Shown piece after piece: positions 1 to 64,000 of a DNA stretch of 64,000 bases. The notes beneath the pieces were generated by a model. The model was not told the origin of the DNA and made no database searches. It was given only the letters and a program-made list of their open reading frames with translations. The position numbers and the translations under genes are program-made. Position 1 is the first letter of the stretch. The number at the start of each line of letters is the position of its first letter. The stretch is from Cryphonectria parasitica EP155 (taxonomy: Eukaryota; Ascomycota; Sordariomycetes; Diaporthales; Cryphonectriaceae), in contig NW_024468912.1 in the NCBI RefSeq assembly GCF_011745365.1, positions 4,588,001 through 4,652,000 on the forward strand, given 5' to 3'.

Positions 1-1248
1 ATGCCTGCCTGCATTGCCTGTCTTCGAGTCTCCCGGCCTCGTGATAGGTCAGTTAGATATAGCTTTTTCTGTTGGCTGATGTGGGAGACAAGGCCTCTGG
101 TGGTGTCTTGTTCTGCAGCTGCACACATGCATCGGGACGACCTTCTATATGTATGTGTGTGAAACAAGAGACAGCAAAGTATATTCTTTGATTTCTTGTA
201 ATTTGGGTCTTGAAACTTTTGTGTGTGTTTTTTATTTTAGAATAGCGAGCGTGTAAATTTTTGCCCGTCTTGTTGCTACTTTGGATTCGATGCCGTCCCA
301 CCCCTGGGGAGCTATGCTATGCTCTCACTTGCCCCTGTTGCCGCTCTTGTCCGGCTTTCGCTCCTACAGCGTTTCGCAGCCCTTTAAGGAGGCGATGCAG
401 CGATGCAGAAGTTACTGACCACCAACCAACCCCCGTTCTTGGTTGTGTGTCCAAATCCTATGGCCAGATAACTTCAACACAACAACCAGTCACCCTCAGG
501 CCAGTTCCTTGCCTGGAGCATAGAGTATAAGTATGAACCCCTTCTTGATCACACTACAGCCGACTGAGGTGCGTAATTACCCCAGCAGCAGGACAGACAA
601 GCCATGTATTTCCTTGTCGACAACCGCAACACGGTTACAGATAGATATGTTTATGTAAAATAGATACATCACAATTTACGTATACCACATCGGCGTAACT
701 CAGAGTATTTGTGTACATACACTCGTGAAACATGCAAGATAAATAAATAGATAAAAAGACCCCAAGAATTAATTTCCTGAATGAAATAAACATGTGTATA
801 TAAATAAAATAACGCCCCCACCATAAAACCCAATCCCGAGCTCGCGCCAGTGACGCTTTGTCTGTATTTCGTCCTGTTCCCGTTACGTGCATCATCACCT
901 TTTCTGGGGTAATGAGAAAGATGTAAACGAAGAGAGAGAGAGAGAGAGAAAGAAAAAAGGAAAAAAAGAGACACACCCGAACCCGAACAGACTCCGTTTG
1001 GTAGGGGGATACGCCCTCCTCTCTCCTACTGTGATGCTCATTGTATACAGCTAGACAGCAATGATGTTTTATGCAACTCATGCTTCTTTCCCTCATGTCA
1101 TAGTCCTCTCCCACTCTCTCTCTCTCTCTCTCTTTCGAAATGATTCATTATCCAAAGTGTACATCCCGATCCTCATTATTTCTTGCCTCAAAGGAAGTGG
1201 AAAAAGGGGAGGAAATGAATCCCTCATTCCTGTATAGCCAACCAAAGC
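1..1248. other. Non-coding stretch downstream of the phosphatase gene
   Basis: I see no convincing gene here. The open frames are short, lack family features and mostly start at non-ATG codons. A GA dinucleotide run lies near 930-950 and a TC run near 1112-1132; both are simple-sequence tracts. The right end is probably the 3' untranslated region of the phosphatase gene that ends at 1249. Confidence 0.5.
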
Positions 1249-4200
1249 CTACTTTGATAAATCGCCGACATGAGCAACAGTCCCGCTTCTCCCGCGGGCC
1301 CTCATCGCAGCGGTGCCACTAGCTCCAGTGCCCGGGGCGCCAACGCCACTGCCGGCCGGGCCGCCGCGTTCTTGCAGCCGCCAGACCCACTCAATGACGG
1401 TCTCGTAGCAGAGGACAAACTGCCGAAGAGTCTGTACCATGGACAATCGCTGGCCTCGAAAGTCGTGGACGGTAGCGGAGATGAGATCTATAGTGTCGTC
1501 GTCGATCCAAGATGTGTCGAGCTTCGGGTCGTCATCGTCGTCGGATGACGAGCAAGAGGGCGAGGGCGACTCGGAGATGGACATCGACGTCGTGGTGACG
1601 GGGAAGGCCGGCGACCCAGGCGACTTTGTACTTGGACTGAGTGCATCTTCAACTGGATTGTTGCGTGACATCTTGCGGCCTCGGATCTGGAAGGGGGCGC
1701 CGAAGGAAAGGCCGGCCATGGCGACATTAGCATCGGAGTCGCTTCTGCATTGCGCTTGATGCTTGTGGCCTCGAAGTTTCCTCTCAATGTTGTCATTCGC
1801 CTTTCGAATATTGCGTATCCTCTGTCTCTTAAGCATGTCGATTACACTGTCGACAGTGCAGAAGGTGCCCGTCCGACCACATCCGGCGGAGCAGTGGACG
1901 AGCATCGGGTGCACGGCCTGGTCAGATTCTGGTTCTTCCCACCATGCCAAGGGCAAGTTGCTAGAGGCCCGACTCCGACTGCGCTTCTTGGGACTAGGGG
2001 CTGGTCTCTCCTTGGGCGACTTCTCCGACAAGGAGCCGTGTCTTGAGGAAATGGCCCCAGGGACGTCGATGGGCAGATTGGACCGTTGCATCATGTTGGC
2101 AAGTTCGACAAGCGCCAGAAGGTGGCTAGGCTGTGCTGGAGTACCAAAATCCGGCCAAGAAGGGTAGTGAAGCTGGGTGATCTCTCGTATAGGAGCAAAA
2201 GGGTGTGCAGCGTGTGACAGCGCAAACTTGCGGATGACCACGAACGGTGTGTCGCTGCTGCTCCCTGCCTTGGGCTTGGTCTGTGCTTGGGTCTGCTGAT
2301 TCGTTTCCAATGTTGTGGTTGTGTTGGCGCGTCTTCGGCCCGGATCCGCGGCGGCCATCGCAGCACCGAACCCAAAGGCATCTTCCTGCTGCTGGGCTGC
2401 AGCAGTCGAAGACGAGTGGGTATCCTCAGAATCCGCAGCCGAGTGCGAGCCTTGCTTGTCGATGTCGAGCGACACCTTCTTCTCTGACAATGCCCGCAGT
2501 TTGATGGGGCCAAACTCCCGGTCTTTCCAGTAGGCGTGACATTTCAACTGACCACCCTCTGACTCCGCCGTGAGCATCACAATGACGCGCACGTCTTGAT
2601 CCCATATGACAGACCAGAAATCCTGTGCACGTTGGTTAGTTTCAAGCTTGAATCTGGACCCCACAGGGAAGCAGCTACAGCTGCCAGAAGAAAACAAACG
2701 TACCTCGAAAGTTGCCGGCAGTGGGCCCTGGCTGGCAATATATTTCTTGTGACTTCTGGATGCCTGGACGTGACTTGCGTTCACATAGTCGCACGTGCCC
2801 TCGGGCTTGCCCTCCAGTTTGACTCTGGCGTGGTCAAAGGGGAGAATGTCTTTGTAGCGGTTCTTGACCCCCTTCTCGATACCACTGAGCTGCACTCTGG
2901 GAGCCGCGTCCTTGACCTCCTTGGCGACCGACGCAGGGTTGATGTAGGAATATGCGACCTTCATTCTGGCCTGCTCGTCCCGCTCAATGCCCAGAAACTT
3001 GTCACTGACCTGCTTGCCGTGATCCTCGACGCTCGCAGCCTCTTGCAGCCACCGCGGCAGGGCCTCCATATCAGTTCCTCGGGGCACGTTGATGTCCATC
3101 TGCCCAACACCATCGACAAGGTCTTGATTCTGTCGTATGTTTGCGAAGAAGGCATTAGAAGTGATACCCGCGGTCGGGAGCATGACCCCGCCCACGACTG
3201 GGGCAATGCTTGGTGCAGCACCAGGCAGAGAAAGCGTTGGCCGACCGGGTTTCTGCTCTGCCATGTTACCATACTCGATCAAGTCCGGGAAGGCTGCTGC
3301 AAAGGCCTTGAAGCCCCCTCGGAGGATATGGCAGGTTCCCTTGTAGCCCTCATTCGTGAACTTCTTGATGGTATTCATGGCAGATACAGCATCGCGCTTC
3401 TCAGAAGAGAATGCGTCATACACGACAATGTGCTTGGTGTCTGGCCACCGCCCAAATACTTCCTTGTCGGCATCTCCCTGAAACGTCTGCGCTAATTTCT
3501 GCAGATTAAAGGTAGCACGCTTCAACAGTGTGGTCGGGATGCACAGATTGAGCGCGCCCTTGATGCGGGCCTGGGCATACTGAGGAGACACGCGGAGGTC
3601 GAGAAGCAGAACTTCGTTCTTGTCCTTGGCGTCCAGCATGGCCTTGAGTTCAGTTGGTGGAATCATTCCCGAGACAGACTGGTCCGGCCCTGCTGGTAAC
3701 GTGGCAGCGCGGCCCTGAAACGATCGCTGTGGGTCTGGCGACGGTGGGTCGGCTTTGGTGTGCATCATCGACAGCCGCGGGTGGCGGTCGTCAACCTTGG
3801 AGAGGCCGGATCGCTTCTCGGGAGACGAATCCATCTGTGCAGGCGACTCATGGCGCGGCAGGTTGAGAAAGCTGGGCGGGTTCATGCTTGCTTCCGAGCT
3901 CCGTTTGGAATCCGAGGAAGCATAGGCCGAGTCCCGCATACTATTCGCATCGGTGTCGACGTCCATCTTCTCGGGGTGCGGCCCCAGGGCCTTGACCATT
4001 TCCACGTGGTGGTTGTTGGGGCGAGACGCCGGCACGTGAGGACTGGTCTCGCTGCCGTGTGTGCGCCATCGCGATGGCTGCGGCCTCGCTGGTGCTGCGC
4101 CTGGGGCCAAAGCGAACGGCGAGCTGCCGCCGAAATGTGATGAGCCGAGATTAAAGCCCGAACCGCCTCTGTTGGCATCTGCTTGCCGGCGGAAGGCCTC

Positions 4201-4695
4201 AAACTCCGGGTTGGCGTCGAGAGGAACCTGCTGAGGCAGCACGGCACCAAAACTTTTGACGGATGACGAGGCCGGGCTCCAGTTCTCCCTCGGGATGGCA
4301 CCTGTCTCGTCGGCATCAATGCTGGCCTCGACCTTGAGGCCGAAATAGTTGGGCGAAGGGGTCCTGGCGGCATTCTGCGTCGTGACCTGGCCAATAGGGG
4401 TCGTGGAGAGGAGGTGTCTGGGCGTGGCGGAGGGAGGAGAGGAGAGCTTGGATGGAACGGCCTGTCCGGCGGCCAGAGGGCCCCGCGGCGATGCTGCGGG
4501 CGAGGAAGACTTGGTCGAGGTCTTGGAGGCGTTTGTCGATTGTGATCGAGCGTGAGAGACGGCTGAGGTGTATGTGTGGGAGTAGGACTTGGACGCCGTG
4601 GGAGGTTGCGGTCTCGTTGTCTTCATGTTGTAGTAGACGGTGCTGCTGCCGCTTCCTCCGCGTTCGCTGTTGCTTCTTGATTCGGGAGGAGCCAT
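1249..4695 (-). CDS. Rhodanese-domain protein tyrosine phosphatase (Pyp/PTP type)
   Basis: A classical tyrosine phosphatase expected to dephosphorylate phosphotyrosine, probably on MAP kinases as the yeast Pyp/Ptp enzymes do. The first ~340 residues are Ser/Pro-rich and disordered. A rhodanese/CH2-like domain follows at about 343-475; its loop reads YDAFSSEKRD, with Asp where the catalytic Cys would be, so it is probably a binding module. The PTP domain runs from about 600 to 1090, with KNRYKDILPFDH, the WPD loop (YPSWPDFGTP), the signature HCSAGCGRTGTF and a late Q-loop (SMVQTLRQF). Low-complexity inserts split the domain before the WPD loop, before the signature and after it. The frame is open from ATG at 4695 to the stop, but 2623-2703 is very likely an in-frame 81-nt intron (gtacgt...cag) inserted between PATFE and DFWSV, giving 1121 rather than 1148 residues. 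Family assignment is firm; the MAP-kinase role is inferred. Confidence 0.93.
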   Translation of the reverse strand: MAPPESRSNSERGGSGSSTVYYNMKTTRPQPPTASKSYSHTYTSAVSHARSQSTNASKTSTKSSSPAASPRGPLAAGQAVPSKLSSPPSATPRHLLSTTPIGQVTTQNAARTPSPNYFGLKVEASIDADETGAIPRENWSPASSSVKSFGAVLPQQVPLDANPEFEAFRRQADANRGGSGFNLGSSHFGGSSPFALAPGAAPARPQPSRWRTHGSETSPHVPASRPNNHHVEMVKALGPHPEKMDVDTDANSMRDSAYASSDSKRSSEASMNPPSFLNLPRHESPAQMDSSPEKRSGLSKVDDRHPRLSMMHTKADPPSPDPQRSFQGRAATLPAGPDQSVSGMIPPTELKAMLDAKDKNEVLLLDLRVSPQYAQARIKGALNLCIPTTLLKRATFNLQKLAQTFQGDADKEVFGRWPDTKHIVVYDAFSSEKRDAVSAMNTIKKFTNEGYKGTCHILRGGFKAFAAAFPDLIEYGNMAEQKPGRPTLSLPGAAPSIAPVVGGVMLPTAGITSNAFFANIRQNQDLVDGVGQMDINVPRGTDMEALPRWLQEAASVEDHGKQVSDKFLGIERDEQARMKVAYSYINPASVAKEVKDAAPRVQLSGIEKGVKNRYKDILPFDHARVKLEGKPEGTCDYVNASHVQASRSHKKYIASQGPLPATFEVRLFSSGSCSCFPVGSRFKLETNQRAQDFWSVIWDQDVRVIVMLTAESEGGQLKCHAYWKDREFGPIKLRALSEKKVSLDIDKQGSHSAADSEDTHSSSTAAAQQQEDAFGFGAAMAAADPGRRRANTTTTLETNQQTQAQTKPKAGSSSDTPFVVIRKFALSHAAHPFAPIREITQLHYPSWPDFGTPAQPSHLLALVELANMMQRSNLPIDVPGAISSRHGSLSEKSPKERPAPSPKKRSRSRASSNLPLAWWEEPESDQAVHPMLVHCSAGCGRTGTFCTVDSVIDMLKRQRIRNIRKANDNIERKLRGHKHQAQCRSDSDANVAMAGLSFGAPFQIRGRKMSRNNPVEDALSPSTKSPGSPAFPVTTTSMSISESPSPSCSSSDDDDDPKLDTSWIDDDTIDLISATVHDFRGQRLSMVQTLRQFVLCYETVIEWVWRLQERGGPAGSGVGAPGTGASGTAAMRARGRSGTVAHVGDLSK

Positions 4696-7600
4696 GCTTC
4701 TGGTTGTCTCGGGTCGAGTGGATGATGATTTCCTTCCACCCTGATGAGAATCCAGGGCCGTCGTGCCTTGTTGCTGGCCTCATGAGGGAACCATGTTCAC
4801 AGAGACATTGCGAGTAAGTTCAGTGATCGGGCGGGTTGAGTAATCGGAGAGGAACGTGACGGGTGTCTCGTGTTGGGTAATCGGTCTTTGTTTTCTTGTC
4901 TTCCACGGCTTTCCAGGCACGGTGAGGTGAATCAAGCAGGAAGCTAGTTGTCTGATTGAAGACTTGGGGACGGTGAGTCTTATGGGTCGTAGAGCCGGTC
5001 GTCTGTCCCCTCGTATCGAATAGTCGGGATATCTTGCTTGTGGCGTTACCAGGTGCGGGAAGGGCGACAACAGGATTGCTAGTGGGGTGGTAAAGGCAGG
5101 ATTTTAGGTGATCGAGGGAAGTGAAATGGGATTTGAGGTTCGAAATGGGAATCTTGGGCCAGGTCAAAGTTGGGGGGGGCCACCAAGGGGTGGGTGTATG
5201 TGTGGTCATTCGTCTTGCCCCCCCCCCCCAAACCCATGTCGAGTCCCTGTGGGGAAGATCCAACTTTTGTCGCGGCGAGTTGATGTCAGCAAGCCGAGTC
5301 CCTGTTAGGCAGTCAGGGGGGCTGCGTCTAGCGTCGACTATCGCATACACGTACCATAGTACATAGCATGTACTTTGTATTATAATAAAGCAGTGTGTGC
5401 GCAGTTTGGTCGAGGGCCCCTCTCTCTTATTTCTTTTCTATACGACAAAAACGTCTCCAACCTGATTCACGCAATACCGGTACCAGTTTTTTTTTTTTTT
5501 CATATCAGTAGTCCTATATGTTCACTCTCACGAGTTATCACTCCCATCATCGTCCAAAGTGGTGAACAGTAATTTCTACGAGAACCGTATGAGGTGTTGC
5601 ATTTTGAGAGAACAAAACTGTCGGGACTGTTTCCCACCTACAAAACGATACATGGCTCAAGATGTCCTGTCTAGTTCACGGGACTGGTTGATGAATAGCT
5701 CAGGGTCCAACCTCACCTGGAGAACTAGTGCTTCGGGAGGGACCAACAACCAATGTGATACACCCGGAGAATGCCCGCTCCATTCGTCTTGACCTTCTGG
5801 ATTGGGCATGAAAATTGATTATCAACAAGGACTTTGTTGAAAGAGGGGGGGGGTGGGCAGAGGGGGTGGCGACCCCCTGGGGGGACGGACTATCAACCTT
5901 ATCCGCGGATCTGCGGTCGGGTGGTTTTGTCAAGTGTGCCGTATAGCACGTTATGGTAGGTGTGTAACGCGCAAATGAAAGGCACTGTACATACACATAG
6001 ACTAAGTTGGCCAGAGTCAATGGTGAAGAGTGATAACAGATTATAGGTAAGAGAATTGTCAAGATCCCCGCTGCTGTCTCTGGAGCTGTCAACTTTAATT
6101 CCTTTCGACCGCCACACTGACCAAAAAGCGACATTTGTCAGGCGTGATACTGGCACTGTAAAACGGAAAGCTGTGACAATGGGCAGGACGGTACCGGTAG
6201 CACTGTGCTGAGACAAGGACGCTATACTATGGTTGGTGAGGGTGGCGCCACACTAGACAGGCAATGATCGACAACGCTTGGCAAATAGCGACATGGAGAT
6301 GATCATCATCAGATTCCCAAAGGTCTGTAGAAGGTGTGCTAGCATGTGAGGAAGTTTCAAAAAACAAAAATAGCCCGCAAACCCCATATACTCATTCACC
6401 ATGGCCTAGAAAGACTTGCGATATACTGAATACTGAATCAAACTGTTCTCCAAGTCTTGTCCAGAGAGCGAGAATTCGCAGCTTTTTCTCTCAAAGCACT
6501 TGTGGCCCCCCTGCTTGTCGTCATCATCGTCATAGTGGCCTGTTATTGACGTTACGGGCAAGCACTAACAAATAAATTTCTGTGCAGCCTTCCCGTCTTT
6601 TCTACAGTTCTACTGATTCAAAGCTGATGAGGTGATCCAGTCAGTCTCTAATCCAATGTGATTCTATTCCGTTCTCTCTATGTTTTCTATTTGATTGCCT
6701 TATAGTTTGTCAGGGCTGAATGCACGATTTAACGTAATCAGCAAATCCCTTGCCCTCCACCTGGCGGATGATTCGCACAGGTCTGTTGGCAATGGCTAGG
6801 TGCCGCCCCACGTGGGGACTTGATGGGTACCTGCCACGAGAACTTGTACGTACAACAGGGGTCCTCAATGCGTACAGAGTGGTGCTCTCGCGCGCCTATG
6901 ACGACATGGCCAGTGACCAGACTTGGAACCTCTTAGTGTGACATCCTTATCCGCTTCTCATCCAATCATTTGCCGGAGGATCCCCTGGACCCCTATTTCT
7001 CAGGGCCCGCCTGCCCCGCTGGACCTTAGAAAGGTACTTGGGCGCCACCCGCTGCCAGGGCGAAAGGTGCCCGTACCTGGATAGCAGATCGAGTCTATTC
7101 AGCCCCTCCCTAACCCAGTCAGGCACCCCGTCATCGTCATCGATGGAGCCCTGCCGCGAGTCTAGAACCGTTCCATCAGCCTCACCAGTTGAATGGCCAA
7201 GCCCTCCGTCTTGTCGATCACGAGCGTTCGCTTCTCCAAAAACTGAATTTTCTTCTTCTTTCTTCTCCCCCCCCCCCTTTCTACTGACGTACCAAATGTT
7301 GCACATAGCCGACTGGTGCGGATGTGGGATGATCCGTGACGATCGCACTTTAGATCTTGACGTGGCCATCTTGAGTGAAGGTTGAATAAAATAAAGATGC
7401 TGGGCAAGAAGTTGTATGCATAAAACCACGAGTCCTGCAAGACGAACCAAAAAGAGACCTGCGGAATCTCTAACAGCTTCGGGCAAGGGGTCTGCACTGA
7501 AAGAAAAATGGGGTTCCAGCTTGTTAAAGATGCAGGGTAATTCTTGGCACTCTCCAGGAATAGTTGGTCTTGAAATGGTCTGCGTTGTTTCTTTTCTCTC

Positions 7601-8409
7601 AAGACCTACCATAGTGCATGCAGTAAGCCACTGTCAGACCACTCTCGTCTTTTAATGGATCTTAGCATCTGACAGCTTCAAGCGAATGCCCCCCATCTAG
7701 AGCTATCTCGTACAACTCCCCCTTGAGTCACTTGCGATGTCTGCGATAGAGAGCTCGAGTCATCCTTACGACAAGGACAGCCAGCAAAACCTCCCCGCTG
7801 GAACCTGTGGGGCTCATTGACACGGTCACAGCCCTGCTGCTCAGTAGGAAGACCCTCTTCCAACTTGGCCAGCACAGCCGCGTGGAACTTGGCCATCTGC
7901 CCTTGAAGGCTCCTCAACCGCGCTCACGTGGCAGTCCACCTCGAATTTCCAAGATCCAAGAATCTTTCTCAACACCCTGAAAATGAAAAACCTGAAAAAC
8001 CTGCATTCTGTCGTTTGTCAAAGTCATACGAGGTTTTTCTTATAGTACAAAATTATTAAGAAGAATTCCCAAGCTCGAAACTTGAGTCTAAGAAAAGGAG
8101 TCCAAAAGAGAAAGAGAGAGGGAAGAGGGTTACAAGCACATACACACACACAGTTGTAAAACACATGCGCGATCTGCCCTGTCCACGTACCAAACCTACC
8201 GTCAGACCCATCCCCATACAGACAGTGCTTCTTACTCAGGGGCGACACAGTCAAAGAGGGAACACAGTAGGCATTCATCATTCGCCGCTTGTGGCATGGA
8301 AGAGCATAATCGCCCTTTGGCGACGTCATCTCACCACTCGTCACATCGCACACAAATGCGTGGCCCTCCCTTTCACTCCCACTACAATGAACATGTCCTG
8401 AGCTGAGAT
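4696..8409. other. Gene-poor stretch, phosphatase promoter side
   Basis: The first several hundred bases are probably the promoter and leader of the phosphatase gene. No open frame here has a recognisable domain. Homopolymer C or G runs occur near 5219, 5846 and 7267, and an A/T-rich run near 5488. I see no RNA gene and no transposon ends. Confidence 0.45.
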
Positions 8410-8679
8410 CTACAAGTCTCGAGCACCAAGATCGACTTCATCGGAGTCAGCCAGTGCAGACGAACTCAGCCGAGCTTTCGTGTGTGTGCTATGAAACATA
8501 TCTTCAACCCAAGGCGGACTGCAAGGACATAACATTGAACTAATCGATTCCCTTTCAGGAATAACTAAGTCAAAGACTGTCCCATATCCATCCTGTCGGT
8601 CGATTTGTTCAGCCCAGGCCAGCCCTGAAACACTGGTCGTAAACGTAAGGACACATGCCAGGGCGAGAATAGGGCTCAT
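8410..8679 (-). CDS. Candidate small secreted protein
   Basis: An 89-residue frame with an ATG start. The N-terminus has a clear hydrophobic core (ILALACVLTFTTSV) followed by small residues (SGLAWA), which reads as a cleavable signal peptide. The mature part is acidic and has only two cysteines, in LCPC. There is no recognised family. It stands alone in a gene-poor stretch and may be a first exon or a chance frame; the signal peptide is the only positive evidence. Confidence 0.3.
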   Translation of the reverse strand: MSPILALACVLTFTTSVSGLAWAEQIDRQDGYGTVFDLVIPERESISSMLCPCSPPWVEDMFHSTHTKARLSSSALADSDEVDLGARDL

Positions 8680-11600
8680 CGCTAGTGCGGTGAGCGTGGC
8701 CTACTAATATTGCATTTTGTATTGACTTTTGGTGGATTCTTCGATTTGTTTTGGTAGAAATAATAAATAAGTAAGATACTGCTTATGCATCGGTGCCGTG
8801 TCCGAAATAGAGTTTCATGGGCGAAATCTTCCCGCGCATGGCGACAGCCAATTCCTTCAGCCCTAGCTGTTTTCTTTTTTCTTCCCTTAATTTTTTTTAA
8901 TTCTCTCCGCCATAGCATCGATTAGGCTCATCATCTGTACCGCCCCCCCCCCCTTTTCTGTCTCACACTAGTAACTACTAGTAGTCCAAAAGAAAGAAGG
9001 GGTCCAAGGGACCTCTTTCATGCGGGCCTACCGTGTAAGTCCCGGAGCAGCTCCTCCTGGGGGCGATCTTGTGTGTGTGTATGTGTGTGTGTCCCCACCG
9101 TCTTTTGAACCGTTGGCGCACCGCGCCGCGCCCTGCAACCTGCCTTCTAGCCTCGCGACCTACGAACTCTCGTTCCGCCTTGGCGCGCAAATTCAGGGCC
9201 CAGGCCTTATTCGACCCTTGGATCTACTTGCTATGTACAAGGTGAGGGTCATGCGGCTAGCGTGCATGTGCCAATGGGTTCAAGCGTAGTGGCTCTGGTG
9301 CTGGCACTTGGCTGCTGGAGGATGAGGCCGGGAAACGTTCACCTGTGATTTTCATGGCGGCAAGTCGCAGCAGCTGTGCCTGAACTGGTGATCTTCCATC
9401 CCCACCCCCTCTTTTCCCTTCTGTCTCTCATATCCCAGCGTCATCGATAATGTCTATACCTCATAACGCAGATACTCGGACTGCGTGCCAGAGTTGCGAT
9501 TGGAGAGTCCCACCGGCGCGAGACGTGTTCTAACCCTTCTCTCCGTAATCTAATTACCACTACATTCTCCGTCTGGCTACAGTCACCGGTCAGTGACAGC
9601 CGCAGCCGATCATCCAATTGCAATATCTTTCCACTGCTCAACAACGCCTCCTACCAGTCTCGTATCGCTTCCAATACCAGTTCATCTCCATTTTGCACCA
9701 AGCCAACGCCCTGAGAGCTGCGTGTGCCATGATGACACCCATTGTCTCAGAAACCTAGGCTATCACCGGGCTGTACGCGTGAAGGACATATGTGCTGGGA
9801 CGTCTGATGTCAATATTGTTTCCCTTAACACCCTACCAGTGCTTACTTACCTAATTATAAACCATAGCGTACCGCGCAGTTCGCTGACGCGCGCGTGATC
9901 GGCACTGGAACATAACCACTGCCTACAGCGGGTGAAAAGTGAGGCTACGGTTGTCGGGAACGCCCGGGCCATGTTACGGCTCATGGGGGTTGATAGCAAC
10001 CCGAGAAATATGAGGCGAACGCCTCCTCGATCGTCACGAATTTGATCCGATGGCCGCCAAATTGATCCATGGAGCCCACTCTACATACATATGGAGGCCA
10101 TACGTATTTCTCTTGTGGCTATTATCGCATGTGAAAGGTCGTGAACACTGCGAGTGCGCCCTGGAGTCGGCGGTGTCCTGTGTGGCTGCATACAGATGTA
10201 ATGGATATGTGGATTGTCGTCATTGATTTGTGCGTGAGAATTTGTGTGATCAGTGAGCATGTTCCACATGACTTCTGCGTAACACCATTCTTCAGCTCGA
10301 ATCCGTGGTGACGGACACATGGCCGCAGAATTTGGGCAGCATACTGGCCACTCTTTGGTTCCTTTGCAGCATCATCTCAATCACTCGGCCGTGGTCTACA
10401 CTGTGCTTGCCACGCGGCCCCAAACTAATCACCGCAAGGCCCAGACGTCATCCTCGACGATGGTCCAAGAAGGCCTTGACAGTCGTGTGTGCCTATGCCA
10501 ACCAACACACTTTGCCGAATCCTCTTTTGACTGTCCTTGTCTCTAAGTACTTAAGCAATCATCTCATGTCAAAACTTGCGGAAAGCCTCCGCGTATTCAT
10601 ACGGCAATGTTGACGTCTTGTTTCTATCAATCCTTCTCAGCAGCAGCGTAGTTGTCTGTGGCAGCTGTCTGGTGCTGACGCACGAAACAATCAATACTAG
10701 GAAATGTGTCGAAATCATTCTTAGTAATTTTTAAGTCGTAATTCAACTCTACTATTTCTAAAGCAGGCATTGTGCTACATTTATCAACCGAAAGTTCCCC
10801 GGGGGGGGGGGGGCGCATCAAAGACTATGATAGAAACCAGCATTCGAGCTAGCTAGAGAACAGACTAACGATACCATATCCTTACATCTCCCCTATGATT
10901 AGCATGACTCTCCTGGCTTTGACACGGTTATCTTGTTCCCATAAGATTGCCTACAGAACATGCTTTATCACCCATCTCTTGAGACATCATCATGTAAGAT
11001 AACGAGTGCTTGATTCACCATAAAACCTTATGGACACGATTAGAGGCAGCCAGCATCGGCATGAACGTACTTCTGCTTATCCGCCTCCTTCTCTCCGAAC
11101 TATGTCTCGGGCCCCTATGATCTCAGATGGCAGGGCGTTCTTGCATACATCTCCTAAAATAAGACACAAGCCTGTCCTGCCTCCATATCACCATACCAGG
11201 CTACTATCATAAGAGATGCGGCTGAAACACAGATGAGCGGCTTGCACTTGTCAGAGACAGCCCGGGTCTAGACGCTCGATGACCAAACAAAAAGAGAGAC
11301 ACTGCCCATTGCAATCGATGATTCCTCGCTTGCAAAGTAGACGACTGCCGGGCGCCGAGGGCCGAAACTGGGAGACCAGTGCGACCGCCGCATAGAACTG
11401 TCGATCTGGATCTTGGGTCCTGAGCTTGAGGAGGCAGGTTGAGAGCGGGAGAAATGGTGCACCTAGGAAGACCACCTGGCTAGAGATTCATGAGAGGGCT
11501 CAACATTATGAGAATAATACTATCTCTTGGATCTCCAAAATGCTATGACATCTCGGTCACAAACCCCATGTGCTTTTAGTTGAATTTGATCGTCATAAAG

Positions 11601-13337
11601 CTGACGCAGCATCAATACGGTGCAAGTGAACAAAGCCCATGTCAGTCTGACTCGTTTAAGTGGTACGTGGAACATGTGCGGAACGTCTGTCAGGCAAGAA
11701 TGTTGCCCCCGGGGCTTCTCTTCTTAGAGGAAGACTACTCAGGGTCAGCACAATCATCATCTCAGCTCGAGGAAGAGGCTGCGGTTTGAGCCTTTGGTGG
11801 ATTTTATACTGGCCACAGCAAGGTTTGTCGTCACTGTGGTATTCACCCCAGGGTCTAGCTGGGGCCGCCTCTGGAGAGGCGTTAAGTAAGTTTCTCGATA
11901 AAGAGACGCAGCAGCTGGCCCTGTCATTCGCAGGAAGTCCCCAAAGCGAACAGCCCCCTCGTCTATAGAGCAACGTCGATAAGGGAAGTAGGCAAAGTAG
12001 ATCCGTAGTTTTGGAAAAGGATGGACTCAGAGCAAAAGTTTCAGGATGAAGAGTGCAAGAGCAGAAGCAGAAGTCAGCTTTTCAGAGATGGCTACAGTCA
12101 TGGCTCGGAATTCATGGTGAATAAGTAAGGCGAAGGCTTCTTGCCGATTTTGAGAGAGGTGGCAGGTGTAGGCTCCCAAGCTTAGTCGAGCGGGTTTCGG
12201 TATCGCTCCCGGCGGCATGAAGCTCTTGCAATATTCCCTCTAGCCAGAGGCCGGAGTCCTGGTCGTCGTGGGCTTAGGAGTCAGGTGGGAAGCTCTGGGG
12301 CTGTCCTCGCCGAGTGCCTTCCCTCAGCAGCAGAGCTGGCGGTGTTCCTCGCTGCGAGGGCGGCGAGCTCTGGATTGGCATGATGCTTTTGATGCTGACA
12401 AAGGTCTCACTAGCATCAGAGGTCAGTGGATGGTGTAGTTGAGAAGGTTGAACACGGAATTACTAGTCTGAGTAGAGGAAATGAATGCTTATCGTTATAG
12501 TTGAGAACGCTTAGAGGAAGTCGTTCTAAGGCAAGCTGCCGCCAAAAAAAAAGAAAAAAAAGAAAAAAAAAAGAAAGAAAAAAAAGCATCCACCTATAAG
12601 CACTGTTGACTCGATAGTTGCTCCTACCAATGCCCATAGTCCTCGTGCTTGCTGAGTCCGAGGTAGGCGCATGCTGTGTCATGTAGGTGACAACTTTGGG
12701 CTCGAAGCTCATGGGCTGGTAACTCTGGAAACCCACACACCTTCCGCCTGCTAGTTTTGAACGAGATGTGGTCGTAATAGCACTCCGTCGAGCATGGTTG
12801 TTGTTGGTGAGGACGGCGAGGCCCAATCTTGATGCTGTGGTCCATAGTGTATGTATACCTTAATCCCTTTGAGTAAATAGGAGCAGGGATCCGCACACTA
12901 GGTGTGGGAAGACAGGGGTCGCGGTTCTTGCGATAGAAATATACCCTGGAACCTCGGCATCGCGACGTCAACCTTGGTCGCGCAGAGAATGAGTGTGAAG
13001 TTGGACCAGCGCTCCCTCACCTTGAAGAGTCCCAGACTTAGTCGCAGACCAAGCAGACAAGATCTGATAACCGTACAACCGTTTCCGTACGGCTCCTACC
13101 CCCTTTGGGCCATACCTTCTGTTTCTCCACGTCGCTGCTGAGATCGACCTTTGTCCTGACTTGAGGAATCGATATTGACTTGGGTGAAAGTCAGGCCCGA
13201 GGGAATCCTTTGTATTCCCCTCTGAAATATATGCTGCTGAGGAATAGGAAGGACACTGAAAGTTCAACTTCGTATGCCCAGCAGCGTGGCGGATAGCGGT
13301 GGAGGAAATCTGCTAAGGAGGACACAACAACAGCACG
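8680..13337. other. Long gene-poor stretch
   Basis: Only short overlapping frames on both strands, none with domain or codon-use support. It holds a TG/GT run near 9070-9090, a C run near 8942, a G run of about 13 near 10800 and an A-rich tract at about 12544-12587. No tRNA, transposon terminal repeat or CRISPR-like array was seen. Regulatory or non-coding transcripts cannot be excluded by eye. Confidence 0.4.
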
Positions 13338-14376
13338 ATGCCCAGGCCAGGAGATGCTCCGACCCTGTCGAGGGAGGAGAATAGGCGCAAGGCAATGGCG
13401 GGCGTGCAAGCCATCTTTGATCGGTACGTTCGCCTTTGAGAGGCCAGACTTTAGTTGCCAGGATATCTCACTCAAACCTGTTCTTTCCCGTCGAAGTCCA
13501 CGTTTCGACACCTATAACCCCATCCTTCCAAAAGGAACACAATACTCCTACTGACATGCACTCACAAAAGTTACCACCTCGTCCAGGCCATAAAAGGTCC
13601 AGCCTTCGACAACGCAACCATGCGAAACGCCACCATCTTAGATGCCTCCATCGGCCCGCCGTACGACGTGCCACCACCTCCACTGCCGTCTCCCGGCGTG
13701 AGCGGCACAGACGGGGCGCTGCTCCCCCCGTTGCCGAACACGGGAATCGTGTCCTCGTGCACGAGCAGGATCTTCATTGGGCCGGAATTCAGCAACTACA
13801 ACGGCGTCATGCACGGCGGCGCGGCGGGCGTCATCTTTGATATGCTGACGACCATTGCGCTGGGGCCGGTGGCTAGGCCTGGCTTCTGGGCGTGAGTGTC
13901 TCTTCTTTCTTTCTTCTGGTGTACCCATTGGGAGGAATGGGAGGAGAACTTACGCTTTACTGATGAGGGGTTGCGGCGCAGGTTTCTAGGAGGCGTCACG
14001 AGGACGCTGAATCTGAGCTACCTAAAAGCCATACCCATAAGTCCGTTCAAGTCTCCGGAATATGTCTTTTCTCTCTTGAATATTATTCCTTCATTCCAGG
14101 AGCTGCCGTGCATGTAGCACGAGTCTTACTAACATACTTGTTTTTCTCACAGATACGTCGGTGGTAGTACACGCTTATGCGTACCAGGTGGGCCGGCAGA
14201 CGGCCTACATCAAGGGTTGGATGACCAGTGAGGACGGGAAGACGACATATGCCGTGTGCGACCACCACAAGATCCACGTGCCGCCGATCAAAGACCATAT
14301 GAAGCTAAAGGTGCCGTGGGATGATCTGTGGGATGAGGATGGAAAGGAGAAGAAGACCCTCAAGGCAAAGATATAG
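13338..14376 (+). CDS. PaaI-type hotdog-fold thioesterase family protein
   Basis: Four exons: 13338-13423, 13571-13891, 13982-14040 and 14153-14376, joining in frame to 229 residues. Donors are gtacgt, gtgagt and gtccgt; the last intron carries a tactaac branch site. The hotdog signature is the stretch NYNGVMHGGAAGVIFDMLTT, whose HGG and following helix are typical of PaaI/acyl-CoA thioesterase-like proteins. A strand-rich second half follows (LNLSYLKAIPI, VVVHAYAYQVGRQTAYIKG), ending in a basic tail. Members of this superfamily hydrolyse acyl-CoA thioesters, but the substrate cannot be read from sequence. No targeting peptide is evident. The family call is good; the exact reaction is unknown. 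Confidence 0.85.
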
Positions 14377-14569
14377 TCTGACCTTGCCTTGGCGCCGAGA
14401 TCAATTCAACTCCTCATATGGTGCGGACAATTCATGTGGATCTTATTCACCCTGGGTATTCATGCTTGTAGCTATATTCCCATGCCATTCATCGTCGTCG
14501 CTTTTCCCAGGAAACAGTATCCTCGTGTACCGGTGTCTCTCCGCAACAGCCTCACTCGCTGTGCTCCAC

Positions 14570-15284
14570 TTAGAGCCGAATATACAAATCAAGGCAATCA
14601 ACCCTCCACTCTCTCTTCCCCAGCAGGCTCCTCAGCCACTCCATGCCTATCCCCGTCCACTCGGTCCTGGCCTGTGCGGCCTGCTCCGCGGCGGTCCCAA
14701 CTAGAGCATTAGCCGTGGTGTTAATAAGGTCCTTGGCCACAAGCGCCGTCGCGTTGGCCGTGGCGGTCAGGTCCTGCAAGGAGCCCAGCACAGAGGAGGC
14801 ATTCTCAGCGGTAGCGGCGGCACCGTTACCACTGGTGAAGTAGGACAGGCCGGGCCTTGGCTGGAACCAGTTGCTGCTAAAGTCGAAGAAGCATCTGTCG
14901 GACCAGTTGCACGAGGTCATGAACAGAATGAGTAGCAGGAAGGAGCAGTAGACGCAGGGCCGGTTCAGGAAGTACGTGCAGACGAAGAAGAGGAAGATGA
15001 AGGCCGGCGAGGCGTTGGTCGGGATGAAGAGGAGCGGGAGCCAGCTGAAGAGTGTCAAAGAGGGACACGTCAGTTTTTCTCTTTCCTTGTTTCTTGTTTA
15101 TTTTATGGGCAGGGGGCTGAACAGCAGCAGCAGGTGGCTGGAATGGCCAGCATCCTGCGGGTGAGGATATGACTTGCCTTCGGAGACAGAACATGTTGCT
15201 TGGTCGTGAGAAGAGATGTGACGTTTGGGATTTTACTCGTCAGATATGCTCGATTCACCGCCGGATCGTCGAGGCGGACAGCAT
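14570..15284 (-). CDS. Small conserved-looking membrane protein, unknown function
   Basis: Two exons give 166 residues. Exon 1 (15284-15259) encodes MLSASTIRR and ends at a gtgaat donor; exon 2 (15044-14570) starts after ttcag with WLPLLFIPTNASPAF, and the frame joins correctly in phase 2. Two adjacent hydrophobic segments (AFIFLFFVCTYFL and VYCSFLLLILFMT), linked by NRPC, form a hairpin. A Cys/Trp/aromatic segment (SCNWSDRCFFDFSSNWF) follows, then an Ala/Thr-rich amphipathic tail with several Asn glycosylation sites and a basic C-terminus. I do not recognise a named family. The tail may face the lumen or outside. The 214-nt intron is long for this window, so the exon 1 choice is the less certain part. 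Confidence 0.7.
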
Positions 15285-16875
15285 CGCCAGCGGCGTGGCT
15301 CCGTCGGTAGGTGTCTTGGTCGTGACGGTGTGGAGGTGCGTGGCTTTGGGCTGGGTGATCGGGAGGGGCGGAGTGATCGTGGCGATGGGCAATTCAGCTC
15401 AGAAGTTGTCCCGTATGGGTACGGGGTAGAGTAGCGTGTACGTCTGCAGCGCGTCGGGGAATGAGGTGTGTGGCGAGTGTGTACAAGTGCCGTGTAGGTG
15501 TGAGATTATTAATTAGGATATGCTGGAGGCCGTGTCTCAGATGGAGAACGGAAAAGATCAAGGCTGAGAAAGTTGTAGACACAAGGAGTTTGGTCGAGAA
15601 AGTTGAGATCGGAGGGTTAATTGGTGTTGAATGCGAATGTCAGCAAGGCCAGTACGAAATCGCCTGTCCAAGACGCAGGGGTGTTTTTTTCTGGACCTTA
15701 GGCCCGCTATGGCTGGGGTTCGCTGAGGGGCAGGCACCACGCTTTTCGGCTGCAGTGGTGTGGCCCTGGGTGGGTGGGTGAATGACCCGGCAAATTGGAG
15801 CGGGCACCGCAGTTCTGCCGCTAGTGGTGCTAGAACTTATGATACCAACTATGGTGGTAGCACTGTAAGTACTACAGTGTTTCTTGTGGCTGCAGAGCCG
15901 CTAAACCGGCAACGGTTGGCGAGTACCGGGGCTTCGGTGTACTGTACTGTACTGTATTGTATTAGGGCGTAACTGGGCTCACCTGCTGCTGCTGGTTCCC
16001 AGCCACTCATTGCTTGCTGCGTGGCCCAGCATCACTTTTCGGTCCTCATCGTGCATGACGTATCTTGGGCCTTGTTGCTTCTGCTGCTTGCATGGCAGCC
16101 CAGGCAAAAAGCAACCTCGACCTCTGCGGAGACCCTTGGGCAAAAAGCATCTGGCGAACGTTGGGCTGCCAGAGTTGCAGCAGGAGAAGCACAGGGTAAA
16201 ATAACGGGCGAGGGAGTCACGACCACACAGTACCACCGCCCTGATCCTAGAAAGTTTCTTACCCACTCTGCCTGGCCACCCTTTACACGCCTCGCCACTT
16301 TGCGCATTTTCGACTTTCATCTTCTCCCTGACTCCCAAACCCAACCTGTTCTCCTCCTTCTCGTCTCATGTTGTCTTGTCTATTCCGTCAATTGGACCGA
16401 CCAGCTTTCTGCATCATACTGCCGTCTTTCACCTTCTACAAGCAGGCATAGCAAGGTGCGGTTCATCTCACTGTCTTGGATTTGACCGATTTGAACTGGA
16501 TCTGGGCGGGAGGATCCTGATCAGAGACCCTGGACGCCTCACATTTCCGTTTGATACCCAGTCAGGCTTGCTAGGAAAGCTTAGCACCACGCCCCCACAC
16601 CCACACCCACGCACCCACCCCTCAAAACCCAGTCACTTTCATCACTACTTTTCCCACTTTTATTTTTCCTTCTGCCGCGGCTCTCCGGTCATCCACCTCG
16701 CCGGACCTTTTTACTCTTCTTCCCTGTTGCAACCTACCCTCCAACAGTTGCCCATTTCAATTGGATTGTTTGAAGTTGGATAACGCGCGCCGGGCCCTTG
16801 AATACGAGCTGACTCCAGCACCGCGTCACCTCCCGCCGGTGCTGGCCACACCTTGACAAGCTCGACGACCTCATC
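15285..16875 (+). promoter_or_regulatory. Intergenic region and long leader of the Edc4-like gene
   Basis: No gene is supported here. A short TGTAC/TACTG repetition lies near 15938-15962. From about 16300 the + strand becomes pyrimidine-rich (runs of TCTT and CCC up to about 16760), as is common in core promoters and long 5' leaders of filamentous fungi. The Edc4-like start at 16876 is preceded by tcatcatgg, a reasonable start context. Confidence 0.45.
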
Positions 16876-19800
16876 ATGGCTAGCTACGGTGGCGGAGGCC
16901 CCGGAGCTCCTTCGGGTCCTGGCTCTGGTGATGGTTCTATCAACTCCATTCTAGCCCAGCTACAGCAGCACCACAACCAGCGTGTTCAGTCCAGCGATCC
17001 TCCCGCCGCTGCCGCCCAGTTCCAGCAGCACCAGCAACAGGCTGCCCAGCAGCTTCAGCAGATGCAGTGGAGGCCCACCGTCGCTGACATGCGCAACACC
17101 ATGCACCTGCTCGGCGACGAGGCCCCCCGCCCTCATTGGCAACAGGAGGGCCAGCTTGTCGATTCCCAGGACAACCATCGCGGCAATTATGCTCTCCCAG
17201 CTGCTCCTACTCCTCCGTCTGGCGCCATGTTTCCTCCTGGCCTGATGGTGAGACCTGGCGCTGAAGGGGCCGGTGACCGCACCGCGAGTCTGCTCAGCTT
17301 GCTGAAGATCAGCAGCGGCCAGGGCGCTCAACAGAGCTCTTCTCAGCCCAGCCTTCCCCAGTCCCAGCCTAACGACCAGCTCCGTCGCGAATCTCTCATT
17401 CGCCATGCCTCAGACCAGGGAAATCATATGATTCACGCACCAGCTCCGTCCTCTGCCGATCCTACCGGCTTACTCGCTGCCCTTATGAAGGGCAAGTTCG
17501 AGACTGAGGTTTCAAAGCCGGAGTCACCACAGCAGCAGCACTCGGCACAACAGCCACAGCCACAGCAGCAGCCACAGCAGCAGCAGCAATCTCAGCAAAC
17601 GCAGTCGCTACAGCCCTCAAACAACTGGAACGCCGACCCTCCTCCTAAAGATACTCAGCGGTATCTGCTTGATCTCCTAAACCGGCCCAAACCTAGCCAG
17701 AGCGACCAGCCTGTTGAAGCTCCTGCCGAAGTTCCTGCCGAAGTTCCTGCAGTTCCGACTGCCCCTTCTTTCGATTTTGCTCCCAAGGATGTCGAGCAAC
17801 TCAAGTTCGAGCCCGCTCAATCCAGCCAGAACGGTTCCCCGGCTACGAAAGCAGCTATGTTTAGTCATGTTAACCCTTTCGAAGAGCTCATTGCTTCTGC
17901 ATCACCTCAGAACCGAGGCCCCAAGACGTCTGTCACGCCTGGCACTCCCCCGAGCATACAAGGACAGCCTCCTATCCAGATTCTGAAGAAGCCCGGCTCT
18001 GCGCATAGCCCCCTCGATCACAAGCGTCTGTCAAGTACCAGCAGCCACCTTGAATCACGTGAGCATGTGCGTCGCAAGTTCGATTCGACACCTACTTCGC
18101 AGCACTCGAACCCTCCCTACCCTGTCCGCGAGACCGAGGACAAGAATAAGGAGACTGTTGCCGAAGCAGTCAGTGATATTGCGGATAAGGTGGATAAAGA
18201 GGCCCAGGAAGCACTGACTCGTGCAGAGGATGAGCAGACGCAGGCTCGAATCACTCAAGAGCTCAGAGACATGATGGCGGCCAAGACGGATCAAGAGTTC
18301 GAAGAAGCCGCTGCTGTTGCAGCCTACGACATCAAACACGAGCTTGATAAGGACGAGAATAGCGACGTCTTGGGCACGACTCTGCAGCCTGACGTAGCGA
18401 AGGCTGTTCGCAACATCGTGGACTCTGCTGCCCAGGGCCCGGTAGCTGATAGCTGGGAAAGTGCTGAGGCCGAAGATGAGATTGTTGTCATCGAGGAAAC
18501 TACAAAGCCCATCAGGGTTTTCAACTTCCCGATGAAGCCCTGGATTGCTATCAATGTTCAGGACAGTGCCAACGACTCGCGTCCTGTAATTCGGGACGAG
18601 TCTATCCTCGACATTGCTAGGCTCAAGAAGGAATTCGACCAAATTGATCGCAACCTGGTAGCTGCATCCGAGAACTACCTGGCATACGGCATGTCCAAAG
18701 CCGGCGGCCTTCGTGTTATCAGACAGGATGATGGCCGTGATGCGAAGCTATTCTCTGATACGAAAGATCGCATCTTCAACCTCGCCATCTCTTCTACTCC
18801 TGCTGACCAGCACTCGACGGTCAAGGAGACCATCATTGGCACGGGCATCAGCGGCACTGTCTATTGGGTTCAGATCAAAGATGGGGAGAAGGACCACCTG
18901 GAAGATGCTCATCTGGAGCAGTACGGCTTTGCCCTACCTCCTAGCAGCACCCAGGAAGGCGACGCTCCCGGTGGCGTTCTCAAGACCCGAGCCCGCCCCT
19001 CTACAAATCATCCCGAGTATTTTGCCGTTGGGCGCGGCAAGTCGATCAACATCGTCTTTCCGTCCTTCGTCCTGCAGCGCAACCTGCTCAAGCCGAGCCA
19101 TGACCGCGTCGTCGATACCGACCGGCTGGCTAAGGAGTGTTCCCTGAAGATTAATACTGGAAAGGCTGGTAAGGACTTCACTTTCAGTCAGGATGATACT
19201 GTCGTGGTTTCTCTGGACAAGTCGGGCCGCGTCAAGTTCTGGGACGTCCGCGAATTGACGGCTATGGACGGGAATGGATGGCCTGCTTACACGTCTTTGG
19301 AGGTGAAAGAGCCTCTGATGACCTTGACAACGACACCCGAAGGAGAGAAGGCATGGCCGACTTCCGTGCTGCTGCTGGATAAGTTTCGACCGTACCAGAA
19401 GCGGACTGCGCTGCGCTACCTGATCGTGGGTATGAAACAGAACCACACGTTGCAACTATGGGACCTGGCACTGGGTAAACCGGTCCAGGAGTTCAACCTG
19501 CCACACAGCAAAGAGTCCGATGCCGTCTGCAGCGTTATGTATCACCCTGCCTCCGGTATCATCGTGGTCGGCCACCCTACGCGAAACTCCATCTACTTCT
19601 TACATCTCTCAGCCCCTAAGTATGCGTTGAAGAACAACTCACAGGTGGATTACATCCAGAAGCTGGTGGCTCAAGACCCGTCGATTGCCGTTCCTGACTC
19701 TACTGCGGTCATCAGCGGAATGAGGGAGTACTCCTTCGCCAACAAGGGTGTCCTGCGCAGCCTGTACCTCCTTCAGCAGCCTGCTTCTGCTGGCGATGGC

Positions 19801-22101
19801 GATGAGGCGACCCTGTTTGAGCTCTACGCCATGCACTCCAAGGGTGTGGCCTGTCTATCGATCAAGGCGCCGGATCTCGGCTGGGATAGGGACAACAAGG
19901 TTATGGACCCCGTCAATGCTATCGAGGCTGGCGTGGTCGAGATCGGAAAGCTGAAGCAGCCACCCCCTCAACCTCAGGCCCAGCCCGCCGAGGAAGCAGT
20001 CCCCGCACCCCAAGTCCGTCTTGCTGTCCGTCCTAAGGAGCCTGCAGCCGACACTGCGCCTGAGTTGCCAGTCACGCGAAAGGCCAGAGAGGAAGCATCG
20101 CCCTCCAAGCAGAAGGAGAGCAAGGAGGAGGAGCCTGCTGTTCCTGCTGCCGCCGAGAAGACCGAGAAGAGAGGTCGCAAGAAGAAGGCCGCGGCCGAGA
20201 AGGCTGCTACACTGGCAGCTGCACTAGCCGAGCACGACCGTGAGACTAGCCAGACTAACGGCACTACACCAAGGGTTGTGGCTACGACCACGCACAAGCC
20301 TGCAGAGGCTTCCAAGTCCTCCTTCACATTCTCGCAAGAAGTGGACAGTCGTATCAACAGCATGGAGAAGCGTCTGATGGACAGTATCACTGGCTCGATC
20401 CAGTCCGAACTGGTCGGCCTCCGCAAGGCTCTTGACCGCGATGCGCAGGCTCGCGACAGCAAATTTGACCGTCGCCAGGACGAGCTTCTCAGCCAGGTGT
20501 CTTTGTGTCTTAACGAGAACTGCCAGGACGTGCTCACCAAGATCGTCCAGGATGAGCTTGGCGGCCCTATCACGACGTTGATCGGCGATGTCTTGACGGA
20601 CGCCGTGGTCAAGCAGCTTGACGGCAAGCTTGGCAATACCGTCGCCCACTCAGTCCAGAGAGAGGTGCAGGAAACCCTGCCGCGTGCGATGGACCAGGCC
20701 CTGCGAAAGCCAGAGCTGGCCAAAGCTGTCAGTGACAAGGTGGTCCGTACCCTCTCTAACAAGATCGACGAACAGCTGTATGCATTACTCGATGATAGGA
20801 TCATACCGCGTTTCACCAAGGTCGCAACCGAAGCCGCCAGCGCCTGTGGCAAGGAGGTTTTGGCCAATGTCACGGCCCAGTTCGATGCAATGGAACAGAT
20901 CCGCGTGAAAGACGTGCAGAAGTTTGAGCAACTTGTTGCTCTCAGTACCAGCATGTCGGAGACTCTCAGTACCATGTCGAGTGCCCAGGCGCGTTTCCAA
21001 GAGGAGATATTGCGCCTGCAGACCCAACTCGCCCAACAGCGTCAGGTCTCGCCTGCGCAGGCTGGTGGACGACACATGGGACAAGTTAGCCAGGGACGCG
21101 GAGGAAACGGCGCGTACCACAGCCCGTCCCACAGCCAGACTCAAGCTCTGCAGCACCTCGCTGCCCCTGCTGCTCTCCCTCAACAACACTTCCAGAGCCC
21201 TCAAGGATCTGTGGCAGCTAGCCAATACACCAACCCATCTGTTGCAGGCCTGACTTCCTCACCGAACCAGCAACAGCACTGGGCTGGCAGCGCCAGCGCA
21301 ATTGTGTCTCCACAGCAGCAGCAGTACTCGGGCCAGGCAGTGCCGCTGCAAGCCGTAAATCCCAGCATCCATGCCTTACAGCACTCGCAGCAGTTTGGCA
21401 GCCCCGCGAGTCAGACGTCCAGCCAGGTCGTCAGTCACATCTCAAGTCAACACCAGGCGGTCCAACAGGCCCAACAGCTTGCTGGGGAGCAGGTGGAATT
21501 TCAACAGACGACCCAGGAAAACCGAGAGCGTCTGGAGCTCGAGGATGTGTGCTCGCGGGTGCGCAATCATATGCAAGCGGGTAATTACGATGACGCTGTC
21601 ATGACCTGGATTCAGGAGTCAAAGGATGGGCAGGCCGTTTGGAACCAGGTGCTTGCGAAATACGATCCAGAGTTCATCCGCAACTTGAACCCCCTCCTCC
21701 TGCTGACAGTAGCGGCAACTATCACGTCGGAGCTAGACAACGCACAGGTGCTGCACAGGCAGCTGGCCTGGACCGAGATGGTCCTGATTCAATTTTACGA
21801 GGCTCTGCCGAGGATTGTAAGTACTGTAAGCAACTGGAATTCCAAGTTTTTGGGCGGGTCCCTTACGGCTGCTGTGTGCACTATGTCTGCTAACACTCTA
21901 CAATAGGAGGGACAGGTCCGTGAGATTACCCCGCGGGTCATGTCTCTGGTCAAGAGCCGCCTCGAGCACGTCTTTGTCCGCCTCAACATGGCGGTGCCCA
22001 ACGACCCGGTGCTACGCAACTTGTCCGGCATGATTGATCTCACTCGTAAGATCAATGACGCGATGGGCCGTTCAGGTTCCATAGCCGGCTCTGCGTACTA
22101 A
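16876..22101 (+). CDS. Edc4/Ge-1-like WD40 scaffold of mRNA decapping
   Basis: A 1711-residue protein in two exons (16876-21816 and 21907-22101; 90-nt intron gtaagt...aatag). By family it should act in cytoplasmic P bodies as a scaffold linking Dcp1/Dcp2 during 5'-3' mRNA decay. The N-terminal ~350 residues are Gln/Pro-rich with polyQ runs. A WD40-type propeller spans roughly 580-940, with repeats such as GRVKFWDVRE and HTLQLWDLAL. A charged Ala/Glu/Lys linker and a helical, coiled-coil-prone segment follow (about 1145-1380, starting FTFSQEVDSRINSMEKR). A second Gln-rich stretch lies at about 1390-1545. The conserved C-terminal helical domain starts near 1550 (ELEDVCSRVRNHMQAGNYDDAV) and continues into exon 2. 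Domain order matches Edc4; the low-complexity regions fit P-body condensation (inference). Confidence 0.88.
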
Positions 22102-22956
22102 GGAAGAAAGTTGAGAACGGTCACAAGACTACACAGTATCGGGCTTGGATGTCTGGTTGGTTGATTTATCATGCGCGATGAGGAATCGAATTGGGAACTT
22201 GTACATACTCTCGTACTTTTAATAGTGCACACAAAGGTTTTTGGGCATGGTGGTCACAGTCACCACACCAGGTGGGATGTAACGGGCTGCGATGTTTCTC
22301 AGCAAGGGTTGTCTTCGCGCATGGCTGGGCGGGGAGGATGATGGACTGGTCTGATACCCACGAGGTCATTGACGGGCACGGAACTGGACAGCAAATATTC
22401 ATACCCACATACCAAGGAGGTTTCGGAAAATTGGAATGATACTGTTTGGTGAAAAAAGGACCATGAAATCTTGCTCGATACGAAGGCGTTTTCTGTGGAA
22501 TGTGAGGCTGGACTTGGCTCTCTGTTGGTCGGGTTCTTCATTTTCAGCCTATGGCCCTGCACGGAGTCGATGTCCGAGTCAGGTCTTGACAAGACAGAAG
22601 ACGCATGAGTATCTCAAATTTGGAGACACAGAGAGGGAGAGAGGTCATATAGACTGGCTCTATATTTAATCCTGGGGATAATCATTCAACCAAATGCAGG
22701 TGGGCATCTTGAGGCTCACTCGAACAGTGTAGTGTGACTGGTATTGAATTCATTACGTCGTGGCTGGCTTTTGCAAGCTGGAATCATGAATGAATGCATG
22801 AGTGAGTGGGTGTGAAGTGTGAGATTACTTATATTCATTATAGACAAAGTTGACTACCCTCCGCCGCTCTTCGACTCTGCTATGTGAGACCGAAGATGCT
22901 ATGCATGGGCCACACACTTGACAATACTATTCAAAATACCACAGGCCTCCAAAACC
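22102..22956. other. Convergent 3' region between the Edc4-like and GH92 genes
   Basis: Two genes converge here, so both 3' untranslated regions lie in this stretch. The only long frames are overlapping shadows with no domain. I see no RNA gene. Confidence 0.5.
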
Positions 22957-25885
22957 TCATCGCCTGCGCTGGGCCGTGGTCTCCGTTGCCGGGCTAGGCG
23001 GCGGCGGTCCTGTCGTCCAGTTGGCAGGCTCAGGCCCAAGGACAAAGTCCAGCGTGCCACCGCTGGCAAAGATGTCGTCCCACGTGACCCACGTCTGGTT
23101 CCAGGCCTGGCCGTTGACCTGGAGGCTCTGGACGTAGTAGCTGTCCTCGGAGCCGCCCGTGGTGGTGATCTGCAGCGTGCTCCCGGTGCCCAGGTCGATG
23201 GTCAGGTCGGTGAACCACGGGCTGCCGATCAGGAAGGTGGTCTGGCCCGTCATGGGATACAGGCCGATCATGACCCACAGGAGCCAGGTCTCCATGGCGC
23301 CGGCGTCCGAGTTGCCGGGGAGGCCGTCGGGCCCCAGGCTGTAGAAGGCCTGGGCGAAGCGGCGGGTGTACAGGACGGTGAGGTCCTGGCGGTTGATGAA
23401 GTTGAAGAGGTACGGGGTGGTGAAGGAGGGCTCGTTGCCTGGGTTGAAGATCATCTCGTCAAAGGCGCCGGATGGATAGGCGCCGGGGGTGAACATCATC
23501 TCCAGGCGGGCGAGGAAGGTGTCTTGGCCGCCTATGTAGCTCATCAGGGTGTCGATGTCGTGGTGGGCATTCCAGGAGTATTCCCAGGGAAGAGCCTCGT
23601 AGTCTGAAAGTTTTGTATGTATTTTTCGGTCAGGATTTGGTTCTTCTTTTTTCATCTTATGTTGGGAAGGGAGAATGAGAAATGGAGAGAGAGAGAGAGT
23701 ATGTGAGAGAGTTCAGGGATGAACATGAAGAGAAGATGCTCATTTCACTCACAGTAGTCGGCCCAGTAGCACCCGCCGCAGGTGAGAGGATCATTGGCAA
23801 TAAATCCGCTCGTGTCACGAGGCATGACGAAACCATAGAAGCCCAGAGACTCGACGTCCGGGTTCCAGTGGTTCCTCCAGTTGCGGCTGCGGTTCAGGTA
23901 CGTGGTGGCATTGTCCAGGCCGAGCCCGCTGGCGACCTGGTACACGGCAAAGTCATTGACCGAGTACTCGACGGCGCGGCTCACAGAACGGCCAAAAGTA
24001 GGCGTGATGTAGCCATACTCGAGCCAGTCGGGCAGGGCGCCGCGGCCCTCTGCAGTCGAGCCCGAAGGGTCGCGCGGGTCGTCGTTGTTGGGCGGGACGA
24101 CCTCGGCATCGGTCAGCATGGCGGACAGGCCATCTTCCCAGTCGATGTCGCCGCGGACGCCCTTGACGTAGGCATCGGCCAGGACGTTGTCGCAGTTGGA
24201 GCCGCCCTGGGTGGCCCCGTTCCAGAAAGAGGAGCGGGCGTCGGGCATGAAGCCTACGTGGCGCCAGATGTCGATCAGGGAGCGGATGTATTCCTCGTAG
24301 GACTCTGGGTTGATGATGTGGAAGAGGGCGGTGCCGCAGCGGAACTAGGAAAGAGTCAGTAAAAAAAATAAGATGAGGCTTCGAAGTGGATAAGTTGGAG
24401 AAAGCAACAGTGCGGGAAGAATGTTGTGTGAAAACCAAAATGAGGGAAGGGAAAAACATACAAGGTCCCAAAGTGTAAAGATGTCATCGTAGTACGGCTC
24501 AGTAGATTCCCATAGGGGGTTCTCGCCCGTCTTGTTGGTGGGAATGATGTTCATATGATAGAGAGACGTGTACAGCAGCTCCAGGTTGGTCGTGTTGGTG
24601 TCCGTCGTCGTGATCTTGGACAGGATCTGGCTGTTCCAAGCGTCCTTGGTCTGCTGCGTGAGCGTGTCGAGCGCCGTGCCCGCGGGGATCTGCGAGTTGA
24701 CGTTTGCACACGCCTGCTCCGTCGAGATGAACGACACGCCTACCCTGGACGTCACATTGGTGGTGTCGAAGGTGTACAGGACGCCGAGGCGTGAGGTCGA
24801 CGTCACTTCGTCTCCTGCAGGATACGCCACCAGTGTGTCGTTGGTGTTGCCATTGCCCAGAAATGTGGCGTATGTTGAGGGGGTTGTATCAAAGTAACCA
24901 CAGAAATAGACGGTCCATAATGGTGCAAGATTCCAGCCCTGTAATAATAGTGATGCGCAAGTCAGCATATGCTGGGATCAATTCCCCAGAGGATGAGAGC
25001 TTTTCCCCCTTCTCTTTTCTTCTTTCTGTTTCCTTTTCCCACTTACATTATTGTACGAGCCATAGCCTTGATAATAGCCATCACTCGAGTTCCCATCGAC
25101 CACCTGAATATTGCCGCCCAAATAGGACTGCTGAAGACCCAGGCCCCGGTAGCTAGACAGGACATGAGAGACATCCACAATAATATTCTTGGTCTGGTTT
25201 GTGTCGGGAAAGGTGTACTGGTAGAACCCAGCCCTCTCTGTGCCGCCCAGCTCGACAGTAATGCCAGAGCCCAGGAACGCCTCGTAGTACCCTACCTCGG
25301 CCACATCAGGCTGGGCCCTCGTGTCGTTGTGGTCTGCCAGCGGGTTCGCGATGTTGCCCAGCACGGGCATCTGCGACACCACGCCGTACTTGGGCGCGCC
25401 TCCTGTTCCGCTCTCGTGAAGCATGCTGAAGCCGGTGAAGTTGCCGTCGTCCTTTAGATCATGTTAGAGAAACATTGTTTAAACGTTTCTGCGTTTCTAC
25501 TCTCTCAGGTACTAGGTACGTTTCCCCCTCAAGACTCAAAGTCTCGTCTAAAGGAAACAATATCGTAATAGTACGCTTGGTATCAAGAACTTGACGTACA
25601 TCGTAGCCCGAATAGGAGTCTGAACCATCATACAGGTCTGGCCCCAGCTTCACCACGCCAAGGGGCCAGGTCACTCCTGGGAACGTATTGCCGCCGCCAG
25701 CCTCGCCAGTCTGTTGCTCTGGTCAGCTTTGTCTTTTTCCTGTCTGCAAAAGGGAAAGACATGTAAAGTAAGTGGTCACTCACGCTGGGAGACACGTAGG
25801 TAGTCAAGTCGGCAGCAACAGCGCCCACGCTGCCACTTCTGGCCGTCAGGGCCACGAGCAGAATGGTTTTCAGAAGGGGATTCAT
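22957..25885 (-). CDS. Secreted GH92 alpha-mannosidase
   Basis: Six exons: 25885-25784, 25710-25600, 25451-25047, 24938-24462, 24344-23753 and 23603-22957. All joins keep frame and give 777 residues. The family removes alpha-linked mannose, typically alpha-1,2, from N-glycans or fungal mannans. Residues 1-25 form a signal peptide (KTILLVALTARSGSVGAVAA). GH92 landmarks include NTFPGVTWPLGVVKLGPD near the N-terminus, FRCGTALFHIINP, the catalytic-region GNEPSFTTPYLFN, GLPGNSDAGAMETWLLW and the C-terminal VNGQAWNQTWVTW. Many Asn-X-Ser/Thr sites fit secretion. The C-terminal tail is Pro/Thr-rich and ends in three Arg. Linkage preference cannot be read from sequence. No close partner gene is seen; its neighbours face it from other pathways. 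Confidence 0.94.
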
Positions 25886-28381
25886 GGTGGAGTAAAACAG
25901 GGAAGGGGGGGGGGGGAAATATAGTAGCAATGCTATGGAGTGATAACGATCGCAAACAGAGAAGTTATCAGGAGCCCGGAAGCCCAGATTCAACAGACAC
26001 CACACACTTCAGAAAGGGACAGGTCTGCACTAAGTTCGTGATCAAGAAGCATAAGTGCTTAGGCCGATGCCTAAGAAATATAAATTTGAACAGATGGATC
26101 ACGCCTAGGATTCGCTTCCTCGGGATGGCTTACCTCCGCTTCCTACCTTTGATGTTGTGGACTATCCATGGCGTATTTATACATCATCACCCTAGCCATG
26201 ACCTCTTCGTAGAATATCCGCTTCCACAAGCGCCATAGCTGTTAAGCACGACGATCCCTCGGGCTATAGTCATGACCAGGAACATCCGAGCCAAAGGCCG
26301 CAGGGGGGGGAAAAAGGTCCCTCAACTGCAACGTCGTGGGACACGATGCTACCAATGGCAAGGGCATTGGAGGGGGACCAAATGAACCCAGGCGTTCGTG
26401 CCGGCTGCCGAAGAGGCCGCAGCATTTGGGAAGGGGGGAAAAGAAGAAGAATGCAAATCGATTTCTGCAGCTTCGCGATAGTCTCGGTGAACGTGATGGT
26501 CCGAGCATGCCACAGTGGTTTCTTAGTTGCAGGCATGGAGTCAGCTGTGTGGGATTCGTGCCCACGGTTGAGGCTACAACGTGGCCCGGTGATGGATCCT
26601 GAGTGGACGGCTAGTTAAATGCAGACCACAAGGGCGCGCGTGGATCCCACCACACAAAAACCCCCCTTTCTTTCTGCTTCTTGTACGCAGCTGAAAGGGT
26701 GGGCCGTAACCGGGCAAAACGAAGAAGAAGAAGAAAAAAGTTGGCCGTGGGCGAGATTAATTATTGAAAAAGTATACTATGGTAGATATGAGAATCGAGG
26801 ATAGTGGGATGTCGAAAAGGGCAGGTCACATGTCTGGTGCCAAGTAATATATCAGTAGTTGTTGGGGTTTGCTTAGGCCTCCTTTTGGGTGGTTGTGGTT
26901 GATGAGCATGTGCATGGTCTCTTATCCTAAAGAGGAAAGCCAGGTGACATTAGCATGCGAGCCGCAACATTGTCACACTCACGGGCGGATGCAACACAAA
27001 CTAATATGTGCTGAATTATCGTGGTGGCTCACGAGCGCACGCAAAAATAAACAATCGTTGCGTTCGGCACACACCTCGCGTAACAATCATACGAACTTGT
27101 TCAGGGTTTCTTTCCTAGGCTAGATCCCTTTTCGTAAGTATTGATTTGTGACTGTGGCTCATGCAAGCCTTTCAAAGGAGTCCTCGAGAAAAATGCCGTC
27201 AATCAGGATTTATTGCGTAATATGCTTTGGTACATGTATTACCGTCAACCCTAGAGAGTCGGATGCATGCTGCTAATTACTTAGTTTATTACTTATTTCC
27301 CGGTGAAGAAGTGTTTCTCCAAGTGCCTAGGAACAGAAAAACCCGGACAAGAAAAACCATCACTTACATTAGCGTTTCCTTGAGTGTCTATAAAGTTTGA
27401 CCGACTCAAGGATGAGAGGGAGGGGGGAGAACATCAGTAAAAGGACATGTTGGAATTCTGGTTCGATCACTTCTGTATATTAATAGTATGCTGCTCTGCA
27501 AAACCTTGGTGTAAGCTTGTCCACCCACCCAAGACAGACACTTTCCAAGAACCTGCCCACCTGTGACTAGACCCTCCCAGTGAAGTGTAACGCAGATGTC
27601 TACGCCAAAAGACCCTGATCAGGCTCGGATAACGACTGACCGACCCTAACTTCTGACGGGACATTATCGACTGCCGTCCTGGGCACGCGAGCATACTCTC
27701 CTCTCAGTAAGGCATCGGCGTAGATACGCAGAGTCCCCTTGCACTTGCACCCACGACACCTAGGAAGCTCTGCATATAAATAGATCCAAACCTTCACACC
27801 ATCATGACAAGCCCGCCCAGAGCGGAACGCGCCAGTTCCCGGACCAGATTGCCGACTGGCCTCCATAGTTCAGCTGCTGTCTGTCAACTGGATGGTTCCC
27901 GTTCGGAGCCATTCTTTTCGCAAGTGTTGAGGTTGCATTGCATGACTTCATCTGCCACGGGGCGTCAGGAACTGCAGCCTTGCAGCTGACACCAAGGACC
28001 AGGGGGTTCTAGGCCGCTCGCTTGGCAGAAGTAGCGCTTGCTAGAGCTTGCCTGAGAGGTATGATCGCGTGCAGGCAATGAAAGGAACCGAAGGTGCTAT
28101 CATCGATTCTAGGGACCCGTAATATCGGAAGAAGGAGCCGAGCAGGCGGCACGTCAGATCGATCGAGGCATGTGGCTGACCCCGGATGAACTGGGAATAG
28201 AATGTAACAATGACAACGAGTACAGTGTTAGTTGATTTTCATAATAGTAAGAATTGCTGAGTGGCTTTCAGGTTTTGGGAAGGTACTTCAGCAAAGAGAT
28301 ACGAAGATGGAGACCAGCTCGGTTAGCCCACTGTTCTCCCCAGGAAGTTGGCCTCTGCCCTTGACATGCACAAACACTCTC
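25886..28381. other. Intergenic region upstream of the GH92 gene
   Basis: The part next to 25885 is the GH92 promoter, with a G run of about 12 at roughly 25904-25915 just upstream of the start. The remaining frames are short, often open on both strands at once (about 26242-26620), and have no domain. No RNA gene or mobile element was recognised. Confidence 0.45.
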
Positions 28382-28917
28382 TCAATGCATATGGTCCCCA
28401 TTGATGCCGTTCACCCCGTTCACACCATTGACCTGCTGGTGCTGCCCCTCCCTCTCCACCGCGAAGCCCCTCAGGGTCTGCAGGTCAATCCTCTGCAGGG
28501 CGCTCTCCTCTGTTGCATCGAGATCAATCTTCGGGACCGCATTTCTCGAGATGGTACCATTCTCATACGCTCGGAATGCCTCGAGCCACCGGGCTGTGCA
28601 CAAACACCACTTGCAGCCCCCCCTCAGCCCAACAGTTCTGAGGTCATTGCCCTGGGAGGCGGAGTAGTCGAGGAACTCATCGCTGACAACGCCAGCCACA
28701 GCATGGTTGCCGAAGTCCGTGGTGCCAGTCCGACAGTAGCCATCGCGGTAGAAGCCTGTCATGGGCTGGGTCGAGAACAGCTTCAGTGGTTGGCGGAAGA
28801 CTGGGACGTGTCAGTATCGAGAGAGATGTCTCTGCCATTGGCAGATCGCAGAAAGTAGAATTGCGTAAAAGAACTTTAGAGGTTGAAGGGCTTACCGTTG
28901 AGGCTCAAAGCAGACAT
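28382..28917 (-). CDS. DUF2237 family protein
   Basis: A 146-residue protein from two exons: 28917-28896 (MSALSLN plus one base) and 28800-28382, joined across a gtaagc...cccag intron. It matches the DUF2237 pattern known from bacteria and fungi: MTGFYRDGYCRTG at the start, GNHAVAGVVSDEFLDYSASQGNDL in the middle, and the Cys/Trp block GGCKWCLCTARWLEAF. The C-terminus is a short Val-Asn-Gly repeat (NGVNGVNGINGD) not typical of the family. The biochemical role of the family is not established; the spaced cysteines could bind metal (inference only). Confidence 0.88.
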
Positions 28918-30900
28918 GGTTTGTATTGGCTAAAAGTGATGGAAGTGACAGTGTGTGGTACGAGAAGTGCGGTCTTGGTTTGAAGATGTCAGGGCTTTGT
29001 CATGGAGGGATAGGGAGAGAGTGAGGAAGTAGCACTACAGGTGACACCAGTGATGTCATAGACGAGATGTTTCGAGTCCTCTCCTTAACTACCTAGAAGC
29101 TATCTGGCCAGCCAAACCTGCCAGATTTGAAACACATAGACAGGTTCCGTTCAGGTATATGATCTTTCTCACTATGATTCAGAAGTTTTCTTTTGTTTGG
29201 AAGCAAGTAATCTGTTCCTAGATGGGCCATTTCTTGGACTAGTCTTGCGTAATAATAGCAGATGTAATTTTCCCACTCAACTTATCTCAGCCTTGCCGTC
29301 ATGTTTACTGTACACATAACGAATCTGAATAATACCACATAAAGGACTGACTTCTTGAGTAGCTCAATTACGGCAAGGTGGCGGAGACATGAGCCGCTCG
29401 AGCCACATACTTAGATAGTTACATGAAGACCTGATGTCTATTTGGCTTTCGTAACAGCAAATTTCGAGCCAGTAAAGCCCAAATACAGAATGATTGGACT
29501 CCCGAATAGCAGCAGTGGAAGCAGAAGGAAGAAGAAGGTGAGCGGGGCGGTAAGCCCAGTTGATATCGACGCTGAGTGGAAAAGACTGACGTGACAGTGA
29601 ATGTATTTATTCCGGTATTCACCCATTTCTGAATCAGTCAGGATCTATACTGCAATCCATGTGCGTCATGTCGCTGTTCAAGTGGCATTGAGATTCGACC
29701 TGAGGACATCATTCCATATCTGCGTCCCATTGCGTTGTTCTGAAATCTGGTATCAAGTGGAATTGACTAACGCAGATTTAGAGTGGGAAAAGAAATGTGA
29801 GTCATGTGCAATGGCACATGCCTATTCTGAGCCCCCTGCTAACTCTAGCCTTCTAAGATTTCTACCTTTAGAGGCAGCTCGCTCAGTGTCGCGCCGTAGA
29901 GTGCTAATACTGTAACGCTCAGTCTCCCAAAATTGCTAGTAAAGGTTTCCTGTATCGGTGTACTTATCACATCTTATTGCAGCAAAAATAAGGTGCTATG
30001 TAAGGGAGGAAACGGTAACATTCCATTCCAACAGCACGTTAATAATGCGGCCATGTTTTTTCGTGCTTTTTCGTAAAATTTTTACATATATGTGTTGAGA
30101 TATATCCGCCAGCTACTATGCTAACCAATTTTGCTAACTTCACCAGGTCCTGTAATGGTAAATCTAAAGCTGAAGAGCGATTTGAAACTTGAATGCAGAA
30201 AAAAAGGCTATGCAGCGTTGGCTCCTGCGGATCACGTTCGTCGAATAACGAAGATGGAACCCTTCAATGCACGCAGGACGTCATGGATGTGGAGCAGTCA
30301 GTGAAGCCACCAGATAGGTGTGCAAAGACGGCCAAGAAGCCGCGGACGCCACCTGGCCAGCTAGAGAAGCGATTCTTACAAAAGCCCACCCAAAGAAAGT
30401 CACGCAAGAATGTGACGAGGCTAGCGACCTGACAGCTATCCCTAGCATTGCTGACGGTTCAGGGAGAGACCCAGTCATCTATCTACATTTCAAACGCTGT
30501 GATATAGTGGATTTTCCGGAATAACTCCAGGACAGAGAAAGATTATTGAATTGGTCCTGAGTGCCGAAATCTCCATTGAGTCACATGAGCTATACAATGG
30601 CAGCGCAGGAAGATCAAGGGCTATCAAAATCCACCCTCCACTTTGACACCCTCTTGGAACTACCCACAGCCTGTTGCTAGTGCATTTGTCACGAGGTGTG
30701 AGTGCTCTCAATATCAATTGAATTATCGCCAGCACAGAGATGATGTAATGTTCACAGCCCTCTGCGGGGTAACTCTTTCAGCTGGACTTTGCTGCTGTTT
30801 GCTCACGAAGTTCATTAGAGACAACGCAGACTTTACTGACCCTCAGTCCCAAACAACATCTCAAGCATACCTGAAGTAGATCAATAATTGTCTCGTTTCT
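28918..30900. other. Intergenic, AT-richer stretch entering the accessory block
   Basis: No supported gene. The longest frames (about 29601-29915 and 30193-30432) have no domain and no convincing splice partners. Base composition becomes AT-richer from about 29.9 kb, marking entry into the accessory region. Confidence 0.4.
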
Positions 30901-31072
30901 CCGGATATTAACTACCAAGTAGGCTCTCGTTTTACTCACAATAAATGGATGGATATGCGCTACTTGTTACAGATGCTGCTTGACCTCCGGATATTAACTA
31001 CCAAGTAGGCTCTCGTTTTACTCACAATAAATGGATGGATATGCGCTACTTGTTACAGATGCTGCTTGACCT
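30901..31072. repeat. Exact 86-bp tandem duplication
   Basis: Bases 30901-30986 and 30987-31072 read as two identical 86-bp copies, each starting ccggatattaactacc and ending gctgcttgacct. Identity of the copies implies recent duplication. It ends 58 bp before the proposed start codon of the kinase-ankyrin-WW gene, so it lies in that gene's promoter or leader. Confidence 0.95.
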
Positions 31073-31130
31073 CAAGAACTGCCGCCACCTCAAGTTTGAT
31101 TTAATCATCGTCTTATGAATATCTGGTATA

Positions 31131-34100
31131 ATGCCGGTCTTCTCTTCAATATCTCGGGGAACACCAACCCCAGATCAGACTGTGGAAACGCAGCAGGCTG
31201 GGTCAAAGGACAGAGACTTTGCGGCAGCATTGTTCGAGAACGCAAACGTTTCTTCCATCTTCACCCTTGCCGTGCAGTTCGACATTCCATCATGCGACTT
31301 GCCGATGCTGCAAGGACTCCCAAATGCTTCAATGGCCGTTGAGAGGACACTGAAAACAACGTACAGCCTTGGAAGAGGTGCATCATGCAGTGTTATTTTT
31401 CATGAGACGGGCAGCGACGAAGAAGGGATCTGTCCGCCAGGTTGGCAGCCTGTTTCCTTCCGCATATTGCCTGCTTTTTTTATGTATTTATTTTTTATAT
31501 TTTTTTATTCTATGCTAACGTCGACATGAAGGGAGTCTTGTGGCTCTGAAAAAGTACCATAGCCTGCCTGAGGGGGTTCCCGAGGCTGCGGAATCAGCTA
31601 GAAAGATTCAAGGGCTACTATGGCAAGAGCTTCGAGCGTTTTGCCACCCGCTCCTGCGGAACCATGAGAACATTTGCAAACTCCTGTTTCTCGGATGGGA
31701 AAGTACACAACTGCTTCCATCTTTGGCTTTGGAGCTTGCTGTATACGGTGAGTAGCCGCATTGTCAGAGTGAAGCAACAGAAGCTCAACTGACATGCTGC
31801 TGAGCCAGGAAATCTGGATGACTGCTTACAGGATCTGCGGTCATTCAGCTCGGATCTGACCAAGGCCAATATCAGCTTCGACATTATCGCCGGTGTAGCG
31901 GCGGTGCATGGTCTCGGTCTCGTCCATGGAGACATCAAACCCGCCAACATTATCGTCAACCATCATCCTTCTCGCCGCCTTGTAGCGAAGATCTCGGACT
32001 TGAACGGTGTCGCCCCCTGAGTATCATACGATTCAAACAAATATCATATGAGGACTGCGATGTGGCAGAGCCCAGAAATCGAGCTAGATTTGCCAAATGT
32101 CAACCCCCAGCTTGCTGATGTCTACTCGCTTGCCATGGTCCTGGCTACACTTTGGACGAGGACAGGACATATTTCATACGGCGGGTGCTTTATTGACTCT
32201 GATATCGACTTCCAATTAACAGCGAGTGACCGACAACAGCTCATCAGATTACAAAAGATGATGCCGGACGACAACGAGGACAGCATGATAAATTTGGCGT
32301 TACGGTCGACTTCAACAATTAACCAGGCCCAATTCCCGGTGCAGGACATCATTCGGGCTGGTTTGTCGACATATCCCGCCTTGCGACTCTCGCTTGACAA
32401 TATAATAAAATCTCATCTTTCCTTATTTGCTCAAGCCCAAGCAAGGACCACAGGGTGCGTCTTTACGACTCCAGCTTGTCCTTACGTGATGTGCAAGCTG
32501 ATACGTGCGTATTATAGCCTCCCAGATCCTCAAATCATCCAGCTTTCTGCTGCTGATGCCCAGCCGACAGCTGTAGTGATGGTTCGTCTTAGTATCATAA
32601 AGCTTACATCCCTTCACATGAGTTATAAAACGGATCAGGACCGTGGGCTGATCAACAGCATGTGATGCAGGCATTTCACCCAAACTACCTCGCCCGTAGT
32701 CGCGATTTCAAAGAAAAGATGTTTGAAGCCGTCCTTCAATTTGGTCAAAGCATACAAAAGACTCTCGACATACCCTCCACGGCGTATGAAGATCTTCCTG
32801 TCGCCTGCAAGAGCTCTGACGAGGAAGTTTGGGCTGCCTTGAGGCATCGAAACACCGAAATCCAAGCGCAGCTCTTGCTTATAAAGTCCATGCCTGCATT
32901 TGTGAAATATGCTCTGAATATATCCATATCTAAGCTTCTTGGATCTGGCACCTCTGTGGATGAGTATGAAGCTATGCGCTGGTTATCTTTGGCTGCTCTT
33001 GGCGGCGAAGGGTTATCGATACTCTGCTTTGTGCCACTGGAAGAATCTACAAGTCCTCTAGCGAGGCTGAGTGAGCCACTGCCGAGGAAGCTGTGGTGTG
33101 TATCGGGTGCTATCGCTGGGCACTCGGCTGCCACAGAGTGTCTGAAGCAACTGGATCTAGACCTGTGTCGGGCCACCCTTAACGCTATCCGCCGGCGATA
33201 TGGTGGCTGGAGTACGCCAAGAAGAATGCGATTAGACCCTGCGTACGTGCTTGCACTGGGCTTGGCTGTGAAAACAGATGCAGCAGTGGCCACCCGCCGA
33301 GTGACAGCTCGCCATCGCGATGATGATGTTGGCGAGACTGCACTACACGTGTTTGCGGCGATGGCAGAACTGGACCTTCTTGAAAGGCTGGTTGTGGATG
33401 AGAAGGTCGATATCAATGTGACGAATGATCGCAACGAGACACCAATATTTTATGCAACCCAAGCTGGACGAGACGACATAGCGAGGTTCCTGTGTAACCA
33501 GCGGGCATCCCTTACGAAGGTCAGCGTTAACGGCCGTTCGCTGATGCATTGTCTGGTCATGATGGAAGACGGGAAGGCCGCAAGCCTTGCTCAAGTTTAC
33601 TTTGCTCATGGCGCCAGCCTCAGTGTTGTGGCTCCAATGGAAACCCCGGAAGAGCGATCTGACACGACGGCCATCGCCGCAGGCACTCCGTTGTTTTGGG
33701 CAGCACTGAAGTCCCGACCATTGCTCTTCGCCGCAATCCTGAAGTTACATTCCTGCCCTGGCTATCAAATCAGTCGCGAGGAATACTACCAGCTGCTTCA
33801 GGTTCTCAGCATCCTTAATCAGGCCAAGATGCTCAATCTGGCTATCGAGATGCAGAATGCAGTCGTTGACGTAGAACAGAGCCTATACAACGAGACGAAC
33901 ATCAAAGAGGTTCGGCTTCGATTCCAGAGACTCAACTTGGACGTTCCGCACACACTCCCACCAAGGAAAGAACAAGACTCGGCAGAGTTTGGTGTTGCAG
34001 AGTGGTCGAGACTTCTACGCGGAGCTATGGACACATCGCCTACAACGGTTTTTCATCGCCGACTGATACATGGCGCAAATTTCCGGAAAGCTAAAGAGAT

Positions 34101-35726
34101 GATTTTGAAGACTTTACTGGGAATGGGAGCCGATCCAACATCCCTAGAAGATCTGGGCGATAAGGAATCATGCGCCTTCACGTCCGCCATCTACACCGGT
34201 GACACGGTTGCATTCAATCAGTTCCTTCAGCATATGTCGTCAAGTGATCTTGATGTCCTTGGGGTGCTGCAGGACACGGATCGATATGGAGGCTATAACG
34301 CTCTGCAACGGGCGATTTACTCTGACGCCCGTGACATCTTCCTCCTACTTGTCGATGGATATCCAGCTCTGATGGACAGCATTGGAGAACACGGACGACG
34401 ACCTCTTCATTCAGCGGCCGTAAAACCATGGCCTGGGTATGCTGCCGCGCTGCTTTCTCGCGGGGCTAACCTGTACGACCGAGCTAAGGACCGCTCGACA
34501 CCTTTCATCTGGGCGGTACTGAGGAACACAAATTTAGAGGTTGCAAAGAGGCTAGCAGAGAACGCCAACATAGACAAGCTGCTCGGACCCGACGACGAAT
34601 CAGGCTTTACAGCATTTGGAAAAGTGCTCAGTGCTCTGACGGCGTGGAGAATGGACATCGGCATTAGTCGACTGAGGTTTCTTGTTGACAACTACGGCGA
34701 GCCATCCTTCTTTGCTAATGTGCCCAGGAAAGTCACGGTGTTTCGAACCTTGTTGTCAATAATGGTTCCGCCAACAGCCTTGAACGAACTTGCGCTCAGG
34801 AAGGCAATACTAAAGTACTTGCTGACTGTGTTCCCCAACAAAGTCAACTTCATTGATAGCATGGGCTTTACACCTCTCCACTGGGCGGTCTCTTATGGAG
34901 ACAGAGAGGCAGTCCAGATTTTTCTTGAGCAAGAAGGAGTGGACCCAGACCTGGAGAGCACTGGAGGAGACGATGGAGCTCAACTGAAAGGATATAAGGC
35001 ACTTGATCTTGCTGTTCAACGCCAGCGCCAGCCGACACCGCCCTGGGTCGCCCGCGGAGGTCGCAGAGAGGTTGAACTTTGGAGAGCGCGTACAAAGGAC
35101 ATAGTCCAGCTGCTCATTCAAAGCAAGAAGGGGGAGCCGGGCGCATACTCTGCATTCTGGGGCCTCCAAACCGCTGCCACGTCCGGGCAAGCTGAGAGGG
35201 TTCACATCGCAAAAGGTAAGACTCTCCTGAATGGTACGCAAGGAGTAGGTTCATGTGGCCTGAAACTAACAGAGCTCATTCAAATTAAGCTCCAGAAATG
35301 GGGATAGCGAGTGGCAGCAACCCACTTAGCCCGCTTCGAAGAATTCCGTGGGAATTAGATGAGCCCTCTCCCTTCGAACAAACGGATGGCCGGGATACAC
35401 GCACAGAAATCATCGATCAAGATGGTCTTACAAAATTTGCAGGATCCCGTGGCATATGGGCCATGGAAAGCCTTCTTGGCGCCATCAGCCCTCGGGTTCT
35501 CTCGCGAAACTTGGTCCCTGAACGTCCCATGCCTCCTCCTGATTTCACTTCTACCCTTCGCACACATTTTCTCGAAATCCGAGAACTAAGATCAATGGCT
35601 GAGTTGACGACAATCAACAAGGCTCTGCCAGCGGACTGGGAAGCTCGGCGGGCGGACCAAGGCATCGTGTACTTTCTCGACCACAAAAACCAAACCACAA
35701 CTTGGACGTCGCCGCTGCATGGCTGA
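31131..35726 (+). CDS. Kinase-ankyrin-WW multidomain protein, with one in-frame TGA
   Basis: Five exons (31131-31440, 31532-31747, 31809-32581, 32671-35215, 35290-35726) give 1426 codons. Residues ~78-370 are a protein kinase with a full motif set: GRGASCSV loop, VALKK lysine, HGDIKPANI, DLN in place of DFG, and WQSPEIE. A linker with helical repeats follows. Ankyrin repeats cover ~654-760 (GETALHVFAA, NETPIFYATQAG), ~960-1090 (GRRPLHSAAV) and ~1164-1240 (GFTPLHWAVSYG). A WW domain closes the protein (LPADWEA...WTSPLHG, ~1394-1426), which usually binds Pro-rich ligands. Codon 246 (32018-32020), between DLN and SPE, is TGA while the frame continues unchanged on both sides. So this is a nonsense allele, a readthrough site, or a splice pattern I cannot see. 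The first donor (gttggc) is weak. Domains are firm; function is inferred to be sensing or signalling, as in ankyrin-containing fungal immune-type receptors. Confidence 0.8.
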
Positions 35727-35826
35727 CGTTGGGTATCTTTGGACGCCCTAGTTGAGATTGAAAACGTCGTTTTCCTTGCTAAACATAGACTGAGAGTATC
35801 ATGACTGCCTCTGCGGCGTAGGCCTC

Positions 35827-37701
35827 TTACGCGTTGCAGGACGCAAGTGGTCTAAGCACCTTGTCGAAGAAGGCATCGTTGAGCATCTTGGCTTCCCATT
35901 CGGAATCCCCCGATCCCACCCCAAGGGCCTCTGTTCCCTTCAGACACGTCTTGATCACATCAACAAAGATGGACCCCACCATAGCCTTCAGCCTATCTCC
36001 TCCCTCGCCATCCAAGTCATTACATAAAGCCTTCGAAATTTCGCGCAACTTCATCTTCCTAAACCTCTCCTCAAACGCCGGCCGCCAGTACGCCACCTCC
36101 AGCAGCACAATACCTAGACTATACACCTCCTTAATCTTGGTCCACCCATGTCCTACCTCTGGATGGTAATATACATCCAGCTCCGCTGCCCCTCCCGGCC
36201 GCCCCTCCAACGACTCATCCCCTGCCGGCCGACTATACTGGAAACCGACCAGGTACGGCACCCCAACGCCACTGCCGTCCCGAACATTCTCTCCGTCCGC
36301 AGCAGGCCCAAGCAAAACATTATCTCCCCTCAACCCCTTATGCACCCACCCTGCCGCATGCAGCAGCCCTACTGCGCTGGCTAAGCGGTACGCCAGCCGA
36401 AATCGCTCCCCGAGCGCAGGCCGCGTCTTGTGCTGCGCCGCGGTCCGGATCGTATCCAAGAGCGATCGTGGCACGGATACGGAGCCAGCCGGTAGGCGGT
36501 ACACGATGCCTAGGCGCTGTGCGGCGCCCTTGTTGCTCTCAGAATAGGCTTCGTCGTCGAGAAGGGCGAGGCAGGGGAGGGAGGCGAAGGCGGAGGCGGT
36601 GGGTGAGGTGGCAGAGAGCAGGCCGGCGAGGGCGCGGATGCGCAGCATGATAGCAGCGCAGGCGGGCGAGGAGGAAGAGACGGTCTTGTACTCGATGAGG
36701 ACTCTGGTGGCTGGTAAGAGCGAGGGCTCGGGCTCGGGCTCGAGGTAGCGGCCAAGATGCCGCCCAGTGGTGTCGGCGGGGTCGGCATTGACCTCGAGGG
36801 GCGGTGGGACATGGGACGAGGAGGCAGAGGTGATGGTGATGAGCTTTACTTTCTCAGCGGCCTGGGAGAGGTCCATGGCTTGGATGGCGCGGACCTGGGC
36901 CAGCAACTTCACCAAGGAGGATGGGGTGTTGAGGGCCTGCGGAGCAGACGTGAGCGCAAGCTGGTCCGACACCCCGGCGGTGATTCGTGCGACCATATTC
37001 TCTACGTCCAGGTCCTCAGGCTTGTTTTTGTCCCAAAACTCGGCCCATTGTGTAAAGACATATGTCGCGATCTGTTTCTCGTCCACCTCTTTGGGTCTGA
37101 CCCTTTCGCAGAAAGCGTCAAGGCCGTGCAGAATGGAGTCGATGATGTGCTTTGCATCCAGGCCGCTCAGCTTGGCCACGTCCCAGAGATTTTGGTTGAG
37201 TGTGGCAAGATCTGACAGCAGTCTTGTGAACTGCTCTCTGTGCTTCAAGGTCCACTTTAGCCGCTTCCAGAAGTTGGCCGGCTTCTGGACTTTCTGATCT
37301 GTAATAGACCCAATCCACACACTGCCTTTGCTAAAGTCGACGGCTGCTGGCCCTTGGGCAGCGGGGACTGAGCGCTGAAGGTCATACGTGCCAAGGAACG
37401 TGTCGCCGGCCGTCTCCTGCTTCCGCCATATCTCAGCCAGGATGCGTCCAATCGTGACCTGCGTCTCATAAGGCATGTCAAGGATCTGGCAGTTGCTGGG
37501 ATCATTGATCTTGAAATGCTCGCCCCACAACTTGAATTTGAAGGTCTCTACCTGGTACTGAAGAGCCGTATAGTGCAAGCCAGTATCTGACGCGAAGACC
37601 TCAGTCAGTGTGTTAAAGCCGTCCACAGCTCCCTGAAAGGCAAGAAGAAGACCTGCAGCCCCGAGCGTCGTGCTAACTATAAACGAGGCCGGGTCTGCCA
37701 T
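35827..37701 (-). CDS. HeLo-domain protein fused to a kinase-like (pseudokinase) domain
   Basis: A single-exon protein of 624 residues, starting at the ATG of MADPASF; an in-frame ATG four codons upstream is possible. Residues 1-~200 fit the HeLo (HET-s/LopB N-terminal) fold: a hydrophobic first helix (FIVSTTLGAAGLLLAFQGAV) then YQVETFKFKLWGEHFKI. HeLo domains are membrane-active cell-death executors in fungi. The C-terminal ~260 residues look like a protein kinase (RLAYRLASAVGLLHAAGWVH, KEVYSLGIVLLEVAYWRP), but the catalytic loop reads HKGLRGDNVLL, with Gly replacing the catalytic Asp, and the DFG position reads GFQ, so it is probably inactive. This order, four-helix killer domain plus pseudokinase, parallels animal MLKL. 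It converges with the kinase-ankyrin-WW gene, only 100 bp between stops, which suggests a functional pair (inference). Confidence 0.85.
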   Translation of the reverse strand: MADPASFIVSTTLGAAGLLLAFQGAVDGFNTLTEVFASDTGLHYTALQYQVETFKFKLWGEHFKINDPSNCQILDMPYETQVTIGRILAEIWRKQETAGDTFLGTYDLQRSVPAAQGPAAVDFSKGSVWIGSITDQKVQKPANFWKRLKWTLKHREQFTRLLSDLATLNQNLWDVAKLSGLDAKHIIDSILHGLDAFCERVRPKEVDEKQIATYVFTQWAEFWDKNKPEDLDVENMVARITAGVSDQLALTSAPQALNTPSSLVKLLAQVRAIQAMDLSQAAEKVKLITITSASSSHVPPPLEVNADPADTTGRHLGRYLEPEPEPSLLPATRVLIEYKTVSSSSPACAAIMLRIRALAGLLSATSPTASAFASLPCLALLDDEAYSESNKGAAQRLGIVYRLPAGSVSVPRSLLDTIRTAAQHKTRPALGERFRLAYRLASAVGLLHAAGWVHKGLRGDNVLLGPAADGENVRDGSGVGVPYLVGFQYSRPAGDESLEGRPGGAAELDVYYHPEVGHGWTKIKEVYSLGIVLLEVAYWRPAFEERFRKMKLREISKALCNDLDGEGGDRLKAMVGSIFVDVIKTCLKGTEALGVGSGDSEWEAKMLNDAFFDKVLRPLASCNA

Positions 37702-39883
37702 TGTTGATGACATCTGGTGTAGGAAATCGTCTGTTTGGTATTCGAGGGTAGACTTGGGCAGCAATGATACGGCACAAAACAGAGCGATTAATCGCTGGCG
37801 ATTCGCTATCAGATCAAGAATGATTCTTGAAGAAGAAGAGGAGGAGGAGGAAATTATCTGTGCGGGTGCTCTGTTGATTTCGACAGCATGCAGTGCTCTC
37901 TCAACACCATTCGACTCTGGAGACGCTGGCGTCAACTGGTTCGAATGCGGCTGAGGCGCCTAAATGCTGACGCCTCGGTAGCGCTCTTTCTGCAGGCCTG
38001 GTCACAGACACGAAGATGCGAATCCCGAAGCCAAGCCAAATAAGTTGTAAAATGTTGTTCTTGTCTAATGACAGGAGTTATCAAAATTCCTCTTTAGTAA
38101 GAAAGCTACTTGGGGCCATATGCGACTCCACATAGCCGATGCTAGTGACTTCGACCTCCTCCAGTGTGTGGCATTTAACATCAGAATGTTAGGCTATAGA
38201 TACTATTTTCGCATCGAAGACTGCACATTATAGTTTGATCCGATCAACAGGTTTCTATAGTTTTTCAGTCTCTCAATATGGTTCAAAGGGAAAACAGATA
38301 TCCCATTGGTGCCTCGATACTCTGGCAATAGTTACAATTCACTTTACCCCAAACTATGATCTTTGCTACAACCTGATTGAGTTTATTCCTTAATTTTAAC
38401 AAAATAAACAACTTTCGCAAGCAATTATCCTAGAAGAGAAGCACAAGTGTCCACAATCCATCTTACAAGCACCGATGCTCAAATTATTCTCATAGAGGCC
38501 TTAGGCTGAGGTTAGCAGGCGAGCTTCTGCTGATACAACTTTTCCGAATCAAGAAAAGCTACGTACGTTTGCTAGATACAATGCATATTATAGATGTAGT
38601 AATTAATGAATCTTGTTGGAAAGCTTTTTGTGGAGGAGAGTTGTTTAGAGAGGCGCGAGGTGTTGCGAGGCAGGAATTCAGGGCGCTGAAAGTCCAGGCT
38701 CTCAGCCCCCGACATCGACACAGACGTTTCAGGACTTTGATCGCATTCCTAGTCTATTCAGTGTAATGGTAACTTACTTGGTCATCCCGACTTCTCTCTA
38801 GACTTGCCCTCTCTTCTCATCTTCGACATTGTCGGCCTTGGTGGGCTTGGTTCTGGGACCTGGTCCTGTTAGTCCCCCTCTCTTTCGTTCGCCCATTCTC
38901 TTGCGCCTCTCTCCATCTACCTCTGGGCCCCTTTCGCGTCACCATTGCCTCGTTTAACGCCTGCGCCTGTCCAAGTCTTTCACCTTAGCCTTTTTTCAAA
39001 GGCTATAGCGACTTGCTAGATTTCTGTTAAAGAATAGTTCTCATCATAAACTTCTGAACATGAATGTCAGAATAGCTGCTGGTCCGTTACCACGACGCTG
39101 ACAAAATGCGATTCCACTCGTTCAAATAGCCAGCGACTCACTGTGCCCAATTTTTGCTTAATTACTGCAAGAATCAGCTTTATACAACCAGAGACTGATT
39201 AGCTATCAAACTGTGTAAATAGCACTGCAGTGATTAGTAGATACCTCAGTAGACGAAGAATTTATGCGAACAAGAGCAGTGCCAAGTATAAGTCTCGTAT
39301 AGGAAACAAAGTCTGAGTTGCGATGGGACTATACGCTAGAAGTGAAACTATTGCATCGTGTAAATGCAATACTTGGGTTAATGACTGAAGAGCTTAATTC
39401 GGTGGGATCAAACTTGAGGTTATATCCAGCTCTTTAGTCCTAGACCTCAAGACTCGACACTTGACTTCTAATGATGAATTCTGTCATTGAGTTTGCATAG
39501 ATGATGACGCAGTGTTCTTGGATTGTTTAAACTTCGAGTATGCTAAAGCTTTTCCCACAACAAAATCGTTAATACAAGCAGTTTGCAAGTCAATGCAGAA
39601 TACTAAGGCTTTGCGGTTTAAGATGTGATCCTTACATGTTGTTCCGAGATGTACACTTCATCAGAAACATTACGTGGCTATGCTCAATCTACTGCTCGGA
39701 CCCTCGGAGAAGAAAGAGAGAAAGAAAACAATTTGTCACTTTGTTTATAACAACTTATCTAGTGACAGAAGTCAATGTTGGAAACATTATTCACGAAGTG
39801 ACAGAGATCTAGGGTCGCTGTAGTACTGGCGAAAAGGAAAGAAGGTATTGACTTTAAGTAAATACTATATCCATATGAAGCTA
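37702..39883. other. AT-rich non-coding stretch
   Basis: About 2.2 kb dense in A/T and stop codons on both strands, with no supported frame. The first part is the promoter of the HeLo gene. It may be a relic worn down by mutation, but no transposon protein or terminal repeat is recognisable. Confidence 0.45.
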
Positions 39884-40348
39884 TTACATTATCCTAACGC
39901 AAGTATTCGATTGCGCATCACGGGAAGGAAAGTAACATTGAATCGAAAAGCTGCAAAAGCATCTCAATTGCATTATTCTCAACAGCAAGCGGCTTGCATT
40001 ACCATTTTGAACAGCACCGCCTGATATCTGCATCATTGAGTCGTTCTCGCGAATACAAAGTGTACCGATTAGATCGCAGCTGAGTATATCAGTTGTTGTC
40101 CAAAAAAAGACTTTTCCAATACCCACCTTCAATTTATATTGGTCCCCAAACTTAGCATTGCACAATCGTCTGAGTTCCTGTTCATCGACCCGAGAGCCCG
40201 CAATCACATTCTGTCTCGGTAAGCCTTCATTCCCTAGTATGGCTATTGATGATTTGGTGGAATGCGAATGGTCCGTAGACCTGCGACGTAAGCCAGGGAA
40301 AGGAAATATTGGCAGATGCTTTTGGAATAAGGAATTTACAGAAGCCAT
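39884..40348 (-). CDS. Hypothetical protein in AT-rich DNA
   Basis: A 154-residue frame from ATG at 40348 (MASVNSLFQKHLPIFPFPG). Such a long frame is unusual in this AT-rich sequence. The first ~75 residues look more protein-like (SRVDEQELRRLCNAKFGDQYKLK). A gtgggt donor-like site follows directly, so the frame may be an exon that is spliced rather than read to the stop at 39884. No family is recognised. It lies divergent from the kinase gene starting at 41111. Confidence 0.3.
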   Translation of the reverse strand: MASVNSLFQKHLPIFPFPGLRRRSTDHSHSTKSSIAILGNEGLPRQNVIAGSRVDEQELRRLCNAKFGDQYKLKVGIGKVFFWTTTDILSCDLIGTLCIRENDSMMQISGGAVQNGNASRLLLRIMQLRCFCSFSIQCYFPSRDAQSNTCVRIM

Positions 40349-41110
40349 TGTGACGTTGCTTTCTGTATGTATTCTCTGTACAGGTTGCAAGACCAAATAT
40401 GCTGCAGTAATATGATTTGAATTTGATTCCTTACAGTGCGATGTACGAAACCTACTGAAGCGTCTCCTTTTTTTCTTTTTCTGATGAGGCTTTGCGTCAT
40501 TTTTATTACGTCCGCTGTAGTTCGTACTGTGGTGTGCTCAAAAGTGCCCAGGTGCGGCTCGGGCGAGAGCCTGCTTCCAGACTGCATATGGGCTTCCCCA
40601 AGGAGGAAGCTCAGCCGTCATCGTTCATCCCAGATGCCACTATTGGATTTTACCGGTCAATAATGCTGATAAACTAGCACCCTCTTGATGGTCAAACATC
40701 AGCGTGCTGACCATCCATTGAGTACTTCGCCCACAACCCTCAATTTACTTGCAACCTTCTGTTGATGATGGTGTGCACGTTGAGAGATTTTGGGCAGCTC
40801 TCGTGCAAACCTCGACAATGTGTCAGCACTAGCTCAGCCCTGAGGATGGAGTGAAATACGACCCCGCAATGAAAAGCCCGTGGGCTGGACTTCCCCAAGG
40901 ACACACCTCCCACCTGTAGCGTCTCCATGCATACTTAAGTACCAGATGTTTAACACAGCATTCTGCAGCTACGCAGATGACCTACTTTTTCCCCCCTCCT
41001 GATTGGGCTCTACTCATCAATACGTCAACCATCCAAGGACTCTGGCAACATTAGCCTTTTTCCTGCACCTGCCGATATGAAGAACGGTTACCATTCGGAA
41101 ATCGGATAAC
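40349..41110. promoter_or_regulatory. Divergent intergenic region upstream of the second kinase gene
   Basis: About 760 bp between a doubtful minus-strand frame and the kinase start. It holds short frames without domains. I see no conserved motif or RNA gene. Confidence 0.35.
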
Positions 41111-42897
41111 ATGGCCGAAGGTTTTGGCTCTGACCAGAGCCTGCTGAAGCTGCGTTGGGATCTTAGGGACAGGCTTATGCGAGAATTGAGACCGGATCTC
41201 GATAAACAACGTCAACGGTTCATACCTCGAGACGCTTTGTTTCGCATCATTGAGCGCCGAAATGTTCTGAAGATCTTGAAAGCGAGTTCGAGTCAGACAG
41301 ATGACAACGCCACAAACGAAGAAATTGCGCAACGTCTCTGTCCGAAGTGGGGAAATTGTTTGTGCAAGCGGCACAATTGTACCGGATGGAGGATGTTGTT
41401 CTCAACACTACTTCTCGTCGGCAGAGAAAATGTGTTCCTGGGACCTGCCTTACATCCGGTGTGTGACAGCACCTGGTATGCCCAACGCAATCTCGCCCAA
41501 GGCAGTTCGACAGTCCTTGGTCTCACGGAAGCTGAAGCCAGATTATTCGATTTCTGGCAGTGGATAGTCTTCACGCCCTTCATAGAGAGGCTGAGTGCAG
41601 ATGTCCCAAAGTTCCACGATGAGGTCTCTCTTCCTTGGTGCGAGCTTACTAGTACGCACGACATAGCCGAAAGCACCGACGATGATATCGAAGGGCAGGT
41701 CACTGTGGTGCAAAAAGCGCGCATCTACACCAATAACCACAATTTGGTAAGTATTGTTGAGTTTTGAAATACAAAAGCTCCGAAGCAGTTGTTGATAATT
41801 ACGAATCTTAGACAGAGAAAGACGATGATTATGTCGTTGTAAAACTTTTCAACGACTTAAGCATATCAGAAGCAAGAAAAGAGATGTTCGAACGAGAAGT
41901 CCAGGCAAATCGGAACACACCCCAGCACGACAGAATTGTGCCACTCTTAGCAGCTTTCGAACATTGCCAAATACCCTATCTCTTGTTTCCATGGGCACAA
42001 GAAGGCAATCTCCAAGAGCTATGGAAGAAATACGAACTCGGGGGTGTCCAGCCTTCTTCACGACCTCCTGAATATGACTGGTACTCGGACAACTGGCTCT
42101 TTGACGAGTGTTTCCAAGTCGCCGAGGCTCTTGCAACCTTTCAAGGGTTCAGAGACGGTGGACGGAGCGGGTCTGCACCTCAGATTCACATGGATATCAA
42201 ACCTGAGAACATTCTGTGCTTCGAATCCGTTGCTGACGGGAAGAAGCACTTCATTCTGAAACTTTCAGACCTCGGAGAAGCTCGTCAAGCCGGAACTGGC
42301 GAGAGCATTGACTCAGGATTTATTCCACATGTCAAGACCCAAAGACCACCAGAAAGCGAGGCAATTTCGTTCAAATACGACGTATGGTGTCTGGGCTGCG
42401 TCTTCCTCGAATTTGTTACTTGGGCGCTTTGTGGTTGGCATGGCTGCATTGACTTCCGAGAAGAACGGTTTAAAGAACAAGACGCGCCAGAAACCACCGA
42501 TTTATCCACCGGTAGCAGATTTGAGGACGACATATTCTTCAAGAAAGTCAAAGGAAAACGGAAACTAGTCCCCGTTGTAGACTACCAGACCATTAAGACA
42601 TTTACAGCTGGTCGGTCAAGTACCCGACGTTCATTTCAAATTGTCTCACGCGTTGAGATCATCATTCAAATCAAAGACAGTGTTATTACGGTACGTGCGA
42701 ATTTCCTGCCCTATTCCACCCACAGAGACTTATGAAGCTGACATCATAACAAGCATGTGAGAGACTTGAAAAATAAACGAGGCTGTAGTAGTAGACTCCA
42801 GAGATTTCTAGAATTTATCACACAACGTATGCTGGCGGTCGACGTCGAAACAAGGGCGGATATTCGAGAAGTAGCCACCTTTCTCAGGGGTCCGTAA
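41111..42897 (+). CDS. Fungal accessory protein kinase
   Basis: Three exons (41111-41746, 41812-42690, 42754-42897) give 552 residues with clean gtaagt and gtacgt donors. The N-terminal ~210 residues (FIPRDALFRIIERRNVLKIL, MLFSTLLLVGRENVF, FDFWQWIVFTPFIERLS) match a region seen ahead of many fungal accessory kinases. The kinase domain follows: VVVKLF lysine, QIHMDIKPENILC catalytic loop, SDLGEA in the DFG position, PPESEA near the APE position, and YDVWCLGCVFLEFVTW. Asp, Lys and Asn of the catalytic loop are present, so activity is expected. Exon 3 supplies the last helices (LEFITQRMLAVDVETRADIREVATFL). Its substrate is unknown. Context next to HeLo and ankyrin genes suggests a role in allorecognition or stress signalling, by inference only. 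Confidence 0.85.
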
Positions 42898-43399
42898 CCA
42901 GTTCTTGAAACTTTCCAGCAAGTTTGGGATCATTTAGAGCAAGATCCATGCTTTTGGGGTTTCTGTGTTCTAGAAAAAAGGTTTGGATGGATAAATCATT
43001 GAGCCAGGCCAAGGGCGTTGCATGTAGACATTGCGCTATTCTTCCGGATCAACCCTTCAATTCTATAAATACAGCAGCATTGCCATCATCTGGACAGCAC
43101 TAGCTTGATCTTAATGAGCAACGCCCTGTTCAGCCGATACAATCTTTATATCCGCTGGTTCCGCTGGTTCCGCTGGTTTTGCTAGTTTTGAGCGATTTTT
43201 TTCCCTGCGGGCTTTCCTCAATTTCTTTATGATACTATCCTTTTCGGCCTGTTCAGTTCAGCTGCTAATTAGCATAAGCAGACTCGATTTGCATTCAGGG
43301 CTCTTGGAACTGACCGGCTTAAGCTTTCGTGGAAGTTTCAAAAGAAATTTCTCTCCTTCTCGCTATATCCTAGCTAGTTAGCTTAAGAGTACCATTGCC
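42898..43399. other. Intergenic with a 9-bp triple repeat
   Basis: No gene seen. Bases 43152-43178 carry three copies of ccgctggtt in tandem. The rest is AT-rich. Confidence 0.5.
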
Positions 43400-43597
43400 T
43401 CATCGTATATGGAGTGCTCTTGCCCTGAACTTGATATCAGTGCTCTGGAACTTCAATCCTAGCAATGCATCCTTCAAAACCTCTGGCATATCATATCGAG
43501 TGTTGATAATATCGGTCGGATCGAATTTCGAGTCTGTATCTCCAGCCATATTGCGTGCTGTCCATCCAAACAACTTTTTGAACAGGTTTAAAGACAT
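43400..43597 (-). pseudogene. Possible relic of an ankyrin-type gene
   Basis: A 65-residue frame starting MSLNLFKKLFGWTARNMAG. The FGWTARNMAG part resembles the FGWTALHxAA core of an ankyrin repeat, followed by a region like the tails of fungal ankyrin proteins (INTRYDMPEVLKDALLGL). Stops or loss of similarity surround it, and no splice partner was found. It may be a leftover of a receptor-type gene; chance similarity is also possible. Confidence 0.25.
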
Positions 43598-45126
43598 AGT
43601 TTTCGGGATTGAAGCTCGCGGGCTCACTGGACAGGTGTAAAGCAAATATTTATAAGAATTTTACACCATGAGTCACATACCGTTGGGTACAATGCTACAG
43701 CCTTGTATGATAAAAAAAAGAATAGGAATATAGAGGGAGCCCTGATTTCACACTTGATGTCGGCAAGGCAATCAATGCGGCGCGACAGGCTATTCAAGGT
43801 AGATCGTTCGCCTGGTTTTATGATAAGAAACCCTGCCATTGGCGGCGACCCAGACCGGTCTGTGAGCAAAGGAAGCCCGCTGGAGACTTGTTGTTTTGTA
43901 TACTTGTGCGGCCCATGCGAACCATTGCTGTCCCGCCACGCGCCCCGGGAACACGAGGTACGAAAGGTGGGCGGTGAGCAGTAAAAGCCTCATTCGGGCT
44001 GCTGATACTTCGCCTCTGCATCGCATCGGGCAAACTCGATTGCCTGCATGAGACTGCAGCTTACTTGGAGGTGGCATGTGTCGTGGGATTGGTTGTAGAT
44101 ATCCTGCGCGGGTGCATTTTCCGTCAGGTGTTCTCGTACATTAGTGCTGAGCATTCGTGCCCAAACGTGGAGGAATCCTGGGTCGTGCGACACACTTTCA
44201 TACTCAGCCTCCGGTTGGGGGTTTTCTTACCCCGCTTATGTGGCCAAGACAGTCCTCTGTGGTTAAATGAAGTAGGTTGGAAATCTCCTCTGACACGCCC
44301 TGATGCTTTGTTCTAAGTTGCCCGAGGACATGGAGTAGTACAATCGTCCTTCAGAGCCACCAAGACTCTCGGTGACTTGACATGTTCACTCTTCGCCATA
44401 TTCTCTTGATATAACGAACCAACCTCGCTTGCATGCTCTGGTCTCAGGTTGTCTTCTAGGACCAAACATCAAATTCGAGTCGCAAGTCAATATGGACTGG
44501 TTGTCTCGCAGTAATCAGTTCGAAACAGGAGACAAGACAGACATTGGCTTTCATCCTGAGCAACCCTGCAGGATTCGCATTATCGAAATTCAGGAAGACA
44601 ATGATGCAAGCCATCCTAGCCTCTGGGAAGCAGTTAATGACTGAAGAAAGACACTGATTTTCATCATCTTACAAAGGGCAATGTGGACATCAATCCAAGT
44701 ACTATTGAGTCTCAAGACGGTTACGTTGCATGGGCACAACAAGTATGGCTTAATACGATTCCACTTATATTAGATGTCATCGAGTCATAGCAATGCGAAT
44801 TCTGACGGAGCAAAATCAGATCGGCCCATCACTGCGTATGGAACATCGTCCCACATTTTGCCTGGTTATGCATCAACGTCTGAGAGGGCCACATGACACA
44901 CTGAAGGCCACCGCTCTTCCGTACGATGACCAGACATTTACGAAAGTCTGCACAGAATTGTGTCAACACAGATCGCTAGCTGGTGTCATAGCCAGAGATT
45001 CGACTGCAGTCTTGAATATCAGACACGTGAATTGGGATTTTGGGGCTTCTAGTTGCCCCTCAGTAGGTATGAGCCCTGCTCGCTGGCAGCAAGCTGTTTG
45101 CTATCCTTCTGAGCTACTCCTGGCGG
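43598..45126 (+). other. Intergenic, probably with unresolved 5' exons of the CorA-like gene
   Basis: From about 44475 there are stretches that could be coding: a frame at 44491-44641 (MDWLSRSNQFETGDKTD), one at about 44646-44790 (KDTDFHHLTKGN...AQQVWLNTIPLIL) and one at about 44900-45063 (DRCS-less, ending DFGASSCPS before gtaggt). These fit in position with the N-terminal half of fungal CorA-like proteins, but I could not join them in one frame with confident splice sites. The part before 44.4 kb shows nothing. Confidence 0.35.
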
Positions 45127-46269
45127 ATGAGACGGCATCTGGTATTGATCAGACCTCCAGTGTACCACTGCAAGTCGGATACTGAGTCTCTTCCCAGAGA
45201 CGAAGATATTGTGCTGTCGGCTACCTGCTTTACTAACAAGCCCGTGATACTTGCAGTAGCATATGGCTGCACAGATGATGTCCTTGAGGATATAGAAGCT
45301 TGGCTCGAGCGAATCAAGACCTCAGTATTCCATCGGCTCGTACTTCCTATGCTGTTTGCCGAGCTAGAGCGCAAGCGACTCCTGGATGCCATGGAATATA
45401 AGTCGACAGACCTTGATCAGAAGATCCTCGACTTGAAAAATCAACTCAAGAACGAAAGAACCGTTTCCCGCTCTCTTCTCGCAAGGAATAACGAGAAAAG
45501 GACAGAAATCAAATTAACAGAAAGGGATGCCGAAGCTGTCGAACTATGGCGGTCAATAAGTCAGCTGAAGAATGGGATCCAGACCCTGCTTGCTCTTCTT
45601 GAATCGATGAACAGCCACCTGAAAGATTCATCCAAGATGCGATCGAATAATGACCCACATGGCGCTGAAGTATACCCTCACGAAAAGGAGAGTGAGATGC
45701 ATATTGAGTCAAGATTAGATGAGATGATAGCTGAGATTAACAGCAAGTTGCGACATTGCCAGGGCCTTCTGGACGGCATGGCTCTCGCTATGCAAATGGT
45801 TTGTAACCCTGTTTCAACTTGATACCCTTTTCATGTTCAACTGTACTGACCAGAAGGGAAATGCAGGAAAGAGATTACTACACAAGGCAGGATTCAAGAG
45901 CGAGTTACAGTCTCGCACGAGCCTCAAGCAGAGATGGCAGCACAATGAAAATTATTTCTAGGCTGGGCATGTATTTCCTGCCTCCAACGTTCCTCGCTGT
46001 GAGTGTCCTACTTCATATTGTACAGAATAAACCAAAAGGAACTGTAGACTGATTATGCGTAAAAGGGGCTGTTCTCCATGAGCTTTTTCAATTGGATACC
46101 TTCGAATAGTCAGATCATCGTTTCACCCTGGATAGCTCTGTATGCAGGACTTGCTGCGCTCTTCACCATTTTCACCTGGGTATATTCTAAGCGGATGGAT
46201 ATAGTAGCGGAGATAGAGAACGAAAAGACGTTGAGAGATGTGGATAGCGATGGGGGTGAGATTGTTTGA
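45127..46269 (+). CDS. CorA-like membrane protein of the fungal accessory type (C-terminal part)
   Basis: Three well-supported 3' exons: one ending at 45798, then 45867-45998 and 46066-46269. The 5' end is not resolved, so the left coordinate is only the first in-frame ATG. The first exon holds VLSATCFTNKPVILAVAYGCTD, then a long helical, coiled-coil-like segment (LDQKILDLKNQLKNERTVS). The second ends with STMKIISRLGMYFLPPTFLA, the first membrane helix and its lead-in. The third begins GLFSMSFFNWIP and holds the second helix (WIALYAGLAALFTIFTWVYS). This two-helix C-terminus preceded by a long helix is the CorA Mg2+-transporter plan. The canonical GMN motif is absent (GLFSMSFFNW stands there), so transport is doubtful. 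Confidence 0.75.
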
Positions 46270-47382
46270 AAGTTTGTCTGGAGTACCCTGCACACTGCAG
46301 CACGTTAGCAGGGAAACAAATCCTCGAGCTCCATCACAACGCGGGCCAGGCAGACTCTCTCATCTATTTGCATGTGATGCGGCAACATTTGTTGATAGTG
46401 AAGGGCAATGAATGCAATCCCAGCCATCCTTCAAATCATGATATATCAACCAAAAAGGCTTGCCTGTGACAGACTTGGCCTCCACATTTTACCCAGATAC
46501 GAGAAGCCTGAAACGGATTGTGAATCAAATGTTACCACCAAAAACCCCTGTCGCCCGAAAGCGAAAACCCCGTCGACAACGGCCCGGGACCCACGCCGAG
46601 GACGTCGCCGCGGCCCATCAAGATAGCGTCAAGTTGTTGTCTCCTGAACGTTGGACTTTGTAACTCACAATTGACGGGAACACGTTAGTGTGTGAAAGAA
46701 TTTCGCGACACAGATAGTCATTGTCTGTCGTCGCATATGCCGATCGGGACTTGTGGCGTAAGCACTGGAGGCAGCCAAATTCCTGCGGGGGGATTGCTGT
46801 AGATCGTGATTGATTATTGAAAAAGGGGACCTGGCACCAGCGCTGGGGTTATTTCCGAGGCAGGTAATTTAGAAATCTCACGAGAGAGAGGGACCCATAC
46901 TTTGCAACTCCACTCTGCATTTCAACCTCAATCAAGCAAGGGGGCCGGTAAAAGTGACCCAATAGCTGCTCCTTATGGTCAGCAGAAACCCTCTGTGGGC
47001 TCACTTAATTATGATGAGCCCCGCCAGACACTGGTTCGACCGGACATTTATGCAACCCCCCCCCCCTTTTTAGCACTCTAATCATAGGGTGGCGATATAT
47101 GTCCTTTAGATTCTTATAGTGCAAAAAAACCATAATAATACATCGAACCGGATTTCTTTGCACATTAGCAATCACATCTCTCTTTCACAAATACGAATTA
47201 AAGAAAAAAGGAAGCATTACCAAGCCAAAACCCGCCACGCCTCCCCCACACACGCCCAACGCCACCTATACTCACGCTGGGACCAATCCAAAATCCATCA
47301 GCCACAACATATTAATAATAACAATAACCACATAACAAACCGTTTCCCACGGGGCGCAAACATACACATTAATAATAAAAAA
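46270..47382. promoter_or_regulatory. Intergenic region before the small 47.4-kb gene
   Basis: No supported gene. A C run of about 9 lies near 47050. The last ~250 bp are A-rich and C/A-rich, as in many fungal leaders, running straight into the start at 47383 (aaaaaaatgg). Confidence 0.4.
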
Positions 47383-47847
47383 ATGGAGCCCCTCATCGAA
47401 GAAACCTCCTCTCAGACATCCGACATGTCATCCGAGCCCAGCAGCCCCATGGTCGAGGACCTGCAGTGCCCAATGTACTGGCCGGTCGGCTTCAAGAACA
47501 CCTTCAAGCTCGTGCAGCGCATCATCACGGGCGAGGTGCAGAACGACGAGATGGCCGCCCGCAGCCTGCACTCGCTGGTGCGCAAGCAGCTGAGCAACGC
47601 CGCCCGGGAGAACTACCGCGAGACGGCCGCCCTGCTGTGGCCCGAGACGGGCGAGCAGGCCAACTTTGAGCTGCTGGTCGAGACCGTCCTGCTGCGCCAG
47701 CTCGCCGAGGGCGCGGCAGACGACACCGTCGCGCGGGAGGAGCTGGCCGTGCTGGTGGAGAACTGGGCCGCGCTGCCTGGCATCCAGGAGGAGACGGAGA
47801 GGTTCCTGAGGTACCTGCGGCCCAGGATATGGAAGGATATCCTGTGA
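47383..47847 (+). CDS. Small acidic protein of unknown function
   Basis: A single-exon 154-residue protein with GC-rich third positions, in contrast to the AT-rich DNA before it, which supports real coding. The first ~30 residues are Ser/Glu-rich (EETSSQTSDMSSEPSSPMVE). The rest is predominantly helical: MYWPVGFKNTFKLVQRIITG, then LHSLVRKQLSNAARENYRE, and a C-terminal RFLRYLRPRIWKDIL. There is no signal peptide or membrane segment. I do not recognise a family. The frame is open further upstream but without an ATG, so the start is at MEPLIEE. Confidence 0.65.
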   Translation: MEPLIEETSSQTSDMSSEPSSPMVEDLQCPMYWPVGFKNTFKLVQRIITGEVQNDEMAARSLHSLVRKQLSNAARENYRETAALLWPETGEQANFELLVETVLLRQLAEGAADDTVAREELAVLVENWAALPGIQEETERFLRYLRPRIWKDIL

Positions 47848-48529
47848 GGAGGACGTCTCGTGGCAGCTCTGGAGAGAGAGAGCCTCTGCCTGTAGCATTT
47901 CTGGTGTAGCTCGGTATGTGGCATCACACAGCGTTGGCCTACCTCGTTCCAAGGAAATGGCCTGAGCGCTGACGATCTTGTGCTAACACGGTGGTGGTTT
48001 TCAGTGGTCTCGTTGAGCGATCAAGCGGTGATTTTTTTCCCATTCTCTCAAGAGCATTGGTCTCATGTACATATATTCAGAGGCTCCCTTTTCTTCTTCT
48101 TTAGCCGTCTCGGTTCAGAACGCGTCATACGCGACCACGGTCGACATGTTGGCGGGGTTCTGCGGCGATGAGTGGCGCTGGGATTGTTGGTTAAATCTGT
48201 AGTTATAGCTAGAGCGCCGGCTGTTTCTCTTTTTTTTTTTTTTTTTTTTTTGTCCTTTTTTGTTTTGTTGCAAAGGCGTGGCATCCCATTCGATGCAGGG
48301 GGAGGGGACGGGAAGGGCGCGGTTCGATACCCACGAGAGTCTTGCGTGCTCGTTTTCATTTCAAGCGCAGATCGAGGACATGTGGAGCAAAACGAAACAA
48401 AAGCACAAGACAACCTTGATCTATTCAAATTTGATTCTATTATTTCGAATGGCAATACCGCTTGGTGCACCTCTGCACTTCCACAATTCCACCTCTTGAT
48501 GCCCGAGTCTCGACAGCTTTGGGTTCTTC
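47848..48529. other. Convergent 3' region with a poly-T tract
   Basis: Lies between the ends of the small + gene and the transporter on the minus strand. A T run of about 22 sits near 48230-48251. A ggttcgatacc string at about 48320 resembles a tRNA B box, but no tRNA fold surrounds it. Confidence 0.5.
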
Positions 48530-51500
48530 TCACTCACCCTCAGTCTGTGAATCTCCCTCCTTCTCTTGCTCCTTCTTTTCCCGCTCTGCGGTGGTCTGCT
48601 TTTCCCACATGGCATGGTAGCTACCTCTCTTGGCGAGAAGCTCCGAGTGCGTACCGCGCTCAACAATCTTACCCTTGTGCAGCACCACAATCTGGTCAGA
48701 ATTCGTGATGGTGGACAGTCGGTGTCTGTGCGCGACAAGCAATATAATTAGCCAGAACACTGGGTGAAACAGTAGACAAGGGGGGGGGGGGGTGGTTGGT
48801 TGAGTTAGTAGCAAGGATTGGACTTACGCAATGGTGACCGTGGTTCGGCCCGAGGTCACTCGCTCTAGTGCATCCTGGATCTGCTTCTCGGTGTGAGAGT
48901 CAAGCGAGGCGGTGGCTTCGTCGAGAAGTAGGATGCGCGAGTCTTTAAGGATGGCCCGAGCGATGGCAATCTATTGAAATTGTATATTATGTCAGCACAC
49001 AAAAGTCCAATTGGCTGACTGGGAGGCTTTTTGAGAATCCGTCAGGCGCACGACTTTCCTTCCTTTCTATTTTTGTCACTTTTTCCTGAGAGAGTTTGGA
49101 AAGGAGTAGAAGAGAGGGAGAAAAGGGGGGAGGGTCTGTGAAGTTGGAACGTACCCGCTGGCGCTCACCACCAGACAGCTTCAGTCCGCGTTCTCCAACC
49201 TTTGTCTCATATCCATCTGGGAAGGACAGGATCCGATCATGAATATTCGCAGCTCTGCACGCTTCATAGACGTCGGCTGCAGAGGCGTTGGGATTGGCAT
49301 ACAACAAATTGTACATGATCGTGGCGTTGAAGAGGACCGTGTCCTGAGGCACAACACCGATGCTCCTGCGCAGGCTGTCGAGCTTGAGATCTCTCAGGTC
49401 GTGGCCATCGATTGTGATCGAGCCTTCACTGACGTCGTAGAATCGGAAGAGGAGCTTTAGACATGTGGACTTGCCGCCGCCACTTTCGCCGACGATGGAC
49501 GTTTTGGTGCCTGGCGGGACCTTGAAACTGATGCCATCGATGGCCGGATCTTTGACCTTGCCTTGATACGAGAAGCGCACATTCTTGAACTCAATCTCGC
49601 CCCTTGGATTTGGGAGCTTAACGGCGTCCGGCTTCTCCACGATCCCGGATGTCTCTTTGAACTGTGATTTTGTGTTACAAGAACGAATCAGTCACTTGGT
49701 CTTCCAATAAGCACTTTGCCGGCCACAACTCACCAGGTCGAGCATGCGCTCCGCCTCAATCAGGTTGTTTTGGAGCATCGTGTAGTACGTCCCAAAGAAG
49801 TTCAGAGGCCCTTGAAGCTGCGTGAAATACACAATGAGGCTGACGAATTCAGCAACGGTTTGTTGGCCAATCGAGATTTTGTACGCAGACACAGCAACCA
49901 GTAGCGCCGTTCCAAGAGAGAAGATGGAGCTCTGCGTTAGATTGAGGGCGTTCAGAGACCACATCACGAGCCGCTCCGCCTTCTGGTAGGCGACGACTTG
50001 GCCCTGGAAGCGTGCCGTCTCAGGCACAACAGCACAGTTGTGCTGCACCGTCTCATACGCCATGATCGCATCCGTCTTGACGGCATCCATCTCTCGGCTC
50101 TTCATCGCCATATCTCTTCGCTGCCTGCCGCGCCACTTGGCCATGTAGATGGTCAAAAAGATGTAGGACCACATGATGAAGAAGACGATGATGGTGTAGA
50201 AAGCATCGTACTTGACAAAGAAGAGCACGCCGGCCACGAAGATGTCGAAGATCATGGGGAACACCTGAAAAACAAAGTTTTCCAGGAATGTGTTCATTGC
50301 GGCGCCACGACTTAGCGCGCTGGTCACCTCGCCAGTCTTCTTGCTCAGATGGAAATCCAAGGATAGACCAAGAACGTGCTCGAAGGCCGCGCAGGACAGT
50401 CGTCGGAAGAGGGACTGTGACACCGGAATCCAGAGGACAGATCGCGCAGCACCAAGAGCACCCGAGTTGCCCTGCAGAGCTCTGTAGATGACATAGAGGA
50501 TGATTTCCTTGTATGGTATACGGCCGTATCCCAGAGATTCAACAAGCACGCCCAGTTGCAGTGGAACCATGAAGTTAACTATGCGCTGGCCGATCAGGAG
50601 GATCACGCAGAGAAGCACTACGGCCTGGTAAAGGTGTGAATCCTTGGGCCTGATGAAACAGCGATTTATCAGTAAGCTGCTGAAATGCTTCATGTTGGAA
50701 TCAACGCTCACCATAGGTACGGGAACAAGACTCGGAACCCGGCAAAGTAGTCGAACCAGCCTTTGTTCATATCTCCAGGCTTGGCTGCTGGTGGCGTTGG
50801 GGCATGTGTATGCGCACCGTCATACCCGCCTGCAGGCCCTTGTCCGTTTTCGAGCAGGCCCTGACGCTCATCTGCAGTGGACTGGGACGCGACTGATTTC
50901 ACAGCATAATATCTGCGGACGAGCGAGAGTGTCATGACAAGCAGTAAGAGAATCCGGGCGATCCCCACGCCGAACAACTCATCCAGCAGATGTGAAGGTA
51001 CATGGATCGAATGCTGCTCCGTCCTGAACACGGCTGCAATGACTGCCTCGAGGATGATGCCGGTGATCCATGAGTGGCAGTTTGACGCGGTGGGCGACCA
51101 CGGCCCGTCGGGATTGGGAAGCAGTCCAGCTAGGAAATACAGCAGAACGCTAACATGAGCAGCCTAGAATTCTGGTTAACTTGAAATTCTCGGCCATGAC
51201 AGCAGCAACCAATTAAGAAGGCAAGATTACCAGATACGCGCTGAATGGGAAGCCGGCTCCCTGCTGGGGGTCATCTTGTCCGGCTGCAGCGTCTCGAACC
51301 ACAAGAACGATGCTTGGAAGCTACACGAACAGATTATCAGGTAAGCATGGTCTAGTTCAGTCGAGGATCCAATACATACGTATAGTAGGCAAAGAAAGGC
51401 CTGCAGGACCCAAATCAGTCTGTCGTAGAAGCGGCGGATGCCCTCGGCATCCTTTTCTTCACTCGAAGAGCCAGAAGTGCTCTTTCCCACACGCTTGCGG

Positions 51501-51595
51501 TAGTAGTAAATGGACTGCGATGTAAACAATGTTACAAAAAGGCCACAGGGGTAAAGATAGAAGGCAGCTTCCAGGCCCCTTTGAACTCCGGCCAT
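48530..51595 (-). CDS. HMT1-type ABC transporter (vacuolar heavy-metal tolerance family)
   Basis: Seven exons (51595-51380, 51320-51231, 51163-50712, 50649-49734, 49661-49155, 48970-48828, 48725-48530) join to 839 residues, close to the ~830 of fission yeast Hmt1. An extra N-terminal membrane region (exons 1-3) precedes the ABC membrane domain ([43 protein letters not shown]). The nucleotide-binding domain has Walker [11 protein letters not shown]-loop [10 protein letters not shown], signature LSGGERQR, Walker [14 protein letters not shown] and the H-loop HRLST; the exon 5/6 junction falls just after the signature. Family members move phytochelatin or glutathione conjugates into the vacuole (known for Hmt1). 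Several in-frame splice joins were verified by motif continuity. The C-terminus is Glu/Lys-rich. Confidence 0.93.
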
Positions 51596-51710
51596 AGCTA
51601 CGCGGTGCGCAATCTCGGGACTTGGATTACAAGTAGGTGGGATGTTGTTTCATGCTCAAGCTCTGACGTTAGCTGGCCGAGACCCCCGAATCGCAAGTCA
51701 GTCAGCAGGA

Positions 51711-51830
51711 TCAGGGTTAGGCTTCAGGGTTATGACCCTAACCCTTAGCCCTGTCCCTGAATGTCTGACAGGGACAGCTAGGATAGGGTAAGTACTTAGC
51801 AGGGCTAGGGTGTTAGTTGGGAAAAAAGAA
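51711..51830. promoter_or_regulatory. Telomere-like repeats and palindromes upstream of the HMT1-type gene
   Basis: Several TTAGGG/CCCTAA-like units lie close together: agggttagg at 51714-51722, then agggttatgaccctaaccct (51726-51745), which is itself an imperfect inverted repeat, then gatagggta and gggctaggg further on. A second hairpin, gtccctg...cagggac, spans about 51752-51775. The array is too irregular for a true interstitial telomere. Such teloboxes bind TTAGGG-repeat factors in fungi, so a promoter role is possible. Confidence 0.55.
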
Positions 51831-52278
51831 ACAGGAGTAAATACAGTATATTGGAGAAGGAAAGGGAAGAAATGGTTGGGGCGGAAGAAAGAAGAAGAAA
51901 AAAAGACGTTACCTCACCATACAATACGGAAATCTCATGATCAGATCACACCGCAAAATTGTACCGATTCAGTCTTGTTTCTTCCTACTCGTGGGCACAT
52001 GTACTACATGTCTCCTTGTCAATTTCCATGTCGTGCAAGGTCAGGATTAATTATCGCCTCGAGATGAATTTTCATGCTTCTCAGCTTGTTATATATTTCG
52101 TCCGGGTGACAACGTTGATTCCTAGTTGAGCTGATATTGAATGTCATCATAGTTCTTTTGCCACGTCTGATATGCATTCTAGCCCTCTTACAAATGACTA
52201 AAGTTGCCTGTCAGACCGTTTCCGTACTTATAACAGCGTGTCCGAGCTGTTGGTAATATTAGATTCTCCATGGCTTCC
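51831..52278. other. Short intergenic stretch
   Basis: Contains purine-rich sequence (51840-51910) and nothing recognisable as a gene. It includes the 3' end of the cell-surface protein gene. Confidence 0.4.
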
Positions 52279-53314
52279 TTACTTTGCATGTTTCTCTCGA
52301 AAACAAGCCCAGACTGCCACTACTACTGCGACCAGGGCAAAGACTGCGCTAGGCACACCCACACCTAGGCCAATCTTATCTGATGTTGAAAGACCAGACT
52401 GCGAGCTGCCTGACTTGCTTGTGGATGTAGGCGATGTGGTGGCTGACACTCCTGCCGAGGAACTGTCAGGCTGCTCTGTCCCTGATGATCCAGTAACAGT
52501 CGAGGACCGCGTAGGATGTACAGATGAGGATGTACCTTGAGATGTCCATGTAACTTCACCTTCTAGAAATATTTCAGTGAGCTCAACGAAAGACATCCTC
52601 AAGACGAGAACTAAACATGATTTGTTATTTGGAACTCATACCTCCCGAGGATGCCCCCGAAGTGCTTGTAGCAAGTCCGCTCGTTGTCCTTGAAGCGCCG
52701 TACGTGGCTGCCGTTGAATCACATCCATACGATGTAAGTGTTGAGCCTAGAACAGGTACCTTGCTATTTTCGGCATAGTACGTCACGCAGAATGGTGTGT
52801 CGCCTATGCTATCCGTGTGATTTGATCGTCAGCGATGCCTTGTTGATTGATTTATCACGGCGGCAAGCAAGTGGGCCTGACCATTGCTGAACACCTAAGA
52901 TACTGTGCTCTGTATTCACACCTGTGCAGATGATGGATTCTGTAATTTGCGCTTCATCATGGCAGGTTTGAGGAATCCATTCGCTGCTAGAGTCTCCGCA
53001 ACCCCACCATGGGCTCTCGCCAAAGTCGCATGTTAAGGACCCGGGGCAGGAGAGCGGCGAGTCTGTGCCCAGAGATTTGACTGTTAGCTCAGAAAGACTT
53101 GGTTCTCAAGAATAGACAGATGATTTGCGAGTTTTATGAACGTACTTGTGTCACCCCCAATATATGCGCAGATCTCGCCATCACCTTGGTCTCTCGACGG
53201 GAACCTCGGAGCAGTGGTTATGAGAGGTGGCGGTGACCGGCGCTCTGCAATAACCAGCGTAGTCGAGAGACAAGCGTTGAGAGAGAAAAGAAGTTTGAAA
53301 GATTGAGAATACAT
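52279..53314 (-). CDS. Single-pass cell-surface protein with Cys-rich ectodomain
   Basis: Four exons (53314-53146, 53062-52922, 52803-52642, 52562-52279) give 251 residues. The N-terminus is a signal peptide (FKLLFSLNACLSTTLVIA). The ectodomain has a Cys-rich part (CPGSLTCDFGESPWWGCGDS, QTCHDEA, SIICTG, FCVTYYAEN). A Ser/Thr/Gly-rich stalk of about 90 residues follows, then one membrane helix (IGLGVGVPSAVFALVAVVVAVWACF) and a short basic tail (REKHAK). This is the layout of fungal Mid2/WSC-like surface sensors, but the Cys pattern is not a WSC domain I can confirm. All joins are phase 1, which supports the model. Role at the wall or membrane is inferred from layout only. Confidence 0.75.
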
Positions 53315-53826
53315 AGGTTCTTGACATGAGAAAATGAACAGCTCGAGACGCTGCTAAGACATGAAGGGATTCGCGACCCTTTAAAGCTCGAGTGGCGTTC
53401 ACTAGTCCGACGGCTGAAAAGAGAGGCTGTGGCGTTGAATAAGGTTTAATGCTCAGCTTTGCGGCGCTTAACCTATATCTGTATCATTCATGCGCGATTG
53501 TCGATAGGTGCTTGCAGTTTTCCTGTAATTTGCGGTACCAAAAATCCTTTTGCAAGCTACAGTCATACCAAATTGACCTTCTTTGTAGGGAGACAACGTT
53601 ATACTCAATATTTATGTCTGCAGAACAGCTACTCAAAATCACGTGAAATCTCAATTGTTTCCCCTCCAAATTTGATAAAGCAAAAAATCTCAGGAAACAG
53701 TGATGTAGAATTGGTTCAAGTGCAAGATGCTCAGATCAGAATCAATAACAAAGAGCTGATCTAAGAATGCTTAAGGCCCACCATTCCCTTCGCAGTAAGC
53801 TCTATGGAATGGTGTATCCCTTTCAG
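53315..53826. other. Intergenic stretch
   Basis: AT-rich, with short frames only. It contains the promoter of the cell-surface protein gene on the minus strand. Nothing else is recognised. Confidence 0.4.
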
Positions 53827-54036
53827 CTATTTTCCGTTGTTTCCTGAGGACTTTCCTCCTGTGTGGCCCGATTTGACACTCTGGGCCTTCGAGCCAGGCA
53901 GAGTTTTTGTACTGGCATTGGCCGAGGCATTGAAGCTCTTCATCGAGTACTCATCATCCTTCTTGCCGCCGCCTTTGCCACCGCTCTTGCCGCCGCTAGC
54001 CTTGCTGTTGGGCTGACCGGAGTTGCTTGGCGACAT
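53827..54036 (-). CDS. Possible small Gly/Lys/Ser-rich protein
   Basis: A 69-residue frame starting MSPSNSGQPNSKASGGK. The composition is strongly biased to Gly, Lys, Ser and Asn (GGKSGGKGGGKKDDEYSMK), with no hydrophobic segment, so any product would be disordered and basic. The same frame stays open upstream to 54327 without an ATG, which could mean an upstream exon. No family is recognised. Confidence 0.35.
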   Translation of the reverse strand: MSPSNSGQPNSKASGGKSGGKGGGKKDDEYSMKSFNASANASTKTLPGSKAQSVKSGHTGGKSSGNNGK

Positions 54037-57000
54037 TTCGACGTGGTGCGTTGATGTGATGAACCTGTGAGGTAGAATTGTGTTGCGAAATGTTAAGTGA
54101 TAGACGTGATGCGGATTATTTGTGCGAGGATCTTCTTCGGTTGCTTTCGTCTGAGGTAGTTGAGTTGACGATACGTTTCCTGTATGGAGAAGTTTGTCTT
54201 GATCGTCCAATTTTGTTTTGATGTTTGCTTGCCCTGGTTCAGTTGCTATACTCAGTCCTAACAAGTTTGTTGGTTTTATAGTAGTTTCTTGAGTTGATTC
54301 TGCTGGTAGATTTGCATTTAGTGACACATCGAGGTTAATTACTCAGAGAGTTCTCATGCCAAGTGAAGTATCTAGTTGACTGAACGTCATGACCATCAGC
54401 GTAGTCATTATCAGCCCTCTCAGTAAGCTAATGTCTTTCACGGCTATCGATGATGAACCAGAGAGAGACCGCTTTGTCACGAACACAACTCCTGCTTCAC
54501 ATATGTGTATCTATTTTGGAAACCCCATTGAATTCTCTGGAGATCCATATTCAGAATTGAAATGTCAGGAGTTGACAGTGCATGTCAATATAGTAACACG
54601 TCCTGCCCGGTGGCACACATGCGCCTGTATTCATTCTCTGCGTGAAGTGTGCCTCCAAGGCGGAGTGATGATTCACAACATATTAAGATGAAGGAATTGT
54701 CACAAAGGAAAACAAAAAGCACAGTCACAGTCTCTTGTAGCACAGAACCCTACGTAGTCATAAATATTGAAGAGAAATAGCTATTAAATAAAGTTAGTCT
54801 ATTGAATTTGAACTCGTATCCATATGCTTGAGTCTGGTTCTTCTCCTTCAATGTTTCAAATCTGCTTTTCAGTATCATTGGCCCCCATTTTTCCTGGTCA
54901 GGTTCAGGATATTGGTGATCTGCTATCCGAGACTGTAACCTGTCAGCAATAATGTGCCTTCAGCAGCTTTACAACATCCCTTTCAGCCTCTCAAATTCCC
55001 TTAAGTGAGCACTGCTTGGTAAGCGGAGGGTCGTGGAACTTTGGTATTTTCTGTGATACCTCCTTATTCGAGTACCTTGTCATATCCAGGTAGCACCAAG
55101 CCTATCTTGCACGTGCGCATAGCATCAAACATCGCTTTCGGAGACACAGGCCCCTTGGCTACTTATCACCCCATCGCGGAAACTGAGCTGTGGGCTTTCT
55201 GTTTTATCGGTTCCTAGCTGGCCATGAATTAGTACCTTTTTGAAGGGTTGTCATGGTGACAGTGCATGTGTTCGCAGGCGATTTCTCTAAGTTGATGACT
55301 TTGAACTATGTTCTTGCGGCCCATGAACCCTTCCCGAACGCTTAAGTAGACAACATTTCTTCAGGGTTTGCGGAGTTGTTGAATATGCAGCCAAAATAAC
55401 CTCCAAATGCTGGATTGTCACTTCCAAATTCCTCACGACGTTCATACAGTGCCTCCATCATATAATGACAAGTTCAATCCTTGGCGCCTGTCTGGTGTTC
55501 TAATCATCTCATCTCTACCAAGCGTCACCCTGCTCAGCGAAGTCACTTCGAATATTTAGTGGTCAGGAAATTTCAGTCTGACACGATCCAAGGTCAAATT
55601 TATTTTGGCATTGTGACTAAATACAGTGATTCTCGTAACAGGGTTCGATTGCTGACCAAATCGTCAGCCTCAAAAGGATGTACCTACTCAAAGTGTATGA
55701 CAGACAATTCCTCACAAGACTAATCACGTGATGAGTGAAGCTATCGATATGTTGTCAATATTCGACAGGCTCGACTTTGTTCTCTTGGTTTCAAACTGGA
55801 ATTTAGGCAAATGCGACATGTAGATAGGCAACAAGGGAACAACAGTATTCATGGCTGATGGAGGGGCATTATGACAGCATTCACGCATGCATGAAATTAT
55901 CACCAGCGACACCTCCACCCTCCACCTTCTGAGTCCCTCACGTACAGTAACGAATGTGACTTTCTTCGTATCGCGAGCGCCCTTCGGTCTAACGGAAGTA
56001 CTTAGGTAGGCGAATGTTCTCATTCACGTTTCTTGATGCATTCGATCTACCCACGGATCTTTTCCCTTGTAGTCGTGCCTGCGTTACCTGAAAGGCCTTG
56101 AGGCATGCTCAGTGGTTGGCAGGCTTTCCATGCCTGCATATCAAGCGCTGACACGACACGTAGTGGCTGCATACCCACACCACATCCCCGTAGCCGGATC
56201 AGCAGCAACTGCCGAATTCCGTTCGTCAAAGATGGGCGGCGGGTGTGGCTGCGTCTTGTGGAACACGACCAAACCTCATCCTTTCCGCATGGACAGATTC
56301 CACATAATCACAACACGTATCTGGGCGGGCCCCGGGCCTCGCACAAGTGTGTTCCGGCCGAGTCTCTCTTTGTATCTTCTCTCTCTCTCTCTCTCTATGC
56401 GTGGAGACAATTCTCAGCTTGTCCTGAAACTATACGAACGTAGGATGCGGAAGCGGAATTCAGAAGGTGCCCGTGCTTTTGCACCTGTGTTTATCTATCT
56501 GTTACGGATGCATGTCCGGCCGAAACCCAGCGGAGTCGGAGAAATCTTGTCGAAGTCCAGAGAGTCAAATTAAACAATGCAGTGACAAAGGGTCCCTGCG
56601 AACCTCGCTGCCTGAAAGTAATCACTCGAGGCCTATAAGCACAGGGTGAGAGGGAATGTCTTGAATGAACCCAAGTGCATACAATGGCAGCTCTTGTGTA
56701 CTGTTGCGGCTGTGGCTTTGCCGCTTGGGTTCACTCGGAATCACGCAAGGTACTGTCGATGACTTTAAAAACTTGTCGCCCGGCGGAGACTCCGGTGCTT
56801 CGCGTGCCGTTATGCGGTATGAGGGAATGAGCAGGGTTCTTATGTATTCTCTCATCCAGGGGTGTCATCCTTCATTGGCAACCATGGAATGCTCTCGGCT
56901 TTAGGTATCCTAGGGGCATAATCCCGCTGTACTCGACGCCAGTCATAGGAACAAAGACAGATGTTGGCGCACTAAATGTGGATAAAGCATTTCCATGATT

Positions 57001-57151
57001 ACATACACTGTGGCATATATAGAGTATGTGTAAGTATATATGTCTCAACAGCCTTATCCCTTCTGAAATCTTGCAATCTTGCCAGCTTGCTCAACGTCAC
57101 ATCACTGCGCCCAAACCTGAATCAACGACGCGGTGCCTTCTCCACTTCAAC
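54037..57151. other. Gene-poor stretch before the P450 gene
   Basis: About 3 kb, AT-rich on the left, with many short frames and no domain. A CT repeat lies near 56375-56397. The right end should hold the P450 promoter. No transposon, RNA gene or array was recognised. Confidence 0.4.
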
Positions 57152-59248
57152 ATGGCGTCAATAGCCTCACAGATCCCTGTCGTCATCGCATGGCCACTTT
57201 CAGCGGTATGTAGGAAATACTTCGCCTTTCTTCTTTCTTTTTTTTTTTTTTTTAAAAAAAAAACCCCCAGTCTCGTTTGAGATTGTCTCTATTCACCAGG
57301 CACTGACAGAGGACATCTACTCTGAAATAGCTAGTCGGATACTTCCTCTTTAGCTTCATCTACAACATCTACTTCCATCCGCTGCGTAACTATCCTGGGC
57401 CTCTGCTATACCGTGTCTCCAAGCTTCCTCGCACATACAGTATATTCAGGGGCGAATGGTCGCGAGAACTGCTCGGCCTTGCTGAGAAATACGGCCCCGT
57501 CGTCAGGGTAGCGCCCAACGTCCTTGTATACACCACTTCGGATGTCTGGAAGGATGTCTACGGTCACCATAACGGCGCCGATGTCAAGGGCGAGGAGTTT
57601 GGGAAAGATCCACACTTCTACAGAACCAAGGGCGTCGAACCCAACATCTTGGCCGAGTCACGAGACAACCACGCCCTCATCAGACGCCAGTTAAGCCATG
57701 GCTTCAGCGAGAAGTACCTCAGGGCGCAGGAACCCATCATCAAGGGTTATGTCGACATGTTCATCAACGGCTTGCGGGACCGATGCGTCGCTGATGAATC
57801 ATCGGAAAAGTCGGTGGCCCCGACTAAGAAAACAGCCTTTGATATGCGGCATTGGTTCAACTTTGTCACGTTCGATGTCATTGGCGACCTGGCCGTCGGT
57901 GAGCCGTTCGGATGCCTGGAACAAGGAAAGCTCGATGAGCGCGTGGCGTTCATTGAAAAGGGCATCCAGACGGGCAGTATTGCGTTTGTCCTCAAGGACA
58001 TTGGGCTCGAGCGATGCACACAGTGGCTGGCCCGCAGGCTCGTCACGTTCAGACGCACGGTGAAAGACAAGATGTCGGCCGTGCTTAGACGACGCATGAG
58101 CATGACTATGGAGAGGCCAGACTTGATCGAGGGACTACTGAAGAAGCAGAAGGATTGGGTAAGTCGAGACTCTCTGATCAAGATGCTATATTTTGATGTA
58201 ATTGACTTGGTACTGACTGAACCAGGACATTTCATTCGAAAGACTGAGGACCAACACTACGTTTCTGTATGGTTTCATCCCTGAGTTCTTCCTAATTTTC
58301 TTTCTGGTTATTCTTTTTTAAAAATTCTATCGGTCGCTCTTCTCTACTTAGGCTAGATGTCAGCGCTGAAAGGACAAAAGCTGACGTGTTGTCAATAGCA
58401 TCATTGCCGGTTCGGAGACCACGGCCACGACCCTGGCCGGCTGCCTCTTCCTCCTTCTCAAGAACCCTTCCGCCCTGGACAAGCTGAAGAAGGAGATCCG
58501 CTCTACCTTCCAATCTGAGGACGAGATCACTTTCGCATCTGTGGAACGTCTTGACTACAGTACGTGTCGACCAAGTTCATTGGCATGCTAGCGGCCCTGA
58601 GCTTTTCTCCCCCAACCTTTTTACGCAACAGCCTTGTGGCCCATAGCCTAACTTCAATACCTGCAGTGATTGCATGCTTCAAGGAGACCTTCCGCATGTA
58701 TCCACCCGTGGCTGGCGAAATGCCCCGCGTCGTGCCCAAGGGCGGTGGGCACGTAGCTGGCCAGTTCGTTCCCGAGGGCACTACTGTGGCCGCTGCCCAA
58801 TATGCCATGTATAATACAAGCAGAAACTTCAGCGACCCGTTCAGCTTCAAGCCTGAGCGATTTCTTGAGCCCGAGAAGTTCCCTAACGACGATCGGAACG
58901 CTCTGCAGCCGTTCAGCTCTGGCCCCAGAAACTGTATTGGCAAGAAGTAGGTTTCTCAAATTCGTTTACAATCATTCTGCCCTCCCTGCTCTTAGTCACC
59001 ATTTATCGTTGGTGTGGTCTTTTGTCACGCCACTTACGGACCGCTCTTTACCTGCGTGGAACTTGGTTTTTAGGCTGACATTATGCAACAGTCTGGCATA
59101 TGCTGAGCTGCGCACGATGATGGCCCGTCTCATTTACAACTTCGACCTGGAGTTGGTCGACCCAGACGACGATTGGATGAACCAAAAGGTCTTCTTCATT
59201 TGGACAAAGCCGCCTCTGAATGTATACTTGACGCCCGTCGAGCGATAA
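57152..59248 (+). CDS. Cytochrome P450 monooxygenase (fungal, CYP65/trichothecene-type group)
   Basis: Six exons (57152-57205, 57331-58158, 58226-58266, 58399-58559, 58667-58946, 59092-59248) give 506 residues, the usual P450 length. A membrane anchor (MASIASQIPVVIAWPLSALVG...) leads into FIYNIYFHPLRNYPGP, the proline-rich hinge. The I-helix oxygen-binding motif is AGSETTAT, formed across the exon 3/4 join. The K-helix ExxR is KETFR, followed by PERF. The heme motif FSSGPRNCIGKNLAY crosses the last intron, with its Cys ligand present. All catalytic landmarks are intact. It would hydroxylate or epoxidise a small molecule at the endoplasmic reticulum with a P450 reductase. No synthase or other pathway gene lies next to it here, so the substrate is unknown. 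Confidence 0.93.
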
Positions 59249-59816
59249 TCGATAAGGGAGGGATTGGGAGGGGGGGGGGGTTAATTTCTTTTTGAAGACA
59301 AGTGGAAATAGGATACACGAAGGAAGTTAGGGCATGGCATTGGCATGGCATTGGCATGGACAGCAGTTATGTGCGGTTTGGGCTTTGGGATTTCTGGGAC
59401 AGTTTCTGAGCGTAGGCTTCTATTATAGTAGCGTCGTGGCAAAAGCCTTCCATCATTTTTTAGTTTTATGACTCTGCTCTTTCAAAAACCTTGGTAAAAT
59501 ACCAACCCTGTTGTGGATTATTCATGCATTCCGTGTTGATTGTTGAGGTACTCCCAAAGCCATTACAAACACGCTTCTGGTCGGCTTTGGAAAGCTAAGA
59601 TGTCCGTCTCAGGTCTTCTCTACAGTGCTCCAGATCCCCCACGCTGAGCCCGAAATCATTGACTGCTAGTAAGCACCATGATGTGGTCAAAACAGGAGAA
59701 AGTCCGATCAAACTCATAGAGGAGACTCTCTTCCGTAAATAAATATATATAAAATATTATATCATCTCTCTTTCGCATGTCTCATAACATCTTATTTTGA
59801 AAATGACGCTATTCTA
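59249..59816. other. Convergent 3' region with an 11-bp repeat
   Basis: Holds the 3' regions of two converging genes. Bases 59331-59358 repeat ggcatggcatt about two and a half times. A G run of about 11 lies near 59269. No gene is seen. Confidence 0.55.
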
Positions 59817-61630
59817 CTACATCCTACCAGCAGCAACATCCTGAAGCACTTCTCTCCACGCCGCGTCCGCATCCTCTACATCCTCCAGCTCATGTCTATG
59901 CCCAAGGATCGAATCAAGAGGAAGATTCTCCAAGGCCACGCGGATCAGGCGCGCAGCCATGAGCTCACCGTGCTGGTCTGCAAAGGCAGCAAAATCCTCC
60001 TGCCGATGAGGACTCATATGGGTGACCACGCGGGCCAGAGCATAGGCAGGCGCCATGCTCAGCTCGAACGCATTGCTATCAGGACGCTCAGAGGCAAAAG
60101 TGTCAATCGCAGCAGAGAGCCAGACGTGCGTGTTAAAAGGAAAAGGGCTGTCGTCAGTCTCAAGGTCTCGGCCGTAGATCCTGACCTTACCTGTCCTCCC
60201 ACGGAGGGACTCCCGCAGGTGGTGGATTGGGGTACCGTACATCACTCCTGGAAGGGCCATCAGAGGGGCAAGCAGCTCCTCACGGGAGCTCGGGAAGACC
60301 CAACGTCTGCCGGCGTCAAGCGGGACACGCACCAGCGGTGCGGCCATCTCGCCGCTGGACCCCGAAGAGACGCCGTCGTACAGCGAGTCGGGGGAACTAG
60401 ATGGTTCAATTTTGGGCTGGAGCAGGGCGGTTGGAGACAGCAGCTGATCGTAAGGCTCAGGACCCTGGCGGAATATTGTGCGGCCGAAGGTGTGCAGACG
60501 CTTTGGATCTTGTGGGTCACCAACTGGCACATCATATGCAACTATGTTGAATCCCATGCGTTCTGACGTGAAGAAAGACATGAGGTAAAAGACAATCCTG
60601 TCAGCTCTGGTTTCGGGGGTTTCATCTGCAGGAGCACCTCGGCTCCAGTAGTCTCTGCTGTCCTGGTTCTTCAGTTCGGCTGGCTGAAGGAGGACGGTCA
60701 CGGACTCTCCGAAGGAGAACTCGAAGGGCAATACCCAGAGCAATCGATAGAAAATGTTCATTGCTTGCCAGGCAAAATTATTGCCAGTAAACTACAAACA
60801 TGTCTGTGTGAGCACATTCTGAGGAACAACAAGAGGAGAGAAGGAAAGAAATAAAGAACAAAGAGAGAAAAAGGGAAAGAAAGACGGGGCTCGATATTCA
60901 CACTTACTCGTTCACCTGTCTCCATATCGCGATTGATAATCTGCAGACCAGAGATGTAAAGCACTTCATTACCATTGTCCCCGAGCTGGTCTCGATATAG
61001 GTCGTCGACCTCAGGCCGGGGCTGCCCATTCTGATCCCAGATAGCCTGCAGCGACCATGCAAGAGGCTGGCCCCAGCTACGAATAGCCTTGTTCCCCTTG
61101 AGAGGAACTCGGAGCCAGTCCTTGGCCCACTGGTCTCCTGCGTTTGGGTGTCGGGCATTGGGCTTGATGATCCGCCAGGCTACGATCTGGCCTATGCGCC
61201 GGTCCGGCTTCCCCTCTCGCAGCAGGTAGATCTGGGCACAGTAGAGCAGCCGGGTCTGCCAGCCAATGTCATCGGTGCTGACTTCGAGGTGAACGCGGAG
61301 TATCGCCGGTTCGTGTTTATACGTGACGCTGGCGAACCCCACGGCGTCTGCTCTCTTGACGGGGGTGCGAGGCTTGCTTTCCGGTGGGGTGAGCGGTGCA
61401 ACCTTGCGAGCAGGCGTCGGCGGCGTACGACGATTCGAGCGCGGGCTAGCATTTCTGGAAACTAAGATCGGTGCAAGGCTTGGGTCTAGTGCAATGAGTC
61501 CGTTACGGAGTTCGTCATTTACTACCTTGATAGGCTTACCGCGCTTCCTTCCTTTCTTCCAGAGAGAGTCAGGATCAAAGGACGGATCCACTGGCAGTGG
61601 CTTCTTGTTCTGCGATCGAGTGACACGCAT
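59817..61630 (-). CDS. Hypothetical two-exon protein, unknown family
   Basis: Two exons (61630-60908 and 60791-59817) join across a gtaagt...ttgtag intron to 565 residues. The N-terminus is basic and Pro-rich (MRVTRSQNKKPLPVDP, KKGRKRGKPIK, TPPTPARKVAPLTPPESK), suggesting a nuclear signal and disorder over the first ~95 residues. The rest looks globular: ILRVHLEVSTDDIGWQTRLLYCAQIYLL, GQIVAWRIIKP, LYISGLQIINRDMETGERFTG, then VLPFEFSFGESVTVLLQP and a helical C-terminus (ELMAARLIRVALENLPLDSIL). There is no signal peptide or membrane segment. I recognise no domain and assign no function. Consistent codon use and a clean intron make it a real gene. Confidence 0.75.
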
Positions 61631-62619
61631 TTTGAGGGTTGTTGTATATAATTACTTATTTGTCAGGGGTGGCCCCTAGGGAATGATTAATTCAAAGTCG
61701 AGAGGCGTTTCGAGTCCAGAGTCTGAGTATGAAGTGATCGAACATTCAGATTCTCGGAACGATCTCGACGCGAATATAAAGCACAGAAGATGTCCATTGT
61801 GTTGGCTTACCAGGTCGGTTGCTTTGCTGCAACAATAAAGCTAAGAATACAAAGTAGTTCACTTGTCAAGATGAGATAATGGAAGTCATGAACAATAGAT
61901 GCTTTCAGTCATCCCGCTCTTTTCTTCTACTATGACTTTGTACAACTCCTTCGCATCCTTTGTTTGGGGAGCATTGGCACCCGCTGGGGATGCTTCTTTG
62001 TGCAGCTTTGCTATACATGTATTCCCTTGTCGTAATAATGGAAGACCATGCCCTCATTGCCTTTGCTTAAAGAGCAATCCCGCATTTCGAGTAACAATAG
62101 CAAAGATGATGACGGCCAATCATATAATGGTCACGACAAAGAGGGGGATCAACAATGGGCAGAACTGTGGCCATTGTCTGACTTCTCAATAGCACACTCA
62201 CAAAGAGGATTGTCCTGTCCGCCATTTAACGGTAATTGTGGTGCTCGATTGCGTCACAATAGACGGCCCCGTGTGAGAGTCGATGACTAGAGCCGCGTGG
62301 GACAGATGAAACTTTTGGCGAGTGGGACAAATGTAACTCAGACTCACTGGGAAATATGAGTCTGGTTCGGAGGGAATAAGGTGCCATAAGGCATCGTTTG
62401 TTATTTGATCTGGCGCGGCTCACAACTTCAAGGTCTCAGTCCACATGTCGTTGGCCTGGCCAAACCCCTAGAACAACTTTCAGTTCTAGCAGAAACGGAA
62501 AATATTGAGATAAGACGTCCTCAGTCACCAGTCAAGCTGACAAAAAGGCATACATGAAATTGTGCACGGCAAGATGGAAAGTTGGAAGAAACAAAAAGAA
62601 AAGAAAGGAAAAAAATAAA
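61631..62619. other. Intergenic stretch
   Basis: The left part is the promoter of the two-exon gene. Frames on the + strand (about 61899-62290) lack any domain. Purine-rich sequence appears near 62576-62620, ahead of the tRNA terminator on the other strand. Confidence 0.4.
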
Positions 62620-62626
62620 TAAAAAA
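62620..62626 (-). terminator. RNA polymerase III-type T-run terminator of the tRNA gene
   Basis: On the minus strand a run of T (complement of taaaaaa in this interval) lies about 25 nt after the tRNA 3' end, and a second T run follows at about 62609-62615. Such runs terminate RNA polymerase III, which supports the tRNA gene being a normal transcription unit. Confidence 0.75.
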
Positions 62627-62650
62627 GTAATCGAAGATCGACGGGAATTG

Positions 62651-62803
62651 AGCCCGACGTGGGGGTCGAACTAGAAGCTATTGTTAGACAGTGTAATAAC
62701 CACATCTTGACGAACGATTTGAACATACCCCACAACCTTGAGATTTTGTCAGAATCGGAAACTCTGTAAGAGTCTCACGCTCTACCGATTGAGCTAGCCG
62801 GGC
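62651..62803 (-). tRNA. tRNA-Lys (anticodon CTT) with two insertions
   Basis: After removing two insertions the gene folds as a standard 73-nt tRNA. The acceptor stem is GCCCGGC/GTCGGGC with one G-U pair and T as discriminator base. The D arm is GCTC-AATCGGTA-GAGC, the anticodon arm TGAGA-CTCTTAA-TCTCA, the variable loop AGGTT, and the T arm GTGGG-TTCGACC-CCCAC. The layout matches fungal tRNA-Lys(CUU). The first insertion, 22 nt at 62745-62766, sits after position 37 like every normal tRNA intron, and its AGAGT can pair with ACTCT of the anticodon loop. The second, 58 nt at 62671-62728, lies between T stem and T loop and is abnormal. The B-box core TTCGACCCC stays intact after it, with AG from the insertion in front. 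It could be functional or a disrupted copy. Confidence 0.85.
62671..62728 (-). other. GT-AG intron-like insertion inside the tRNA T arm
   Basis: On the minus strand this 58-nt piece starts GTATGT, the commonest fungal spliceosomal donor, has GTCTAAC as branch site and ends CTTCTAG, with about 14 nt from branch A to the end. Removing exactly GT...AG restores an unbroken GTGGG-TTCGACC-CCCAC T arm. It does not sit at the position cut by the tRNA splicing endonuclease. Confidence 0.75.
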
Positions 62804-63024
62804 GTCTTGAAGACGCTTTCGTGTCTGGTTGAGTTTCAGGGCCTGAAAAAATTCTTCATATGTCTTGTGGGTACGGACTGACTGGGCCCTGACTCACGGC
62901 GTCCGTCGACATCACATCCTGCCCCTGACCATCAACCCTGTCCAGTGGTCTTGAATTCCATACAACAGCATAAAATTCACATTTACAAGAAAAAACTAAG
63001 TTCTCTCGGACCGAACCACCTTCT

Positions 63025-64000
63025 TCAGACAGACTCCATCGTGACATTCAAACCGGTATCAGCCAAGTCACCGCCATGCTCCAGCAACGCAAATGTATAC
63101 TCGCCCTTCTCCAGCACCCACTCATCCCAGCGGTTGATGATTGTCAGATAGCGGTCGACCTCAAGTTCCATGCTGACGCTGACCTTGTCCCCCGCGGCGA
63201 CATCAACCCGCTGAAACGCGACGAGCTGCTTCACCGGCTGCACGATGCTGGAGACCCGCCCGAGGACGTACACTTGGAGCACATAGCTTCCATCGATGAC
63301 ACCATCATTCCTTACTCTCGCTGAAAAGGCGATGGTATCCCCAGAGGTAAATACGAGTCCTCCGTCCTGGCTGCTGGCGGTGAAGTCGGATACACTGAAC
63401 GAGGCGAAGGAAAGCCCGTACCCGAACGGATAGCACGGCTGGGACCCGACATCGAGATACTTGATCTTCCTGCCCAAACTCTTGTAGTTGTAGTAGATCG
63501 GTATCTGTCCGACATGCCGTGGAACACTCACGGGCAGCCTCCCCCCAGGATTGACCTTGCCGAACAAGACGTCAGCGATCGCCTGTCCGCCGCTCTGCCC
63601 AGGAAACCAGGTACTCAGGACTGCAGCGCTCTGATCATAGTACTCGGCAATGGCGAACGGTCGGCCGCCCTGCAGCACGAGGACGACGGGCTTGTTAAGG
63701 GCGTAGATGGCTGTGGCAAGTTTGTCCTGGCTAGGGGCGAGGCCCAGCGTGGCGCGATCACCACTCTCGCCGTCGCTGTTCCAGGCGGCGCCCACGGCGA
63801 GCACGATGACATCTGCGGACTCGGCAAGCTGCACAGCCTGGGAGACGGCATCGTCGGCCGGGTCGCTGCTGACGAGGTTCCAGAACAGCAGGAGCTGCGA
63901 GTTGAGAGAGACCACATTCTCCGTCTTCTTGTAGAGGTTGAAGGCTTGGTACTCGATGCGAATATCGTAAGTCTCACCCGCTCTGAACATAAACGGAGCA
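63025..64000 (-). CDS. GH3 glycoside hydrolase, C-terminal part (cut by window edge)
   Basis: The frame is open to the window edge, so the N-terminal catalytic barrel is missing. The visible ~320 residues start in what looks like the end of a PA14 insertion (FRAGETYDIRIEYQAFNL). The GH3 C-terminal domain follows: AVQLAESADVIVLAVGAAWNSDGESGDRATLGLAP, PVVLVLQGGRPFAIAEYY, STWFPGQSGGQAIADVLFGKVNPGGRLPVSVPRHVGQIP and YPFGYGLSF. A fibronectin-III-like tail completes it (VRNDGVIDGSYVLQVYV, KQLVAFQRVDVAAGDKV). GH3 enzymes release glucose or xylose from beta-linked substrates; beta-glucosidase or beta-xylosidase cannot be decided from this part. No lesion is visible in the part present. Confidence 0.92.
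   Translation of the reverse strand, partial: APFMFRAGETYDIRIEYQAFNLYKKTENVVSLNSQLLLFWNLVSSDPADDAVSQAVQLAESADVIVLAVGAAWNSDGESGDRATLGLAPSQDKLATAIYALNKPVVLVLQGGRPFAIAEYYDQSAAVLSTWFPGQSGGQAIADVLFGKVNPGGRLPVSVPRHVGQIPIYYNYKSLGRKIKYLDVGSQPCYPFGYGLSFASFSVSDFTASSQDGGLVFTSGDTIAFSARVRNDGVIDGSYVLQVYVLGRVSSIVQPVKQLVAFQRVDVAAGDKVSVSMELEVDRYLTIINRWDEWVLEKGEYTFALLEHGGDLADTGLNVTMESV

Follow-up and report, generated by a model that had tools for sequence, protein, structure and literature searches.

A tRNA-Lys(CTT) gene in the window, the 64,000-nucleotide stretch of the Cryphonectria parasitica EP155 genome analysed here, is interrupted twice, once by an ordinary tRNA intron of 22 nt between tRNA positions 37 and 38 and once by an insertion of 58 nt between positions 53 and 54, in the T arm. 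Judged from its sequence, this insertion is very probably a U2-type spliceosomal intron that resides in a polymerase III tRNA gene alongside the ordinary tRNA intron, and production of this tRNA probably also calls for the mRNA-splicing machine. It is also likely that half of the tRNA-Lys(CTT) copies found are spliceosome-dependent, that they draw on two unrelated splicing machines, and that the final AG of the intron doubles as part of the promoter.

With both introns taken out, the mature tRNA comprises 72 nt and folds into a cloverleaf with all four stems and CTT at positions 34–36, and its lysine identity is read from this anticodon. The sequence-only reading of the locus had given the coordinates, the two lengths (22 and 58 nt) and the GTATGT, CTAAC and TAG motifs, all of which were correct on re-reading, and the observation is confirmed. 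The features of the gene are collected in Table 1, together with its copies elsewhere in the genome and the coding neighbours in the window. These neighbours (HeLo domain, EDC4-like propeller, GH3, P450) are suggestive of a filamentous ascomycete, and a protein search with the HeLo-domain frame had no hit.

Table 1. Positions of the tRNA-Lys(CTT) gene and its parts, of the copies of this gene, and of Pfam-matched coding neighbours (window positions, or handle and position for copies elsewhere).
Feature	Position	Strand	Remarks
tRNA-Lys(CTT) gene	62651..62803	-	three exons (37+16+19 nt) and discriminator base
tRNA body	62652-62803	-	
Discriminator	62651	-	
Exon 1	62767..62803	-	tRNA positions 1-37
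Ordinary tRNA intron	62745..62766	-	at 37/38, 22 nt
Exon 2	62729..62744	-	tRNA positions 38-53
T-arm insertion	62671..62728	-	at 53/54, 58 nt; candidate spliceosomal intron
Candidate 5' splice site	62723..62728	-	GTATGT; in 3/3 insertions
Candidate branch site	62683..62687	-	CTAAC, whose branch A (62684) is 13 nt from the intron end
Candidate 3' splice site	62671..62673	-	TAG; YAG in 3/3 insertions
Exon 3	62652..62670	-	T loop, 3' side of T stem and acceptor
Putative A box	62785..62796	-	TAGCTCAATCGG; read from the sequence, box placement after an excerpt of PMC3978253
Putative B box	62662..62672	-	AGTTCGACCCC; last AG of the intron and exon 3
Likely polymerase III terminator	62609..62626	-	T7 and T6 runs
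Copy C4 (window)			with T-arm insertion
Copy C5	C5:619435-619646		with T-arm insertion
Copy C1:5229784	C1:5229784-5229963		with T-arm insertion
Copy C9	C9:2714597-2714753		without T-arm insertion
Copy C1:4760047	C1:4760047-4760194		without T-arm insertion
Copy C2	C2:2351893-2352049		without T-arm insertion
Coding neighbours in the window (Pfam)	63028-63999, 57334-58281, 49695-50819, 35830-37959, 16816-21903, 1252-4779		GH3 C-terminal and Fn3-like, P450, ABC transporter membrane region, HeLo domain, EDC4-like propeller, tyrosine phosphatase with rhodanese domain

The assembly that contains the window (43.8 Mb, 17 contigs) was searched for copies with 251 bases around the gene as the query, and the nine matches obtained correspond to six tRNA-Lys(CTT) genes, a count that may be a lower bound. 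The T-arm insertion is present in three of the six copies found, in every case at the identical 53/54 junction, and the matches to C9, C1:4760047-4760194 and C2 break exactly at this junction because those copies lack the insertion. The mature sequence is identical over 72/72 nt in all six aligned copies, each of which also contains a 37/38 intron of 19 or 22 nt. Since three uninterrupted copies exist, this tRNA has other sources besides the intron-bearing copies. Several intact copies elsewhere were one of three signs that, taken together, would have meant a pseudogene with a chance insertion in the sequence-only reading, and this one sign is borne out in part. The flanks of the intronless C9 copy are mixed, with a 3' side like that of C5 (with intron) and a 5' side like that of C1:4760047-4760194 (without intron), which suggests exchange between copies. 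The 11 nt past the discriminator (window 62640-62650, minus strand), CAATTCCCGTC, are identical in 6/6 copies, and the sequence beyond them differs. A small hairpin in the 5' leader that takes in the first two tRNA bases (window 62802-62816, minus strand) is predicted in five of the six Lys(CTT) copies, with bases changed on both sides, and is absent in C1:5229784.

The insertions of the window copy, C5 and C1:5229784 are 58, 59 and 58 nt in length. All three begin with GTATGT and end with YAG, and each contains a single YTRAY motif (CTAAC, CTAAC and TTAAC, respectively) whose putative branch A lies 13, 12 and 12 nt from the end. An extended GT donor, a YAG acceptor and a branch site near the 3' end, as expected of U2-type introns, are therefore present in the sequence of 3/3 insertions. 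Pairwise alignments of the insertion interiors are no better than those of shuffled sequences (p = 0.21, 0.37 and 0.28). Identical columns in the three-way alignment between the signals number 7 of 34 versus a shuffle mean of 2.5 (P = 0.008), an excess that hints at a remote common origin of the insertions. The 19-nt exon 3 is unchanged beside the diverged intron in all three of these copies. Because other similarity between the introns has been nearly all lost and the splice signals have been retained, the T-arm introns look old, with chiefly these signals kept. The grammar of the insertions was matched by none of 1,105,320 pieces of 57–59 nt, cut from the two strands of 186,560 control bases, and base composition predicts 6.5e-8 matches to it per piece; this grammar was drawn afterwards from the three Lys introns, and the control consists of other sequence of the same genome. 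An introner element, of which near-identical copies would be expected at many sites, was considered as a source and rejected, as the introns occupy one site, their interiors have diverged, and the window gene used as a query matched the insertion nowhere but in this gene family.

Coding genes of this genome provide a comparison for the splice signals. Three introns of coding genes, hand-picked from a long list of candidate joins because they adjoin actin-family protein matches, are 80 nt (GTATGT, CTGAC, TAG), 97 nt (GTAAGT, CTGAC, TAG) and 58 nt (GTAGGG, CTAAC, CAG) in length. An open-frame test of donors gave 4/74 for GTATGT versus 7/53 for GTAAGT and 8/63 for GTGAGT, with 549/16,543 for all donors, and by this test GTATGT ranks among the minor donors of the coding genes. 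Over the whole genome, the loose pattern GTATGT..CTAAC..YAG shows no enrichment (235 matches versus 277 for the reversed control), and among the first 30 of the 235 matches, all of them on C1, 8 join open frames of at least 40 codons, versus 154 of 1,680 shifted controls. On the basis of these comparisons, the parts of the splice signals are used by coding genes in this genome, but the exact combination seen in the Lys introns is not dominant. The combination of a TTCGA loop, a YTAAC branch and a GGTNNGT donor at 53/54 was found only in the three Lys genes; the reversed control of this TTCGA-loop pattern also gave three matches, so that the evidence lies in the places of the matches and not in their count. 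Variant matches with a TTCAA loop (two) or a YTGAC branch (two) were discarded, as ARAGORN found no tRNA at 4/4 of them with the piece either in or out, and the same test with the piece out gave a tRNA at 3/3 Lys genes. Among the part of the candidates that was scored, no intron was present in the U6 snRNA gene (at least one match) or in the 5S rRNA genes (at least 23 matches, 21 above the cut-off).

The insertion splits the B box after GG, and the last two bases of the intron, AG, take the place of those GG. Among 52 tRNA genes, the equivalent place of the B box is occupied by GG in 29, AG in 17 and TG in 2, with 4 genes in which it could not be recognised. This set, which includes one intronless Lys copy, comes from the 61 genes that Rfam listed after scoring 63 candidates out of 990, less nine further copies of genes already taken. 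The A box and the TTCGA in the B box lie 123–126 apart in the intron-bearing copies, and the largest value in 48 other measured tRNA genes is 95. The longest T runs inside the three T-arm introns are 2, 3 and 4, and T5–T7 runs start 19–26 nt past the discriminator in all six copies. Because the B box is rebuilt by AG, the T runs within the introns do not exceed 4 and the terminators are kept, the intron-bearing copies appear suited to transcription by polymerase III, although their long box spacing calls for caution.

Neither ARAGORN nor Rfam (gathering score) reported a tRNA in the window, because the insertion breaks the T arm. ARAGORN with introns allowed detected a tRNA in 0/3 intron-bearing copies when these were intact and in 3/3 when the T-arm insertion was left out. 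As both programs are blind to the window gene, genes of this kind may have escaped notice in the genomes of other fungi. The label that ARAGORN assigns to all six Lys(CTT) copies, including the intronless ones, is Val(TAC), because the program does not place the 37/38 intron, and automatic annotation may repeat this label for the intronless Lys(CTT) genes.

Of the two options that the sequence-only reading had offered, a transcript that needs both the spliceosome and the tRNA endonuclease or a disrupted copy, the former is favoured, because the insertion occurs in three of six copies, the mature sequence is the same in all six, and the signals are kept in insertions that have otherwise diverged. 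Polymerase III would transcribe the gene from the A box and from a B box rebuilt by the final AG of the intron, and would stop at the downstream T runs. The spliceosome would then excise the 58 nt in the nucleus, from the observed GTATGT to the observed TAG, and the T arm would be restored. The ends would subsequently be trimmed, and the tRNA endonuclease and ligase would take out the 22-nt intron at 37/38 to yield a normal tRNA-Lys(CTT). We infer the order of processing, with the spliceosome first and the endonuclease last, and it fits the retention of the 37/38 intron in those copies that lack the T-arm intron. If the intronless copies arose by loss via an RNA copy, that RNA would have lost the T-arm intron only; it is just as possible that certain copies gained the intron, or that copies exchanged sequence. 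The tRNA endonuclease of yeast takes out its intron outside the nucleus. The T arm is needed for nuclear export of tRNA, and a dual-spliced tRNA would thus offer a clean test of the processing order.

Besides the lack of enrichment of the loose pattern, the minor place of GTATGT among coding donors and the long box spacing, two points count against the spliceosomal reading: the identity of the exons in all six copies could be due to gene conversion, and the three intact copies could supply the tRNA. Both belong to a different account, which we consider improbable, in which the interrupted genes are dead copies whose old insert is never removed and whose exons are kept identical by gene conversion from the three intact copies. 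The existence of these intact copies agrees with this account, as do the mixed flanks of C9 and two statements in a passage of PMC4090602, namely that single tRNA genes of eukaryotes with an insertion in the T arm are regarded as pseudogenes and that gene conversion evens out tRNA copies. However, conversion should homogenise the whole intron, whereas the interiors have diverged and GTATGT, YTAAC and YAG are kept in 3/3; moreover, exon 3 is unchanged directly next to a diverged intron in each case, and dead copies would have to make up half of those found.

An archaeal-style ectopic tRNA intron, which the tRNA endonuclease would cut via a bulge-helix-bulge (BHB) as in the 53/54 introns of some archaea and the T-arm introns of nucleomorphs, would leave these same three signals unexplained, and such an origin appears very improbable. 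Although position 53/54 is also used in archaea (PMC4090602, in part) and red algal tRNA introns of 11–69 bp interrupt the A and B boxes (an excerpt of PMC3978253), the yeast tRNA endonuclease is described as cutting only at 37/38 (a passage of PMC4033280), and the strict 4-bp central helix is absent from 3/3 insertions in both registers, a weak test that ordinary 37/38 introns fail too. Both the dead-copy account and an endonuclease-cut intron are much less likely than the spliceosomal reading. It is hardly credible that the tRNA sequence is spliced only within a polymerase II transcript, for example as the 3' part of a neighbouring mRNA, and not as a tRNA precursor. The window tRNA does lie approximately 220 nt past the stop of a GH3-type frame on the same strand, but the open frames near the other two intron-bearing copies are arranged differently, and all copies retain the exons of the tRNA together with the A box, the T runs and the trailer.

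A recent review describes tRNA splicing as a separate process that does not depend on the spliceosome (PMC13149111), and no spliceosomal intron in a tRNA gene appeared among the open-licence matches listed, as judged from titles and the starts of abstracts, with most subscription papers and all preprints lying outside this search. If the spliceosomal reading is true, these would be, within the literature searched, the first known case of nuclear tRNA genes that require the spliceosome, and translation capacity would be tied to splicing capacity. A tRNA needing both machines would also mean that the spliceosome is able to act on short, tightly folded polymerase III transcripts beyond U6. The nuclear rRNA genes of ascomycetes contain mRNA-type introns in a stable RNA that is not made by polymerase II, but their host gene is transcribed by polymerase I, unlike the tRNA host here; a title on such introns stands among the references of PMC11782384. 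Ectopic BHB and nucleomorph tRNA introns, which occur in D and T arms, are similar to the Lys insertions in lying outside the anticodon loop, with 53/54 as an archaeal site (an excerpt of PMC4090602); they are attributed to the tRNA endonuclease, whereas the Lys insertions have GT–AG ends and branch-site grammar and no strict BHB.

The fungal U3 snoRNA is similar in that a spliceosomal intron interrupts a small structured RNA and copies with and without introns occur, although U3 belongs to another pathway than the Lys tRNA. According to a portion of a 2017 survey, frequent interruption by an intron was known for just two small structured RNAs, U3 snoRNA and U6 snRNA (PMC5832005). Fission yeast U6 snRNA is made by polymerase III, and its intron is of the mRNA type and spliced as such (a passage of PMC10484740). 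The Lys genes are like the U6 genes of fission yeast and other fungi in combining a spliceosomal intron with a polymerase III transcript whose folded RNA is restored by intron removal. Different from the tRNA host here, U6 itself belongs to the spliceosome, and its intron, situated close to the catalytic bases, is thought to come from reverse splicing (PMC10484740, same passage). U6 snRNA and U3 snoRNA are the nearest precedents for a spliceosomal intron in a tRNA.
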